Origin: Tetraselmis striata
Taxonomy: Eukaryota > Chlorophyta > Chlorodendrophyceae > Chlorodendrales > Chlorodendraceae
DNA: 64,000 nt
Assembly: GCA_006384855.1 (NCBI GenBank)
Contig: VCJN01000224.1
Span: 186,001-250,000, forward strand
Direction: 5' to 3'
Every line of letters starts with the position of its first letter. Within the stretch, counting starts at the first letter, position 1. A model generated the notes under the pieces. The model did no database searches and had not been told where the DNA came from. It saw only the letters and a program-made list of their open reading frames with translations. This document shows, piece by piece, positions 1 to 64,000 of the stretch. The position numbers were made by a program, and so were the translations under genes.

Positions 1-249
1 TCCCGCACTTGCTGCGATGGGCTTCGCCGGTTTGTCTATGCGCGGCACGCGCCGACCATAGGAAGACATAGGAGAAGCTATTGAGATTGAAATTGAAACT
101 GATTTACAATGAGAAACTCGCGAAGATGGAGAGGCTGTCTCCTCGTCCAGATGCCCCCGCCAGGCGCCGAAATTTCTGGTTCCACATCTGTGGAAGCGAT
201 TCCCTGATATCGAGGCATGCAGTCTAAAGGCCCATGCTGTGATGCGCAG

Positions 250-648
250 GTGCGCCGCCCGCACCCGCTGCAACTCCTGTCGTGGTCGCACCGCGACACC
301 CAGGCTGCCCCGCCCGTGGCGTGGGCGGAGCTGCGTGAGAACATCCTGATGGAGCGCGGGCAGCAGCTGGAGGCGTACTCGGACGCTTGGCTCAACCTCG
401 CGTACCGGTACTCGCACTCGGAGCATCAACAGAGCTGCGCCGACATTCCAGGCTACAGCGCCCAAGACGTGCTTCGCCTCCACGTTGTCATGTTCCACAT
501 TTCGTGAGTGCCTGGCCGCCCCCGCCACCGAGACGCAGATGCTTTCCTCCGCCGAGCGGTCCGGGTGTCCTTACCGGTGTGTGCTGGCCGGGACAGGGAG
601 CTGCAGCACATGCTTGTGGAGGCGCTAGATGATGCAGGGAGCAAATGA
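250..648 (+). CDS. 3' end of an unidentified gene (two last exons)
   Basis: Two exons join cleanly. Positions 250-503 follow a cag acceptor and end at a gtgagt donor. Positions 597-648 follow an acag acceptor and end in TGA. The junction restores the frame (phase 2 to 1). The visible C-terminus is about 100 residues. It includes AELRENILMERGQQLEAY, an acidic/aromatic stretch around DAWLNLAYRYSH, and ends ELQHMLVEALDDAGSK. I do not recognise the family. The N-terminal part lies left of the window or in the unassigned first 249 bases. An ORF frame open through 217-249 could extend the first exon, so its start is uncertain. Confidence 0.5.
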
Positions 649-1095
649 TTCAGCAGGAGACATACCTCCGCCGAAGAGGAACCTGGGCAACTGGAGCCCT
701 GTTGGTACGTTATGGTTGGATATGCATATATATTTATATATTTATGTATATATACACAACATGCAGTTGTAGTTGTAGTGCCGGTAGTATGTGCTGATGC
801 ATAGAGATACATGCAGATGACCATCACGATTGGTCACCGTGAACCGACGATATAGTCTGTCAAATATTGCAAAATCGAAAGTGGAATTTGTGACCACTTA
901 ATTCCGCCCAGTCTCCCAACCGCACAGGCCAGCTGTCCTCGGCCCGGCTGCATGTACCCCGTGAGATGGGCCGTAGCCCGTAGCATGTAGCGCTGTGAAG
1001 GCCGATAAAATAATGAGATATATATAATGATATATATTTATACTGACATATATGTACAGTGATATATATAATGATATATGTATATATACACACAC

Positions 1096-1153
<58 letters not shown>

Positions 1154-1406
1154 GAGACGCGCAGGCATGTGTATCGATGTGTAGGTAGGTAGGCAGGTAC
1201 GCTTTCAGGTTGTCATTTAGTCGAGGCATCCCCAGCGGTGTTATTGTACGGAAGAGTATCCATGCGGCATCGGGCTTCCGGACTGGCGGAGCCATGGCGC
1301 TCAGCGAGGCGAGCCCCCCACTTCCTGCATGCAGCCATGGTTCGCCAGTGATGTGCACTCCTGCAGCGATCCTGCTTTGTGACGCCGGGCAACCATAATG
1401 CCCCCA
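649..1406. other. intergenic stretch with AT-rich and TA-repeat DNA
   Basis: I see no gene here. The stretch holds short TA-rich tracts near 720-760 and 1020-1080, and the TA microsatellite listed separately. ORFs rich in Tyr and Ile on the minus strand are translations of that microsatellite. Confidence 0.6.
1093..1151. repeat. (TA)n microsatellite
   Basis: An almost uninterrupted run of TA dinucleotides follows a cacaca/tatg transition. It produces artefactual Tyr-Ile ORFs in several frames. Confidence 0.9.
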
Positions 1407-1776
1407 TTAGTCGTCACAATCCCATCTTTGTGGACACAGAACGCCGCCATGCAGGAACCTCTCCAGCACTGCGGCCTGCATTGCTTTCTGAGGCAGGTGC
1501 ACAGTGAGTGGACCGCGTTGTTACAACTCGCTACATGACTGTGGCTGTGTGATTCGCGGCCCATCTTGACTGCCGCACAGCTCCCGGCAGAGGCGGCAAA
1601 TCATGCATGAGGTTCTTGTGCGTCTGCACAAAGATGCAAGCTTTGCCATCAGGCCGCAGCTCATCCAAGTCCAGCACCTGCTCGACTTGATTATTTGCCG
1701 CATTGCGGATGTGGTACAAGAAAGAGAACTTCTCGTGCATATACTCGCCCGTGCCTTCTTGTATCGCAGCTTCCAT
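1407..1776 (-). CDS. small hypothetical ORF directly downstream of, and in frame with, the amine oxidase
   Basis: The first exon (1776-1579) starts at an ATG and encodes 66 residues with a natural-looking composition, for example FLYHIRNAANNQVEQVLDLD and KACIFVQTHKNLMHDLPPLP. A gtgcgg donor and a ctcag acceptor would join it to 1487-1407, which ends CPQRWDCDD then TAA, giving about 92 residues. The reading frame continues upstream without a stop to the TAA at 1810-1812 that ends the amine oxidase. The ORF is therefore either a separate small gene or a C-terminal extension of the oxidase behind a stop codon. I recognise no family, signal peptide or membrane segment. Confidence 0.35.
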
Positions 1777-1809
1777 ACCTACCCGTATCTCTTGTGGCAG
1801 CGGGCGGGT

Positions 1810-4800
1810 TTAGAGCCTGCTAGGGGGTGAGCGTTCCGCCGCCATGACTTCCGCGGCTGCTCGCAAGCCGGTCTCCATGGCGGCCTGGCGAAGGGCGGAA
1901 TCGCAGCAACGTTGGTTGCGCTGCATGTATCCACATCGCATTCCCATCCCTACACCCAAGGCCGCAATTAGGGCGGCATCGCGCACCTGCATGCACGGAT
2001 TGATCGCGGGATGAGTGGCTTCTCCTGCGAAGAATACCGTGCCATCCAGGGGAGCCGCCAGCTGCATGCGCACACACAAGTTAAAAGTCGGAAAACCACG
2101 CAGCCCGCCTATTTTTTCCGAACGTCGCATCCTCTGCGTTCGATTGCCGGTTGTTGCACCTCATCGAATGACAGCTGCGAGCCAAAAAGCACTCGCGAAA
2201 GCAAACTGCTGCGCACCGCTATCCATCGACGCCATACTACGGGCATGGTCATACACCGGAACTACGCTTCGGGTTCGGGATATTTAAATCCTCGTTTAGT
2301 AACCTCCCCCCCCCCCCGCCCCCCCCCCCCCCCCGAAGAGAGAAGCACTGCATTATCTGGACATATATAAGAAAACACGACGAGCAATGCACGGACGATA
2401 CGACGTATTGCTGCGAGGCGGCACTATTGTTTTGTCAACCCCCGTACCCTGGCACGGCATGCGAAGAGCGTCCGAGGCGGCGGGGCGCTCATACCGCTTG
2501 CCTATCGCCCGCCTCCGCGCCGTGGCTTGGAAACTGCGCAGGGGTGAGCAGAGGAACATTTTTAGTTTCAGGCCCGCTGGGTAGCCTGGCGATTCACTGG
2601 AATCAGCGGTCGCCTTGCATCCGTCTCGCAGAAGCCGTGTCGGTGACAAGCCGGAAAGGCGCGCGTTGATGTCAACATCTTGTACTGTGTACATTCCGAC
2701 CGGTACAGTATGTATATTCCGACCGTCGTAATGTACACTCCGTCCGGTCCGAAATACATCATTGTGCCGACCCCGCGCCATCAAGGGCCATATCCATCCA
2801 GACAGGCAGGCAGGCTCACCGAGTAGGCCCCCATCACATACTCCTCTTTAGCCCAGTCCGAGACGTGTGAAGTATGCAGAGCCCGACTCGCGGGTGCTTG
2901 GCACCCCTCGGTGGCAAATAGCGCGTCCAGCTGCTCGACCGACTTTGCGACCATTTCCTCGGGAGCCATGCTGGCGCTCAGGCGCTCCGCCTTCTCCCCA
3001 GCGATGAAGCAGACCACGCACGAGAGCCCCCGCAACTCTTGGGAATGATCCCTGGCCTGAGGGACATGCACACAAGACCCTGAGGAGCGCAGCTCGTCCG
3101 AGCCCTCCGGCATTGGGCGACGTGTGATGGATGGTGAACGCTGCCCAGCGAGTCCCCAAACGCAAAGCCCCCGCGGCGAGCCGGGTGGTATGCGTCCTCA
3201 CAGCACTCACAGGGTATGTTGTCATCCAGAATTCGGGAACAAAGCTGTCCGTACAGATAACATCCCACATGCCCTCCGGCCAAAAGCGATCCTTGAAGAC
3301 CAGTATGACCTGTTCACGGCCAGAGCACTTCCTCGGTCAGCACGCGACACAATGCACCGGCAGCAGACGGAATGGCCACACAGGTTCCACGAGTCCGTCC
3401 ACCCAGGACTCCATGGAGAGGTGTCATTGCGGGTCGAGGCTGAATTTGACGACGCAATTAGCCGGGGGCGCGAGCACATGTGAGGACGGCGGGGAGGCAC
3501 CCGGGGGGGGGGGGGGGGGGGGGAGGCAAAATAGGCATGCGTAGCGCTGCATGTGTGGCCACCTTGATTGCGTTGGACATTTTGAGGCGATGTATGGCAG
3601 CCAGCTTCCAGTCCGGTAGCGCAGGCTCGAACCTTATCTTGCCGGCCTGCAGCACCTGCACATAAAACCAGCACAGTGCACTGGCCCTCAGCCTGACAAG
3701 TTTGAACATCGAGCTGATCTGCATCGCGAGGAGCAGTACAGCATGTAGCACTGGGCTCATCATGCTGGTTTTCTGTGCTATCAAGCTCGGTGGGTCCACG
3801 CGGTGACCCACACACCGCACGGCCTGGCTAATGACACGCCGCGGCCGCGCCGCTCGCCCACCTTGAGTGATGGTGTGAGAATGACCCGCTTGGCGGCAAT
3901 CATGGCCCCCTGGGCACTGGTCAGCAGGACGCCGCCGGGGCTGTACCGCACGCTGGCCACCGGCCAGGATGTCTGCACGGCCAGGTCGGCCGCCAGGTAG
4001 GTTATCATCTACAGCACGCAAAGGCACCGGGCACACAGCTGGCGTCAGAGCCAGGCAGGGGATGCCAACCCATGTGTCCACCGCACCATCACGACCCGCT
4101 GGACGGCGCGGGGTGCCTACCTCCTTCCAGGATCGATCCGGGACCAGGTACGTGTCCCCCGAGTCCCAGGAGCGATTCTCCGTGATCATCTCCCGCAGGC
4201 CGAGCTGCTTCAGGGACGCCCCGAAATCATTGGCGTAGCATGCCTGCGAGGGGGGTGTCGCCATTATGGGTGCCCAGGCCGCATCACTCAGGCAAAGAAA
4301 ACCCTTGGATCCTTTATCGCAGTGTACTGGGACAAAGAGGGACGTGAAATGGTGATGGGAGGAGGGGGGAGGTGTCCCTACCTCCGCAAAAGCTACCATC
4401 TTGGAGTTTACGCCTGGTTTGGACCGGAGCCAGTCCTCGCCATTGATATCCTGCGACATGTAGAACCAGTCAACACAGGCCTCGGCATGCGGCCATCCGA
4501 GACATTGCCGTTCCGTTGGGGCTGGCCGAACGCTGATCATTCAATCGGGTTCAAGTTACCTTCCCGGGTGGTGGCTCCTTCTCCTCGCCCACGGACTCCG
4601 TGAAAAGCTTGTCGACATGCGCGATGTCTTTGTCCTGTGGACGTGCACGGCAGGGTCATTGCAGCAACCAGCGAATGTCGTGCACTGCATGCATTGATAG
4701 GTAGCGCTGCTTGACTGCTGCCACCTGGTCATCGGCCGTCAGCATCCTCTTCTCCCGCCCGATGTATATGTGATCCGGCCACTCCATCTCGCGCATGCGG

Positions 4801-5240
4801 CACTTCATCTCCTCCTCGGTGATCCTCTGCACCAGGGAGGGGTGAATTCAACACGACGCCTTGTCTATGTAAGTGACAGCAGCGCTGGTCAGTGCAAGTT
4901 GCGTCAAATGTGGTTGTGGGCATGTACCGCTAAAATGTTCTTCCCTCCGTGAATGAACTCCGGCCCTTCTTGAACCGGCCATGACACCAGGCCGCACACC
5001 TGCCATGCGCAGTTGCATGGGCAGCGCTGAGATGACAGAGGAGGAGGAATACCTTACAGTGCCAGCATTGAGACCTCTAAGAGGGCACGGGACAGGGAGC
5101 ACCTCCTGCACCCTCCCGCCGATGCGATCACTGGCCTCCAGTACCAGAACATCCGACAGGTCCTTCGATAGCTCTCTCGCAGCAAGCAGCCCGGCAACAC
5201 CGGCACCAACGACAACTGCACTGTAGACGGGTACATCCAT
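1810..5240 (-). CDS. flavin-containing amine oxidase (polyamine oxidase/LSD1-like fold), about 12 exons
   Basis: Predicted FAD-dependent oxidase of amines, of the MAO/polyamine oxidase superfamily. It begins MDVPVYSAVVVGAGVAGLLA, the dinucleotide-binding GxGxxG fold, followed by the LEASDRIGGRVQE signature. Further exons read EGPEFIHGGKNI (4928-4999), a middle helical region (about 4560-4826), ACYANDFGASL (4121-4243), ITYLAADL (3862-4008), AGKIRFEPALPDWK (3563-3655) and RFWPEGMWDVICTDSFVPEF (3211-3309). The C-terminal FAD motif FFAGEATHPAINPCMQ lies at 1987-2061, then AAMETGLRAAAEVM to TAA (1810-1884). The exons sum to roughly 465 residues, normal for the family. Joins at 3211/3043 and 2820/2061 are the least certain and an exon may be missing there. 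The exact substrate cannot be assigned. There is no clear leader, so cytosolic or peroxisomal location is open. Confidence 0.85.
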
Positions 5241-5326
5241 GGCGCCCCAGTGGTGCTATCCTGTTGCATGGGTAGGAGCCAGCTGGTGTCAGAGACAACC
5301 GGCGAGTCAGGGGTGACGGGCAGTGA

Positions 5327-5329
<3 letters not shown>

Positions 5330-5357
<28 letters not shown>
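5330..5357. repeat. poly-C homopolymer near the oxidase start
   Basis: Nearly pure run of C on the + strand in the 5' region of the minus-strand amine oxidase gene. It is one of about twenty such tracts in the window. Confidence 0.9.
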
Positions 5358-5998
5358 TGGCATCAAATAGCCACCTGGCATTACCACGTCCATTCTAACG
5401 CAGCAGAAATTGATCAACGGCTGTCATGATATTCGCAGAGTCCTTTATCCCGTCACTACGACACTCTAAGGGGGTTTTGGGGAGTGGGGCGCATGCACAT
5501 CCCCGTTCGGGCTGCCTGTCCTTGCACAGAATACACAGAAAGAGCGACGATTGTTCTGGCTACGGCCGATGGGCTATTACCGTTTATCCTGTTCACGAAA
5601 AAGCGGTGCTGATCAGCACTCAAGAACAACAGAGCCGCTCGACTACCGCCGCCGCCACTGCCGCCGCCGCTGCCCGCAATAGCGCGACGTCAGGCAGTGC
5701 GAATCCCGCGAGTATGTCTATGTGCAGGCGGACCGACCCGCCGTTGTATGTTGAAGCTGTGGAACACTGGTAGACGATTAAGGCCACCTCCCGTACACAA
5801 GCCACTGCGGCCTGAATAGCTTGCTTGCGAGTTTCCTGCTGGTGGACTTTGTGTCGACCACCCCGCCGTGTGCGTAATGAGCAAGGGACATAACAACAAT
5901 TGGCGATGGCATGCAGCAACCACGGACATCGGACATATCGCGTCGCGTACAGCAGGTGCGAAAAAAAAAACGTCGCTTTCAGCAGGTGCTGCCACTTG

Positions 5999-6172
5999 TT
6001 TTTTCGCCCCCGGGACAGGACTGGCACCAGTGAAACCCTTGCAGCGTCTCTACGACGGCCGTTTAGGCAGCAATCCAGTTACGGAAAGCCCTGGGTAGGC
6101 GACGCTCCGTTATAGTCATCAAGCAAATTGCCGATGCATTCTGTGAGACTAATTAAAGGCCAGTGACGGAAT
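5999..6172 (-). mobile_element. 5'-truncated LINE copy (3' tail only)
   Basis: About 170 bp matches the 3' untranslated tail of the two longer LINE copies (56.0-56.18 kb and 61.37-61.55 kb), including the shared cccgggggcg stretch immediately before the A-tail, seen here as T's at 5999-6004. Similarity stops abruptly at about 6172. The octamer TGCTGCCA occurs on both sides (5987-5994 and 6172-6179), a possible target-site duplication. Confidence 0.8.
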
Positions 6173-7179
6173 GCTGCCAGTATCGGACCCCCAGCCCTGC
6201 CCCGTAGATTGAAAGGGGGGCCTGGAGACTAACTTTATACCTAGGTACCCTAGGTGCTACGTAGCAGTAGTCATTGCTGCGACTGGTGTGACTTTATTTG
6301 TGTGTAAGCCGCTGGCGGATATACTTCGTTAGTTACTGCGGGACGGCGTTAGGCTGGTATTATTATGGCCGCTAGAGCTACCGTCCGTATATCCACAAAT
6401 ATGCAAATTATATATGCTCTTCTTATTGCTATGTTAATCATCATATCGCCAAATCGCCACCGGACGCGTTACCAATTACGTTTCGGGTTTTACTATACGA
6501 GTGTTTAAGAATTCGGTATTATCAGTAAGGATTATTTTAACACACACCCTCTGAAGAAATCAATGAGCCATGTAGCGTAAATAAACACGGCTTCTCAGGG
6601 AAATGGGGTGGAAGTACAGTATGGCTATGCAGACGTACAGGCGGGCTATGCAGTAGTCAATGGAGCAGACGCCCGGGTCCTTGCAGAGCTTCTCGGCAGA
6701 GATGGGACATTTCTTTCCAGGCGTCCTCGCGTGTGCTGCCTCGAGCCATGACCCGCATGCATGAAGCATGTGCAACACGGAAACGGGAGTCTAGAGCCTT
6801 CGTCAGCGACCAGCACTCACAGCTGGACATGGCGATGGAGAGGGCGGCGGTGGGGTGAACGGCATGCTTGAGACGTAGGGAGAGGCTGCAGTGCTACTGC
6901 AAATCATTGCAAAATCAGATTTATGGCTATACACCGCGGGGTATTATTACCAGGGTCGTGCATTTGGATCACTGACCCCTTGACATGATTAAAGATGCCG
7001 TTATACTCGCACAAGTACCGTACTTCAAGCAAGCTGGCATTCTGTCGAATCAGCCTTTCATCACTAGTTCACACCTCTGTGATAACTTGACGTGTGCGAG
7101 ATGCTCAAGTGCAACACACTTGGCTGCTACCGCGACTTCCCCATGCGTATCTTCTTTGTCATAAAATTCATCACCTGCG

Positions 7180-8580
7180 TCACATTTCCACCAATTTGCC
7201 GGCGAGCTTCATGCAGAGAGGGCACGGCTCCTCCCCAGAGCCGCTACACACACGACACTGCGCGCCTGCACTCGTCAAGCCGCTCAACTCCTCCTTCCGC
7301 AACCAGCCGGCAGCAAACCGCTGACGGTCCTTCAAGTTGCGGATGTTCACCTGGTATGCAGCCGCATCGCCCAAGTCAGTCGCATCAAGCGGCCATAGCC
7401 CGACGAAGCTGCCCGAGTGGCTGGGCTTAATCCCCAGAGTTGGCATTGAGAACATGCGCAGTTCGGGTGGTATCACATGCGGCCGTGGACACGTCAGACA
7501 CCCTGCGCTGCTCACCCAGAATTGAGTGGCTTCGTCGCACGTGGCCACCAGCAGAATGTAGGTGTCCTTCCCCTCCTTGCGCTTCTGTGTCACCCTGAAG
7601 TGGCGCCATCCAAAGGTGCGCTCCATGGCGGTCCACTTGGAGCCTGGCGCATCACCCGCAGTGAGACACAGCAGTCACCGCTGAAACCATAGTTTCAGAC
7701 AGGTCTCTTGGCATTGCCAGCAGCCAAGAACACGCGACTTGTGCAAAGGCAGGTGCGCGTTGCGACGGGCACTCAAGCGTGGAGTGGGGAGTGAGGCGCC
7801 ACTGAAAGTACCGAAGATCCGGTCCATGTTAATCGGATTCTTCTTGTTGTATCCGCCCCTGGTACCAGCACACATAATCCTGTTTCAGTCTCTTGAGGCA
7901 CGCCCGACATTCCCATACCCGCAAGAGTTCAGACGCGTGCGTATATTTGTCCAGACTGACCCCCCCCCCCCCCCCCCCCCAGTTTTCTTATCCCCTCCTT
8001 CAACCCCCCCCCCCCCCCCCCCCCACCCCCCCCCCCCCCCCCCCCTCCCCCCTGGCGGGGCGCGCTCAGGATCACAAGGTTCTGCACCTCATTGGATATG
8101 GCAACCCCTCAATGATACCCCTACAGGCACTGTCTGACTGGGCTGACAGTATCACCTAATCGCCGCATGAAATTATGCAGCTCCTCCTACTGCGGGCAAC
8201 CTGGGGGGCACATGCGCTCGTTACCTGGGGAGCTGGCCTGTCCCTCGGCAGTCCTTACAACTCACTTTGCCGGTGCCGCTGCAGCGTCTGCAACCGCTCT
8301 TCCGTGATGGCTTTGGCGCACTCTGTTCGACAGGAGCTATGTTGAAGGAACTGCCCCTGGTGCTGCCTCCAGACAGCTCATCCTCTGCTGTGCTGGAACC
8401 TGCTGCTCGTACCCTCGAGGCGAAAGGGCGCGCCACAGCAGCTTTTGCAGTCGCCGGAAGGTTCCCTCCTGCGGTGCTGGTCCACGAGTTTTGCCTGTAG
8501 CTCTGGTAAAGTCGGGTCTGCGCCCGTAGCGCTGGCGTGACGTTCCATCTGGAGCATGATGATGCTAATGACGGCCGCAT
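7180..8580 (-). CDS. leader-bearing protein with DnaJ-type CxxCxGxG cysteine-rich motif
   Basis: Four exons with matching phases: 8580-8225, 7858-7812, 7643-7516 and 7350-7180, giving about 233 residues. The first 80 or so residues are Ser/Arg/Ala-rich and poor in acids (MRPSLASSCSRWN onwards), like a plastid or mitochondrial transit peptide. Then comes a two-repeat zinc motif, CRRCSGTGKVSCKDCRGTG, as in the DnaJ cysteine-rich domain. Next is the conserved-looking core GGYNKKNPINMDRIFGSKWT and ERTFGWRHFRVTQKRKEGKD, and NLKDRQRFAAGWLRKEEL. The C-terminus has a second cysteine cluster, CRVCSGSGEEPCPLC. There is no J-domain, so this is a stand-alone cysteine-rich protein, plausibly an organellar thiol or chaperone-type factor. 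Its role is inference. An in-frame upstream ATG at 8694 is an alternative start. A double poly-C block lies in intron 1. Confidence 0.75.
7960..8046. repeat. double poly-C block inside an intron
   Basis: Two long C runs separated by a short T/A-containing spacer lie in the first intron of the cysteine-rich protein gene. Because that gene is on the minus strand, the transcript carries these as G runs, the opposite of most intronic tracts here. Confidence 0.9.
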
Positions 8581-8907
8581 CCAGCAGTACGCAGACCAGC
8601 GCAAGTGGTTATCGGCGCGTTGACAGGGGGTGAAACGGGCGGCACAGAGGTGTGCTAGAGTGCGAAAAGAATGAGGCCCCTCTACTGACGGCACACCACC
8701 GCCGGATAAATAAGTATAGGAGACGGGGGTTGGACTGATATTCGTGATAGTGGTTCGCTGCCAGCCGTCAGCGTCATCGGCGTCGTGCGTCGTCAGCAGC
8801 GCAGCAGCCTTACAATATCTCGGCCCATCCTGCTGCTGCTGCTGGCGTAGTTACGTTACCTGCTCCCCTGATCAGTCCTACTGCTGCACCGCTGCTGCGG
8901 GGTAATA
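8581..8907. other. short intergenic stretch between the cysteine-rich protein gene and the inverted-repeat interval
   Basis: No gene seen. A CTG/CTGCTG-rich patch lies near 8828-8845. Confidence 0.5.
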
Positions 8908-10885
8908 AGGCCTGGAAGATTTTATCCGTTGTCTTTGGTGGCGATTTTGCTCGGGAAAAAAGGGGGGGGGGGGGGGGGGGGGGGGGGGGAAATCTTCCTT
9001 TTCCGGGAAAAAAAACTTAAAGTCTAATAGTACTTTGAACAGTACTCGTCGATGCCCCCGATGTCGTAGGCGACAGCCCCGGCGTAGCTGACTTGACACC
9101 GGCACAGTACAGTAGCGGCTGATGAGGAGACAAACCGCCGCAATGCATCCTCTAAGCTCTGTTTATGGGGTTTTAAGAACTAGTCAACTGTCCTAGTGCG
9201 ACCCGTGCAATATGTTTCGGGTTCCAAACGGGTTTTACCTGTACCCTCCGGGCTGCCTTATCGCCCGCGAGCCTTGCGCCGGGCCTGGCCGGGGAGCTAC
9301 TTAGGACAGCCACCATCATTTCATCCGCCCATTCATTGCCTTCCATTATCCGATATCCCTCCAGCCTATCCCACCACCAGCAGCACCCGCCGCCCACACC
9401 AGGCAGCACCACTATGTACCTTCTGGCGTCACTGGCGGCGTGCGTAAGCATTTCCGTTGACGGCAGGACCGCAGTGCGGAACGTATGGATAAAGCTAGGC
9501 GCTCAGGAGTGGGGCGACAAGAACTCTACGGGCCAGCTAAATGAGGCAATCGAGGCCCACGCCCCCGCCAACCACCCCCTGCTTGCTAACACCGATATCA
9601 AGATGGTGTGCCTGGCCGGCACCCGGCACGACCGTTGGCTTTATTTTGCGAGACTGCACAGCGTTCCTGCTAGAGGCAGTCACAGACACCCTGGCGTTCC
9701 TTGAGACGAGAACGGTTACGATTAAGGTCGATTGCCAGCGCCCCGCTACCCGGTTACAATTAAGGTCTCGGCAAGCACCGCACAACCCGTTTCCGACGAC
9801 GATGATGGCTAGCGCCGCGCCGAGCCCTGAGAGTCATCACCGCCTCCCTACTCACAAAGTGCCTAGCGGCGCCCCGCTGTCTGCCAAAAAACAGCAATAC
9901 AACTCCCTGATAGACTGGCAAGAGTTAGAGGGCGTCGGTTGGTCGGCGGACATGGCTTAATCAGTCGGCTTCGAATTCGTCTTCGCCTTCCATCGCGCCT
10001 TGTTCCATCTCAGCTCTCGTTCCAAGACTGGCGTTGTATCTGGGGTATGATGGGAGTAGCTCTGCAAAGGGCCAACCCCGCCGGACAAACGCTTCGCGCA
10101 GTTCTTTGGGAAGAAGAAACTCGGACATAAGGCAGATCGGCCGAACGTTCCGAAGCTCGTTGGAGTACCTCAGTACCGCGCTGTCCGCAACGGAAATGGG
10201 GTCCAGAAGGGCAACATGCCGAGCATCGTCGCGTTGGTAAAAGCCCTGGAGCTCTCGCTATTTCGGTATGAGGAGCGGCTCGGCAAGCAGCGCGACTATG
10301 ACCTTAAAGTCAAAACTGATGGAGGAGCCGGTACGGTCGGCCGGGACGGCGTCGCATGTGGAGACCATCGAGGCGCTGAAAGCGCTGGCCACCAAGTGAA
10401 CCGCGATTTCCCAACCGACATGCGCTCGCTTAGCCCCCGGCTGTTGGACACCCCCGTCTATGATGTCTCATACAGTCGGGCGGGTATGGGGTTGACAAAA
10501 CTACATTGTCATGTATTACATTCATCTATGTGCCATATTCATCTATGTGCCGTGCGTGGTCACTCTTCTATGTATCCTCCTGCATCTATATTAACGGCAT
10601 GTCTGTTGCCCAGCCTTGTCTACAGTACTGCACAAAGTACTGTCACAGTCCCCCCTTTTTTTCACCTGAAGGTGGGGGTGCCCAATACCCATAGAAGTTC
10701 ATAACATGCTTTTAGTTGCCCTGGCTGTTCCTGCATGCTTACAAGGCACAAACTTGATGTTTCTTTGTTATTTGTTTCATGGCAGTACTTTAGCAGTACT
10801 GCAGAGGAAGGAAGTATTTCCAAAGGGGGGGCCCCAAAAAGGGGGGGGGGGCCACCAAAGACAACGAATAAAATCTTCCAGGCCT
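8908..10885. mobile_element. 2-kb interval bounded by 35-bp inverted repeats (candidate decayed transposon)
   Basis: Positions 8908-8942 and 10851-10885 are inverted copies that match at 34 of 35 positions. The outer ends read AGGCCTGGAAGATTTTAT on both sides. A long G run lies just inside the left copy (about 8959-8990) and shorter G runs just inside the right copy. The interior (9.17-10.4 kb) holds fragmented ORFs with no recognisable transposase, and a reverse-oriented relative of the tyrosine-recombinase-element repeat. I see no convincing target-site duplication, so insertion by a DNA transposon is inferred only from the termini. Confidence 0.5.
9155..9345 (-). repeat. diverged relative of the recombinase-element repeat module (copy D)
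   Basis: Read on the minus strand, this matches the modules at 43383-43590 and 45411-45629. Shared blocks are GGTGGCTGTCCT then AGTAGCTCC, the GTCGCACTAGGACAGT block, and the terminal AAACCCCATAAAC-like stretch. In the matching frame it still encodes MVAVLSSSPARPG.RLAGD.AAR, compared with LLVAVLSSSPAGS.GLAGDGAAR in copy C. Confidence 0.7.
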
Positions 10886-11530
10886 AAACTACAATATCTG
10901 CGAGCTATACGGACAGTATTACTATCAGGTATAAATACAATACAAATAATACATAAATGAATGTTGCGTCTAGCTCATGTAATCCATAAATACAATACAT
11001 GTCCTATTAATACGAGTACCGTTATGATGCGTACGGTACCAGCAAGTGTAGGAGTACTAGAGCTGTAATAGCATCCTGCGCGTGACCGCGCGCGCTTCGT
11101 GGTCGTTGTACAGTCGTAGGCAGTATCAGGTATCAGCAGCAGCAGCGCGCACGCCCGTCATCAGCAGGTGAAGGCACCCGCTCTGGCTGCTCGCGCTGCT
11201 CCATCCTCCTCGGCTCGGCAGGTGGACCAGCGGGCACCTCACCAGTGCTGGTAGGCGCGTGCGAGAAACAGACACAGTCCTGCGTCGGAAGCCATTAGGA
11301 AGCATGTGTTTCTGGGCTAGTCCGCTGGACGCGTCCTTGCCCGAAGGCAGCGCTCAGTAATGCCGGGGCTGCCAGCGGCTCTTTGGGCAACAGTACGCGA
11401 AGTGCCGAAGTCGGCCTGTCAGCGCTGACAGCCCAGCGCAGGTCCAGCGAGGCAGTCGGAGTGGGTGGGTGGGTGTGCGGGGGCGACAGGCAGCCGGGTA
11501 GTCGGAGCGCGGCGCTTGTCGCCGGGCGCG
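10886..11530. other. upstream region of the kinase gene
   Basis: No coding sequence is supported. The first half is AT-rich. The last 450 bp are GC-rich and probably hold the promoter and 5' leader of the kinase. An upstream in-frame ATG at 11465 exists but gives a Gly/Ala-rich extension without family support. Confidence 0.4.
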
Positions 11531-14500
11531 ATGGTGCTCGGCAACCAGCCGCTGCCGGTGTCAGCGGTCAGCCAGACCGTGAACAAGCGCGAGAACCTAC
11601 TGAACAACAAGTATGTGGTTCTGGAGGAGGTGGGGCGCGGCGCGTACGGCGTGGTGCGCCGCGGGCGGGACGTCTCCACCAACGAGGAGGTGGCGATAAA
11701 GGAGGTCAAGCTCACGGGCAGCTCACAGGAGCAGCTGCAGGACGTGCTGGGCGAGATCGATCTGCTGAAGAGCCTGCAGCACGAGCACATCGTGAAGTAC
11801 CTGGACTCGTTCAAGACGCGGACCATGCTCTACATCATTCTGGAGTTCATGGAGAAGGGCGACCTGTCCAGCACGCTGAAGCCCAACAAATTCGGCGTCT
11901 TCCCGGAGCCGCTGGCGGCGGTGTACATCGCGCAAGTGCTGCAGGGGCTGGCGTACTTGCACGAGCAGGGTGTGGTGCACCGCGACATAAAGGGCGCCAA
12001 CATCCTCACCACAAAGGAGGTCCGCCTGCGCGGCGATGCACTGCTTCCCTCCATCACACACCGCCATCCGCCCCTCCCTCACCCCTTGTCTCCGCTGCGT
12101 GTGATGCCGCCAGGGGCTGGTGAAGCTCGCGGACTTCGGCGTCGCCACCAGCCTCCAGGAAAACGACAGCAGCGTGACGGACGTCGTCGGCACGCCATAC
12201 TGGATGGCGCCCGAGGTCATCGAGATGACGGAGGTCACGGCGGCGAGCGACGTGTGGTCCGTGGGGTGCCTCGTCATTGAGCTGCTGACGGGCCACCCCC
12301 CGTACTACGAGTACCAGCCCATGAGCGCGCTGTTCCGCATCGTGCAGGTGCGCCAGCTTGTGTACGCCGCTCCCCATGCCTTGTGCGGCGCGCTGCACAC
12401 CGCGACGAGGCTCGGCACGGCCTTGGATCTGCCCGCTGCCGGTACTGACAGAGCCCCCTCACCCGCCACCAGGACCCGCACCCGCCGCTCCCGGAAGGCG
12501 TATCGCCAAACATGGAGGACTTTCTGCTGCAGTGCTTCCAAAAGGTGGGTGAGCCGCCCCGCGCGTACATCCGGGCGGCAGTGGGCGGTGCGCTGGCGCC
12601 GGTGGTTCCAACAGGTGCCTGCGCGGCCGGCCTTGCAGGAGCCCAACCTGCGCCCCGACACGCGCACGCTCCTGAGCCACCCGTGGATACGCACGAACAA
12701 GAGCAAGCAGAACATCCGGGCCACGTGGAGCCGCACGCAGGGGAACCGCGCGAGGAAGATGGCAGGCGCGGTGCACGAGAGCGTGTCGTCCGTCGTGAAC
12801 CGCATCCTGCAGGTACGCGCGGTGGCGCCTGCTGCGATGGGGCCCAGCGGCGTGCGGCGGGATGTGCTGCCGGCAGTGTTTTTTTTCACGTCCGCCCTGT
12901 CGCGCCGCAGAGCGAAGCAGATGCCGAGGAGGATGTGGATGCCCGCGCTGGGAGCCGCCCCACGGCGTCCCCGGCGTCCGGTGCCTACTCCCCCTCGCAT
13001 ATGACCGAGGAAACCGCCGACGCCATGCCGGCCGCCCAGGACGACGCGATGGCCAGCCGGCCCTCGTGGCAGCACAACTCGGTGAGCGCGGGCTGCCGGC
13101 GCTGCGAATATCGCTATGCAGCATGTGCAGGCCTGTGATCCCGGGGCGTCGCAGGAGGCAGTGCAGGCGCATACACCGCATCGTGACTGCATTCACCCGC
13201 CCCTGCGGGCCAGCAAAGCGATGAGCTGTTTGCCATGCCGCGTCGGCACCTCCTTGGTGCAGCAACTAGCTTCGGTGCATTCCGATGTATTTCTACATGA
13301 CACTTTCTCCGCGCTGGGTTGGTGAAGGAGGGGGGGTGTCCAAAAGTGATGACGATGCACGACCCCACGCTGCGTTTGTGGTGGTCCGATTAGTTTCATG
13401 TACACCTGACTATCCCGCCATGCCATGCCGCTCCGCAGGGCATGATTGTCGGCTCTGGCTTTGGCAGCATCTCCTTCAACCCGATGCTGTCGTTCCCGCG
13501 CGGCGGCGGCGGCGGCACCCCATTGCGGCGCCCGCCGCCGGAGCGGCCCATCGACGAGGAATTTGACCGGCAGGAGGCGCCAGGCACGCCCAACTGGGGG
13601 AGCGACAGTGCGCGGGGGCAGGCGGCGGGAGAGGGCGGCCAGGCGTGGGATGAGAGCCCGACTCAGGTGGGCCCCCGGGGGACGGCGGCTCCCAACCCAC
13701 ATCTCGCGTACATGCCCCCCTGGGATCCCCCATGTGTCAAGCCACACTGTCGCAGCTGCTCACCCGACGCGGGCGTGATGTTTCGTCTGACTTTTCCAAA
13801 CCAAACCTAACATAAGAAGGGGGAGTTTCCGCAGTTCTGTGGACCGTTGTACCTATGGGAGCATAGATAGATTTGTTGGATGGAATTCCCCGCGCATTGA
13901 AGAAATGTCAGAGCATCCGCAGTTATTGTATTGAAGTTATTGGAACTGAATGTGAATACGGCTTTTTAAGCTTTGACACTGCAACAAACGCACGGAAAAC
14001 ATTTTATTTGTAGCACTGGGATGTGGTAGCGGGGGAACACGCGGAAATTATGTGCGTTCAAGCTTTTGCTGCCTCGTTTGCTGTCTCAGTGCCATTATAT
14101 ATTATGCATATATCGTTTTGACAGGCGGTCGCCCGCAAGCGTAACGAATGCTTGCCTTCCTTTGAATGGATGCGCCGCAAGCAAGGAGTGCGTGTGACGT
14201 CCAGCGGAGCGTTTGGGCCCGTGCCAGCTGGATGGATGAATGCGCCGCTCACAAGTGCTGTGCGCCCGCCTGCAGGGGCCGGTGATCCGGCTGCTGTGGA
14301 AGATGTCGCACGGGCTGGGGGAGGGTGGCCCGGGGCAGCCGCCGTCCGAGCTGCTCGGCTGGGCCATGAGCGGCGGCGCGCCGGGCGTGGACGCGGGCGC
14401 GGGCGCCTACACCCCCGTGGGCTTCCGGCCAGCCGTGGCGATGCACGGCGCGGACGGCACCGCCGGCTCGCCCGCGCACCTCGCCAGCCCGCTGGGCATG

Positions 14501-17500
14501 TCGGCGTCGGGGATGGCGGAGGATGACCAGGACCGGGTGAGCGCCGCCTGCGGCCCCCTCCACGTGGCCGCCCCCGCACACACAGACAGTGCTACCCTGA
14601 TGCGCCGCTTACGGGAGTGAAACCGCAACGCGTTGCTTGGACAAGAAAGTCGAAGGTCAATTGCCTTGTTTCGCTACCAACGACCAAAGCAGGGTCAGGT
14701 GGACGATTCTCTTTGTTTCTGACAGTACATGAGAGAGGCTGCCGCAGACACAATTTGGTCTGCGCACTACAACCTCCCCCCTTCTCTCCCCTCGGGAAGA
14801 GGGGGGCACTCTGCAAAGGTAACAATGACACAGCGTACGCCAAACACGTCGATGTGGGTCGGTAACATCAAACGCAATGGAATGGTACGGCATATCTGGA
14901 ATCAAAGACGCCGGGGGTTTTGGTAGCCGGCCGGTAAGGATTTATGAATCATCGTCGGGTCACCACTGTTACCTTCTCATTGCGTCGTTGTCTTAGGAGG
15001 CCAACGCAGCACTGCGATTGTATGCGCGACGCCATACCATACCGCAGGTACGGGGTGCCAACACGCCTATACATAAGAACACTTAATATTATTGGGCTCA
15101 GATTGGGCTTTGCATGCAATCTATAAGAACACTCGCATTAGTTCCGCATTAGTTTAACTATGTCTACATTTGACCTCTGGCAGACAGCGCAGGCTCTTAT
15201 TTGCATTGTCTTCGCGAAACAATACTCTTATTCACCACAGCAATCCTCTGCCGTATTTACGCGTGTGATTTCGCGTGATGGTTCAGCGCCGTCCGCAGTC
15301 TTGCCGCTCGCATTCCGCATATTGCTCTTGACACGCGCAGTAGTTACACCGACACCATACCGCAAGCACGGGGTGCCGACGCACCTACACATAAGAACCC
15401 TTACTAGTATGATATGCCTCAGTTTTGGCTTCGTGTGCAACCTATGCAAGAACACTCGCATTAGTCCCGCGTCGACCTCGGCAGACAGCGCAGGTTCTTA
15501 GTTGCATTGTCTTCGCGAAACAATACTTTTACCCGCGTTGCCACCCGTACAAAGATATGCCCGTTTTCTATTGTGCCGCAAAGTGTTTGGTTGCGCCTCG
15601 TGCAGTATTGAGGCAAAGATGGTATGGGTATTGCCCGTCCACTAACGGGTAAGCCTTACATACCTCCTTTGTATCGGCATCTGAGCTGATAATATTAATG
15701 AAAATAATAATAGTAAAGTAATAATAGCAATAATAGACTTATGGTTGATTTCAGTTGAATTGTGGAGTTGGTTGGGAAGCAACGATTAGTGACTACTGAA
15801 TTCGGTATTGCGATTACATGTAATTAATATTTGGGCGTGAGCAACTTCAAAGGTGGAATTACAAGCCTCGGATATGTATGTCACCCGATAGAGTCTGCGA
15901 ATGCAAAGCCGCATGTACGTCGCGACGCCCCCGTTCCGCCGTGTGCCCTGACGTGAGCGTGGCGCCCCCTGCCACGGCGCAGCTGGCCGAGATGAGGCGC
16001 GAGCGCGACGAGACCAAGAGGCTCATCGCCGCGCTGCGGCCCGAGCCCGGCGTCACCGCGGCGGGGACCATCCTGAACGCGTGCCAGCAGCTCGTGATGC
16101 TGCTGGCCGACTCGCCCGACCGCAAGGCGTTCTTCATCGACAACGCCGGCGTGGTGGCCATCATGGAGCTGTTGGACCTGAAGAACGAAAAGACGGCCGA
16201 GGTGCGTGCCGCCGCTCCGGGCCACATGCCGGCAATGCGGGTCCTGCAATGAGGGCCTGACGTGTCCCTCTGTTGCCGAGGTAAATTTAACCAACAGATT
16301 CGCTGATGATGTCATCGATTATTCCGGGGAAATGCCCCCCCCCCCCCCCCCCCCCACCCCCACCTTTTTACACATTGCTTATGCAGCTGTCGTGCCGACA
16401 TCCATGCCCATGCGCCCAATGTCCAACTGCATCAACACGCCAACCGAAGCTTGGACGTGTGTTGCCGCCGCGTGATGATTCCCGCTGCCCTTCGATAGAA
16501 TTACAACACGCTTGCGTGGCTGCCCTGCCTCCCTGCGCAGGCGGCCCTCGAGCTGCTGAACGCCATGGCGGCCAACGACGTGCACGTGCTGGAGGCGCTG
16601 TGCCTGATGGGCATGATCCCGGTGGTGACCACCTTTGCCGCGCCGGGAAACAGCAACGCCTTGCGGCGCCAGGTGAGTGCTCCGCTCTGCCGGCCCGACA
16701 GCCGAGCGCCGGCACACCCCGATCCGTCCCTCTGCCGCCCCTTACTGGTATGACACGACCGCCGCGTGACCCCCCCCCCCCCCCCTCCCTTCCTGCAGGC
16801 GGCGCTCTTCCTGCACCAGCTCTGCTTCGCGGCTGCGCAGACGATGCAGATGCTGATTGCGTGCCGGGGGCTCCAGGTGCTGGTCAGCCTAGGTGGAGGT
16901 CGACTACAAGGTCGGCTACGCGGCTCACCCCCCACCCACACCCCCGACTATCGCGCGGTCTACTTCTGTGCCGTGTGTGGGCGCCGGTGCGGTGATAAGG
17001 ACAACGCGACCGGGAACCTGCCCTAATTCCCGTCGGAGGTTTTACGCAGCCGAAACTTTATTGCGGCACTGTAGCAACGGTTCCCATAGGTCGCATGCAA
17101 GCTCAAGTACAGGCGTATGATGAGGGTTCTCACAAGCAAGGCGCCGCAACTACACCTTGCCGACTGTATAACAGTGGAGTCATTATTATGATAGCCGCCC
17201 CAAATCACGCTGTGTCCGTCTGTTTGTCAGCTGAGCTCACACCCATGTGGCCCTGCTGACCCCCCCCGCCCCCCCTCTGGCGCGCTCCCATTGTCGCAGG
17301 CCCACCGCGACCTCATCTACCGCGGCGTGTCCTGCCTCTGGCACATCCTGGAGATGCACGGCGTGGGCGCCACCATGGCCGACTTTTGCCGCATCCTCGC
17401 TCACCACAGCGCCACCGAGCGGCTGGTTTCCACCCTGAAGAGGTGAGCTGTGCACCGGTCTCCCCCCCCCCCCCCCCCCCTCCCCCCACCCCTCTGGACG

Positions 17501-20500
17501 CCCGTTGTCAACGCGGCATCAACACTCATACTCACGGGCGCCGGCGCACCTGAAGGAACCTGTTGATAAGCACATCGCCCCGGTGATATGAAAACATCCG
17601 AATAACCCAGGTGTATATATCGCGGGCTTGGCACTTCAGCTTCATCATCAGCTCCAAACAGAGCTGTCACCTGTCACGTGATATAAAAACGCCTTGTGGT
17701 CACACTATCAACATCCGCTCGCGGGAAATTTGCAGCCACATCCGCGTGATCGCACAGCACTCGTATTCCCAAAATCAATCCGTAGCGGTCTTTGCATGAT
17801 GCCGTACACACCGATACTGCGTCAGTAATGCTGCGATAAACCGATTGCCGTATGCTTGTCCCGGTTTACCACGAGTACGGATACACAGGTGCTACGCGAC
17901 TACCCCGTGGGGTATGAGGACCAGTAGTAGCCGAGTGGCAGTGATGATGAAGATATATATATCATATACATATCATATTAGATAGGTGTATATAGGTATA
18001 TTATATTACACTTATAAAATAAAGATTTATTACATGAATGTTTTTTTTAATACAATATATATATACATATATATATTTATGTATGTATGTATGTGTATAT
18101 ATATGCAAATCTATATTTTATATGTAGAATTTAATATACCTATGTATATGCCTATATGTATGATATGGTATATATACGTGTATTGCCGTATAAGGTATTA
18201 ACCGTTTGTTTTTCAAGCGTCAGATGAAACACAGACCCCTAGTAATATAAAAGATAACATTTCAAGAAAGCATTACTGATTCGAGCATAAGAACAACCTA
18301 TATAAGAACAGCCGCTTTTATAGTTTCGTTTGTATCCGATCTCTGACAGGTAGGGTTGGTTCTTTCTGCAGTGTCGTTGCCACCGTGTCCTATGAAATGG
18401 TGCGGAGACGTCACTGTTCGCGCGTATAGAAGCGGTCAGTGAGCTCCGTGCCGACATCCTCCCCCCCCCCCCCCCCCCCCCTCCCCCCGGCTGGCTGATA
18501 CGCTTGGTGGCGCCGTCGCAGCACGTCGCAGGAGCTGGCGGAGCACCGCTGCGAGTCCAACGCGAGCCACAGCCGGAGCCCCTCCATCAAGTCCGCCAAC
18601 ACGCTCACCGCGCACCCCACGGACCTGAGCGACTTCGAGGTCTCGCACCACCTCATCCGTGTGGATCGACTGTCCATGGGCAGCTCGGCAACCCAGAAGC
18701 GCGCCGCCGGCGAAGCCATCTCGGTGGCCGGCGACAGTGAGGCGGACACGCGTCCGGGGGCGCACGAGGTTGCCCCCCCTCCCCCCCCCTCCCACTCCGC
18801 CCCCTTACCTGCTTAAGCGGCCCCACAGACAGACAGACATTCGATTGTCTCATACGGGTGCCGGCGCGCCTATGAGAATGCTTGATTAACTCCTCGAACG
18901 GGACTGCATTCAGCCGATCAGAGCATTCGCACCAGTTTTTCTGTAGTTTTGTCTGCACTTGACCTATGGTAGACAAGGCAGTGTTTTTATTCCCGCGTCG
19001 GCTCCCGCGTGTGTGATGATAATCAAAACACAGTGTTCCTCCGAAAGCATCGAGAGCGCAGTTTCAGGCGTGCATAGCCCATGACATCATGGCCAGCTCG
19101 GTCATAGATGGCGACAGCGTTTCCCTTGAAGGCGCCGCGGCTTTGTCCTGTGGCGCCTTTCCTCATGGAATGGAGGCATACCCCGGTGCGCCGTGCTGAC
19201 CGTGGTTCGATTCGGGACCTGTCTCGGGTGTGATAGGATCGATTTCCCCGGGCACGGCCCGGCGCGATTCAGGCCATGGCCCCGGTTCCGGTAGAGCAAC
19301 TGTGGTAATTCACAGATAAGATCATTCAATTTATCCAGCGCGAGGTCGTCCTTGCTGCTATTGCTCTTTCCAAAAGCGGCCGGAGCCGCCGAATGGAATC
19401 AAATCGAATTGAATTATATTGCAGCCTGCCATCTTGCTGCTCTCCACCGCCCAAGCCGGGATGTATAGCGGGCCCGCCTTTGGCAACACTATGCGTATTA
19501 CGCCTCCGGCTGTGATCGGCCGTCCTCCTGCGTTTCCACCCTTCCCCCCCCCCCCCCCCCCCCCTCCGCTTCCCCCCCACCACGCAGCCACCGTGCAATC
19601 AAGCCGCTCAACACGAGGCGCTTCACCACAACACACAAAGCATCAAACAGTGCCAAACGATTCCGTTGAAATTGAATCACACCAAGCGACGTCAAATGGT
19701 ATCCGACACTGTGCAAAGGTTCCGAGGGCATCAGAAGTGGGGATTTCTTGCTACGTGCGCTTGGCGTTATTACTGTTTCGGGCACTGGATAAACTACTGA
19801 TGCGGTTTTGACCATGATGGCGATCGCTTGAAAACCGGAGTGTCTTTGGACTGGGACGATGCTCACTGAGCCAGCTGCGGTATGCCCTAAACGGGTCGTA
19901 GAAAACCCTAAGCTCCTCAAACGTTTGCGACGCCCTGAAACCCTAAACCCTAAAATGCCCCGGCTGCCGGCGCGGCCAGGTCGCGTTTGAGACGCGCGGG
20001 CTGCTGGAGAAGACGGCCAACCTGCTGCTGGTGTTCAGCAAGACGGACAGCGCGGTGCGGGCGCGCCTCTGCCGGCAGGAGACCCTGGCGCGGCTGTTTG
20101 GCACCGTGCCGCACCTAGAGCCGTACGCCATGCTCAAGGCGCGCCCCCTCCCGTGCACTAACCCTCCCTCCCCCCTCCTGCATCCCTGTCTTGCGGCACC
20201 TCCCTCCCTTGGCCCTGAGTGGTCTGCCAGAGTGCACGCGCAGCTGCCATGGCTTCGGCTGCCGACGCAGTACTAAGGGCGCTGCCGATACAGGTGCCGA
20301 CGCACGGGGAGGATTTCATTTCAGTAATGGGACAATTGCAGTCCGACCTTGCGCGTGTACTTGGCGCATGTCGCTTTATATTATTAATCTCGGATCGGGC
20401 TTGCATGCAACCTAGAAGAGCATATCCCCCCTATAGTTTCGTCTGCGTTTGGGAGGCAGGGCAGGTTCTCATTCACCTTGCCGGCACCGGTAAGAGCGTG

Positions 20501-20836
20501 CTGCGCCGCGTACCAGATATGGACGACACAGAAGGGAATGTTCTGATATGTTGCACGCAAGCCGAATCTGAGGGCTGGGGTTCTTATAGGTGCGCCGGCG
20601 CCCCGTGTGGGATTGCTGTGTATTGGCAACGTGAGGCTGTGTGCATACTTGGGGCTCGGCGGCGGCGGCCTGGCGGTCGTGCGCATTGCCGGTGACATCG
20701 AAGCAATCCCACACGGAGATATTGCAGCTCAACTTACAGTGTTTTTCACTCAATGTTGTTTATCAATATGCCTTTCTTTTTCTCTGGAAGGCGATCTGTC
20801 TCGCCTTTTTCCAACACTGCTCGGCAATATGTACGA

Positions 20837-20882
<46 letters not shown>

Positions 20883-23339
20883 ATGTGTGTGTGTGTGTGT
20901 ATGTGTGTCCAAGAGGTTGCGCCGCGGTCGTGTGCGTGCACAGAGGCGTCACCCTCCATGGCCGTCCCATAGCCGGTGCATTGAGCGCGCCGCAATGTGA
21001 CTCTGCGCTGCGCGCAGATTCTGCGGTGCATCCGCAACCTCACGATGGACGAGAACATGCTGGCCACGCTCCAGGCGGGCGAGACCATCAAGCGCCTGGT
21101 CAACCTGCTGGTCAACCTCAACAGCCAGGCGCTCACCGCCGCCAGTGGCGGCAGCCGGCACACGCCGCCCGCCGACGGCGTCGCCGCGATGCTGGAGGTG
21201 GGCGACGAGCACCTGCTGCAGATCCTGCACGCGCTGAACAACCTGTGCCGCGTCAACAAGCAGTGTCAGGAGCGCGCGGCGGAGGCGGGCGCCGTGCGCC
21301 CGCTCTGCGCGCTCGCCAAGCGCGCCGCCGCCGCCGTCGGCTCCGCCGCCAAGCTGCGCAACCTCGCCATCTCCATGCTGTGCCGCCTCGCGCACGCGTC
21401 CAACATCTCGCGCGGCCAGCTGCTGTCGGCGCACGCGATGGAGATCTTCCTGCCGCTCACGTCGGAGCGCCGCTGGCAGGCGCCCGCACTGGACGCCATC
21501 GCCGCGTGGCTCGCGGAGGACCTCATGCGCATTGAGCCCATGCTGCTGCAGGTGCACCAGGGGGGGTCCTACCAGGCGGCAAGCCATCCCCCCCCCCCCC
21601 CCCCCCCTCGCCCTCACCCCTTCATATCGCATCAAAGCTGCGCGTATCACAGCCGCATGTAGGCGCCGTACTCTGTAGAGCTCGTCAGATGAATGTGGCT
21701 TCCATCTCTAATATATGATAATATATACACGAGAATACATATAATAAAGAATTACGGCTCCAGCTGCTTACCCAACTGGGAGGTGGTGATGCCCTCTTGC
21801 TACCTACAGCACCATATGCAAGTTCTTCCCCCCCCCCCCCCCCCCCCCCTTGACAATGAATACGGGTACCGACGCACGTATGCAAACCCTTGCGCTAAGC
21901 CCCGAGCTGGGCTTGCATGCAAACGATAAGAACATCCGCTCCAGCTTCCTCTGCATTGGATCTCTGGCAGGCAGAGCAAGCTCGTATTCGCAGTGGCCGC
22001 GTTACCGCCGCGGCAGCGGTACGCGGTGTATACATGTGGCTTCCATGTGTAGATGTGATAATGAATGCGGCCGCCGCCAACGCACCCACAAGAGGCCTTC
22101 TTCTAAGCCCCGAACTGGGCTTGCGTGCTCCCACCCTGGAAGAGCATCCGCTCTAGTTCCGAATTAGATTTGTCTGGATTTGACCCCTGGTCGGCTCTTC
22201 AACGCCGTGTTCTGATTTTTGCATGGCGGCATCTGTATACGGTGCATATGTATAGGATGGCATGTGGGTGGGTGGGTGTTTCGAAAAGTTTAGGTTAAGG
22301 CGGGTTTTGCTTGTCCTGTATTTCTTGGCTCGATTATTTATATGAGTGAGTTGGGGCATTATTTACAGTGCGCATAGACGGTAGGACGGGCGGCTCCACA
22401 AGACTCGAGAGCTATACGAGGTACAGCCGTACGATTTCCGACACGCGGTTTTACGCAATTAACACGTCTCTATTTGCAACGACTGCGGTATATAAATTGT
22501 ATCCGACAAAACGAATATGCTGACGATTTTTTTAATGCAAATATTTAACTGACTGCCGTACTTATCACGCGCGTACTTCTTACGAATCGATGCGAGCAGT
22601 ACGTGCTTACGCACGTGCTCATCATCGCGCACGCACTAGGTGCGAATGGTGTACGCCATGCCAGCCCTCACGACTTCGCCGGGGGCCGCTGTACAGCTGC
22701 GCGAAGTCATGGCGGTAAATATTTCATAGATCCAGTCGCGGTGCCATTCGCAGGAGTCGCAGCGGACGCTGGTGGCTCCTGGGGCGCAGGGTTTATAGGG
22801 TTTTGGGACTTAGGGTTTTTCACACCCTAAAACCCGTATATGGGTTGGCCTTAGACCAGCGAACCTCATGGGTGGGTTCGATATCGATCCGATGATGGGA
22901 TCGCGCCTGACGTGCGCTGCTGCGCGCCCCGCTGTGGCAGGAGGACTCCGTGAAGCAGATAACGTTTGTGTTTGACCAGTGGCGGCAGCAGCAGCAGCAG
23001 GACGGCGCCAACGTGCGCGAGATGAAGGGGCTGCTGGAGGTGTTCCACCGCATCCTGTCCACCTCGCGCCGCCTCAACGTGGCGCTCTCCACCGGCGCGC
23101 TGCCCGGGCTGGTGGTGGCCATGCTGGCCAAGCAGCGGCCGATGACGGTGCTGCCGCTGCTCAAGATCGTGCGCTCGCTGTACGAGGCGCACAACCACCC
23201 CAAGGCGTTCATCATCCAGCACGGCATCCTCAACACCATCAACTCGCTGGCCAAGGGCGAGAGCAACCACAAGATGGCGGTGGTCGCCAAGCAGGCGCAG
23301 TACCTCCTGGACGCGTTCCAGATAAACTCAATCATGTAA
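11531..23339 (+). CDS. MAP3K epsilon-type protein kinase (Cdc7/Cdc15/SepH-like) with ARM-type C-terminal region, 15 exons
   Basis: Exons by eye: 11531-12019, 12114-12347, 12473-12544, 12639-12812, 12911-13081, 13439-13666, 14276-14536, 15983-16201, 16541-16672, 16799-16910, 17300-17442, 18522-18768, 19980-20138, 21018-21551 and 22941-23339, about 1190 residues. The N-terminal Ser/Thr kinase has [45 protein letters not shown] and [13 protein letters not shown], closely resembling plant MAP3K epsilon. A Pro/Gly-rich linker follows, then helical repeats ([51 protein letters not shown]) ending [14 protein letters not shown]. Known relatives act at the plasma membrane or spindle in cell division and pollen viability; the role here is inferred. 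Exon 10 needs one base fewer to keep frame. Intron 13 has a GC donor. Confidence 0.93.
15032..15227 (+). repeat. short interspersed repeat, copy a (kinase intron 7)
   Basis: Shares with the other copies an order of blocks: ACGGGGTGCCAACACG-like start, then (CA)TAAGAACAC, a GGGCTTTGCATGCAA(T/C)CTATAAG core, CTCGCATTAGT, and TTGACCTCTGGCAGACAG with GCGCAGG(C/T)TCTTA at the end. Confidence 0.7.
15351..15528 (+). repeat. short interspersed repeat, copy b (kinase intron 7)
   Basis: It repeats the blocks of copy a in the same order and orientation: CATACCGCAAGCACGGGGTG, ACATAAGAACCC, GCAACCTATGCAAGAACACT, CGCATTAGTCCCG and CAGACAGCGCAGGTTCTTAG. Both copies end in the same tail, TTGCATTGTCTTCGCGAAAC. 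Confidence 0.75.
17950..18190. repeat. AT-rich microsatellite region in kinase intron 11
   Basis: Dominated by TATA, TATG and GTAT-type short repeats. The composition contrasts sharply with the GC-rich exons on either side. Confidence 0.85.
18285..18370 (+). repeat. short interspersed repeat, copy c (partial, kinase intron 11)
   Basis: Retains the central part only: CATAAGAACAACCTATATAAG, the TTTATAGTTTCGT block and CTGACAGGTAGGGTTGGTTC. Confidence 0.5.
18845..18990 (+). repeat. short interspersed repeat, copy d (kinase intron 12)
   Basis: Matches the family through ACGGGTGCCGGCGCGCCTA, TTTTGTCTGCACTTGACCTA and a GCAGTGTTTTTATTC end. More diverged than copies a and b. Confidence 0.55.
19936..19956. 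repeat. short interstitial telomere-like CCCTAAA tract
   Basis: About three tandem units of a CCCTRAA type lie just upstream of exon 13 of the kinase gene. This is plant/alga telomere-like sequence but far too short to be a telomere. Confidence 0.6.
20285..20475 (+). repeat. short interspersed repeat, copy e (kinase intron 13)
   Basis: Blocks: ACAGGTGCCGACGCACGG, CGGGCTTGCATGCAACCTA, TATAGTTTCGTCTGCGTTTG and GGCAGGGCAGGTTCTCATT, in the family order. Confidence 0.7.
20847..20878. repeat. (TA)n then (GT)n microsatellite in kinase intron 13
   Basis: A TA run passes into GTGTGT sequence near 20886-20900. Tyr-Ile ORFs across it are artefacts. Confidence 0.9.
21855..22000 (+). repeat. short interspersed repeat, copy f (kinase intron 14)
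   Basis: Blocks: ACGGGTACCGACGCACGTAT, TGGGCTTGCATGCAAACGAT, AAGAACATCCGCTCCAG and TCTCTGGCAGGCAGAGCAAG. Confidence 0.7.
22070..22200 (+). repeat. short interspersed repeat, copy g (kinase intron 14)
   Basis: Blocks: GCCAACGCACCCACAAGAGG, AGCCCCGAACTGGGCTTGCG, AGCATCCGCTCTAGTTCCG and TTGACCCCTGGTCGG. Adjacent to copy f in the same intron and orientation. Confidence 0.65.
22786..22840. repeat. telomere-like TTTTAGGG-type units in both orientations
   Basis: The segment has GGGTTTATAGGG and TTAGGGTTTTT on one strand, followed at once by ACCCTAAAACCC. It is therefore a small inverted pair of Chlamydomonas-type telomere-like units inside the last kinase intron. Confidence 0.55.
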
Positions 23340-23378
23340 GGCAATAGGGCTTTACGTTCGCACATAGCCACATAATAC

Positions 23379-23383
23379 TGTAA
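23379..23383 (+). terminator. TGTAA poly(A) element of the kinase gene
   Basis: TGTAA lies 40 bases after the kinase stop codon. TGTAA is the usual chlorophyte polyadenylation element. An AATAAA also occurs further on at about 23446. Confidence 0.55.
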
Positions 23384-26300
23384 ACGCAGTTGGGGTGCCG
23401 GCAGCATCAACCCCCGCCCCCCGGTGTGTGTGTGTGTTCCTCTTGCAATAAATACTGATCATAAGGTGTAGGAGTGCGTCAGTTGCATATAAGGGATGCG
23501 TTCCGCTCTCGCAATGCGCGAGGACGATTTCTCAATTTCCTTAATCATACCTTGATTTGGCCAACATATGGGTGACGGACTGTCGCGATAGTGAAGCGGA
23601 GCAATGATCGAAGTATGAAGGTACAAATAGAGTATATGCATGCATACCCGTGTACGTACTGTGCACTTCAGGACCATGCAATATATATCATTTGTACATA
23701 TGTATAGGAATTTATTTGTGCGTTTCAGCATACCCAGGCACTGGAGGCTGAGCCTTCTGCCGTGCAGGCGGCCGCTCCTTCAAAGACGAAAAACTACACT
23801 ATAATAGTAATTTGCTGCATATGATTATCAATGATGTCAGAATATGAATAAATGAATGATATCAGAAATACACCGGCGAAGGACAGACGTATTGACACAA
23901 TGTACCCAAACAAAAGGGGGGGGGGCACAAACCCTGAAAGTCTGGACAAACTCCATAAGAGAAGCATCGGACGAAATAACTCGTTATGTTCGAAGCTAAC
24001 TGATGCCCACATCGTAGTGCTCATGTTGCCTCCCAACATGCCATCGATCAACGCGTCTGATTCTGCTGGCCGGCGGGGCGCACGGTCGCCTACTGGGATG
24101 CACCGGCAACAATAACGCAGCAAGTAGCCGCTAAAAAAACTTGAAAGAAAACGTAGCCGCTCCTATAATACCGATACGAGACACTAGTCCAGATACCGCC
24201 CACTACTAAGGCCATCTCAACTTGATTTGTCGTTTTAGGTGCCCGCCCCCTTTTTCCTGAGATCCCTTTTTTTTCCTCCTGCTGCATACACATGTACTGC
24301 AAAGTATTGTCAAAAGCGTTGCAAAAGAAGCAATTGGGCGGTTATATAATTGATGGTGATGTTGTGCAAGCACACATTGGCCGGCAAGCTATTGCCTCAG
24401 GGATAATATGTACAAGAGATGACAATTATGAATAAGAACCACATGATTACAGTGTGGAAGTATTAAGCCCTTGCCCTCCCGGCCGAAGCCTACCTATCGT
24501 ATGCCGACATCGCACGCAGTTTCGAGGTCGTTGAGATATGCGAACACGACGGGCGACATGCCCTTCGTCCTCCAGTTGCCGTTGCCGCGGAGCAGCTTGT
24601 GTAGTCTATTCGTAGCTTTACCGGAATCCGGCTCGTCTGCGTGCTCGCCCATTTCAATCTTGCCGCCGAAGAACCCTTCTAGACAGTCGTCGGGGGGGGG
24701 GGGGGGGGGGGGGGGAGCTTCCGCATCTGCGCCCATACTCCGCCGTTCTTTTTGTTATTCTCAGGTGAGCTGCACAGGAACAGCGCGAGGTGCGCATGCT
24801 GCACAAAAAAACAGTTTGGGGGGGAGCTAGGGCCCCCACACACGAAATGCTCGCCGGGAACAACGCAGCTCCAAAACATGCTCCGAAACCAGTGCTGAAA
24901 CCGTCGCCGCAACGCCCGGATGCTGCCCATTATGGTGGCTATTCCGGCTCAAATCATGATGGCATAGTGGACTATATCTAGCCAGCACATGGTATGATTT
25001 GCAGCTCGAAACGTGGCGATTGATATCCGAGTATATAGTTGCTGCCGCTCCGTAGCGTACAACGCAGTGAAGTGCGCAGAATCTGTTCTCGCGCCGGGGA
25101 TCGCTAGACTATATATATCAAGTATCAGTGGAAGCTGAGAAGCGCTGTTCGTGTATAGATAGGATTCATAGTGGCTGCAATGCATCTCTATATATATGAA
25201 ACACAGAAAAAGGAACACGACAGCAGGAATACCGCAGTAATGTTATTGCTGTTGCTGTAGGTCCAAGCAGATTGCTGTAGCGCGCTGGTGCTATATTTAA
25301 AAGTCATTGTACTGTCGACCAGCGACTGCGACTTGTGCGACAATTGCGACCACGGCTGGTACCACTACCGGTAGGAGCCCGTAGAGAAAATGTTATTTGG
25401 CGGAATACGCGAGCGGATCACTGCTGAAATCGTATCTGGCACACGACGACGAGCTCGCGGATCCGCGGATCCCGCCAAACCCCAGCCTGGCGTTGCAGCG
25501 CCAAGTTCGCCCCTATTGTTACCACCCGGCGGCGTTGTTCTCGCTGACCATGCCACCCTTCCCCAGCACCGCCGCTTGCGTGGAGCAGCAGTTCATCAGG
25601 AGAAGCACTTTTTTAATACGGCGGCCACTGGAATTGTATACATGAATATAGTCGCCCTCGATTGTTATGCTGCGCACGCGAAATGCGGGTTGTGCGAGTA
25701 TTTGTTGTCGTTCTCTGCGTGTTATTTGAGAGGCTACGACGGTCCTTCACCAGCAGAACCTTAAAGTACGGGTCCGACCGTCTCCAAAGCCTCAGTGCAG
25801 AGGCAAGGTCGTCGCAGGACGAGGTGGAACCAAGAAGCAGTAAAAGCGCTCAGTTAGACGGCGCAGCCTCATTTGACGCACAGCAGCGACATCAGACCAC
25901 TACGCTGGCCACCGCTCCTCTGCAACATCCTTCACCTAAGCGCCTTGGCAACACAATTGTCAAACAAGGCGAGGTTGTCCTAACGGTGAGTATACACGGT
26001 CGAGCACTCGGCAACAACCGCCAGCACTATAGACTGTATAGCAGGTCGTGCCTCCTAATTATAATCTGGAAACTGGAATGTGACTGGCCCATATGTTCAT
26101 CGATCCGGGAAGCTGCATCAACTCCGTACAACGATAAGAGCAGCAGCGGTTCCGCTCTATATCGTGGTCGCCGGATGCACCATACATCATAAGGAGACCG
26201 CTTGAACCTGCCGTGCATTGCCGGCCTCTATGGTCGAGACGGGCGGCGCCATGGGATACATCGGCGTTTCAAACCACTTGCGCCGCCGAGCTGGTGAGAT

Positions 26301-27676
26301 CGTGTACAAGAAATACGGAAAGACTCTGCTATCGGGCGACCGCATTAAATACTCCGCCTTCAAGGAGGGTAGTGTCAGTCGGGCACAGATCAGTGCAACG
26401 GAGAAAAGCCACATTCGTCGCCACGAACCTCAGCGGAACATCACGAGAGGTGGAAATCGCAGCTACCGCGCACAGTAGCATAATGGGAATCGAAAGCAAC
26501 AAGGTAACAAGCCGCTGCGCTTATACCATTCGTCATTCAGAGCCAATATATCATTCGTCACAGTATTGCACATAACTGGTCAGCCAAAACAACCTACCGT
26601 GATCGCGATTTCGGGCGATAACTGACGAATTAGCCGTACAGGCGCAGCCACGAGGATGCCGCCACTCGTATCTATATTCGAACTTTTCGAAGGGTATACA
26701 CGTAAATACGCAGTGTTCACCCATGCGCCCCCCCAGGCCGGGTGCAGGTGCGCAAAACGGGAATACAATAAGCTTGAAAACAATGGCTTGCCTCGCGATC
26801 ATTTTTCAAATTGTAATTGTAATTGTAATTGTAATAGCGCAATTGGGATACCTGAACGTGCATCGATACCCGTGCGCCACAAACTTGCAACACTGCACCT
26901 TCGACCACGCCAGCATTATTGACCTACACACTGATGTGTTTTGGGGTAGCATGGCAGCTCGCCCTGCGTGCATGTACACTCCACGCATGGCGCTGCAACT
27001 GTAGTAACCGCACGAAGCGGGCTGGCTGAATGCCCTACTTGCGGGAAGGACCTGAGTGGACCGCAGTGGACGATGAAAATTAGCGGTGCAGCGTCTAGCA
27101 CCCCCAGCAGATATCATCAGCAATGCTGCAGGCTTAGACCGATGTTCTCAAGCCTCGTATAATAAGCGCGCGAATACCGCTTGTATATTTTGATGTTTCT
27201 GACAGAGATTTGAGCAAGAATTGCTGCTGCTTCTCAGATCGGGGCGTGTCAACTTCAAACTACGTATCCCCTAGTCATGCAGCGGGGCGCTCAAAAAGAG
27301 GATGGCATGATGTATCCCAGAATGCCAGTGCGACGTACATGTCGCGTCTCGGCAGCGCTTCAGAGTAATGCGTGACTATGAGTGCACATGTCAATGGGGC
27401 GTCACACAACGGGATGCGATCCTTGGTGATGTTCATATGTAGAACGTGTCCGAACTGAGCTACCATGCATTCAATTCAACGCCAAACAGCGAATCACAAC
27501 AGGGGTTCACTTACCTGGAGCAAAGGGTTACAGCTGCAAGTCACGCACAATGGGCCCGGTACTTGTAACGGCATCAGGTGCTGCGACCAAGCTGCGCACA
27601 TGCTACTACTAAAGGCGCCCGTCCCGTACTATAGCTTCGCGGCTCACCACGTTGTCTACCACTCACAGCCTCGCGT
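23384..27676. other. gene-poor spacer between two convergent genes
   Basis: I cannot support a complete gene here. It holds a G run at about 24691-24715, a TTGTAA-type hexanucleotide repeat at about 26808-26838, and several ORFs of uncertain status. One is a + strand segment around 25740-25986 that ends in a good-looking gtgagt donor (LGNTIVKQGEVVLT). Another is 26218-26478 (+), beginning MVETGGAMGYIGVSNHLRRR. A minus ORF at 27275-27466 (FGHVLHMNITKDRIPLCDAP) has natural composition. None matches a family I know. Confidence 0.4.
24494..24736 (-). CDS. hypothetical ORF fragment interrupted by a poly-C run
   Basis: The C-terminal 60 residues look protein-like (LEGFFGGKIEMGEHADEPDS, then a Lys/Arg/Leu-rich part, then FAYLNDLETACDVGIR). 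The upstream end runs into the homopolymer translated as polyproline. It may be the tail of a decayed mobile-element ORF. No family is recognised. Confidence 0.2.
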   Translation of the reverse strand: MGADAEAPPPPPPPPDDCLEGFFGGKIEMGEHADEPDSGKATNRLHKLLRGNGNWRTKGMSPVVFAYLNDLETACDVGIR

Positions 27677-30600
27677 TTATGACATGCTCTGCAGATCCGA
27701 GAGCGCCGACTTGATGTAGTTGCTGGACTTGTCCGGGAGGTGGGCGATGAGCTCGTACTGCTGCAGCCCCTCCTTGCCGAAATTCTCATTGCAGACGTCA
27801 AACGTCTTGTTGCGGGCGTTGTGCTCATGCAGACCCTGTTGTTTGCAAGTGGGACAAGGGAGAGGGGGGTGCGAATTTAGACAAAAGGAAGGGCTGTGCC
27901 ATGGTTGCGCTCCTTGCCACACCGCAAAGTAATCATGCGGTTGTGTCATGCAGCTGATTGCGCTCAGGGGGGCGGCATACCTTGACGCAGATGTCAGCCA
28001 GATCGGCGCAGCTGATGCTGTCTTGGATGCGGTTGCTCTGGTCAAACAGCAGGGCCTTGTAGCCGCCGGGCTCCTCCACCAGCTCGCCGGCACGGATGAT
28101 GGTGTAGCTCAGGCCAGAGTTGCGCAGCGCGTCCTCGCCCTTCCTCTTGAAGTCAATCACCTGCACACCGATCACCCGCGACAGTCCGTCACGGGAAACA
28201 AACAGACCTGACAAGCAGCGACCGCAAGCGGCGCAGTGGACCATCGGCCAGCAGACGGCCTGCCGCGGCCGCACCTTCGCGAGCTGCATCTGCTGGGGGG
28301 AATCCCCCGAGGGCGCCTGCGAGCTCTGGGTGGTGCGCGAGATGAGCACAAAATCGGGCTCCTCGCCTGACGGAAGGGCCTTGATGAAATTGATCTCCAG
28401 CTTGAAGCCGGCCGAGCTCTCCGCGCCCTAGCAGACCACCACACGCACGCATGCGCATCAGTGCCATGCCCTCGAAACCAAATGCAGGATCGTGGGAGCA
28501 TGCTCCCGCTGATGCATGTGACTATCCCTGACAGGACATCGTGCTAGCAAGTTATGCACGCCATGCTGCACAACTGCGCATATACCACGCATGGGATGCC
28601 ATGCATGTCAGCACTGGAGTGACTTCAAATGCAGCATGGCATACAAGGAGCACCTAACGCGGCAGCGGGTAGGGTGGCATGCGCGCTCACCCTCTTGGCA
28701 TCGAAGCGGATGCTGATGTGGGCCACGTCCTTGGGATTGACGGGCGCGTCATTGCCGGCGCTCAGCGGGCGGAAGGTGTTGAACGGCAGTCGGACGGTGG
28801 AGAAGCCTTGCTTGGTGTTGAAGCGCGAGGAGTACTTCTCGCCGTTGCTGCGGGGACCGCGTGTTGCCACGGCGCACTCAGCGAGGATGCAATCCAGGCA
28901 TGCATGAGGTGCGGACAACTGACACATGCCACCCGTCTGTCTGTTTTTCGAGACCTCACTAGGCGTGCTGGCAGGGCGCGCACCTGGTCTCCAGCATGCA
29001 TGTGTACGGCTGGCCATCGCCGAGGATCCGCATGAGGAGGCCGTCCGTGCGGTCGAGAAGGCCCTCTTGCAAGTGCGCTCCCACTTCCGCGTAGCCGGTT
29101 CGGGAGTACACCGCGCCTGGGAGTTGGAGAAGCAGACAAGGACAAAAGCTCAGCAAATGTTGCCGGATGGGGGAGGCACGTGGAAGGAGGGGGGGGGGGG
29201 GGGGGGGGGGGAGACAAGTACAGGAATAAGGTGCGCTGCGAACCTGTGAACTGCAGGTTGCTTGCGTTGGTCTTCGCCGACGCATAGTCCTGGGTTTTGG
29301 CCACGGCGCGCGCCGAGGGGGCGTCGCCCACGGGGCCGACGTGCTCTACCGCCCAGGCCTGGGCGTATTCCTGGCGGGCGTCGGCATTCGCACACAAAAG
29401 CAAGCAGTCACTCACGGATCGAACCACCAAAAAGGCGTGAGTACGGCTTGAAGGGAGCGCAGCACTACTTGTGGCAAACAGAGGGGCCCGACAGGGCGGG
29501 AAAGAGGTAGCCATGTTGGGGGTTGGAGAGGATGTGTGGGGTGTATGTGGGTGGGAGGATGGGGGAGGGGACTCTCACCTCTTTCTTGAACTCCGCCACC
29601 ACAGGCTTGGCGCGGCTGGACCTCTGCTTGCCTCCAGAGATTGCCCTCTTATTGTATTGATCCTGAAGCAACCACACAATATCTGCTTTTGAGAATTAAA
29701 GGGGAGGGCTGCCCCGCCTTCTCGCCATTCTTTTGGCCCGGGGACATGCAGAGCGCCATGGAAATATAGGCAGACACACAGAGACAGTGCACATGCGCAG
29801 CAGTGCATGTTCTCAGGGCATCAGGAGGACCAAAAGTACCACCACGGGACCAAAAGCACCTGGAGCGCCTTGACAACGTTGGCGACGCCGGTCTGCTCCA
29901 CTCGGGCGAGATCGGCTGTGAGAGTCGACCGCGCACCAGCGCAGTAGATGACCTGCATTTGCAGTGCCGGGAGTCAGTGGGCAGACTGTCCCACATCACC
30001 CAGACGGACCCTCTCGCCCGCTGCGTTGGTGAGTGCCGTGGGATCGCCATGGGACCAGGGCAGCGCGTACCTTGTCCACGCCCTGCACGGCGTCACGGAC
30101 TTGCTGGTAGTCGCCCACATCCCCCTTCACCACAATCACGCTCTTTGGAAACTCCTTGCTCTCATCGCGAGACATCACCTTCACGGTGTAGCCGCGCAGG
30201 AGCAGCTTGCGCAGCATGACGCGGCCGACGCGGCCGGTCGCGCCTAGCAGGAGCACAGTGGTGTAGGCAGCCTGCAGGGCGCCAGCACTGTTTAAATCCC
30301 GAGAATAAATCCAGGCTGGATGATACATGGGAGAGATGGGTGATAACACTGTTGTAGTTGGGTGGACGGAGACGACAGGGGAGGGAAGGGGGGTTGAGCT
30401 TGTAGAGCACCTGAGGAGCCTCCAGGTCGTTGACATCGTCCACAAAATCCATGCTGGTCGCAAACGATCCCAAACGTGCGAACTTGCTCCACACATCGTC
30501 GAAGGCCGCACGTGACTTGCGTCCGATAACGTAAGGATTGATCTTATTCAGCGCGGACTCCGCCTCCGGCTCGCTTTCGGGTGCGACTTCCGTCACGCCC

Positions 30601-30902
30601 TTGCCCTGCTTCCGCGTGCGGATGATCTCGCCGACAGTCTCTGCTTTCGAGTCGGCTTCCTCTGCCTCGTGCTCCGCCTGCTCCGGCTCCACCAACCGCA
30701 GGTCGGCGCCGCGTTCCGAATCGCCCTCCCGCTCGGCGCGCACGTGGAAGCGCTGGGCCAGCTGTTTTGGGACCTGCTGCAAAGCCGGCTGCCCCACGAA
30801 GGAACGGCGTGCAGCACCTGGGGCCCCTCCGCTACTGTGCAGAGCACCGCGGCTGCTGCCGGGGCGTGTCGCTATGGCGCGGCAGCTGAGCGCAGGTGTC
30901 AT
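27677..30902 (-). CDS. HCF173: HCF173-like plastid psbA expression factor (atypical SDR with CIA30 domain), 10 exons
   Basis: Exons (descending): 30902-30411, 30271-30071, 29952-29860, 29662-29579, 29370-29244, 29116-28984, 28847-28691, 28427-28275, 28160-27981 and 27835-27677. Phases fit throughout, and the total of about 592 residues compares with about 600 in plants. The N-terminus is a transit-peptide-like stretch from MTPALSCRAIATRPG. Then comes a Rossmann/SDR start, TTVLLLGATGRVGRVMLRKL, and GDVGDYQQVRDAV. A CIA30-type middle follows (YSSRFNTKQGFSTVRLPFNT, VAHISIRFDAK), then SDR resumes (LSYTIIRAGELVEEPGG). The end, ELIAHLPDKSSNYIKSALS, mirrors the plant HCF173 C-terminus. Plant HCF173 binds psbA mRNA in the stroma and supports D1 synthesis. 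An in-frame upstream ATG at 30992 is an alternative start. A poly-C (coding strand) tract lies in intron 5. Confidence 0.92.
29189..29211. repeat. homopolymer tract in HCF173-like intron 5
   Basis: G run on the + strand, that is, a C run in the transcript of the minus-strand gene. Confidence 0.9.
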
Positions 30903-31967
30903 GTTGGCAGAACAGCGCCCGACTGGTATGTTTATAGGAGACCCAACCAGACGAGCGGGTTGCAGCTCGGCGGGGAAGAGGAAGCGAGACAATATACGGC
31001 TCCAAGCCCAGCAAGGAAGCGGTCGTACTATGTCCGAAGAGACCCACAGCCGACACGGCTAAGCAGTAGGTGAGGGAAGCGTGCGGCGACCTCTGCTGTG
31101 ACAAGAGGGGGGGGTATCGTTGAGGCGGGTTCTGCGACGGCGCTGCCTGCATTTGCTAAATCCACTTTCTGTAGTACCCTGTAGCCCTGCCTGTGGTCAC
31201 TCTTCGCGTCTCTTGTCATCAGTCCTACCTGTAACCCCAAGCGTCGCCTCATGACGTGTTAGCGATGCCACGCCACAATATCGGCGACGTGGCTGCGCAA
31301 ATAAGCGGACAGACACGCACGAGATCCGCTGCTCCCGGCCGCAGGAGCCCAACGCCATATCCAGTCCATCCGCCTGATCGTCGCAGCCGCGATAAGTCTC
31401 GTACATCGCGCCGGCGCGCGTGCTGCTGTGGTTAATTTATTACGGTAAATTATTTTGTGGCACGCTGTAGGCGCGACCCCTTGTGTTCTGTACGAGGTAC
31501 AAAAGAATCGCCATGGCATCGGTACGTCGTAGGAAGCGGCGGAGCGGTGATTACAGTAACTCGACACCCACTCCGGATGGCCAGCCCAAGCATGTAGTAG
31601 CAGTTTCAACAATGTCATACTAACATACAGGGCGAGTGGACAGCCATTTGATATTTCTGGCTTGCCGTGTCTGTCGGGCTGTGCTGCATGTATGGGGACA
31701 GAGCAAAGCGGCAAAGCCGTGGTGGGGCGGGGCTGAGAGGACGCACATGTAGCACCACCCGTAGCACCGCACCACACCGCCACTAGACCCGATGGCTGTG
31801 TGTGCCTGTTCGTGATGGCTGGCACACCCTCTTTCATGCCATGAGAATTTATTCATTTTCAAATTTCTTGGTAGCTACAAGAGGCGACGGTTCTGATGCT
31901 GTGGGTGGAGAGTACCTCGACTGCTTACTTCGACGCCTGGTTCTGAACCTGTGCTGGAGCGAGCCGC
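30903..31967. other. intergenic, upstream of the HCF173-like gene and downstream of GDP-mannose pyrophosphorylase
   Basis: No gene is supported. A 192-codon minus ORF at 31259-31837 has no family resemblance. An AATAAA-containing stretch (minus strand, about 31850) lies roughly 115 bases beyond the pyrophosphorylase stop and could be its 3' end. Confidence 0.45.
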
Positions 31968-33290
31968 TTACATGATGATCTGGGGCGTGGCGATGCTTTC
32001 CTTGATCTCTTTATGCGGCAGGACGATGCCTCCGTTGACATACACCTCATCCTTGAAGTGCACGTCCTCGCCGATAACGCTGCCGTTCTCCACACGGCTC
32101 CACTTGCCGATGCTGCTGTCCCACCCCACGATGCTGTTGAGGACCTGGGAGAAGTCCTTCGCCTTTGTGCCCGACATGAGCACGCAGTTCCTCAAGCGCA
32201 CACCGTCGCCAATGACGCAGTCCTTCCCGATCGCGACGTCCGGGCCGATGAGGCAGCCATTGCCGATCTTCACGCTGGGATCGACCAGCACGTTCCCTTG
32301 GATGTGGCCGCCCGAAGAAAGCTCCTGCGACTTCTTGTTCCTCATGGACGACAGGTGCAGGGTGAGCCCGGTGAGGTAGTCCTTCGGCTGGCCCACGTCC
32401 ATCCAGTACCCGGCAAGGGTCATCGCGAACAGCTTCTTGTCCTGCGCAATCTTCGGAAACACCTCCTTCTCGATGGAGGTAGGCTTCAGCTCAATGCGGT
32501 CCAGCACGCTGGGGCTCAGCACGTAGATGCCGGCGTTGATCTTATCGCCAACAAAGGTTTTGGGCTTCTCCACAAAGCGGTCCACCAGGCCTGTTCCATC
32601 GGTGACCACCACGCCGTACTTGGAGGGATCATCCACCTGTGAGAGCATCAATGGCCTTCAGGCGAGCTTCATGGCAGAACTACCACATCAGCTGAGGCAT
32701 GCTGGGCGACTCAGGCTGCCACATGACTGGACACCATACACACAGGAAGCGCAATAAGCGCGCAGAGCATGCCTGTGTAACGAGCAGGGTGCCTTCTGCG
32801 TTGTTTGCTTTATGAAACTCCACCATCTCTTTCAGAGGGTACTCGCATATGACATCGCTGTTCAGCACAAAGAACGGCTCGCCGCTGCCATCGTCCAGCA
32901 GGTCCCGCGCGATGGCGAGAGGCCCGGCGGTGCCCATGGGCTCCTCCTCCTGGCTGCATACGATGCTGATTCCGACCTGCGGCCATAGAAAAGACATCAG
33001 GCGTGAGACAAGTGACTCCGGCAAGCGCACCCGAGCCGAAGTATCACATCAGAAGTAGGGCGAGCTTGGGAGCGGGGCACCTTGTCCTCCCACTCGGAGA
33101 TGAACTGCTTCATCACTGTCGGGCGATAGTTGATAGCCAGGACCACTTTGTCCACACCCGCCTCTTTCAGAGCCTCGATTTGATGTATGATCATGGGCTT
33201 GTTTGCAAAATCCACTAGAGGCTTGGGCACGGTGAGCGTCAGGGGACGCAGTCTCGTGCCGAAGCCACCGACGAGAATGAGAGCCTTCAT
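31968..33290 (-). CDS. mannose-1-phosphate guanylyltransferase (GDP-mannose pyrophosphorylase, beta/catalytic type)
   Basis: Three exons, 33290-33081, 32976-32773 and 32636-31968, give exactly 360 residues, the usual length of GMPPB/CYT1/VTC1 proteins. The N-terminal nucleotidyltransferase has [20 protein letters not shown] and [13 protein letters not shown], then [26 protein letters not shown] and KYGVVV. Later motifs are [20 protein letters not shown] and [13 protein letters not shown]. The C-terminal left-handed beta-helix shows hexapeptide-type repeats ([20 protein letters not shown]), ending [16 protein letters not shown]. The enzyme makes GDP-mannose from mannose-1-phosphate and GTP in the cytosol, feeding glycosylation, wall polymers and ascorbate. 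Intron 2 appears to use a GC donor (ACACAG|GCATGC). Confidence in identity is very high. Confidence 0.97.
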
Positions 33291-34231
33291 CTTTCCTGCG
33301 CCGAGTCAGGGCATCGCCACCGCGTCAGCATGGGCGGGGATAAGGGGCTGGGGATAGCGACAGCATCTAAATTGTCGTTGATCGACATTCTCTTTCCTCG
33401 TGTCAGCGGCGGACGAGCCGCACTTTGATAGGTAGCGAGCGGCCTGCTGCTACAGATCTCAGGCTGTGCCGCGCTGCACACAGTACATACCTGCTCGTCG
33501 CCGAGAAGGGGCTTGCTGACGTGTGTGGCGCGATCCGCGCTGGCTGTAGAGACAAGGCCGACCGACCGGGGGCAGGGAATCTAAAGCCAGGCGGTATGTG
33601 ACAACAGCGACGTGTTGTATTTGAGCAGTGTGGCTTGGGACGACGATTCGCCTCGGCTTACTGTTTTGGTTGCGGTCTGTTGACACGGTCGATTGGCCGT
33701 CGATGCGGCGGCGCGGTTTGATGGGGTGCCGATATGGCGAGTGGTGGGCGGTGCTGATGCTGATGAAACAAATAACGATCGCCGGCCGGTGCTAATAACT
33801 ACAAAAGGGGATAGTATTATTTACATGAGCTAGCAGCAGGAGGGGGTATTATTGATAACATGCGCTAGCAGCAGAAGGGGATAGTATATCCCATATACCT
33901 GCTGTATATATACCTGAATATATAAGGTGCGATGAGCCGATGAGCCGATGACCAGCGTGAGGGGCTATGCCTACACTGATATTAAGTACAGCTCCACGTA
34001 TATCCCGTGCACTACGGAATATCAACGGAAAGATCATACATAAAATCCGACTATCCCCGTAAGGTAATTGTCCCGCGAATTGTCCCGCGCCGACATGGGC
34101 CCGCCGTCGCTAGTCATCCCGGACGGAAGCCATCAACAGCCCACCCGACATAGCCGCCCGGCCCCTTTCGGTCCAAACCTAACGCTGGCAGTACGCGGCG
34201 CGAGGCGCGTAGGCAGAGGACACACCACACC
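33291..34231. promoter_or_regulatory. divergent intergenic region between pyrophosphorylase (-) and plastid-protein gene (+)
   Basis: About 940 bp lies between two divergent start codons and so should hold both promoters. No specific element is identified. A 20-25-bp motif, ATTTACATGAGCTAGCAGCAG, occurs near 33819, is echoed at 33858, and recurs at about 50067. Confidence 0.4.
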
Positions 34232-37200
34232 ATGTCTTCGTGGATGAGCTTGGGACGGCAGGCCGTGGCGGCCAGTGCGTGCTTGGGCCCTCCCGCCGCG
34301 TCAGCTTCCGCGAACCCGCAGCCCTATGCGGCTCCGATATGCACCGCATTGCGGCAGCTGAGTAGACAGCCTGTCGCAGCGAGTGGAAGCACCGCAATGG
34401 CCAGGACGATAGCACCGCAACCAGCACCGCATCGGCGAAGCTCCCGCGCGTTGCGCCTATGCGCCACCAGTCCCGATGGCGGCTCGTCAGAGGTACGGCG
34501 TCGCTCCGCGGTTACTCTATTTACCCACCACTTTCACCTCTGTCAAGTCCGACACCAGCCGCGTGAGCGGACACGCGACAGACGCACAACTTCACCAGTG
34601 CCGCTTTAAAGAAGAAGCTCGCACTCTATCTTATGGCTGTTTTGAGATAACAGCGAGATGGGAGGGGGTGTATCTAGTATGCCCTTCGCATTGGCGCTCA
34701 GTCCAGAATACTATGTGTTCCAGTGCATATTTTGAATCCAGTACAAGGCGGGAACTCCCCGAGGGCAACACTAGCGAAGCTATCCTTTTTACATCTTAAA
34801 TGCAGAAGATAATCCAAGTCTACAAGTTTTTGCGTCTTTCCATCATGCGGTTCCCACATTTGGCGGTGCTGAGACCGTTGCCGGGAGCAGGAGTTTGAGT
34901 GGAGAAGCGCGGAGCTCGACGAGCTGTCGGCAATGATGCCGGACCCGGAGGATGACATATATGAAATAGGTGCGTGCGCCACGGGGACACTGTGGCCGTT
35001 AGCATGGATCAACCGAATTCATGGGCTATTTGACCCACCATGAGGGCGCAGAACCACATGCTACTCCTTCATCCTTGCGCGGGATGCGTGATGTCAAAAG
35101 ATACTTGGATGCAAATACGCTGCTCAACTCCCTGCATGCCGCGGTGCGCTCACAGATGAAGAAAACTCGGAGTATCAGCGGCTAATCGCGCTGGGAATGT
35201 CGGACAACTCTGACTTTGACGACATCCTGGATGAATACATGTGAGAGCGTGCCTGGATGCCGCGTGCCCGGACATCCCGGGCCCCCAATGCTGCTGTGCT
35301 GGGAGTGCCATGCCCTCTGATGCCACACCAGCGCACCCCGCGTGAATGGCAAACATATTTTCGCACTCATCAGCCGCCTGATTGTGGTGGGCTGGAGCAC
35401 CCGGTGGCGGTTGATTTCATGGCCACATGTTGGCATATATATCACGCATGTCAGCATTCTCAAAATCTGCGAGATGTGGAAAGCCTGGGCACACGGGTAA
35501 CCCTCGCCGCAGAAGTCTGGGCGATGTTTGACCTGGCTTCCTGGTGTGTGACCATGCGGTTCAGGTCGCGCATGGAAAGCAAGCAGGGGGCGCAGGACGA
35601 GGAGGAGGCGCCCAAAGCGGCAGAATGGATGATCGAAGCTGGCGCGAGGGAGCATGTGGACGGGGAAGACATGGCGAGCCCTCGTCGCCGCAACTCTGCG
35701 CACGCACCCCTGCGAGGCTCGCCACCTGCGTGTGGACACTCATGCGGTGCTTGCGGTCTGTGTGCAACAGGAAGCGACAAAGGAGCAGATGGCGATCAAC
35801 AACTTTCACATCAGGGCGGCGTTCAAGGATGGCATAATCCGCAACCGCACCGACGACTCCATTCTTTTCAACATTCTGAACTTCCAGAGGGCGCACAACA
35901 GGTAGAGGGCTATGGAGCGCCGCGTTGCCCGGTGGGCACGGCATACATCATACATGCCCATAAACGTTCCTGTACGTATCTGGATATACAGACACATATC
36001 TACATATATTAAATATTGTATATATTTATGGATGTACATACGATGATTTAGATTCACTGATACATATAGCAGCATTTGGCTGAAATGGCCACAGGTGGGA
36101 TTGTATGTTGGATGCATCATGCCAGCGGAAGGGACTGGTCATTTGAAACGGCATGTGTGACACTGGCAGGTTCAAGATGTGCAAGGAGATTGGCCGGTGG
36201 GTGGAGTTCTTTGAGGAGCATTCCGGGGAGAACTATTCCGCGGTCATGACGGTGCCGTCCTGGATCAAGGCGGTCACGATGGTCAACTACGAGTTTGAGG
36301 AGTACAATGAGCAGCACCGGGTAAGCATTGTCGTGGCGTATCGCGGGCCACTCCTTGGCCGCAGCGCTGCCGGTTCAAGTGATAGTTTTGCCGCTCCCTC
36401 TGCTTGCCGCACCGTCGATGTGGGTCTGATATGTTGTGTGTGCCCGCCCCTTTCTGACCGACCAGCTGGAAGACCGCGACGAGGTGGACGACATCGACTA
36501 CGAGGAATCCATTTCCCTCGAGCACCTGACGGGCGGATCGGGCGGCTTGTTCAAGCACAAATTCGAATGGGAGAACCCGCCCCTGGAGATTCTGGGGAAG
36601 GAGCACCTCACCACCCAGGATGGCTACCCAAAGGTTTGCAGCCCCATCTGCAGGAGCTGCGCTTGAATACAGGATACCGCACCATAGGCTTTGGTGTGTG
36701 GGCGGATCACATGAAAAAGGTGAATTATTAGGTGAAAAAGGTGAAAATAGGTGAAAAAGGCAGACCCGAGTTGGGTTTTCTGCGCGGTTTTCATGTCGGA
36801 AACCAAGAGGTTTAGCGAGCCCAACACCGGATTACGGAACCTGGGGAGGTTCAACTCATTGAAGAGGTCGGATTTGTTTACTCTGGGCCTCCAATCCTGC
36901 AATTACGTGGTGCTGTTTCCGCGGCTGCGCACGATGCACCTGCGGCAGGCTGCTATCGACGAAGCCAACAAGCTGGCGTCGGACTTGCTGTACTGGCAAG
37001 GGAGCAGCTTGCACATGGGCCACTACCGCAAGGACATGCTGCCAGACTACCTCAAGTTCCAGCCGATTCCTGACCACCTGGGGAACCTCACGGATGAGGA
37101 GCTCACGGAGGAGCTGGGCGTCGTCATGGACGACCCGCACCCCTTGAACGAGCGGCTGGTGCTGACCCCGGGCTGGCACACGTTCATCCCGTCGGGCGTG

Positions 37201-37790
37201 CCTGGGTACTATCAGCCCGACAAGCATGAGAAGAAGCCCGTGAAGGCCATGAAGACTATCCAGGATCGAACGGATCACAATGCCGCGCCTGTGGTGAGTG
37301 ATGCTGCCGAGCGTACTATCTGCATGCCCGATGTGCCCTGCATGTCTGGAATGGTTGCCGGATGGGGAGGCCGGGCGGGGGCTGAGCGGTTTGTTGGTGG
37401 GTGCAGGAGGAGGAGGAGGAGGAGGAGGACCGGGTGTATGTCATGCCTGATGAGGATGAGGCGCCCGTGGATGCCAACATCGACCTGCTTTGGAAGGCTC
37501 TCATCCCGCAGCAGGCGGAAGGCGCGCAGGAGACCAAGCTGATGGGCGACATTCTGGGGAAGGGACGTGGTGAAGCTGAGGGCGACGTGAGTGTGGCGCT
37601 GTGCGGGGGCACCTGTCTGTCCAGCTATCTCCTGGCGTGGTGCATGAACTGACACGTGGCGGTGTATCTGCGCGCTGTGCTGCTGCAGGAGGGAGACACA
37701 GGGCTGGATGTGTACGATGACGATTTCGGGATTGACGACATTGGGCTGGACGATGACACCACAGATGGACTGGACTTTGACCTGAAGTAG
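34232..37790 (+). CDS. unidentified acidic protein with plastid transit-like leader, 10 exons
   Basis: Exons: 34232-34492, 34891-34969, 35156-35240, 35565 to an uncertain donor before 35770, 35771-35901, 36170-36320, 36466-36633, about 36949-37293, 37407-37586 and 37689-37790, roughly 530-550 residues. The leader (MSSWMSLGRQAVAASACLGP onward) is Ala/Ser/Arg-rich with no acids. The mature part is rich in Asp/Glu: ELDELSAMMPDPEDDIYEI, then DNSDFDDILDEYM. The centre has well-ordered sequence such as ILFNILNFQRAHNRFKMCKE, WVEFFEEHSGENYS and VTMVNYEFEEYNEQH, then DHLGNLTDEELTEELG. It ends in an acidic tail, EEEEEEEDRVYVMPDEDEAP and DDDFGIDDIGLDDDTTDGLD. No membrane segment is seen. I do not recognise the family; an acidic plastid nucleoid or transcription-associated protein is a guess only. 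Confidence 0.75.
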
Positions 37791-37884
37791 CTGTGCACGA
37801 GCCCGCTGAGTGTGTGCTCCCCATGGCCCCGTCCGCCCGGCGGCAATGACCGACGAGCCGCCCCCCGCGCCCCGTTGTGTGTAC

Positions 37885-37889
37885 TGTAA
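37885..37889 (+). terminator. TGTAA poly(A) element of the + strand acidic-protein gene
   Basis: TGTAA lies 95 bases after the stop codon. It faces the minus-strand TGTAA of the convergent Nudix gene 22 bases further on. Confidence 0.55.
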
Positions 37890-37911
37890 TCGCGCTCATG
37901 GTTGCGGATGC

Positions 37912-37916
37912 TTACA
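37912..37916 (-). terminator. TGTAA poly(A) element of the minus-strand Nudix gene
   Basis: The + strand reads TTACA 34 bases beyond the Nudix stop codon (37950-37952), so the transcript carries TGTAA. Confidence 0.55.
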
Positions 37917-37949
37917 TCGGTGCATGTTGACGCGGAGCGGTGTCTGTTC

Positions 37950-39550
37950 TCACTGACCGGATGGGATCAGCAGAGACTCGACCTCCTCGAGGTGGTGCTC
38001 CACCAGGGTGTGGGTGTTGGTGAAGTTGAACCGGCCGCAGAACGACGCGCCCTTGAAGAACAGCGGGTACCTGCTCAGGCACACGCGGCCCGGGGCTGTG
38101 TCAGGCCGCCGGCAAGGCGCCGCCGCTATCTCGAGCGGTACCATCCGGACATCATGCTGTGCATGCGATTCTGCAGATGCAACGTTGACCGGGCGGGTGG
38201 GCGCACCAGTACGGGTCATCTGCCCACATTTTTTCTGCATCATCCGCAATCAGCACACCGCAATCAGTCGCCGCAGGGTCTCGCGCCACGGTGCTCCGCG
38301 ACATGCCATTGCTAGCCCAATGGAGGAAGGCACGGCGGCCACTTGGAAGGTCGCAGCAATTCTCTATGCTCTGCGGACTCAGGGGCCGCAGCTGCATCAC
38401 GGGCACATCCGGGGCGCACCGTACGGGATCGCTTCCTGATCGAACCACTCAGGGGCCATTTCGTCCGTCTCCATCGGGTCGCCTTCCCAGCTGGTCACTC
38501 TGAAAACTGCCCACAGCAAGCCCACAACCGCCAACATGTGAGCCGCTCTCGGGCTGCGCGTTGGCAGCACTCCTCATCCCCCGCATCCGCGCGGGCACTC
38601 CGCTCAGATGATGCACGCACCGTGAACCTCCCACGGCTGCGGCTTGTCATCGAAGTTGAAAGTCAACACGCCCCTCTGAGACAGGTCGTTCGCGGTTATT
38701 CCGCACTCCTCGGTGAGCTGCGGCCCGGGCGCGGCAGGCGGGGCGGGACCGCCACATTCAGCGACTGGCACATCAAGTGCACTGGTGTGCTGCTCGGGTG
38801 GCGAACTTTGCCTCCGTTGGAGCAGTGCAGTACAAACATCTGTGGGCAGTACCTCGCGTCGCGCCGCGTCTCCAATTGTTTCGCCTGGTTCTACCTGCGC
38901 GGCAGGGGGCAGTGCGCGCGCGTGAGGATCCTGCCATTTTTGGGATCAGCTGGGATCCGTGCGCTCTCCACAGCTTCAACCTCCACCCTTGGCAGATGAG
39001 AGCCCTGATGGTGCAAGCTGGAGGTGACCACAGCATGGGCGGCCTCGCCGCTGGTCTTAAGCTAACATACCCTAAAGACAACAGTCATGGCAGCAGGGAT
39101 GACGGGATACCTCGGGGGGGGGGGGGGGGGGGGGGGGGGACCCTCACCTTGCCACCGAAGCCGTTGTAGTACCCTTGGCCAAATCCCCGCTTCTTCATCC
39201 CCAGCAAGACCCGCCTCCCATTCTGCACCAGCACCAGCTACAAAGTGCCAAGAACGACGGCGCCAGGTGTCTCATTCGCAGTCGCAGGGAACAAATACAG
39301 GGGTTCCCTTCAGAAAGTGTGCGCCACTCTTTGCAAGCGCTGATGGGTTCGTTTTTGAGTGCAATGCCTTTGCCGTGAGTTTTATTTTTTGGGGTATTGG
39401 TTTCGGGGGCGTTTCATCCGTTGCAACTTCGGGTACTCGCATCCAAGTCGCATAGCACTTTCCACATAGCACAGGGTGATGTTGCCCTACTCCTAGGACT
39501 TTAGGTTGCTTGCATCGGAAACAGCATGTCTGGCCTTTGGTGAAAAGCAT
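37950..39550 (-). CDS. MTH1/NUDT1-type Nudix hydrolase, possibly with an N-terminal zinc ribbon, 7 exons
   Basis: Exons (descending): 39550-39299 (proposed), 39237-39148, 38894-38853, 38717-38621, 38506-38420, about 38235-38208 and 38070-37950. The spliced Nudix box is perfect, [20 protein letters not shown] then CGI (Gx5Ex7REUxEExGU), although split over three exons. Around it are [78 protein letters not shown] and a final LIPSGQ, all as in MTH1 (NUDT1), which cleans oxidised purine nucleotides such as 8-oxo-dGTP. The usual MTH1 start is not visible. Instead an 84-residue ORF with CFRC-x15-CGKC joins in phase through a 61-bp GT-AG intron. If that exon is wrong, the true first exon is a few codons somewhere near 39.2-39.5 kb. 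A C homopolymer (coding strand) sits in intron 2. Confidence 0.88.
39115..39140. repeat. homopolymer tract in Nudix intron 2
   Basis: G run on the + strand directly beside the donor of exon 2, a C run in the transcript. Confidence 0.9.
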
Positions 39551-40236
39551 ACACGCGCACCGTCAGTAGCTTGGGGTTCGCCATGGAGGATAGCATTTCC
39601 AGAGTGAGTTGTCAAGGCTTGACGATCCTGGTGTCTGCGGTGCCCTGTTCTCCAATAGTACGTGGCGAACAGCACAGATTACGTGCTGTCGTGCTGGGTC
39701 CACCTTCAGGATACAGTCAGACGCTCCCTTGCGATTCGTTTAACAGTTTACGCCATCTAATCCTTACGCCGACCCCGCCGTACACCAGCGTCGCGAGCTT
39801 GTCGCGCGTCGAGGCACGCAGCGGCCGACGTTCAATTGGCGGAACGTCGCGCAGCGCGCGGAAACCAAGCTCGCGCCGCAAGCAGATGACAACGTACAGA
39901 AATAGTACAGGTACCAGGTTGGTCGCTACTGGTTTGAATTACAAAAAGGGCAGTAATTCAGGTAACTGTACGTGTAGCGAGCTCCCGGTGTGCTGAATTA
40001 CGAAAAGGCGATTTCAACATGCAATCGAGTTCGGTTCTGCCAAAAAGGGGGCGGAGGCCGATTTACATGTAAAAGCGCCATTGTATGGCAGTGAAGGTTC
40101 AGCGAAAGCAAGGGAGGTTTCAAAGTTGAGTCTGGTTTTGCCAAAAAGGTCGCGCAGGCTGTTTTACACGGTCAAGAGCCGAAATTGGCAGGAAGGTTTA
40201 GCGAAAAGCGTGGAGGGAAAACGGAGTCAGGGGGGG
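39551..40236. other. spacer between the Nudix gene and the recombinase element
   Basis: No gene seen. From about 40009 there are two imperfect tandem copies (about 110 bp period) of a block. Each begins with a CGGTTCTGCCAAAAAGG- or TGGTTTTGCCAAAAAGG-type sequence and passes through TTTACA to GAAGGTT(C/T)AGCGAAA. These belong to the repeat family around the element. Confidence 0.55.
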
Positions 40237-40422
40237 CGCTGCGTGGAACGCAGCGAAAACTGGAAGATGGCAGGCTCAGCTGTTCTGGCTGCTTTTATGT
40301 CTACTCGTGCTGCACCCAACAAGGGCGCAACAACAGTTACTAGTTCCCGTACCACTGCGCAGCACTTGTAGCTGAAAAGCGGTTAGGTCAAGGATGGAAA
40401 CCCCATAAACTAGTTTAGATCA
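40237..40422. repeat. 186-bp direct repeat, downstream copy
   Basis: Base-for-base identical by eye to 43153-43338. It opens with a perfect 8-bp stem hairpin, CGCTGCGT-GGA-ACGCAGCG, and closes with ACCCCATAAACTAGTTTAG. In one + frame it reads NWKMAGSAVLAAF followed by a stop after AQHL. Confidence 0.9.
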
Positions 40423-40423
40423 T

Positions 40424-40449
40424 TTCAAAGTTGAGTCTGGTTTTGCCAG
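40424..40449 (+). repeat. 26-bp flanking motif next to the direct repeat
   Basis: TTTCAAAGTTGAGTCTGG then TTTTGCCA directly follows the 186-bp repeat. The same sequence occurs at about 40119-40144. Related forms occur at about 40014 and at 43598, after another repeat module. Confidence 0.7.
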
Positions 40450-40501
40450 TCTTGAGCGAACGGAGAGAGCGGGGGATTGACGGAGAAGGGGTAGCGCCAA
40501 G

Positions 40502-42127
40502 TCATGAAGGAGGCACTGGGAAGGCCACCGCTGCGGAGTCCTGTTGGACTTGGAAGTGGCGGAGAGGGGCGATGTGTCCAAAGAAGAACCACGCGCCAGG
40601 AGAAGGAAGAACGTTGGGGTCGATGTAGTCCAGAACGACATCAGAGTTAGTGGCCCAACCGCCCTGGTAGCGGATGTGGGACAGTGGCGCTCCAATGGCG
40701 TTTGCTGCAGAGGCTGCGCCCTTGCGTAGACTGTGTGAAGTCCAGGAAGTGCCAGCAGGGGGGGCAGCGTTGACTAGGCTGACTGCTGTAGACAACCAGT
40801 CTGACATCGTAGTAGCAGTCCAAGGTTTCGACTGCTCAGCCACATTGACAGCCCAGAAGTTGGAGGTAGCCAAGCCAACAGTAACCAGGGGGACAGACTG
40901 GACGTTGTCGATGAAGTAGCGCAAGAGACGTGCCACTCGAGGGTGCTCGGACACTGGAAGGAGAAGTACGCGCAGGTCGTCAGGTCCCCGCCGGCCGGCG
41001 CGACCCTTCTCGCGGTAGATCTGCAAGGTGATGTTGTAGGTGTCGACATGCACATCTTGCACTCGACAGGAGACGCCAGTAAGGCCCCTGGCAAAGAACA
41101 GGAAGTTGACAACCGAGGCCAAGAGGGCTCGGTAGTCGAGGTGGGACTCTGGGTAAGGAGCAGACACAATTAGCTCGGCCTTTGAGACGAAGCGGTAAGC
41201 TACATCCGCAGGCAGAGGGACACGCAAAGGGGCAGCGTCCAGTCGACGCTGACGTAACATTAACCCACGTCTTGCCGAAGTGAGGTGTAGGCTGTCCTTG
41301 GCGATCGGGACGAGGTTGTGCAGCTCGAAGAAGGTGTTGATGGCAGACAGATAGGGCTGCAGCGACTTAGCTGCGATATGCCCTCGCTCCCCGATCCAGG
41401 CAACGTACCGAACAACAGTAGCAGTAGTCGCCTCTAGCGGGCTGATGTTCTCGGAGTCGTGGCAGAACTCAGCGAACTGAGCCAACCTGCCGGCGTAGCT
41501 CTTGAGGGTCTGAGCGCTGAGGGAGCTGGAGAGCAGGTCGAGCGTCCGCTGGCCTAGCTCGTCTGAGCCGAACGCGTCCTGTAGTCGGGATCGCAGTGAC
41601 GCAGCCCACGGAGCGATAGCTGCGGGCTCGTCGATTACGTAAGTGCGTCGTTTTACTGACAGAGTGCCACCGGGACGGCTACTGTTCGCAAAGTACTCGG
41701 CAGCAGCGGTTAGGTTCCCGGCGGTTGGCCGGTAGTTGCTGGACGGGTTTGCAGTAGCTTCAGTACGGGTTTGCGGGGCTAGGTTCAGGTAGGAGGGCCG
41801 CCCCGCGCGCCCTTCGCGCTCATAGCGCCTGTCCCGTGCGTAACGTACACGCGCGAAACTTGGTCGTTGCGAACCGGTTGTAACTCGTAGTGTAACAACC
41901 GACGAACGCAGAGATGGGGTTGTAAGAAAGGCGGATGGTTGAGCCGCCATGTGCAGGTGTGCGGATGGTTGAGCCGCACTCGGCTGTAGCTGTAAGAAGC
42001 GCCGCACCGAGGAAGGTCTAAATGAAGTCTGTAAGGTGGGGGGGTCAGGTCCTGACACAGGGCGCTCATCCCGTCGTTGAGCTGCAAGGGTGCGCCTTGC
42101 GGCGGTCACCGAAAGGTGGCCTCGCAA
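40502..42127 (-). CDS. tyrosine recombinase/integrase
   Basis: 541-codon ORF. The first 170 residues are low-complexity and partly Pro/Ser/Arg-rich, so the true start may be at an internal Met. An N-terminal SAM-like helical domain follows (LSAQTLKSYAGRLAQFAEFC, then YLSAINTFFELHNLVPIA). The catalytic domain has the full set of expected residues: Arg in LFFARGLTG, Lys in IYREKGRAG, HxxR in SHSLRKGAA, Trp in YQGGWATNS, and the nucleophile Tyr in VVLDYIDP. This is the DNA breaking and joining enzyme of the element. It resembles eukaryotic recombinases of the DIRS/Crypton type more than phage enzymes, judging by sequence style only. The ORF is uninterrupted. Confidence 0.88.
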   Translation of the reverse strand: MRGHLSVTAARRTLAAQRRDERPVSGPDPPTLQTSFRPSSVRRFLQLQPSAAQPSAHLHMAAQPSAFLTTPSLRSSVVTLRVTTGSQRPSFARVRYARDRRYEREGRAGRPSYLNLAPQTRTEATANPSSNYRPTAGNLTAAAEYFANSSRPGGTLSVKRRTYVIDEPAAIAPWAASLRSRLQDAFGSDELGQRTLDLLSSSLSAQTLKSYAGRLAQFAEFCHDSENISPLEATTATVVRYVAWIGERGHIAAKSLQPYLSAINTFFELHNLVPIAKDSLHLTSARRGLMLRQRRLDAAPLRVPLPADVAYRFVSKAELIVSAPYPESHLDYRALLASVVNFLFFARGLTGVSCRVQDVHVDTYNITLQIYREKGRAGRRGPDDLRVLLLPVSEHPRVARLLRYFIDNVQSVPLVTVGLATSNFWAVNVAEQSKPWTATTMSDWLSTAVSLVNAAPPAGTSWTSHSLRKGAASAANAIGAPLSHIRYQGGWATNSDVVLDYIDPNVLPSPGAWFFFGHIAPLRHFQVQQDSAAVAFPVPPS

Positions 42128-42163
42128 GGCTCCTGCAGCTCCGACGAACGGCGCCCCACACCG

Positions 42164-43039
42164 TCACTCGTGCTCACCTTCGCGGCCACGTCCACGTCCG
42201 CCGCCACGTCCTCGCCCACGCCCGCGACCTGCAGCTGCAGCCGCCACTCGAGAAGTAGCGGTCGCCTTGGCGCTGCTGGCAACGGTCGCCTCGAAAACAC
42301 GACGCTCGTAGTCCCGCATGAGGTCCCCAAAGATCGCGGAACCCAGATGCTCCGAAGCAGGCTGAAAATGCTGAGCTCGCAGCACATCCAGAACACCTTG
42401 GTCACCGTGCACACGCTTGATCTCATTGAGCTTCCGTAGGAAGGCCAAACGAAACCGAAACGCCTTGTCGATGGCCTCGGCGTGGTTCCGGGCTCTCGCG
42501 AGGTAGGGGGTGAAGTCCTGGTTGCTGGAAGGGACGTAGGGCAGTAGCTCGTCGAGCGCCACGAAAAGGGCGGCCATGTGGGCCCCGAAACACGACATCC
42601 ACAAGTACTCCTCCTGGGCCGGCAGACGCCGGTCATCCTGCTTGAGGTACTCGTTCGTTAGGTCGGTGCTCAAAGGGAAAAGTCCAGGCACTCGGCTGAC
42701 CGGTCGAACGGCCTCGTAACCAGACTCTGCTCTCTGCAGTAGCTCTGGCACCGCGAGGTAATCATCCTCGGCACTCACGGATTTTGCTCCGACACGGCCG
42801 CTCTGGGCTAGCTCTAGCAAGTCGGGGCGCTCTGCGGCTCCCCCGCTGCCTGTCGGCTGTCTCGCGAAGCGCTGCCCTGAGCCGGAGCCATGTGCCCCTT
42901 CTCCATCAACAACGCGATCACGAGCCGTCAATTGTGCCACAGCTGTAGCCAGCTCTCGCAGTAATGAAGACTGGGCCCTCATATCTGCGTTCAGCGACTG
43001 CAGCGTCGGCTCAGCGACGGGTTCTTCTCCATCTGACAT
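42164..43039 (-). CDS. Gag-like ORF1 protein of the recombinase element
   Basis: The start is the ATG giving MSDGEEPVAEPTLQSLNADM; an in-frame ATG 11 codons upstream (43072) is also possible. The roughly 290-residue protein has an N-terminal helical stretch that may be a coiled coil (LRELATAVAQLTARDRV), a Gly/Ser linker, and a globular helical core (YLWMSCFGAHMAALFVALDE and AIDKAFRFRLAFLRKLNEIK). It ends in an Arg-Gly-rich nucleic-acid-binding tail ([20 protein letters not shown]). There is no zinc knuckle. Such proteins package nucleic acid in retroelements, and that role is inferred here. It ends 36 nt before the recombinase ORF, suggesting one transcript. Confidence 0.7.
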   Translation of the reverse strand: MSDGEEPVAEPTLQSLNADMRAQSSLLRELATAVAQLTARDRVVDGEGAHGSGSGQRFARQPTGSGGAAERPDLLELAQSGRVGAKSVSAEDDYLAVPELLQRAESGYEAVRPVSRVPGLFPLSTDLTNEYLKQDDRRLPAQEEYLWMSCFGAHMAALFVALDELLPYVPSSNQDFTPYLARARNHAEAIDKAFRFRLAFLRKLNEIKRVHGDQGVLDVLRAQHFQPASEHLGSAIFGDLMRDYERRVFEATVASSAKATATSRVAAAAAGRGRGRGRGGGRGRGREGEHE

Positions 43040-43152
43040 AGTAACGCACGGACGTACGGACGAGAATATCACACTCGGGTGGCGAGCCGGGTGTGGTCTT
43101 GAACAACCTGGGGTGACCTTGCTCGCAACGGGTTACGAGACAGTTTTTACAT

Positions 43153-43338
43153 CGCTGCGTGGAACGCAGCGAAAACTGGAAGATGGCAGGCTCAGCTGTT
43201 CTGGCTGCTTTTATGTCTACTCGTGCTGCACCCAACAAGGGCGCAACAACAGTTACTAGTTCCCGTACCACTGCGCAGCACTTGTAGCTGAAAAGCGGTT
43301 AGGTCAAGGATGGAAACCCCATAAACTAGTTTAGATCA
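43153..43338. repeat. 186-bp direct repeat, upstream copy
   Basis: Identical to 40237-40422, with the same hairpin at its first 19 bases. The flanking bases differ (AT before this copy, GG before the other; GA after this copy, TT after the other), so the repeat limits are sharp. Confidence 0.9.
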
Positions 43339-43382
43339 GAATGTCGGAGGAGCCCGCAGGGCGGAGGCGGAAAACGGGAGGG

Positions 43383-43590
43383 CGCTGTCGAAGGCAGCGA
43401 GCTGGAAGATGGCAGACGGGCTGCTGGTGGCTGTCCTTAGTATCTCCCCAGCCGGGAGTGCAAGGCTCGCGGGCGATGGGGCAGCCCGTACTAAAAACCC
43501 GATTGTACCGTTCCTAACTGGTTAAAAACACAAACAGACCGTACGGGTCGCACTAGGACAGTAAATGTTGTTAGAAACCCCATAAACACG
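43383..43590 (+). repeat. related repeat module, copy B
   Basis: It begins with a CGCTG...CAGCG stem, then GAGCTGGAAGATGGCAGAC and a frame reading SWKMADGLLVAVLSISPAGS. It ends with GTCGCACTAGGACAGT and AGAAACCCCATAAACACG. It is followed by the same GGTTTTGCCA motif seen next to the 186-bp repeat. Confidence 0.75.
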
Positions 43591-45410
43591 ATTACAACAT
43601 TTCAACATGCAATCAAGACTGGTTTTGCCAGGTTATACGCGGTTCGTTTACGACTGCGAGCGTGGGCAGTTGGCAGGCGCCGGCTTGACGAAGGCGGAAG
43701 ATGTCTTGAGTTGAAGAAGGGGTCTCGCGCCGAGAGGTTAAACCTCCATCGAGGCGCAGGCGCATAACAAACGCGGACGGGAGATGTTGACGCCGGCGCG
43801 ACATGAGCCGGACGTGTCACGGAATTAAGGTGCCGTCTCCCGACGGCGCCCTAGAGCATTTGCCGCGCGCCGTGGTGTCGTGCGGCACGAGCCGGACTTG
43901 CAGGCCAGTAGAAGCAAAGGTAGACGTGGCCAAGTTGGCGACGAGCGCCTTACAAAGCAGCTGCACATGCACCAGTAGGACGAGTACAGCTGCGCGCACG
44001 AGCGCGCGAGCGCGCCGCGTACAACCAAGTGAACGAAGTACTGGCACGATGTACGCGACGCGATGGTATGTCTGCACATGTACCGGCGCTGCACGTTACG
44101 AGGGATGGACACGCAACAACGCGCAATGACAGCGATGTCAGGCCGCTGCCATCAACAGCGGTGGTTGTTTCGCCCCCTCGAGCGAAGGGCGGCGGGTGAA
44201 ACGTACGGCGTCGAGGGGCGCTGGAGCGTGGCACCCAGTGTGGTCGTGTCGCATCGGCTCTTAGGTGTGTGGCGGAGAGCGGTGAGCCGGCCGCCGCTGC
44301 TGCACCAGCGACGGCTGCTGACCACCCCACAAGGCGCAGGCTTAGGATGACGCCACGAAATGTACCAGTCGCGTTAGGTGGCGGAGCTGTCCCCCAGCGG
44401 ACAGCTCGTGTTGTCACAGATGAGACGTCGTGACGTCGGGAGCAAGTTGGCCGGCGCAAAAGGCCCTTGTAGCCTATGCAGGCCCGTAACGATGCCGATG
44501 ATGTCGGGGCGAGGGTGACGACGAAGCGGCCGCTGCTGCTGCACCAGCGACGGTCGCCGAGGTTCCCAACCCAGAGTCGGCCAGGGGTAGTTACGTACTC
44601 CGCGAGACGTCACGCACGCCAGGTGGTAGAGTTGCCCCCCGGCGGGCAGCTGCAGGTTGCCGTGGTCTTTGTGACGACGACGTTGCAATAGGAGGCGTCG
44701 GAGACGCGTCGGGACGAACCGCACAAGCGCCTCCCACTGCGGCCACAGCACACGTTGTTGAAGCATGAATAGGGCGAGGGCAACGAGCCCTCTCAAAACA
44801 CCGGCGCATGAGCGGCGCCACCCTCGTAACGCACCAATTACGGGAGTAGTTATGGAAAACCACAGCGTGTAACGACCGTTGATGCCACGTCGCCCTGCTG
44901 CGAAGACACGCGGACCGGGTTGACGTGTCTTGCGGGACAACACGTGGCCACCCCGACGACACGGACGTCCTCCTCCGTCCGCGCTGATTTGTAGCGGTAG
45001 GCGTAGTTGTCGTCGTTGACAACCGTGACGAGCAGCGGCCATGGTACCGAGCGCGTCCACCTAACCCAACCTCAAGAGTTGACTATTGCGAGAGGGTGCT
45101 CCAATGCGGGAGCCCCGAAGCAGGCCTGTACTGCAACTCGACTTCGGGTGTTGAGGTTTAACCCCCCCCCCCCCCAGCTCCAATTCCTTCCTGTGCGCAT
45201 CGCTACCCGAAATGTCCCAGCTGCAAAGCCATGGCAAAACGGAAAACGACCTCGGGCGCACGAGCAGGGAAAACCACATTGCCGAGGGGTTGTCTGTCGC
45301 TGATGTTATAACGCATGTGCGCGGCACGACGACTCACTACCGGGTGGACGAACCTCGGTGCGGACTTGTTTAGCCTCAGCGACCCTCGCGCGCACAAGTA
45401 CGCGAAGCCG
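43591..45410. other. gene-poor spacer with internal repeats
   Basis: No gene supported. The segment GCTGCTGCACCAGCGACGG occurs twice (about 44296 and 44534) in a similar context, suggesting a diverged duplication. A C run lies at about 45163. Long ORFs here (for example 44374-45060 minus) are compositional. Confidence 0.45.
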
Positions 45411-45629
45411 CAGTCGAAGGCAGCGAGCTGGAAGATGGCAGACGAGCTACTGGTGGCTGTCCTTAGTAGCTCCCCGGCCGGGAGTGCAGGGCTCGCGGGC
45501 GATGGGGCAGCCCGTACTAAAAACCCTATTGTACCAGTTCCTAATTGGTTAAAACCACTATAACAGACCGTACGGGTCGCACTAGGACAGTCAATGTTGT
45601 TAGGAAACCCCTAAGCACGTTTAGAACAG
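45411..45629 (+). repeat. related repeat module, copy C
   Basis: About 90% similar by eye to copy B across its whole length, with the same frame (SWKMADELLVAVLSSSPAGS), the same GTCGCACTAGGACAGT block and the same AGGAAACCCCTAAGCACG end. Confidence 0.75.
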
Positions 45630-46901
45630 TAATGAATCTGCTGGGGTCATGTGACCCCAAAAGATAACGCTGAACGGTAGTTAAGGAGTACTTGCAGTAC
45701 TGTGGTACGGGGAAATGGATCGTCTGCAGTGATCAGATGGCGTCCGAGTCCGATTCGTCATATACGGGTAGCGACTATTGTGACAAAGCACCGCTATTTT
45801 CATCGCCTTGATATAGGGCTCTAAGACGGTCGGTGGAAAAAACGTTATTTACTATATTTGGGGCCCGTGTTTTTGGCCGGCCCTGTTGATCAAGTACTTA
45901 ACGTTCTTGTGGATAAACTCTATTGCCTCGATGGTTTTCGTAGTAGCGTATTCGTACCACGGTCCGTGGTATTGTACGCGAGTATTGCTTATAAAACGAC
46001 TACATACTGTTGGTTCTAGTACTATTTCGCGAGTACCAGCGCGTGCGCTAAAACGCGTCGCGACATCTTGTGCGCCAGCACCACCACCAGCCGACCATTG
46101 TCACTTCATCAGCCAAGAAGTGGTAGCAAGTAGCCACGCACGCAGGCAGTACCACCGGCGCGTGAGTAGGCTGCCATGGGCCTTTGCTCAACGCGAGGAC
46201 CGCGCGCGGCGGGTGGCTGGGGGAGCGTTGACCGGTATACCCAGCGCTTCCGCGACTACCCAGCGCGGCGCGACCGACTGGACCACACGACCGAACACTC
46301 GTGCCTTTTGGCGCCGTCGTTGGCCTTTCTGTAGCTCTTGTAAGGGTCCTTGCTTGGAGGAAACGAGGCATTCTTCGGCTATTCGCCCAGGCGGAGCGAA
46401 GCCGACACGTGCGATCGACGTACTTGGGTGGGGATGATGGCGCGGCCGAGACGGTCGTGGCGCGGGGTTGTGGTACGTCTGTGGTTTGACCGCCGTCAAT
46501 GTTGGCTTGGGGGTTAAATAGCACTCCTGGCCGGCCAGACCGGGGGCTGGACGCAGGTCGGGTGCAAGAGGGGGGGCTGCGCCGTATGTTGGTAGTACGA
46601 GTACCACGGTACTATTACTCGTACCACGAAAAACATCGAGGCACTATAGGGGTAGCAGTGATTTTAACATGAGGGCTTTAACAAATGCGTACTACTTACA
46701 GTACTAACAGCAACTATGAAAGGTTGTTAGTAAAAGAGAGACATAAGCCTGAAACCAAGGTCGAGCAGGAGGCCAGGGAGCCAAGAACCAAGGAGAAGCC
46801 AAGGGAACCACGAAAGTGCCAAGCAGCCAGGAACCAAAGGGACCACTGCCCCGGGGTAGGCTATTAGCCGAGGCGAGGACGCTTGCAGCCAATGACCCGG
46901 G
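45630..46901. other. spacer without recognised genes
   Basis: GTAC-rich patches are common (for example 46590-46630 and 45690-45720). No supported coding sequence. Confidence 0.45.
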
Positions 46902-47507
46902 TCATAGCAACACAGGCCGACGAGCGACGCGACGCAGGCGCATAGCAGAAGCACCATCACGTGCCGCGCGCGCGCCCGCGACCCCGCCAAGAACGTTGTA
47001 TGCATGCGCCATGCTGATGAGCAAGGAGAAACGGCGCCACCACGCATCAGACAAGAGCTGGCCGATTTTTTGGCCGGTGTGTGTGTAGCTAGCTTTCGCG
47101 AGCTTCACCAAGAAGGCCTCACCGTGCGGGGCCAGCGAGCCAAACTCGGAAACGACGAAAGGAACAAAGCGAGGCATGCCGGCGGCGTTTCGGACACCCT
47201 CGTCATACTTCTGGATTTTGTGGCGCTCTGCAGCCCGCAAGGCATTCGTTGGATTCGAGCTTGACACGCCGAGGATAGTGGCAATGGTGGTATCGACAGC
47301 AACCGTGTTCCCGCGGATACCACCATACCCAAAAAGCCCAACATCGGGCGGCCGGCCGGCGCTGCCCTTCGGAAGAGAAACAAGCACCGACGGGTCCGTG
47401 AGTATCTGGACACCCACGCCAAGCGGGACTTCACGTCGAGGCACACGTCGGAAAGGCCATGTGCCGCCCACTCGTGTGCGGCGTGATTGGAGTCGCCCCA
47501 AGAGCAA
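46902..47507 (-). pseudogene. probable C-terminal fragment of a mobile-element ORF
   Basis: 201-codon open frame. Residues about 95-140 (ERHKIQKYDEGVRNAAGM, then PRFVPFVVSEFGSLAPHGEA and FLVKLAKAS) have the style of the conserved tail that follows reverse transcriptase in many retroelement polyproteins of algae and protists. No catalytic motif is present, so it is at most a remnant. The assignment rests on remembered sequence style. Confidence 0.35.
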
Positions 47508-49468
47508 CGTGCCACGTGATCAACGTACGCGATCGCCCGGGCACGACATGGGTAGGTAGGTTCTTTACAGGGGTACGAAGTACGGCACTTACACGCTTGT
47601 TTATGGGGCCCTCACCACTGTTCATTATAGGGGTGGATTGATTATAGGGGGTTCATTATATATGTAAATTCACCGATGCTACTGTATAGTACTTAGCGTT
47701 TCAACTGCCGTGGATCTAGCTGTACGCAGCATGCGGAGTACACTGGCGGAGACCGGCGGCATTCGAAAATGCCGGTTTATTACTAAAGCGAGGGCATGGC
47801 TCGTGCCGGCCTTGCGTAAAGCCTGCTTAGCCACCACCACCACTCTTCTCTAACAGGCGCCTCCTAGCTAGACGGTGTTTGCGAGCGACCATCCGACGCG
47901 TGATAGGACGGACAACAACCAATGTTGGAGACAAGGTTGCCCATCACTTATAGTTGTTGTCGTAGAGCCTATACCTCTATAGGTTGATGTTTAGGTCACA
48001 AATGCCATGTGCAATAAATGTAGTCCGCAATAATCCTACCGTTGCAGAAAGGGGTCACTCACCTCTGGCACCGCAAAAGCGCTGGACAATGGCCGGCGAT
48101 GCCTCATAGATTTCCCTAGACGAAGTCTTCATGGGCTGCGCCTCCAAGTGGCCCGCCAATTGCCCCGCTCTTGTCCATTCTGCGGCATGACCAGTTGCTC
48201 CAGCTGGCAAACTGCACGATGTGCGTATAAAATATGCATTCATGCGCGCAGTCTCTAGTCTGCGCCCCGCGCATCAGCTCGCGCATAGCACCGCCATCAT
48301 TCCCAAGGTCCGCGCAACAACAGACAGTCCGTCCGTGTGTAGAATGACAGGCGGGGCATGTCGACGTCCTGCGGGGCGCTAGCCTCCGCCTACATAGCAA
48401 ATATAGAAGGGGAATGTACGACGCCCCACTGAGTGCGGCAGGCCCGGCGGCACCACCCCAACCTCCACGTGGTGGGCGATGGAAACCCCTAAGACCCGTG
48501 CCCGGCTGGGTGCGGCAGGGGGCTGAGCGGGGTGGCCGGTTGTGGCGGGTCCTTGGATCATGCGACGACCGGGGAGCCCCACGGGGGGCTTTTCAAATAA
48601 TATTCGCAGTCCCGGTAGCGTCTGCTGGCGCCGCCGGGCGGCAGCCCTGTACGGGGGGCTGCTAAAAATAATGCATGCACGACCTCGGCCTTGCGTCGGC
48701 CTCTCCTAGATCCGCCTACGGGTGGGGAGGGGACGAGTCAGTACGACTCGGACGGGGCAAGCCTACTCGCGAGGGTTGTTCGAAATAAAATCGCGTTCTC
48801 GTACCTCGGTACGACCCGCGACCGACATGCAGAAAATTTGGCGTATCCCCCACCCGTATGTGTTCTACCTATTGTGAATCACTCGAATCCCGGCCTAGTA
48901 AAATAACTGAGTGTTCGGCGGCGCCTTGCGGCCGACCCGTTCGGAACACCCGGGAATAAACCCTCAGCCGTCCCGTGAGAACGGGCGAGGGCGGCGAGTG
49001 CGAGGAGACTGAAACCCGACACTTAAAGGCGGGGCGGGCGTTCGGGGGCGGAGAGGCCGGGCATGGCAGCGACTCAGGGGCAAGGAGACAGGAGCCGGAG
49101 TGCCCCGAGGAAGTCGCAACCATGTATAAGGAGTCCGCTGGCGGTCAGCTCTGTCGGACCTTGGACGAGCGACTACAACGACGAGGCGCGCTGCGAAGGC
49201 GAGCGGCGCGCGGGCATGCAGGACCGGTCTGCTGACCACGGAGCGACGGCACGCGGACGGGGGGGGGGGGGGGTGCACGCCTTGTTCCCTCCAGACCCCC
49301 TTGGGGATCCAGCGCAGCGCCATTGCATCTTACCGACGACAGCGGCCAATTGCCCACACGGCACCGACCTTGTGGCCAATAGAGCCAAATAATCGTAGAC
49401 GCGCTGGGTTGCAACAACCCACTTGGCCGCCCGCATTGCGGTGACGGATACCTCACAGGTATGTTATA

Positions 49469-50066
49469 TACGGCTCCGTGTTTGCGTTATGACTGCGGCA
49501 CACATACACCGCAGTAACCTCATCGTAATAAGGGCGTAGTGCCCTTGTTGGCGGCGGCCCGCCGCTCATAATTGCGGCTTTATGGACGTATTCTTGATCT
49601 ATGTCACAAGAAGACTCCTCCGCTTTATTTATTTTGCGATTTCCGTATCATGGCCGTCGCCCGTGTAATCTTGCTATATGTGCGCATATATAGGGGTCGG
49701 CAGCTGAGAATCTGGCCGTCGGCCATATGAGGTTAGTGTACGGGGTCGACGGTTGACAATCATTATACTTAGCCGCACGGGAGTGGTAATATATTCAACT
49801 CCGTATATGCTTTATTATACGACTGCAACATCACTACCACATACACCGCCGCAAGAACTCTATCGTACGGGCATGAAGCCTTTGGTGATGGCGGCCCGCC
49901 GCGCGCATACTTTATCCGGACTTGCGACCCACCCCCCCCCCCCCCCCCCCATTATTCTCTACATCACACAACGTCACGACTCCTCCGCTTTTTGCAAGTT
50001 ACGCATCACGTCCATCGGTTGTGTAATACTGGTATATATACGTAGTACATATGGGGGTTGGTATTA
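49469..50066. repeat. diverged tandem duplication of about 260-270 bp
   Basis: 49469-49730 and 49793-50066 share ordered blocks: TATAC..CTCCGT, GACTGC, ACACATACACCGC, GGCGGCCCGCCGC, a CTCCTCCGCTTT block, GTGTAAT and ATAT..GGGGTCGG/GGGGTTGG. The second copy has gained a C run (about 49930-49950) in the middle. A third echo of the end is near 50318-50360. Confidence 0.6.
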
Positions 50067-52143
50067 TTTACATGAGCTAGCAACAGAAGGCGATATCAGG
50101 AAATCACCAAAAAAAGGACAATCAGGAAGGTCCTCTACATCGATTGCGAGGTGGAAGCAGTAACATGAGAAGACGCAGAATGGGCACGAGCCCACGCATC
50201 AGACTTGGCCATCTGCACACCGGCAGAGAGAATGCCGCCCAGGGTACCATGCACGCAAGCCGAGACCCGCTGCAGCAGCCCCCGCCGTGTGCGTGACAGG
50301 TGACGGCGGAACTCAGCATATGGGGGTTGGCACATGATAATCTTGTCGTCCGTCATATAACGCGGAGGCGCAGGTGACCCGAAGTTCCAACATGTTGTGT
50401 TAGTATTTTTAATCAGGAGGGCGCGACGAAAGGGGAGGCATGCGACAAACAAGGTTGTGCAACAAACGCATGGTAGGTGGGCCCACGGGCGCGCGCGGAC
50501 ACAACTGCCGCTGGCGCCGCAAGATGACGGCGCCAAGGAAGAATCTAGGGTGAGCACATCCCGAAGGTAGTACATCGTACAATATACGTCACCTATTAGT
50601 ATATTTGTATAATAGTACAAAGTGTGATATCCGCACAACGCCTTCTTTTTGACGAACCGGTTTTTTCGCACTAAATTCCTGCAAACATAAGTTTCACTCG
50701 AAATTGCGACCATTTTATTAGAGACATTATTTTGATCCCCCCAAATTTTCCGAGATAATTGCGCATTCGGCCCAATTTCATCACTGGATATTGCACCCAG
50801 TCCCCGAGGCACTTTATATTCATGGCTTATATTTATAACGGCGAATCATGATAATCTGCTCGGTGAAGCATGTAGGTAGCGAGTATTAATTAAACCACAA
50901 TGCCTGTTACATAAACGGCTTAACAGACGGCGGGTCACCCGCTCGACCCCCATAGTTAGGCGCTTCACTTCATTATACTGCCTTGTCCTCACGGCAACCC
51001 CGCCCGCCCAGGCGCCAACAGCAAGGCGGGTGACCCAACGGGGCCTCCGAGCGCCGCCGGGTTACCTTGGGCCTCAAAAAGCCCTAGAAAGCGTACCTGA
51101 TGTCGCGGGGTGGGTGGCGGTGTGCGACATTGCGGCGGTTATCCGCATGTAAACGACTATTGCCGCCCAAAGCAGCACTATACCCGATCCAGTCAACGAC
51201 CCGACTCCCACCCTCCCACACCAGTGGCTACCCGCCATGGAAGGGGTGAACCTTGACGGTGCCGACGGCAGCGGCGTGGCGGGGTGGTCTCAGCAAGTTT
51301 TCGGTGGCGGCGAGTCGGAGATAGACGGGGCAAAGAAGTCCCTAGCAATATGGCGGCCGCCGGCGGGCAGCCACCGAATAATGGCGACACTACGCCTCCG
51401 AGCGGCCAGCGGAAACGCGGCCGCGGAGCCACACAGGCACACGCGGCCGACAGAGCGTGCGGCACCATCCGCATTTCCAAACCCAGACCGAGTGGGTGAG
51501 GCAGTTTGCGAAGTAGGACAACAAGCTGCACCAACACGTTGTGTTGGACCTGGCGGTGGAGCTCCTTAAAAAGCATGAGGGCAGCGGGGCTAGTCCCCGA
51601 CCCAATGGCCCCGAATAGCGCTCCAGTGAGGAGCACTCCCTGGTGCTCGTCATTGGCACTGCAGGGGCCACAACGCACGTAGCATACTTGGCACTACTGT
51701 CGCACAAGGCAGCATGGCGCGTGCGCCAAGGGGTTGGCCTAGTCAAACGGGCGGTAGTCGCGGCCGGCAGGGCGAGAGCTGGTCGGCTGGTCCGATCTGT
51801 CCACCGCCCGCCCGGCCGCCGCCCATCTGCCCGTTCTCGACCGCGAGGAATCCATTTCTAGGCTCCCCAGGGCCAGCCGGCCCCGTCCCAGTAGGTAGGG
51901 TCCACGAAGCCGCCTCGGGACGGGTCAAGTCCTGGTGGGTCGAAGGTCAGCGGACGGGCATATTATGCTGTTCGTTTCTGGGGAACATCCCGAATACTGC
52001 GGGGAATAGTACAATAACGTGAGTATTCGTATGTGAGATCACCCCGAAGACCCTGGCTGTGGGGGTCCCCTTTTATATGCGGCAGTGTGGTCTCAGGCTG
52101 ACTCGGGGACACTACTCGTACGGTTACCGGGTACCTCCCAGTA

Positions 52144-52162
52144 TTCGCGCGCGCGCGCGCGC
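52144..52162. repeat. (CG)n dinucleotide run
   Basis: About nine alternating CG units, a sequence type able to adopt Z-DNA. Confidence 0.85.
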
Positions 52163-52363
52163 CTAGCAGTCAGCAGCATCACGCCCCGCCGGTCCGGTGT
52201 ATAAATGATTACATGTGCTAGACGCAACATTCAGGAAATCCAGAAGGAAATCCAGCTACGGGCCAACGGAAGCGGGAACCGCCATGGTAGCCACCGACCA
52301 GGCATCGCCACCAGCCAGCCGCCGCTCCACGCAGTAGGGACGCTCTCCCCAGCACACAATCGC

Positions 52364-53175
52364 GGGCCACTCCAATAGCGGCACTAGGCCGAATGTGATG
52401 TGAAGGCGCCGACAGGAAAGGAGCTTCGAAGTTGAGGTCTCGCAGCAAGGAGCGGAAGTGGGGGGTCCAACCCAAAACAGGGCGCCACGGGCGTGCAACA
52501 GACGCATGCCACCCTACGACAGATCCGCCGCCAGCTCGGTCGCGTCCTTTTCCGCCAAACGTAGAACGCCTTCCCCAGCACAACATCCCGGGCCACTCCG
52601 ATAGCGGCGTTGAGCCGAATGTGATGTGGAGGCGCCAACATGACAGGGTGGGAGAAAGTGCTCAACGAGTAGGGAATGGAGAGCCGACCGGGCCAGCAAC
52701 GACGTAAGACGCCGGTGTCCAGCGCGCGTTGTTCCGCCCAGCGCCAGATCCGCCGCCAGCTCGGTCGCGTCCCCTTCCGCCGAACGTCGAACTCCTTTCC
52801 CAACACAACATCCCGGGCCACTCCAATAGCGGCACTAGGCCGAATGTGATGTGGAGGCGCCGACATGACAGGAAGGGAGAGGGTGCTCAAAGAACAGCGA
52901 ACATGGACTTGACCGGGCCAGCAACGACGTAAGACGCCGGTGTCCAGCGCGCGTTGTTCCGCCCAGCGCCAGATCCGCCGCCAGCTCGGTCGCGTCGTCC
53001 CCTTCCGCCGAACGTAGAACTCCCTTCCCATCACAACATCCCGGGCCACTCCAATAGCGGCACTAGGCCGAATGTGTTGTGGAGGCGCCGACAGGACATG
53101 AAGGGAGAGGGTGCTCCAAGAACAGCGAACGGGGACTTGACCGGACCAGCAACGACGTAATAGGACGCCGGTGTC
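52364..53175. repeat. 226-bp tandem repeat array, about 3.5 units
   Basis: The block GGGCCACTCCAATAGCGGCA starts at 52364, 52590, 52815 and 53043, giving periods of 226, 225 and 228 bp. Each is followed by GCCGAATGTGATGTG and GAGGCGCC, and preceded (units 2-4) by CGCCAGCTCGGTCGCGTC. On the minus strand the units stay in one open frame (52384-53430) with a period of about 75 residues (HHIRPSAAIGVARDVVLGKE, then GTRPSWRRIWRWAEQRALDT). Coding is possible but not shown. Confidence 0.85.
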
Positions 53176-53399
53176 CAGCTCACACTGCTCCTCCACGGCA
53201 GTGGGAGCACGGGCGGGGCCAAGGCTACCAAGGCGCCACCCGTGCACGATCCCCGCCGCCCCCATCCCCATCCGGGGGTGGAGGCGGAGGAAGGGCCCGC
53301 GATTCCGAGGGCCGAGGACGGTCGTCTGGCCCGCCCAGGTGGCGGGGGGTGGGTGGGTAGCTGGAAAAAGTAATCTGCCGGTGTATAAATAAGGCACAT

Positions 53400-56185
53400 T
53401 ATGCTGCTGCACGGCATAGGGTCCGGACACTAGTACGTAATAACCGCCGCCGCCAAAGGGAGCGGGCCGTGCTAAAAGCGGTTCAGGATTTTAAGAAGGG
53501 TGGTGGGAGACGGGAGTTCTGGAAGTGGGCGCGCTCTCTCCGTAAGGGGCAGGGTTCATTCGAGGGCGCGAACGAAACGCGATCCGGTATCGGGGGTACT
53601 TCATACCGAGCCGGGCGAAATCAATGCGTGCTGGGCGCGGCACTATCGAAAGCTGCTGCGTGACCCCCACCCCCTAGCACAACGGGTTGCGATATACCGT
53701 GCGGCGTGGGAACACCGCCACGGTACATCCCCACCCATTGCCCCCGCACTAAACGGGATTAATGGGCGTATAACATGGGAGGAACTAGTCAAGGCTCTTA
53801 GGCGTTTAAAAAATAATAAGGCCCAGGGGCAGGATGGGATCACTGCAGAGGCTTTAAAATTGGCGATATACGCCCCGAATAGCCATTTTGGCAAGGCATT
53901 GCTGGCCTTAATTAACGGGATATGGACTAAGAACTACATCCCCCAGCAGTGGCGTAGCTCGGCCATAGTATCGGTGCCCAAGAAAGGCGACGCGACCGTT
54001 ATGGACAATTATATGGGTATTTCGATTATGGGTGCCGCTATGAAACTCCTTATGACCGTCATTTCCCAACGCTTGCAAGACGTCTGCCAAGCTAAAGGGA
54101 TAATCCGCCGTTGGCAAGCGGGTTTTATGCGGAATGAGGAGGGCCCAATGCAAGTCGCCAGCTTGTTCGATATCGCGGCTCGTCGCCAAGCGGCAGGTCT
54201 ACCCACCTACGCGGGTTTTATTGAGTTTAGGAAGGCATATGACACCGTACCTCATGAGCTTTTATTCCTAAAACTACAAGCCATAGGAGTTACGGGTCAT
54301 ATGCTTGCCTTCATTAAAACTTTATACAGGGATAGTATGGTACGGGTTAAGACAGGGGTGGCCCCGGAAACACTATCAGACCCCATACCCATAGAGCGTG
54401 GCCTCCGACAGGGATGCCCCGCTTCCCCCATCCTATTTAACATATTTATTAACGATATATTCGATGGGGTAGAACATCTAGGGTGTGATGTACCAGGGTG
54501 CACTGACACATTAGCGGCAAGGCGACCACTAAGGGTGCCAGGTCAGTTATACGCGGACGACGCTGTTGGTATCACGGGCTCGTTCGATAACCTGCATGCC
54601 ATGTTCGCCCACTTCTCGCAGTGGGCGGAGTACCATTTTATGGGGTTTGGGGTACTTAAGTGTGGGGTGATGGCATTAGGCCGATATTCCGACGAGACCG
54701 CGTTACGCGAACAAGCTGCCCGATGGCAGCTTGGGGGGAAACGGGTACCGGTTGTAAATGAATATAGGTACTTGGGTACGGTCATTAAGTCGGATTTAGG
54801 TATGCAACACAGAGTAGACGACCGGGTTAATAAGGGTAAACGCGCTATTGAGGCGCTCGATTCGGTATTAGTCGGTGGACGGGACATAATTCCTATTAAT
54901 GTGCGTGTGTCGGTTTTAAAACCTGTGTACTGCCGCTTTTAACTTATGGGTGTGAAGTATGGGGCATGGATAGAACTAGCGGCGCAAATAAATTACAAAC
55001 CGTACTCAATCAGTGCTTGCGTTGCCTCATTGGGGTAGGTAAAAACTCCCCTGGGGTGGCCACTGCACCGATGATGCGGGAATTGGATATTGCGCCCATA
55101 GAGGCTACGGCCGCTGCGGCACGGGCTCGGGGGTTCCTTAAAGCATCCGACTTGAATACATGTATAACCCATTTAGTAGATCAGCCAAGTCGGGCGCGCC
55201 CTAACACGTGGACGTCGGGGACTGTGCGGTGGTTAGATCGACTAGCTAGGGCGAACGTAGGGCTAGCTGAGGGGGCGCATCTTCCACTTGAGTGGAGGTC
55301 ACTAGCCGCGCGCGATGCCGCTAAACTAGTAAAGGCATCGGTGTGGGCGCGTTACGAATCGTCGGTATCGTTAGCACGCAATATATATATAACACCTGGG
55401 GTATATATGCGTCCAGGCGTCCTATGCGTCAAACCCGTTGCCACAGTACGGTGTGGGTGTCCCCGCGGGGGTTGTGGCCGGGTTGCACATTATGATACAA
55501 TTACGCACCCGAGTATTTCCCACTGCCCGCCGATTGGCCCGGATTCATGCCATGCGTGAGCGGTTCCTTGAACACTGCCCTGCATGTGGCGGAGGTGAAT
55601 CTGAGACTATCGAACATATGTTGGTGGAGTGCCCGCGGTGGGGGTATCACCGTCATAATTTTGGGTTGTTAGTTCCGGAGTTCAGGGATTTTATTAGTAG
55701 TCAGGTTAGTGCGTCAACGCCTGAGGACTTAACTGCCTTGCTTGGGCGGGGTCCCCCCCTCCCTTCACGGCGCTCTGGATTCTACTGGGAATGGGAAATT
55801 TTTCCAGCTATGGCGTCGGGCCCTCCCTCACATTGCTTTTTTTGTTGCACATGTATCGCACTCCCGAAATGCTTTGCTCCGCGGGTTGGGGCTTGCCCGC
55901 AACTCGCATTACTCGAATGGGCCGACGCCCAAACGGGTAGGGCGGACCTTTCGTGAGTGCCGGGTATTTTGATGGCAGTGTTTTAGACGGTGATCCAACA
56001 GTGTTGGAAATTCCGTCACTGGCCTCCAATTAGTGTTACGAAATGCTTCGGCAATTTGCTTGATGGCTATAACGGAGCGTCGCATACCCAGGGCTTTCCG
56101 TAACTGGATTGCTGCCTAAACGGCCGTCGTAGAGACGCTGCAAGGGTTTCACTGGTGCCAGTCCTGTCCCGGGGGCGAAAAAAAA
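53400..56185 (+). mobile_element. non-LTR retrotransposon (LINE), copy 1
   Basis: Reverse-transcriptase-bearing element ending in an A-run at 56178-56185 after CCCGGGGGCG. Upstream sequence in the RT frame is readable from about 53400 (AVLKAVQDFKKGG, REFWKWARSLRKGQ). No apurinic endonuclease domain is seen, so the copy is probably 5' truncated or the 5' part is missing. From about 53653 it matches copy 2 at 61370-63905, in opposite orientation, almost base for base. Confidence 0.88.
53469..55956 (+). pseudogene. LINE reverse transcriptase with zinc-knuckle C-terminus, frameshifted
   Basis: RT motifs in order: FIEFRKAYDTVPHELL (block A), IERGLRQGCPASPILFNIFI (block B) and QLYADDAVGITGS (catalytic YADD). 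A C-terminal zinc motif follows, HCPACGGGESETIEHMLVEC. The frame is broken at least three times. The first break is near 53570, between SLRKGQGSFEGANET and GVLHTEPGEINACWARHY. The second is near 54918, where a T-run has four T's against five in copy 2. The third is near 55385-55440, before the zinc motif. Such proteins reverse-transcribe their RNA at the nick; this copy cannot make a full protein. Confidence 0.88.
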
Positions 56186-56876
56186 GGCACGACGGCACTA
56201 CTGCCAATCAATAATGCACTGCGCCGCGGTACGGGCGCGGGTAGACTACCTGACTTATCTGTGACTACCTGTGCGAGTACATATGCCACCCTCGACCGGT
56301 ACCCAACGTACCTACGTACCTACAGGTACCGTCGGATACACGCGGGCAGTCGTATTAGACTTTCCTGATACGGTACCCGTACCTCAGAGTTGTCTACGCG
56401 ACCGGTAGTGTCGACTCAGCATCGTGGTCTTCGAGCCGGGGTCAATTGGTCATTGCTTGCATGATAGTGCGACTCAAGCACGAATCTGTCCGACACAAGT
56501 ATGCTGACAGTATGACGTTGACGTTGACGTTGGCGGCTCACGAGCTTGCTGCCGGTACGGACAAAGCACCGTAGGAGCGTTGTCCAATTGCTAACAGCAG
56601 TCGTAGCACATCTGCGGGCGAGCAGCAGTCTGACGAGGCCAAGGAGCGGACAGCGGTAAAGAGACAACCGCGGCTTCTGGGCAGCGGCGCAAACGCATCT
56701 TGGCGTCGTGACGCTTCGACCCCACGCTCACTCCTTTACCAGACCTGACGGGGTGGCACACGTGGCGCGTAGGGCAGTGCAGCCTCAACGGCGGGGCCGC
56801 CCTACGCGTTACGTGGCAGCGCTTGTTTGTCGGGGCCACGGCTAGCAGCGTGTTCGGGGGCGCTACCGCTGACAGG
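56186..56876. other. spacer upstream of the glycosyltransferase gene
   Basis: No gene seen. GTACC/GGTACC motifs are frequent at 56220-56380, and a GACGTTGACGTTGACGTT triplet repeat lies at 56514-56532. It presumably contains the glycosyltransferase promoter. Confidence 0.45.
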
Positions 56877-59800
56877 ATGGCCGCAGACGACCAAACTACG
56901 GCTGCTGCTGGCGTCACGGGCCGCAGGAGGTCCCGCCGTTCACGAAGCGCCCACGTCTCGCCCTGTCCACTCCCCCGCTCCCGGTTGCGCTGGGGAGTGT
57001 TGGCGGTCGTCTCCGTGCTGAGCGCCTGCGGGGTTGTGGAGGGCCTCCCCGAGCAGTATCAGCAGGTGCTGGACCACCTGTATGGGCCGACCCGCCTGGG
57101 GGCTGGCGCGTCACCAGGGGTGTGCGCACCCGAGGCGGACTGCAAATTTCCGCACTTTTACCAATACGGGCCTACGCCGGCCCCCAAACAGCTGAGGATG
57201 GTCGCTCTCCTGGAAGCGTAAGCCTCCCCTCCTGAGTCATCCCATCCCGATGCTGCTTTCTGTGCCCTCTTCTGCTTATTGAATGCGCAGAAGGAAACAA
57301 CAGTCATCTAACCTACCACCTGATCAACCAACCTACTCATTTTGCCCACATGCAGGGAGTGCCCTGTGACCTACGACTTTCGGGCTGAGCATACATGCAA
57401 CAACCACGCCAACTATGTGGCTATGAACCACTGCCTCGATAAGGGGCTTCCATTTGCGGATAATGAGAGCGCTGAAATGCAGCGGGAGAAGATTGGGTAC
57501 TACAAGGCAGCGTGAGTGGATGCCCTGCCAGCGCATGGTAATTGCATGACTGCGCTCACTATGTGAGGATGGCCCGCGGAGGCAGCTTTATGGGTTGGTT
57601 TGTGCGCAGGTACACAGCGATTTTCCGTCGCGTGATGCCCGTCATGTGGCAACGAGGATGGCAACACTTCCGAGTCATATCTTACCCGAGCTCGGAGGTA
57701 GGCGCCACCTACTTGTAGATGCATGCACGCTCGGGGCATGCCGTGAGTAATAGCGGAAGCGTCCACGCAATGTTGACCTGACCCGCATTGCTGCCGCCCC
57801 CTCGCAGCCGGGAGCCGCAAAGGAGCAGAGGGGCACCAAGCCCTGGCAGCTGGTGGAGGATGCCGACATCATCATTTGCTCCACGGCCCACTTTCGGTGA
57901 GCCGCGACACGCAGAGCCCGGTGGCCGTGTTACTGCCCATTCGCGCAGCCCGGGAGCCAGTGTATAACAACAGGCCTGTGTGCGCCATCTCGTGCAGGGA
58001 GATGATCGTAGCCTATCCGGACAAGCGCTACATCCTGGTGGCAATCAACGACGCTGCGACCATATCCACAGCGCTGCGATGCGATCTCGGTGCGGCCACG
58101 GGGCATTGTGACCTGCCCCTGGTGTGCCCCCGCCGGTGATGGCTTATTCCGATTGCCCCGCCATGTGCCCCTGTGCAGACGACGGGCGCATCCTGGCGCT
58201 GCTGCAGCACACCAGCCTGAGCCCCCTGTCGGAGAACAACGAGGACCTCAAGGGTAACCGCCGTCACTTTATCTGGCTGTCGGGCAACAACAAGACCTTT
58301 GACAGCCTGGCGCCCATCACCCGGCGGGCTCTGCCATTATCGCCGCCAGCTATGGACAAGGTGGGGACCACGAGTGCAAAGCTCCGTGTCTGACTATAAT
58401 TGCAACTGTATTCTTTGCAGTGCCGCTGCTGGCCGCGACACTGCCCCACTCGCTCTTTGACTATTTCTAGCATGGATGATAGCGTGATTACAAGCTCAGT
58501 TCTTTGCTAATGCCACTGCATGCACCCGCCAGGTGGAAACGATGATTCCGCAGGTGTACCGATGGAAATGGCCGCTGGACTGTGGCGGCAGAGGAAGGTG
58601 CGGAGAATGATACGTCTCACCGGGTCCACCGCTTTGCTCATTTTTGCGTGCTTGAGAGCGTGGTCCGACACCGACACACACACAACTACACACACCGACA
58701 CGCGGATCCACTCATCACCCCCTCCGTGCTCCGCGCCCCAGTTTCACGGTGCTGCAAGGAGCATTCTCCGCCAGCTACAAGGACTATGCGAAGGACTTCA
58801 CCGCGCGGCTGGGCCGCCGGACCGCCTCGCAGGAAGGCAAGCGCGCCCGGCGGGAGCGCGCCAAGGAGACGTTTATCCCGTACAAGCAGCGCAAGTATGA
58901 CATTGCGCTCGTGAGCACCATCAGCAACCGGGGCAACAACCGCGGAGTGTACGGCATCAACCGGCACAGGTGGGAGCGGCGTTCACACGCCCTCGTCTCC
59001 ACCAGGGCCCCCTCTCGCTCTGTGTGACTTGATTGCGGGGAGAGCCACGCATATGCTAAAGCTCTCGGTGCTGACCGACTAAAAGAACCCGATTTTTGCT
59101 CTCAGGAATAATGGGGTGCTAGCGAACGTTATCAAATCTCGTTTTGGTAGCGTGATGTATTTGTCTAAAATGGACCAATAAGGACATAGCGCGTCCTTAA
59201 TTTATCTTCTTATAGTCAGGTCGGCAGCGTAGCCTTTTTCGCCTCATAGCTGTTTATCGCGTAGGTTAGAGACACAGGAATCGTCTAATCCCTGATTGTG
59301 CAAGCAGGTAGGGTTTTAGGGTTTTAAAGCAATATTAAGGAAAGCGCTTTCATATTAAAACAAACAATTCTTTTGAAGATGAATCAAATCAGATGAAAAA
59401 AAAAACGAGACGATCCATCTGTCGCGATGAAAACATAAACTATATGCCATTTTGCCACATCTGCTAGCCGCTTGCGTGCATTTGATGGCTCTCTTGAGTT
59501 CTGCTTGGGTGTGTGCACTCGATGACACACCCCCATTTCCTTTGCTGCCGCCTGCCAGGCAACAAGCGCAGGATGCCGTCAACAGGCTGCGCAAGCGGCA
59601 CCCGCACGTCACCGTCTTCATGGCTGACTACAAGATCCACTACACCAGGTTCATCGAGATCCTGCGCGACAGCCGGGTCGTCATCAGCCCCTTCGGGCTC
59701 GGCGAGTTTTCGGGCAAGGACTACGAGGCGATGCTCGCTGGAGCACTGCTGGTGAGCAGCTGCGCGTGCGGCCGCCGTATCGTGACTGTCCCCTTCCCGC

Positions 59801-60626
59801 CCATGCCGTGTCTTCCCTTGCCTTGGACCGCCTTGACCATGATCCTCTGGTTTGTCTAGATTGTTCTACAGTCTTCCCGCCCCTTTTTTTGGGGCGGGGG
59901 GGGGGGGGGGTTACATGTCCACTGTCCATGACGGCTTGTTCTGTCCATGACAAAGTGTGTCTACAGTGTGGGTACCTGACGCTAATGGTTGTGCAGGTCA
60001 AGCCCCTCGCGCACAAGCTGAAGGCGTACCCCAACATCTACAGCAGCCGCTACGCGCTCGACGTCGAGGTGGACTTCAGCAACCTCGAGGAGGCCGTCAT
60101 GCCGTACCTGGAGTCCATCACCCTCGCCCGCACGCGCATCGAGAACACGCTCAAGATGCTGCAGCGGTACTCCACCACAGACCAGTTTGCCGACGACCTG
60201 GAGGAGCTGCTGCGCAAGGTGGCGGCGCGGCCGACGGCGTTCGACCCGCGCGGGTGCTTCCGCACGCCCGACTGGCTGATCCAGGACGACGGCACACACA
60301 TCAGCCGCGAGGCCGCGGTGGAGGCTGCGCAGGAACGGGTCGCCGACGGGCTGCCGGTGTACCCGCCAACAGTGGAGGTTGACGCCAACAGCCTGCTGCA
60401 CATCCCGCCGAGCCCGCCGCCGCCCGCGCGCTCCCCCGCAGGCTCTATGCCGCATGCCGCACCCGCGCCCTTCCACTTCCAGTCGCACCGCTTTGTCCTC
60501 CCAGCTCGGCACGAGCACCGGCGCGGCGCAGGGCCATCGATACCCGGCCGGCTGCCGGCTCACTCCTCACTTCACATTCGCCAAACCACCGTGTCTCAGC
60601 ACGGGGATTTCGGTGAAGACGACTAG
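56877..60626 (+). CDS. type II membrane glycosyltransferase-like protein (exostosin/GT-B style), 10 exons
   Basis: Exons: 56877-57217, 57356-57511, 57610-57697, 57808-57896, 57998-58089, 58179-58360, 58533-58597, 58742-58969, 59559-59751 and 59997-60626, all in phase, about 687 residues. A basic N-terminus (GRRRSRRSRSAH) precedes one hydrophobic segment (WGVLAVVSVLSACGVVEG), typical of a Golgi signal anchor. Then come a Cys-containing lumenal region (CPVTYDFRAEHTCNNHANYV) and YDIALVSTISNRGNNRGVYG. The donor-binding-type motif is VVISPFGLGEFSGKDYEAML then AGALLVKPLAHKLKAYPNIY, as in exostosin-like and related GT-B enzymes. The tail is Pro/His-rich and probably disordered. An in-frame ATG at 56823 is an alternative start. 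Sugar and acceptor cannot be told. A G run sits in the last intron. Confidence 0.75.
59899..59911. repeat. G run in the last glycosyltransferase intron
   Basis: G homopolymer on the coding strand, an exception to the C-rich coding-strand trend of intronic tracts in this window. Confidence 0.85.
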
Positions 60627-61369
60627 CGGCTTCGGTGAGGTTTAGGGGATTAGTTGTCTTCGGTGATGTCATGTCGCCTGTCATGGGTCGCCCGGGGATT
60701 GGTACAAGGCGAGAGCAAGGGCCCAGCATGGATGGGGCGCCTCGATTCTTTTATGGTTAGTTTTAATCGCAACCTAAATTATATCGAATGGCAACCCTCC
60801 TCCGCCTGTGCACCCGCACTCTCATTCCTGGCTGGCTACGGGCTCGGCATGGCGCCTTGCGGGCGCCGGCAGGGAGTGGATGAGACACATGCGGGAGGGA
60901 GGCCACACGACAGCAGACACGGTCCCCAGGGTGAGGCCTGTGGGTATCTGCACCCAGGCAGCGGCCACGATGTCATGACGGACCAATGGCGGGGGCGGGG
61001 GCAGTGTGATATGTGCGCAGAGCATTGGGGCAATGCGAGCAGGACCCAGCCGTGTAGCTAGCCATAACCTCTACAGATGCTCGGAGAATTCCTAGCTTGT
61101 TGGGACACAATCTTTGGAATCAGAATATTGTATTACAAATGATGAGAAATGTCCTATTGTCCAGCGAAGCGTCATCGATTTTTCGGCGGTGAGCTTTATT
61201 GCCGTACGGGTACCCGTACAGTGCAGCGGATCGGGCCTATAGGTGCATGACTAAAGCGCTTATCTACTGGAATGTACTACTAAGTACTACAATTCACCCG
61301 CCCGCCCACGGTCCTTAATTTCACAGCCGTCCGAATACGATCTCACGGTTGGGAGGCTATGAGTAGTGG
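60627..61369. other. spacer between the glycosyltransferase gene and LINE copy 2
   Basis: No gene seen. It should contain the glycosyltransferase 3' end. I found no clear TGTAA close to the stop. Confidence 0.4.
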
Positions 61370-63912
61370 TTTTTTTTTTCCGCCCCCGGGACAGGACTGG
61401 CACCAGTGAAACCCTTGCAGCGTCTCTACGACGGCCGTTTAGGCAGCAATCCAGTTACGGAAAGCCCTGGGTAGGCGACGCTCCGTTATAGTCATCAAGC
61501 AAATTGCCGAAGCATTTCGCAAGACTAATTGGAGGCCAGTGACGGAATTTCCAACACTGTTGGATCACCGTCTAAAACACTGCCATCAAAATACCCGGCA
61601 CTGACCACGAAAAGTCCGCCCTACCCGTTTGGGCGTCGGCCCATTCGAGTAATGCGAGTTGGGGCAAGCCCCAACCCGCGGAGCAAAGCATTTCGGGAGT
61701 GCGATACATGTGCAACAAAAAAGGCAATGTGAGGGAGGGCCCGACGCTATAGCTGGAAATATTTCCCATTCCCAGTAAAATCCAGGGCGCCGTGAAGGGA
61801 GGGGGGGACCCCGCCCAAAATAAAGGCAGTTAAGTCCTCAGGCGTTGACGCACTAACCTGACTACTAATAAAATCCCTGAACTCCGGAACTAACAACCCA
61901 AAATTATGACGGTGATACCCCCACCGCGGGCACTCCACCAACATATGTTCGATAGTCTCAGATTCACCTCCGCCACATGCAGGGCAGTGTTCAAGGAACC
62001 GCTCACGCATGGCATGAATCCGGGCCAATCGGCGGGCAGTGGGAAATACTCGGGTGCGTAATTGTATCATAATGTGCAACCCGGCCACAACCCCCGCGGG
62101 GACACCCACACCGTACTGTGGCAACGGGTTTGACGCATAGGACGCCTGGACGCATATATGCCCCAGGTGTTATTGCGTGCTAACGATGCCGACGATTCGT
62201 AACGCGCCCACACCGATGCCTTTACTAGTTTAGCGGCATCGCGCGCGGCTAGTGACCTCCACTCAAGTGGAAGGTGCGCCCCCTCAGCTAGCCCTACGTT
62301 CGCCCTAGCTAGTCGATCTAACCACCGCACAGTCCCTGACGTCCACGTGTTAGGGCGCGCCCGACTTGGCTGATCTACTAAATGGGTTATACATGTATTC
62401 AAGTCGGATGCTTTAAGGAACGCCCGAGCCCGTGCCGCAGCGGCCGTAGCCTCTATGGGCGCAATATCCAATTCCCGCATCATCGGTGCAGTGGCCACCC
62501 CAGGGGAGTTTTTACCTACCCCAATGAGGCAACGCAAGCACTGATTGAGTACAGTTTGTAATTTATTTGCGCCGCTAGTTCTATCCATGCCCCATACTTC
62601 ACACCCATAAGTTAAAACCAGCAGTACACAGGTTTTAAAAACCGACACACGCACATTAATAGGGATTATGTCCCGTCCACCGACTAATACCGAATCGAGC
62701 GCCTCAATAGCGCGTTTACCCTTCTTAACCCGGTCGTCTACTATGTGTTGCATACCTAAATCCGACTTAATGACCGTACCCAAGTACCTATATTCATTTA
62801 CAACCGGTACCCGTTCCCCCCCAAGCTGCCATCGGGCAGCTTGTTCGCGTAACGCGGTCTCGTCGGAATATCGGCCTAATGCCATCACGCCACACTTAAG
62901 TACCCCAAACCTCATAAAATGATCCTCCGCCCACTGCGAGAAGTGGGCGAACATGGCATGCAGGTTATCGAACGAGCCTGTGATACCAACAGCGTCGTCC
63001 GCGTATAACTGACCTGGCACCCTTAGTGGTCGCCTTGCCGCTAATGTGTCAGTGCACCCTGGTACATCACATCCTAGATGTTCTACCCCATCGAATATAT
63101 CGTTAATAAATATGTTAAATATGATGGGGGAAGCGGGGCACCCCTGTCGGAGGCCACGCTCTATGGGTATGGGGTCTGATAGTGTTCCCGGGGCCACCCT
63201 TGTCTTGACCCGTACCATACTATCCCTGTATAGAGTTTTAATGAAGGTAAGCATATGACCCGTAACTCCTATGGCTTGTAGTTTTAGGAATAAAAGCTCA
63301 TGAGGTACGGTGTCATATGCCTTCCTAAACTCAATAAAACCCGCGTAGGTGGGTAGACCTGCCGCTTGGCGACGAGCCGCGATATCGAACAAGCTGGCGA
63401 CTTGCATGGGGCCCTCCTCATTCCGCATAAAACCCGCTTGCCAACGGCGGATTATCCCTTTAGCTTTGCAGACGTCTTGCAAGCGTTGGGAAATGACGGT
63501 CATAAGGAGTTTCATAGCGGCACCCATAATCGAAATACCCCTATAATTGTCCATAACGGTCGCGTCGCCTTTCTTGGGCACCGATACTATGGCCGAGCTA
63601 CGCCACTGCTGGGGGATATAGTTCTTAGTCCATATCCCATTAATTAAGGCCAGCAATGCCTTGCCAAAATGGCTATTCGGGGCGTATATCGCCAATTTTA
63701 AAGCCTCTGCAGTGATCCCATCCTGCCCCTGGGCCTTATTATATTTTAAACGCCTAAGAGCCTTGACTAGTTCCTCCCATGTTATATGCCCATTAATCCC
63801 GTTTAGTGCGGGGGCAATGGGTGGGGATGTACCGTGGCGGTGTTCCCACGCCGCACGGTATATCGCAACCCGTTGTGCTAGGGGGTGGGGGTCACGCAGC
63901 AACTCCCGATAG
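61370..63912 (-). mobile_element. non-LTR retrotransposon (LINE), copy 2
   Basis: The A-tail is seen as T's at 61370-61379. The sequence runs on the minus strand through the same 3' region, zinc motif and RT as copy 1. Similarity to copy 1 ends at about 63905, beside the codons for ELLRDPHPLA, so this copy is 5' truncated or rearranged there. Confidence 0.88.
61747..63902 (-). pseudogene. LINE reverse transcriptase, longest uninterrupted copy, with frame break before the zinc motif
   Basis: A single 611-codon frame (63902-62067) holds all RT blocks: FIEFRKAYDTVPHELL, RGLRQGCPASPIIFNIF and QLYADDAVGITGS. It also holds the thumb region through CVLLVLTYGCEVWGMDRTSG, which is broken in copy 1. 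The zinc-motif segment (FLEHCPACGGGESETIEHML, 62124-61747) is in another frame. The break falls at about 62110-62170, near the place where copy 1 is also out of frame. Endonuclease and 5' sequence are absent. Confidence 0.88.
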
Positions 63913-64000
63913 ATACTATGGTACTCGCTACTCGCTGCTGGTAATGGAAAAAAAAACTCTGGTACTTCATAGCGTTGGCAATGCGAACGCTCGCTGCTGG
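63913..64000. other. right edge of the window
   Basis: Short sequence with two CTCGCTGCTGG copies and an A run, no feature assigned. Confidence 0.3.

Follow-up and report, generated by a model that had tools for sequence, protein, structure and literature searches.

How can a mobile element that encodes a Gag-like protein and a tyrosine recombinase (YR), but no reverse transcriptase (RT), multiply in its host genome? This question is raised by a locus in a 64,000-nucleotide stretch of Tetraselmis striata DNA (contig VCJN01000224.1, positions 186,001 to 250,000; hereafter the window), for which an earlier note had proposed either a new element architecture or a derivative that keeps its own packaging protein and integrase and borrows RT in trans. 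Our analysis supports these alternatives, with RT found in none of the copies examined. We favour, with a probability of roughly 60%, a semi-autonomous family of YR retroelements that would produce Gag and a Gag-YR readthrough fusion and would obtain RT in trans from PAT-like elements.

The element is 3,221 bp long and occupies positions 40118-43338 of the window, with both ORFs on the minus strand in the order Gag-like ORF, then YR. Two 186-bp direct repeats (40237-40422 and 43153-43338) are 100% identical, as had been noted from the outset. The left boundary had been placed at 40237; the true left end lies 119 bp further left, at 40118, since the sequence common to 21 of 21 copies stops at the terminus TTTCAAAGTTGAGTC, beyond which they diverge. 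The repeats, direct and identical as described, are not simple direct repeats but split direct repeats with an extra 26-bp pair, in the order A1-C-B1-A2 ... B2. A1 (40118-40143), the 26-bp left-terminal half of the split repeats, carries the terminus TTTCAAAGTTGAG... and reappears as A2 (40423-40448), immediately beyond the internal 186-bp repeat B1 (40237-40422). B1 adjoins A2, so that GATCA followed directly by TTTCAAAG unites both termini. Segment C (40144-40236; 93 bp) lies between A1 and B1, at the left end only, and is common to the copies, being reduced in L027 and one base shorter in L013. B2 (43153-43338), the right-terminal 186-bp repeat, is the 5′ end of the coding strand and contains a palindrome, CGCTGCGTGGAACGCAGCG (43153-43171), and a TATA-like sequence, CATAAAAG (43208-43215, minus strand), a second copy of which lies in B1 (40292-40299); this TATA-like sequence of the B repeats is a possible promoter. 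The frames and repeats fill the element, bearing out the claim that there is no space for another domain: an RT does not fit, and a Dam-like methyltransferase domain, sought among the frames and Pfam matches, is absent and has no space either.

The Gag-like frame (302 aa; 42164-43072, minus strand) is intact and ends in an RG-rich tail, in agreement with the original description; from the first ATG it encodes a protein of 291 aa (42167-43039, minus strand). No zinc knuckle was matched in Pfam and, the low-complexity RG tail aside, no homologue was found in Pfam, PHROGs or PDB. The name 'Gag' is based on the protein's position, its tail and the selection on it; we regard it as a candidate capsid protein. 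Among seven copies, Gag dN/dS was 0.09-0.29 in all 21 pairs, with dS of up to 0.40; by this measure, Gag is evolving under purifying selection. The YR frame, counted from the Gag stop, comprises 553 codons (40502-42163, minus strand), of which 541 aa are encoded at 40502-42127, and specifies a SAM-like N-terminal domain and a C-terminal recombinase domain, with profile matches to Phage_int_SAM_1 (5.5e-8) and Phage_integrase (0.0021, below its cut-off). The boxes FARGL, REKGR, SHSLRKG, QGGW and DYID, which we take to be the catalytic boxes of YRs, begin at residues 345, 372, 464, 488 and 500, respectively. The recombinase had been called intact, and the open frame and boxes are indeed present; its first 71 codons, however, are devoid of ATG, and the frame is a continuation of the Gag frame past a single TGA.

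Over codons 1-456, YR dN/dS was 0.13, 0.18 and 0.19 in three pairs; over the whole length it was 0.21 between the window copy and L033, and 0.46 between L032 and L033, a shallow pair with a dS of 0.03. Whole-length ratios with L036 (0.36-0.44) were excluded because this copy is frame-shifted near its end, ahead of the HxxR box. By these values, the YR too is mostly under purifying selection. The YR is broken in the older copies L031, L034, L035 and L037, and Arg 347 is replaced by Met in L033. The youngest copies alone gave 29 synonymous and 31 nonsynonymous changes and 0 stops, compared with approximately 19, 39 and 2 expected, a count that is superseded by the subfamily comparison. With purifying selection on both ORFs, this is a lineage rather than one deletion.

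A DNA search of the genome identified 37 full-length copies at 99-100% and one at 84% (L031), the last of which also belongs to a set of seven older copies (84-96%) that align end to end, over 1-3221, without RT. Copies with RT between the ORFs, which the earlier note had considered as a sign of internal deletion in this one, were found neither among the full-length matches (0/38) nor among the older copies (0/7; one copy is in both sets). The 360 matches listed represent at least 263 distinct genomic places, so the element is not a chance arrangement. Among the best-scoring matches listed, the YR was open in 80 of 80 and Gag in 128 of 130, counts in which decayed copies are under-represented because only the best candidates were scored. 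The proposal of recent movement stands, given that the 186-bp repeats are identical and both frames open in 21 of 21 copies, and that exact uninterrupted (empty) sites were found, among the sequences examined, for four of these (the window copy, L016, L020 and L024). Insertions are clean, without target duplication: a flank repeat of 3-8 bp is absent in 20 of the 21 copies, L014 having a 3-bp match, and in all 21 position -1 is a purine and the second right base is A or T. The insertion target in the window is an older related split-repeat element, N, of which a left fragment (40012-40117) and the remainder (43339-45628, right end placed by eye from the likeness of the termini) flank the studied element. 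The long repeats of N (approximately 43374-43599 and 45400-45628) are 90% identical, four of its frames hold no recognisable domain, and N is uninterrupted in L010 and L031. Tandem arrays were observed with periods of 2916-2918 (the B-to-B spacing), and of 3203 in C764. No relatives were found in viral_contigs with the YR or the Gag-like protein as query.

RT-bearing split-repeat elements are present in the same genome, and two of them, L029 and L030, were read. L029 encodes a Gag with a zinc knuckle, an RT-RNase H-methyltransferase and a YR, and has split repeats; in a search with its RT, 23 of 77 matches listed were full length and without stops. Because PAT-like elements with RT and open frames share the genome, RT in trans is the best reading of how the studied element would obtain this activity. 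No matched helper was identified, since the Gag and YR of L029 and L030 have no detectable similarity to those of the studied element. Among the best 40 of 2506 candidates there was no RT-bearing parent with the same ends, and such a parent was also sought by recombinase families and Dam methyltransferase; of the matches listed, the RT-bearing split-repeat elements read were L029 and L030, with their unrelated proteins. By eye, the right end of L029 (AAGGAAACCCTACA) resembles the GGAAACCCC... end of the studied element. At C389 and C542, truncated YR frames have RT matches at a distance of approximately 4 kb. Strand bias of mutations, considered as a mark of RT, was uninformative.

We infer a cycle with an RNA intermediate, particle packaging, RT in trans and a circle. 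The element RNA would yield the Gag-like protein and a smaller amount of Gag-YR, by UGA-CGG readthrough aided by a downstream stem-loop, and the YR would thereby be built into Gag particles, like Pol in Gag-Pol viruses. RT would be provided in trans by the RT-bearing split-repeat (PAT-like) elements, the split repeats would enable the full cDNA to be made and circularized, and the terminal junction of the resulting circle (GATCA joined to TTTCAAAG) would be integrated by the YR at weakly specific sites with no target duplication.

In the older copies, some changes are common to both 186-bp repeats. Relative to the window's repeat, changes identical in both repeats and changes in one only numbered 7 and 6 in L036, 8 and 5 in L035, 10 and 14 in L034, 7 and 14 in L037, 8 and 21 in L031, 3 and 3 in L033, and 2 and 8 in L032, as if the repeats had been remade from one template. 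In 20 young copies the repeats contain 0 variable sites, compared with 64 elsewhere; 9.7 would be expected in the repeats if all sites were independent, and fewer if the repeats have a common template (L019 was left out of this count for a 2-bp length difference, and L013 and L027 for their left segment). The invariant repeats of young copies may reflect constraint. The common changes bear on a different reading, which we consider unlikely, whereby the element is DNA-only: the YR would excise or copy a circle and reintegrate it in the manner proposed for Cryptons, the first ORF would be a DNA- or RNA-binding accessory and RT would never be involved. Excision and reinsertion alone leave identical changes in both repeats unexplained, although gene conversion could produce them. 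This reading accommodates the absence of RT from all copies examined, and Cryptons encode a recombinase without RT according to the available parts of PMC4157794 and PMC3212892, the latter of which also reports that Crypton copies in medaka, autonomous and non-autonomous together, exceed 2,700, so that high copy number is possible. The tandem arrays fit circles or recombination between repeats, but unequal crossing-over forms arrays as well. Cryptons are described in the available part of PMC3212892 as lacking terminal inverted repeats or long direct repeats. RT-bearing elements of this genome have the same split-repeat layout as the studied element, and the predicted readthrough ratio suits particle assembly. 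We regard as distinctly doubtful a self-sufficient third class between Cryptons and YR retrotransposons, a coat-protein element in which the recombinase would be packaged as a readthrough fusion and which host polymerases would amplify without RT from any source; if true, it could be either an intermediate stage in the union of Crypton and LTR element proposed as the origin of DIRS-type elements or a reversal of that union.

Under the preferred reading of a semi-autonomous retroelement family, the YR is probably produced by readthrough, fused to Gag. The two frames are linked by an in-frame TGA followed by CGG (42161-42166, minus strand), a leaky-stop context that, with UGA taken as an ordinary stop in the source organism, is conserved as TGA-CGG-TGT in 27 of 28 copies, the exception being TGA-CAG-TGT in L034. 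In type II readthrough, according to the available part of PMC11166343, CGG or CUA comes directly after the UGA, and many cases also have a stem-loop approximately 6-12 nt downstream; the same 27 of 28 copies have the UGA-CGG pair. A predicted long RNA stem-loop (42059-42157, minus strand) begins 6 nt past the stop codon and is a candidate stimulator of readthrough. In the window copy, the 127 nt from the stop onward fold at -68.9 kcal/mol (z -4.29, 0 of 200 shuffles as stable), and other parts of the element fold strongly too (z to -3.90 in a 66-window scan). Covariation in the stem-loop, with two pairs changed on both sides compared with a shuffle mean of 1.0 (110/500), does not exceed shuffles, and with four relatives folded, the consensus fold and that of L036 also pair stop-codon bases. 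We infer readthrough itself from the common frame, the sequence context, the predicted structure and the excess of synonymous differences between the window copy and L036 ahead of any ATG. That the YR is instead translated on its own, via internal or non-AUG initiation (for example at the TTG at 42127, 36 bp beyond the stop), and that the TGA-CGG context is incidental, is improbable: the predicted nature of readthrough leaves room for it, as does the stretch of 71 codons before any ATG, where only one of four informative comparisons is skewed to synonymous differences (8 synonymous and 2 nonsynonymous between the window copy and L036, 3:3 in both L032 and L033, and 5:5 in L037), but Gag and YR are in one frame, this frame is open straight from the stop, the TGA-CGG context is conserved, and a strong structure is predicted closely downstream.

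It is very improbable that the element arose by internal deletion from an RT-bearing split-repeat element and is amplified passively, like other non-autonomous elements, with ORFs that are mere leftovers. Such RT-bearing elements exist in the genome, Gag-only LTR derivatives (TR-GAG) do move (PMC8704663, available part) and the YR is damaged in six of seven older copies, but purifying selection on both ORFs across subfamilies would be unexpected for leftovers, the best 40 of 2506 candidates included no same-end parent, and the proteins of L029 and L030, the RT-bearing elements read, are unrelated to those of the studied element. Ancient loss of RT is a possible origin.

We found no published account of such an element in the open-access library searched, and we judge that it belongs among the YR retroelements. 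With the PAT-like members of the DIRS group (Pat1, Toc3 and Kangaroo) it shares split direct repeats (A1, B1, A2, B2), a Gag-like first ORF, a YR and insertion without target duplication; it differs in its lack of RT, RNase H and methyltransferase, its length of 3.2 kb, a recombinase that continues the Gag frame beyond the stop and its hundreds of copies. The Gag of Toc3 and Kangaroo likewise has no zinc knuckle according to the available part of PMC4157794, in which Ngaro and VIPER have split direct repeats and a tyrosine recombinase without methyltransferase, like the studied element, but also the RT-RNase H that it lacks. Cryptons share a tyrosine recombinase without RT and insertion without a long target duplication. 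In the available part of PMC3212892 their terminal direct repeats are limited to 4-6 bp and long ones are absent; they have no Gag-like ORF, whereas the studied element has 186-bp and 26-bp split repeats that carry common changes, and a second ORF (dN/dS 0.09-0.29), features that set it apart from the Cryptons. TR-GAG elements keep Gag and presumably take RT from others, but consist of LTRs and a single Gag ORF (PMC8704663, available part) and thus have no integrating enzyme of their own, whereas the studied element keeps its recombinase.

The UGA-CGG context resembles that of type II readthrough in plant RNA viruses, and the predicted downstream stem-loop may be a further likeness. In gammaretroviral (type III) Gag-Pol, the enzyme is fused behind the structural protein by readthrough, an order predicted here too; in the viral systems the downstream part is a polymerase or a coat extension, and here it is a recombinase. 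The Gag-stop-YR layout suggests a recombinase carried inside a particle. How YR elements replicate is so far described mainly by models, and this family, with its short copies, many of them young, and its known empty sites, makes that cycle directly testable. Packaging, reverse transcription and integration, which are usually linked, are separated in it, and it provides a natural setting in which to test whether RT acts in trans among YR elements. YR elements are classed in the available part of PMC4157794 as either recombinase-only DNA elements or RT-bearing retroelements, and a high-copy Gag and YR lineage without RT breaks this two-way classification.

Comparison of 21 copies with unrelated flanks (the window copy and 20 fetched from among 37 full-length near-identical matches) places the element at 40118-43338, a length of 3,221 bp. 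The identical 186-bp repeats, the Gag-like frame with an RG-rich tail and the tyrosine recombinase (YR) frame described in the earlier note are all present, with space for no other domain, but its left end had to be moved, to 40118. In the orientation of the window, the order is A1 (26 bp), C (93 bp), B1 (186 bp), A2 (26 bp), YR, Gag and B2 (186 bp), both genes being on the minus strand. B1 directly abuts A2, and the internal sequence GATCA|TTTCAAAG corresponds to the two element ends joined. This split-direct-repeat layout is the one that PMC4157794 gives for PAT elements. The inner edge of each 186-bp repeat carries a perfect palindrome, CGCTGCGT-GGA-ACGCAGCG (40237-40255 and 43153-43171).

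Searching the assembly, whose size (224 Mb in 2903 contigs) and elements indicate a eukaryote, yielded, as best candidates, 80 YR, 130 Gag and 150 Gag-fragment matches, which merge into at least 263 distinct places on 232 contigs. Almost all matches listed are stop-free (80/80, 128/130 and 149/150, respectively), the listing being biased toward intact copies. In searches with the two Pfam recombinase domains, one frame of 410 aa (C1804:118938-119783) stands far above the others listed, at 117.6 and 62.2 bits, and is possibly bacterial or organellar in origin. B1 equals B2 and both frames are open in all 21 aligned copies, in each of which the base immediately left of the element is a purine and the second base past its right end is A or T. 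Target duplication is absent, since a flank match of 3-8 bp is missing in 20 copies (L014 has 3 bp). When the flanks of each copy were joined and searched among the retrieved sequences, exact uninterrupted sites were found for four of the 21 (the window copy, L016, L020 and L024), one of these sites being a match of 162/162 bases inside locus L024; the L011 join matched simple repeats only. The window copy lies within N, an older related split-repeat element (40012-40117 and 43339-45628); its termini are related, and four of its frames contain no recognisable domain. A search with N scored 40 places, 39 of them elsewhere at 85-91% identity. Open frames of other retroelements occur at 53500-54942 (plus strand) and 62067-63998 (minus strand), with RVT_1 matches at 2e-22 and 2.7e-25.

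The B repeats of seven older copies (L031-L037) bear on how the element replicates. Counted against the window's repeat, changes identical in both B repeats and changes in one only number, respectively, 2 and 8 in L032, 3 and 3 in L033, 10 and 14 in L034, 8 and 5 in L035, 7 and 6 in L036, 7 and 14 in L037 (2 more differing) and 8 and 21 in L031 (1 more differing). By our estimate, had the repeats of the closer copies drifted independently, far less than one identical change would be expected in both; within a copy, B1 and B2 therefore appear to have been regenerated from a common template, as reverse transcription would do. Reverse transcriptase (RT) would then reach the element in trans, from elsewhere, a reading to which we give a probability of roughly 0.6. 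Two RT-bearing PAT-like elements were found in the genome: L029 (about 1502-7357) encodes Gag with a zinc knuckle, RT-RNase H-methyltransferase (Dam-like) and YR between split repeats of 206 and 68 bp, and L030 (about 1153-7988) has a Dam-like methyltransferase and split direct repeats of 268 and 121 bp. The family of L029 contains many open RT frames, 23 of the 77 matches listed for its RT being full length without a stop; relatedness of the Gag and YR of L029 and L030 to those of the element was not detectable.

A cycle through DNA only is the foremost rival, though an unlikely one. Head-to-tail arrays occur on C2249 (about 52800-62400), C2200 and C1388 with a spacing of 2916-2918, equal to the element minus one end segment and as expected from a one-B circle or unequal crossing-over, and on C764 (about 25400-34800) with a spacing of 3203, where A1 adjoins a B repeat truncated by 16 bp. 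This suggests that the arrays are circle or recombination products, which fit supply of RT in trans and a DNA-only cycle alike. Copy number is equally indifferent, since Crypton copies number in the thousands in medaka (PMC3212892). For the shared B-repeat changes themselves, gene conversion is an alternative source.

The lack of RT extends to the relatives: no insertion of RT size lies between the ORFs in the seven older copies, six of which align across positions 1-3221 at 88-96% identity, and L031 at 84%. dN/dS for Gag is 0.09-0.29 in all 21 pairs of seven copies (dS up to 0.40). For YR it is 0.13, 0.18 and 0.19 over codons 1-456 (three pairs) and, over the whole length, 0.21 between the window copy and L033 and 0.46 in the close pair L032-L033, at a dS of 0.03. 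Together with the missing RT, these values indicate that selection kept both proteins while the RT-less lineage diverged, Gag more clearly than YR. Against selection on YR stands its damage in all but one of the seven older copies: the frame is broken in L031, L034, L035 and L037 and shifted ahead of the HxxR box in L036, and Arg 347 is Met in L033, so that only L032 keeps both frames open and the boxes unchanged. The RT-less older copies and selection on both ORFs speak against a simple internal deletion.

YR continues the frame of Gag after a single TGA, whose context is TGA-CGG-TGT in 27 of 28 copies (L034 has CAG). The first 71 codons of the YR frame are free of ATG and look translated, because the window copy and L036 differ there by eight synonymous and two nonsynonymous codons; the corresponding ratios are 3:3 in L032 and L033 and 5:5 in L037, the other three older copies being frame-shifted. 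In the window copy, a long stem-loop is predicted to begin 6 nt past the stop (-68.9 kcal/mol, z -4.29, 0/200 shuffles). In a folding scan of 66 windows (median z -0.33), the lowest z was -4.39 at +22 nt from the stop, and z reached -3.90 elsewhere; a separate computation for the window that begins right at the stop gave -4.22. Folding of four of the seven older copies gave z -2.73 to -3.17, the consensus fold also pairs the stop codon, and covariation was not above shuffles at the divergence of the copies compared. According to PMC11166343, type II readthrough occurs at a UGA with CGG or CUA directly after it, often accompanied by a stem-loop some 6-12 nt further on; the element shares UGA-CGG, and its stem-loop is a predicted one. 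Taken together, frame, stop context, translated-looking stretch and predicted stem-loop make it most likely that YR is produced as a Gag-YR readthrough fusion, assuming that UGA is an ordinary stop.

No such element was found among the titles and abstract openings listed by searches of an open-access literature subset. The repeats match those of the PAT group, but the element lacks the group's RT and methyltransferase and so falls outside it, while its second ORF and long repeats set it apart from Cryptons. It would work like a YR retroelement with outsourced RT. In gammaretroviruses, Pol is made as a readthrough fusion behind Gag, a position that YR would take in the element. TR-GAG elements, described in PMC8704663 as LTR elements with a single Gag ORF, offer a partial parallel among LTR elements to one that carries both Gag and YR.
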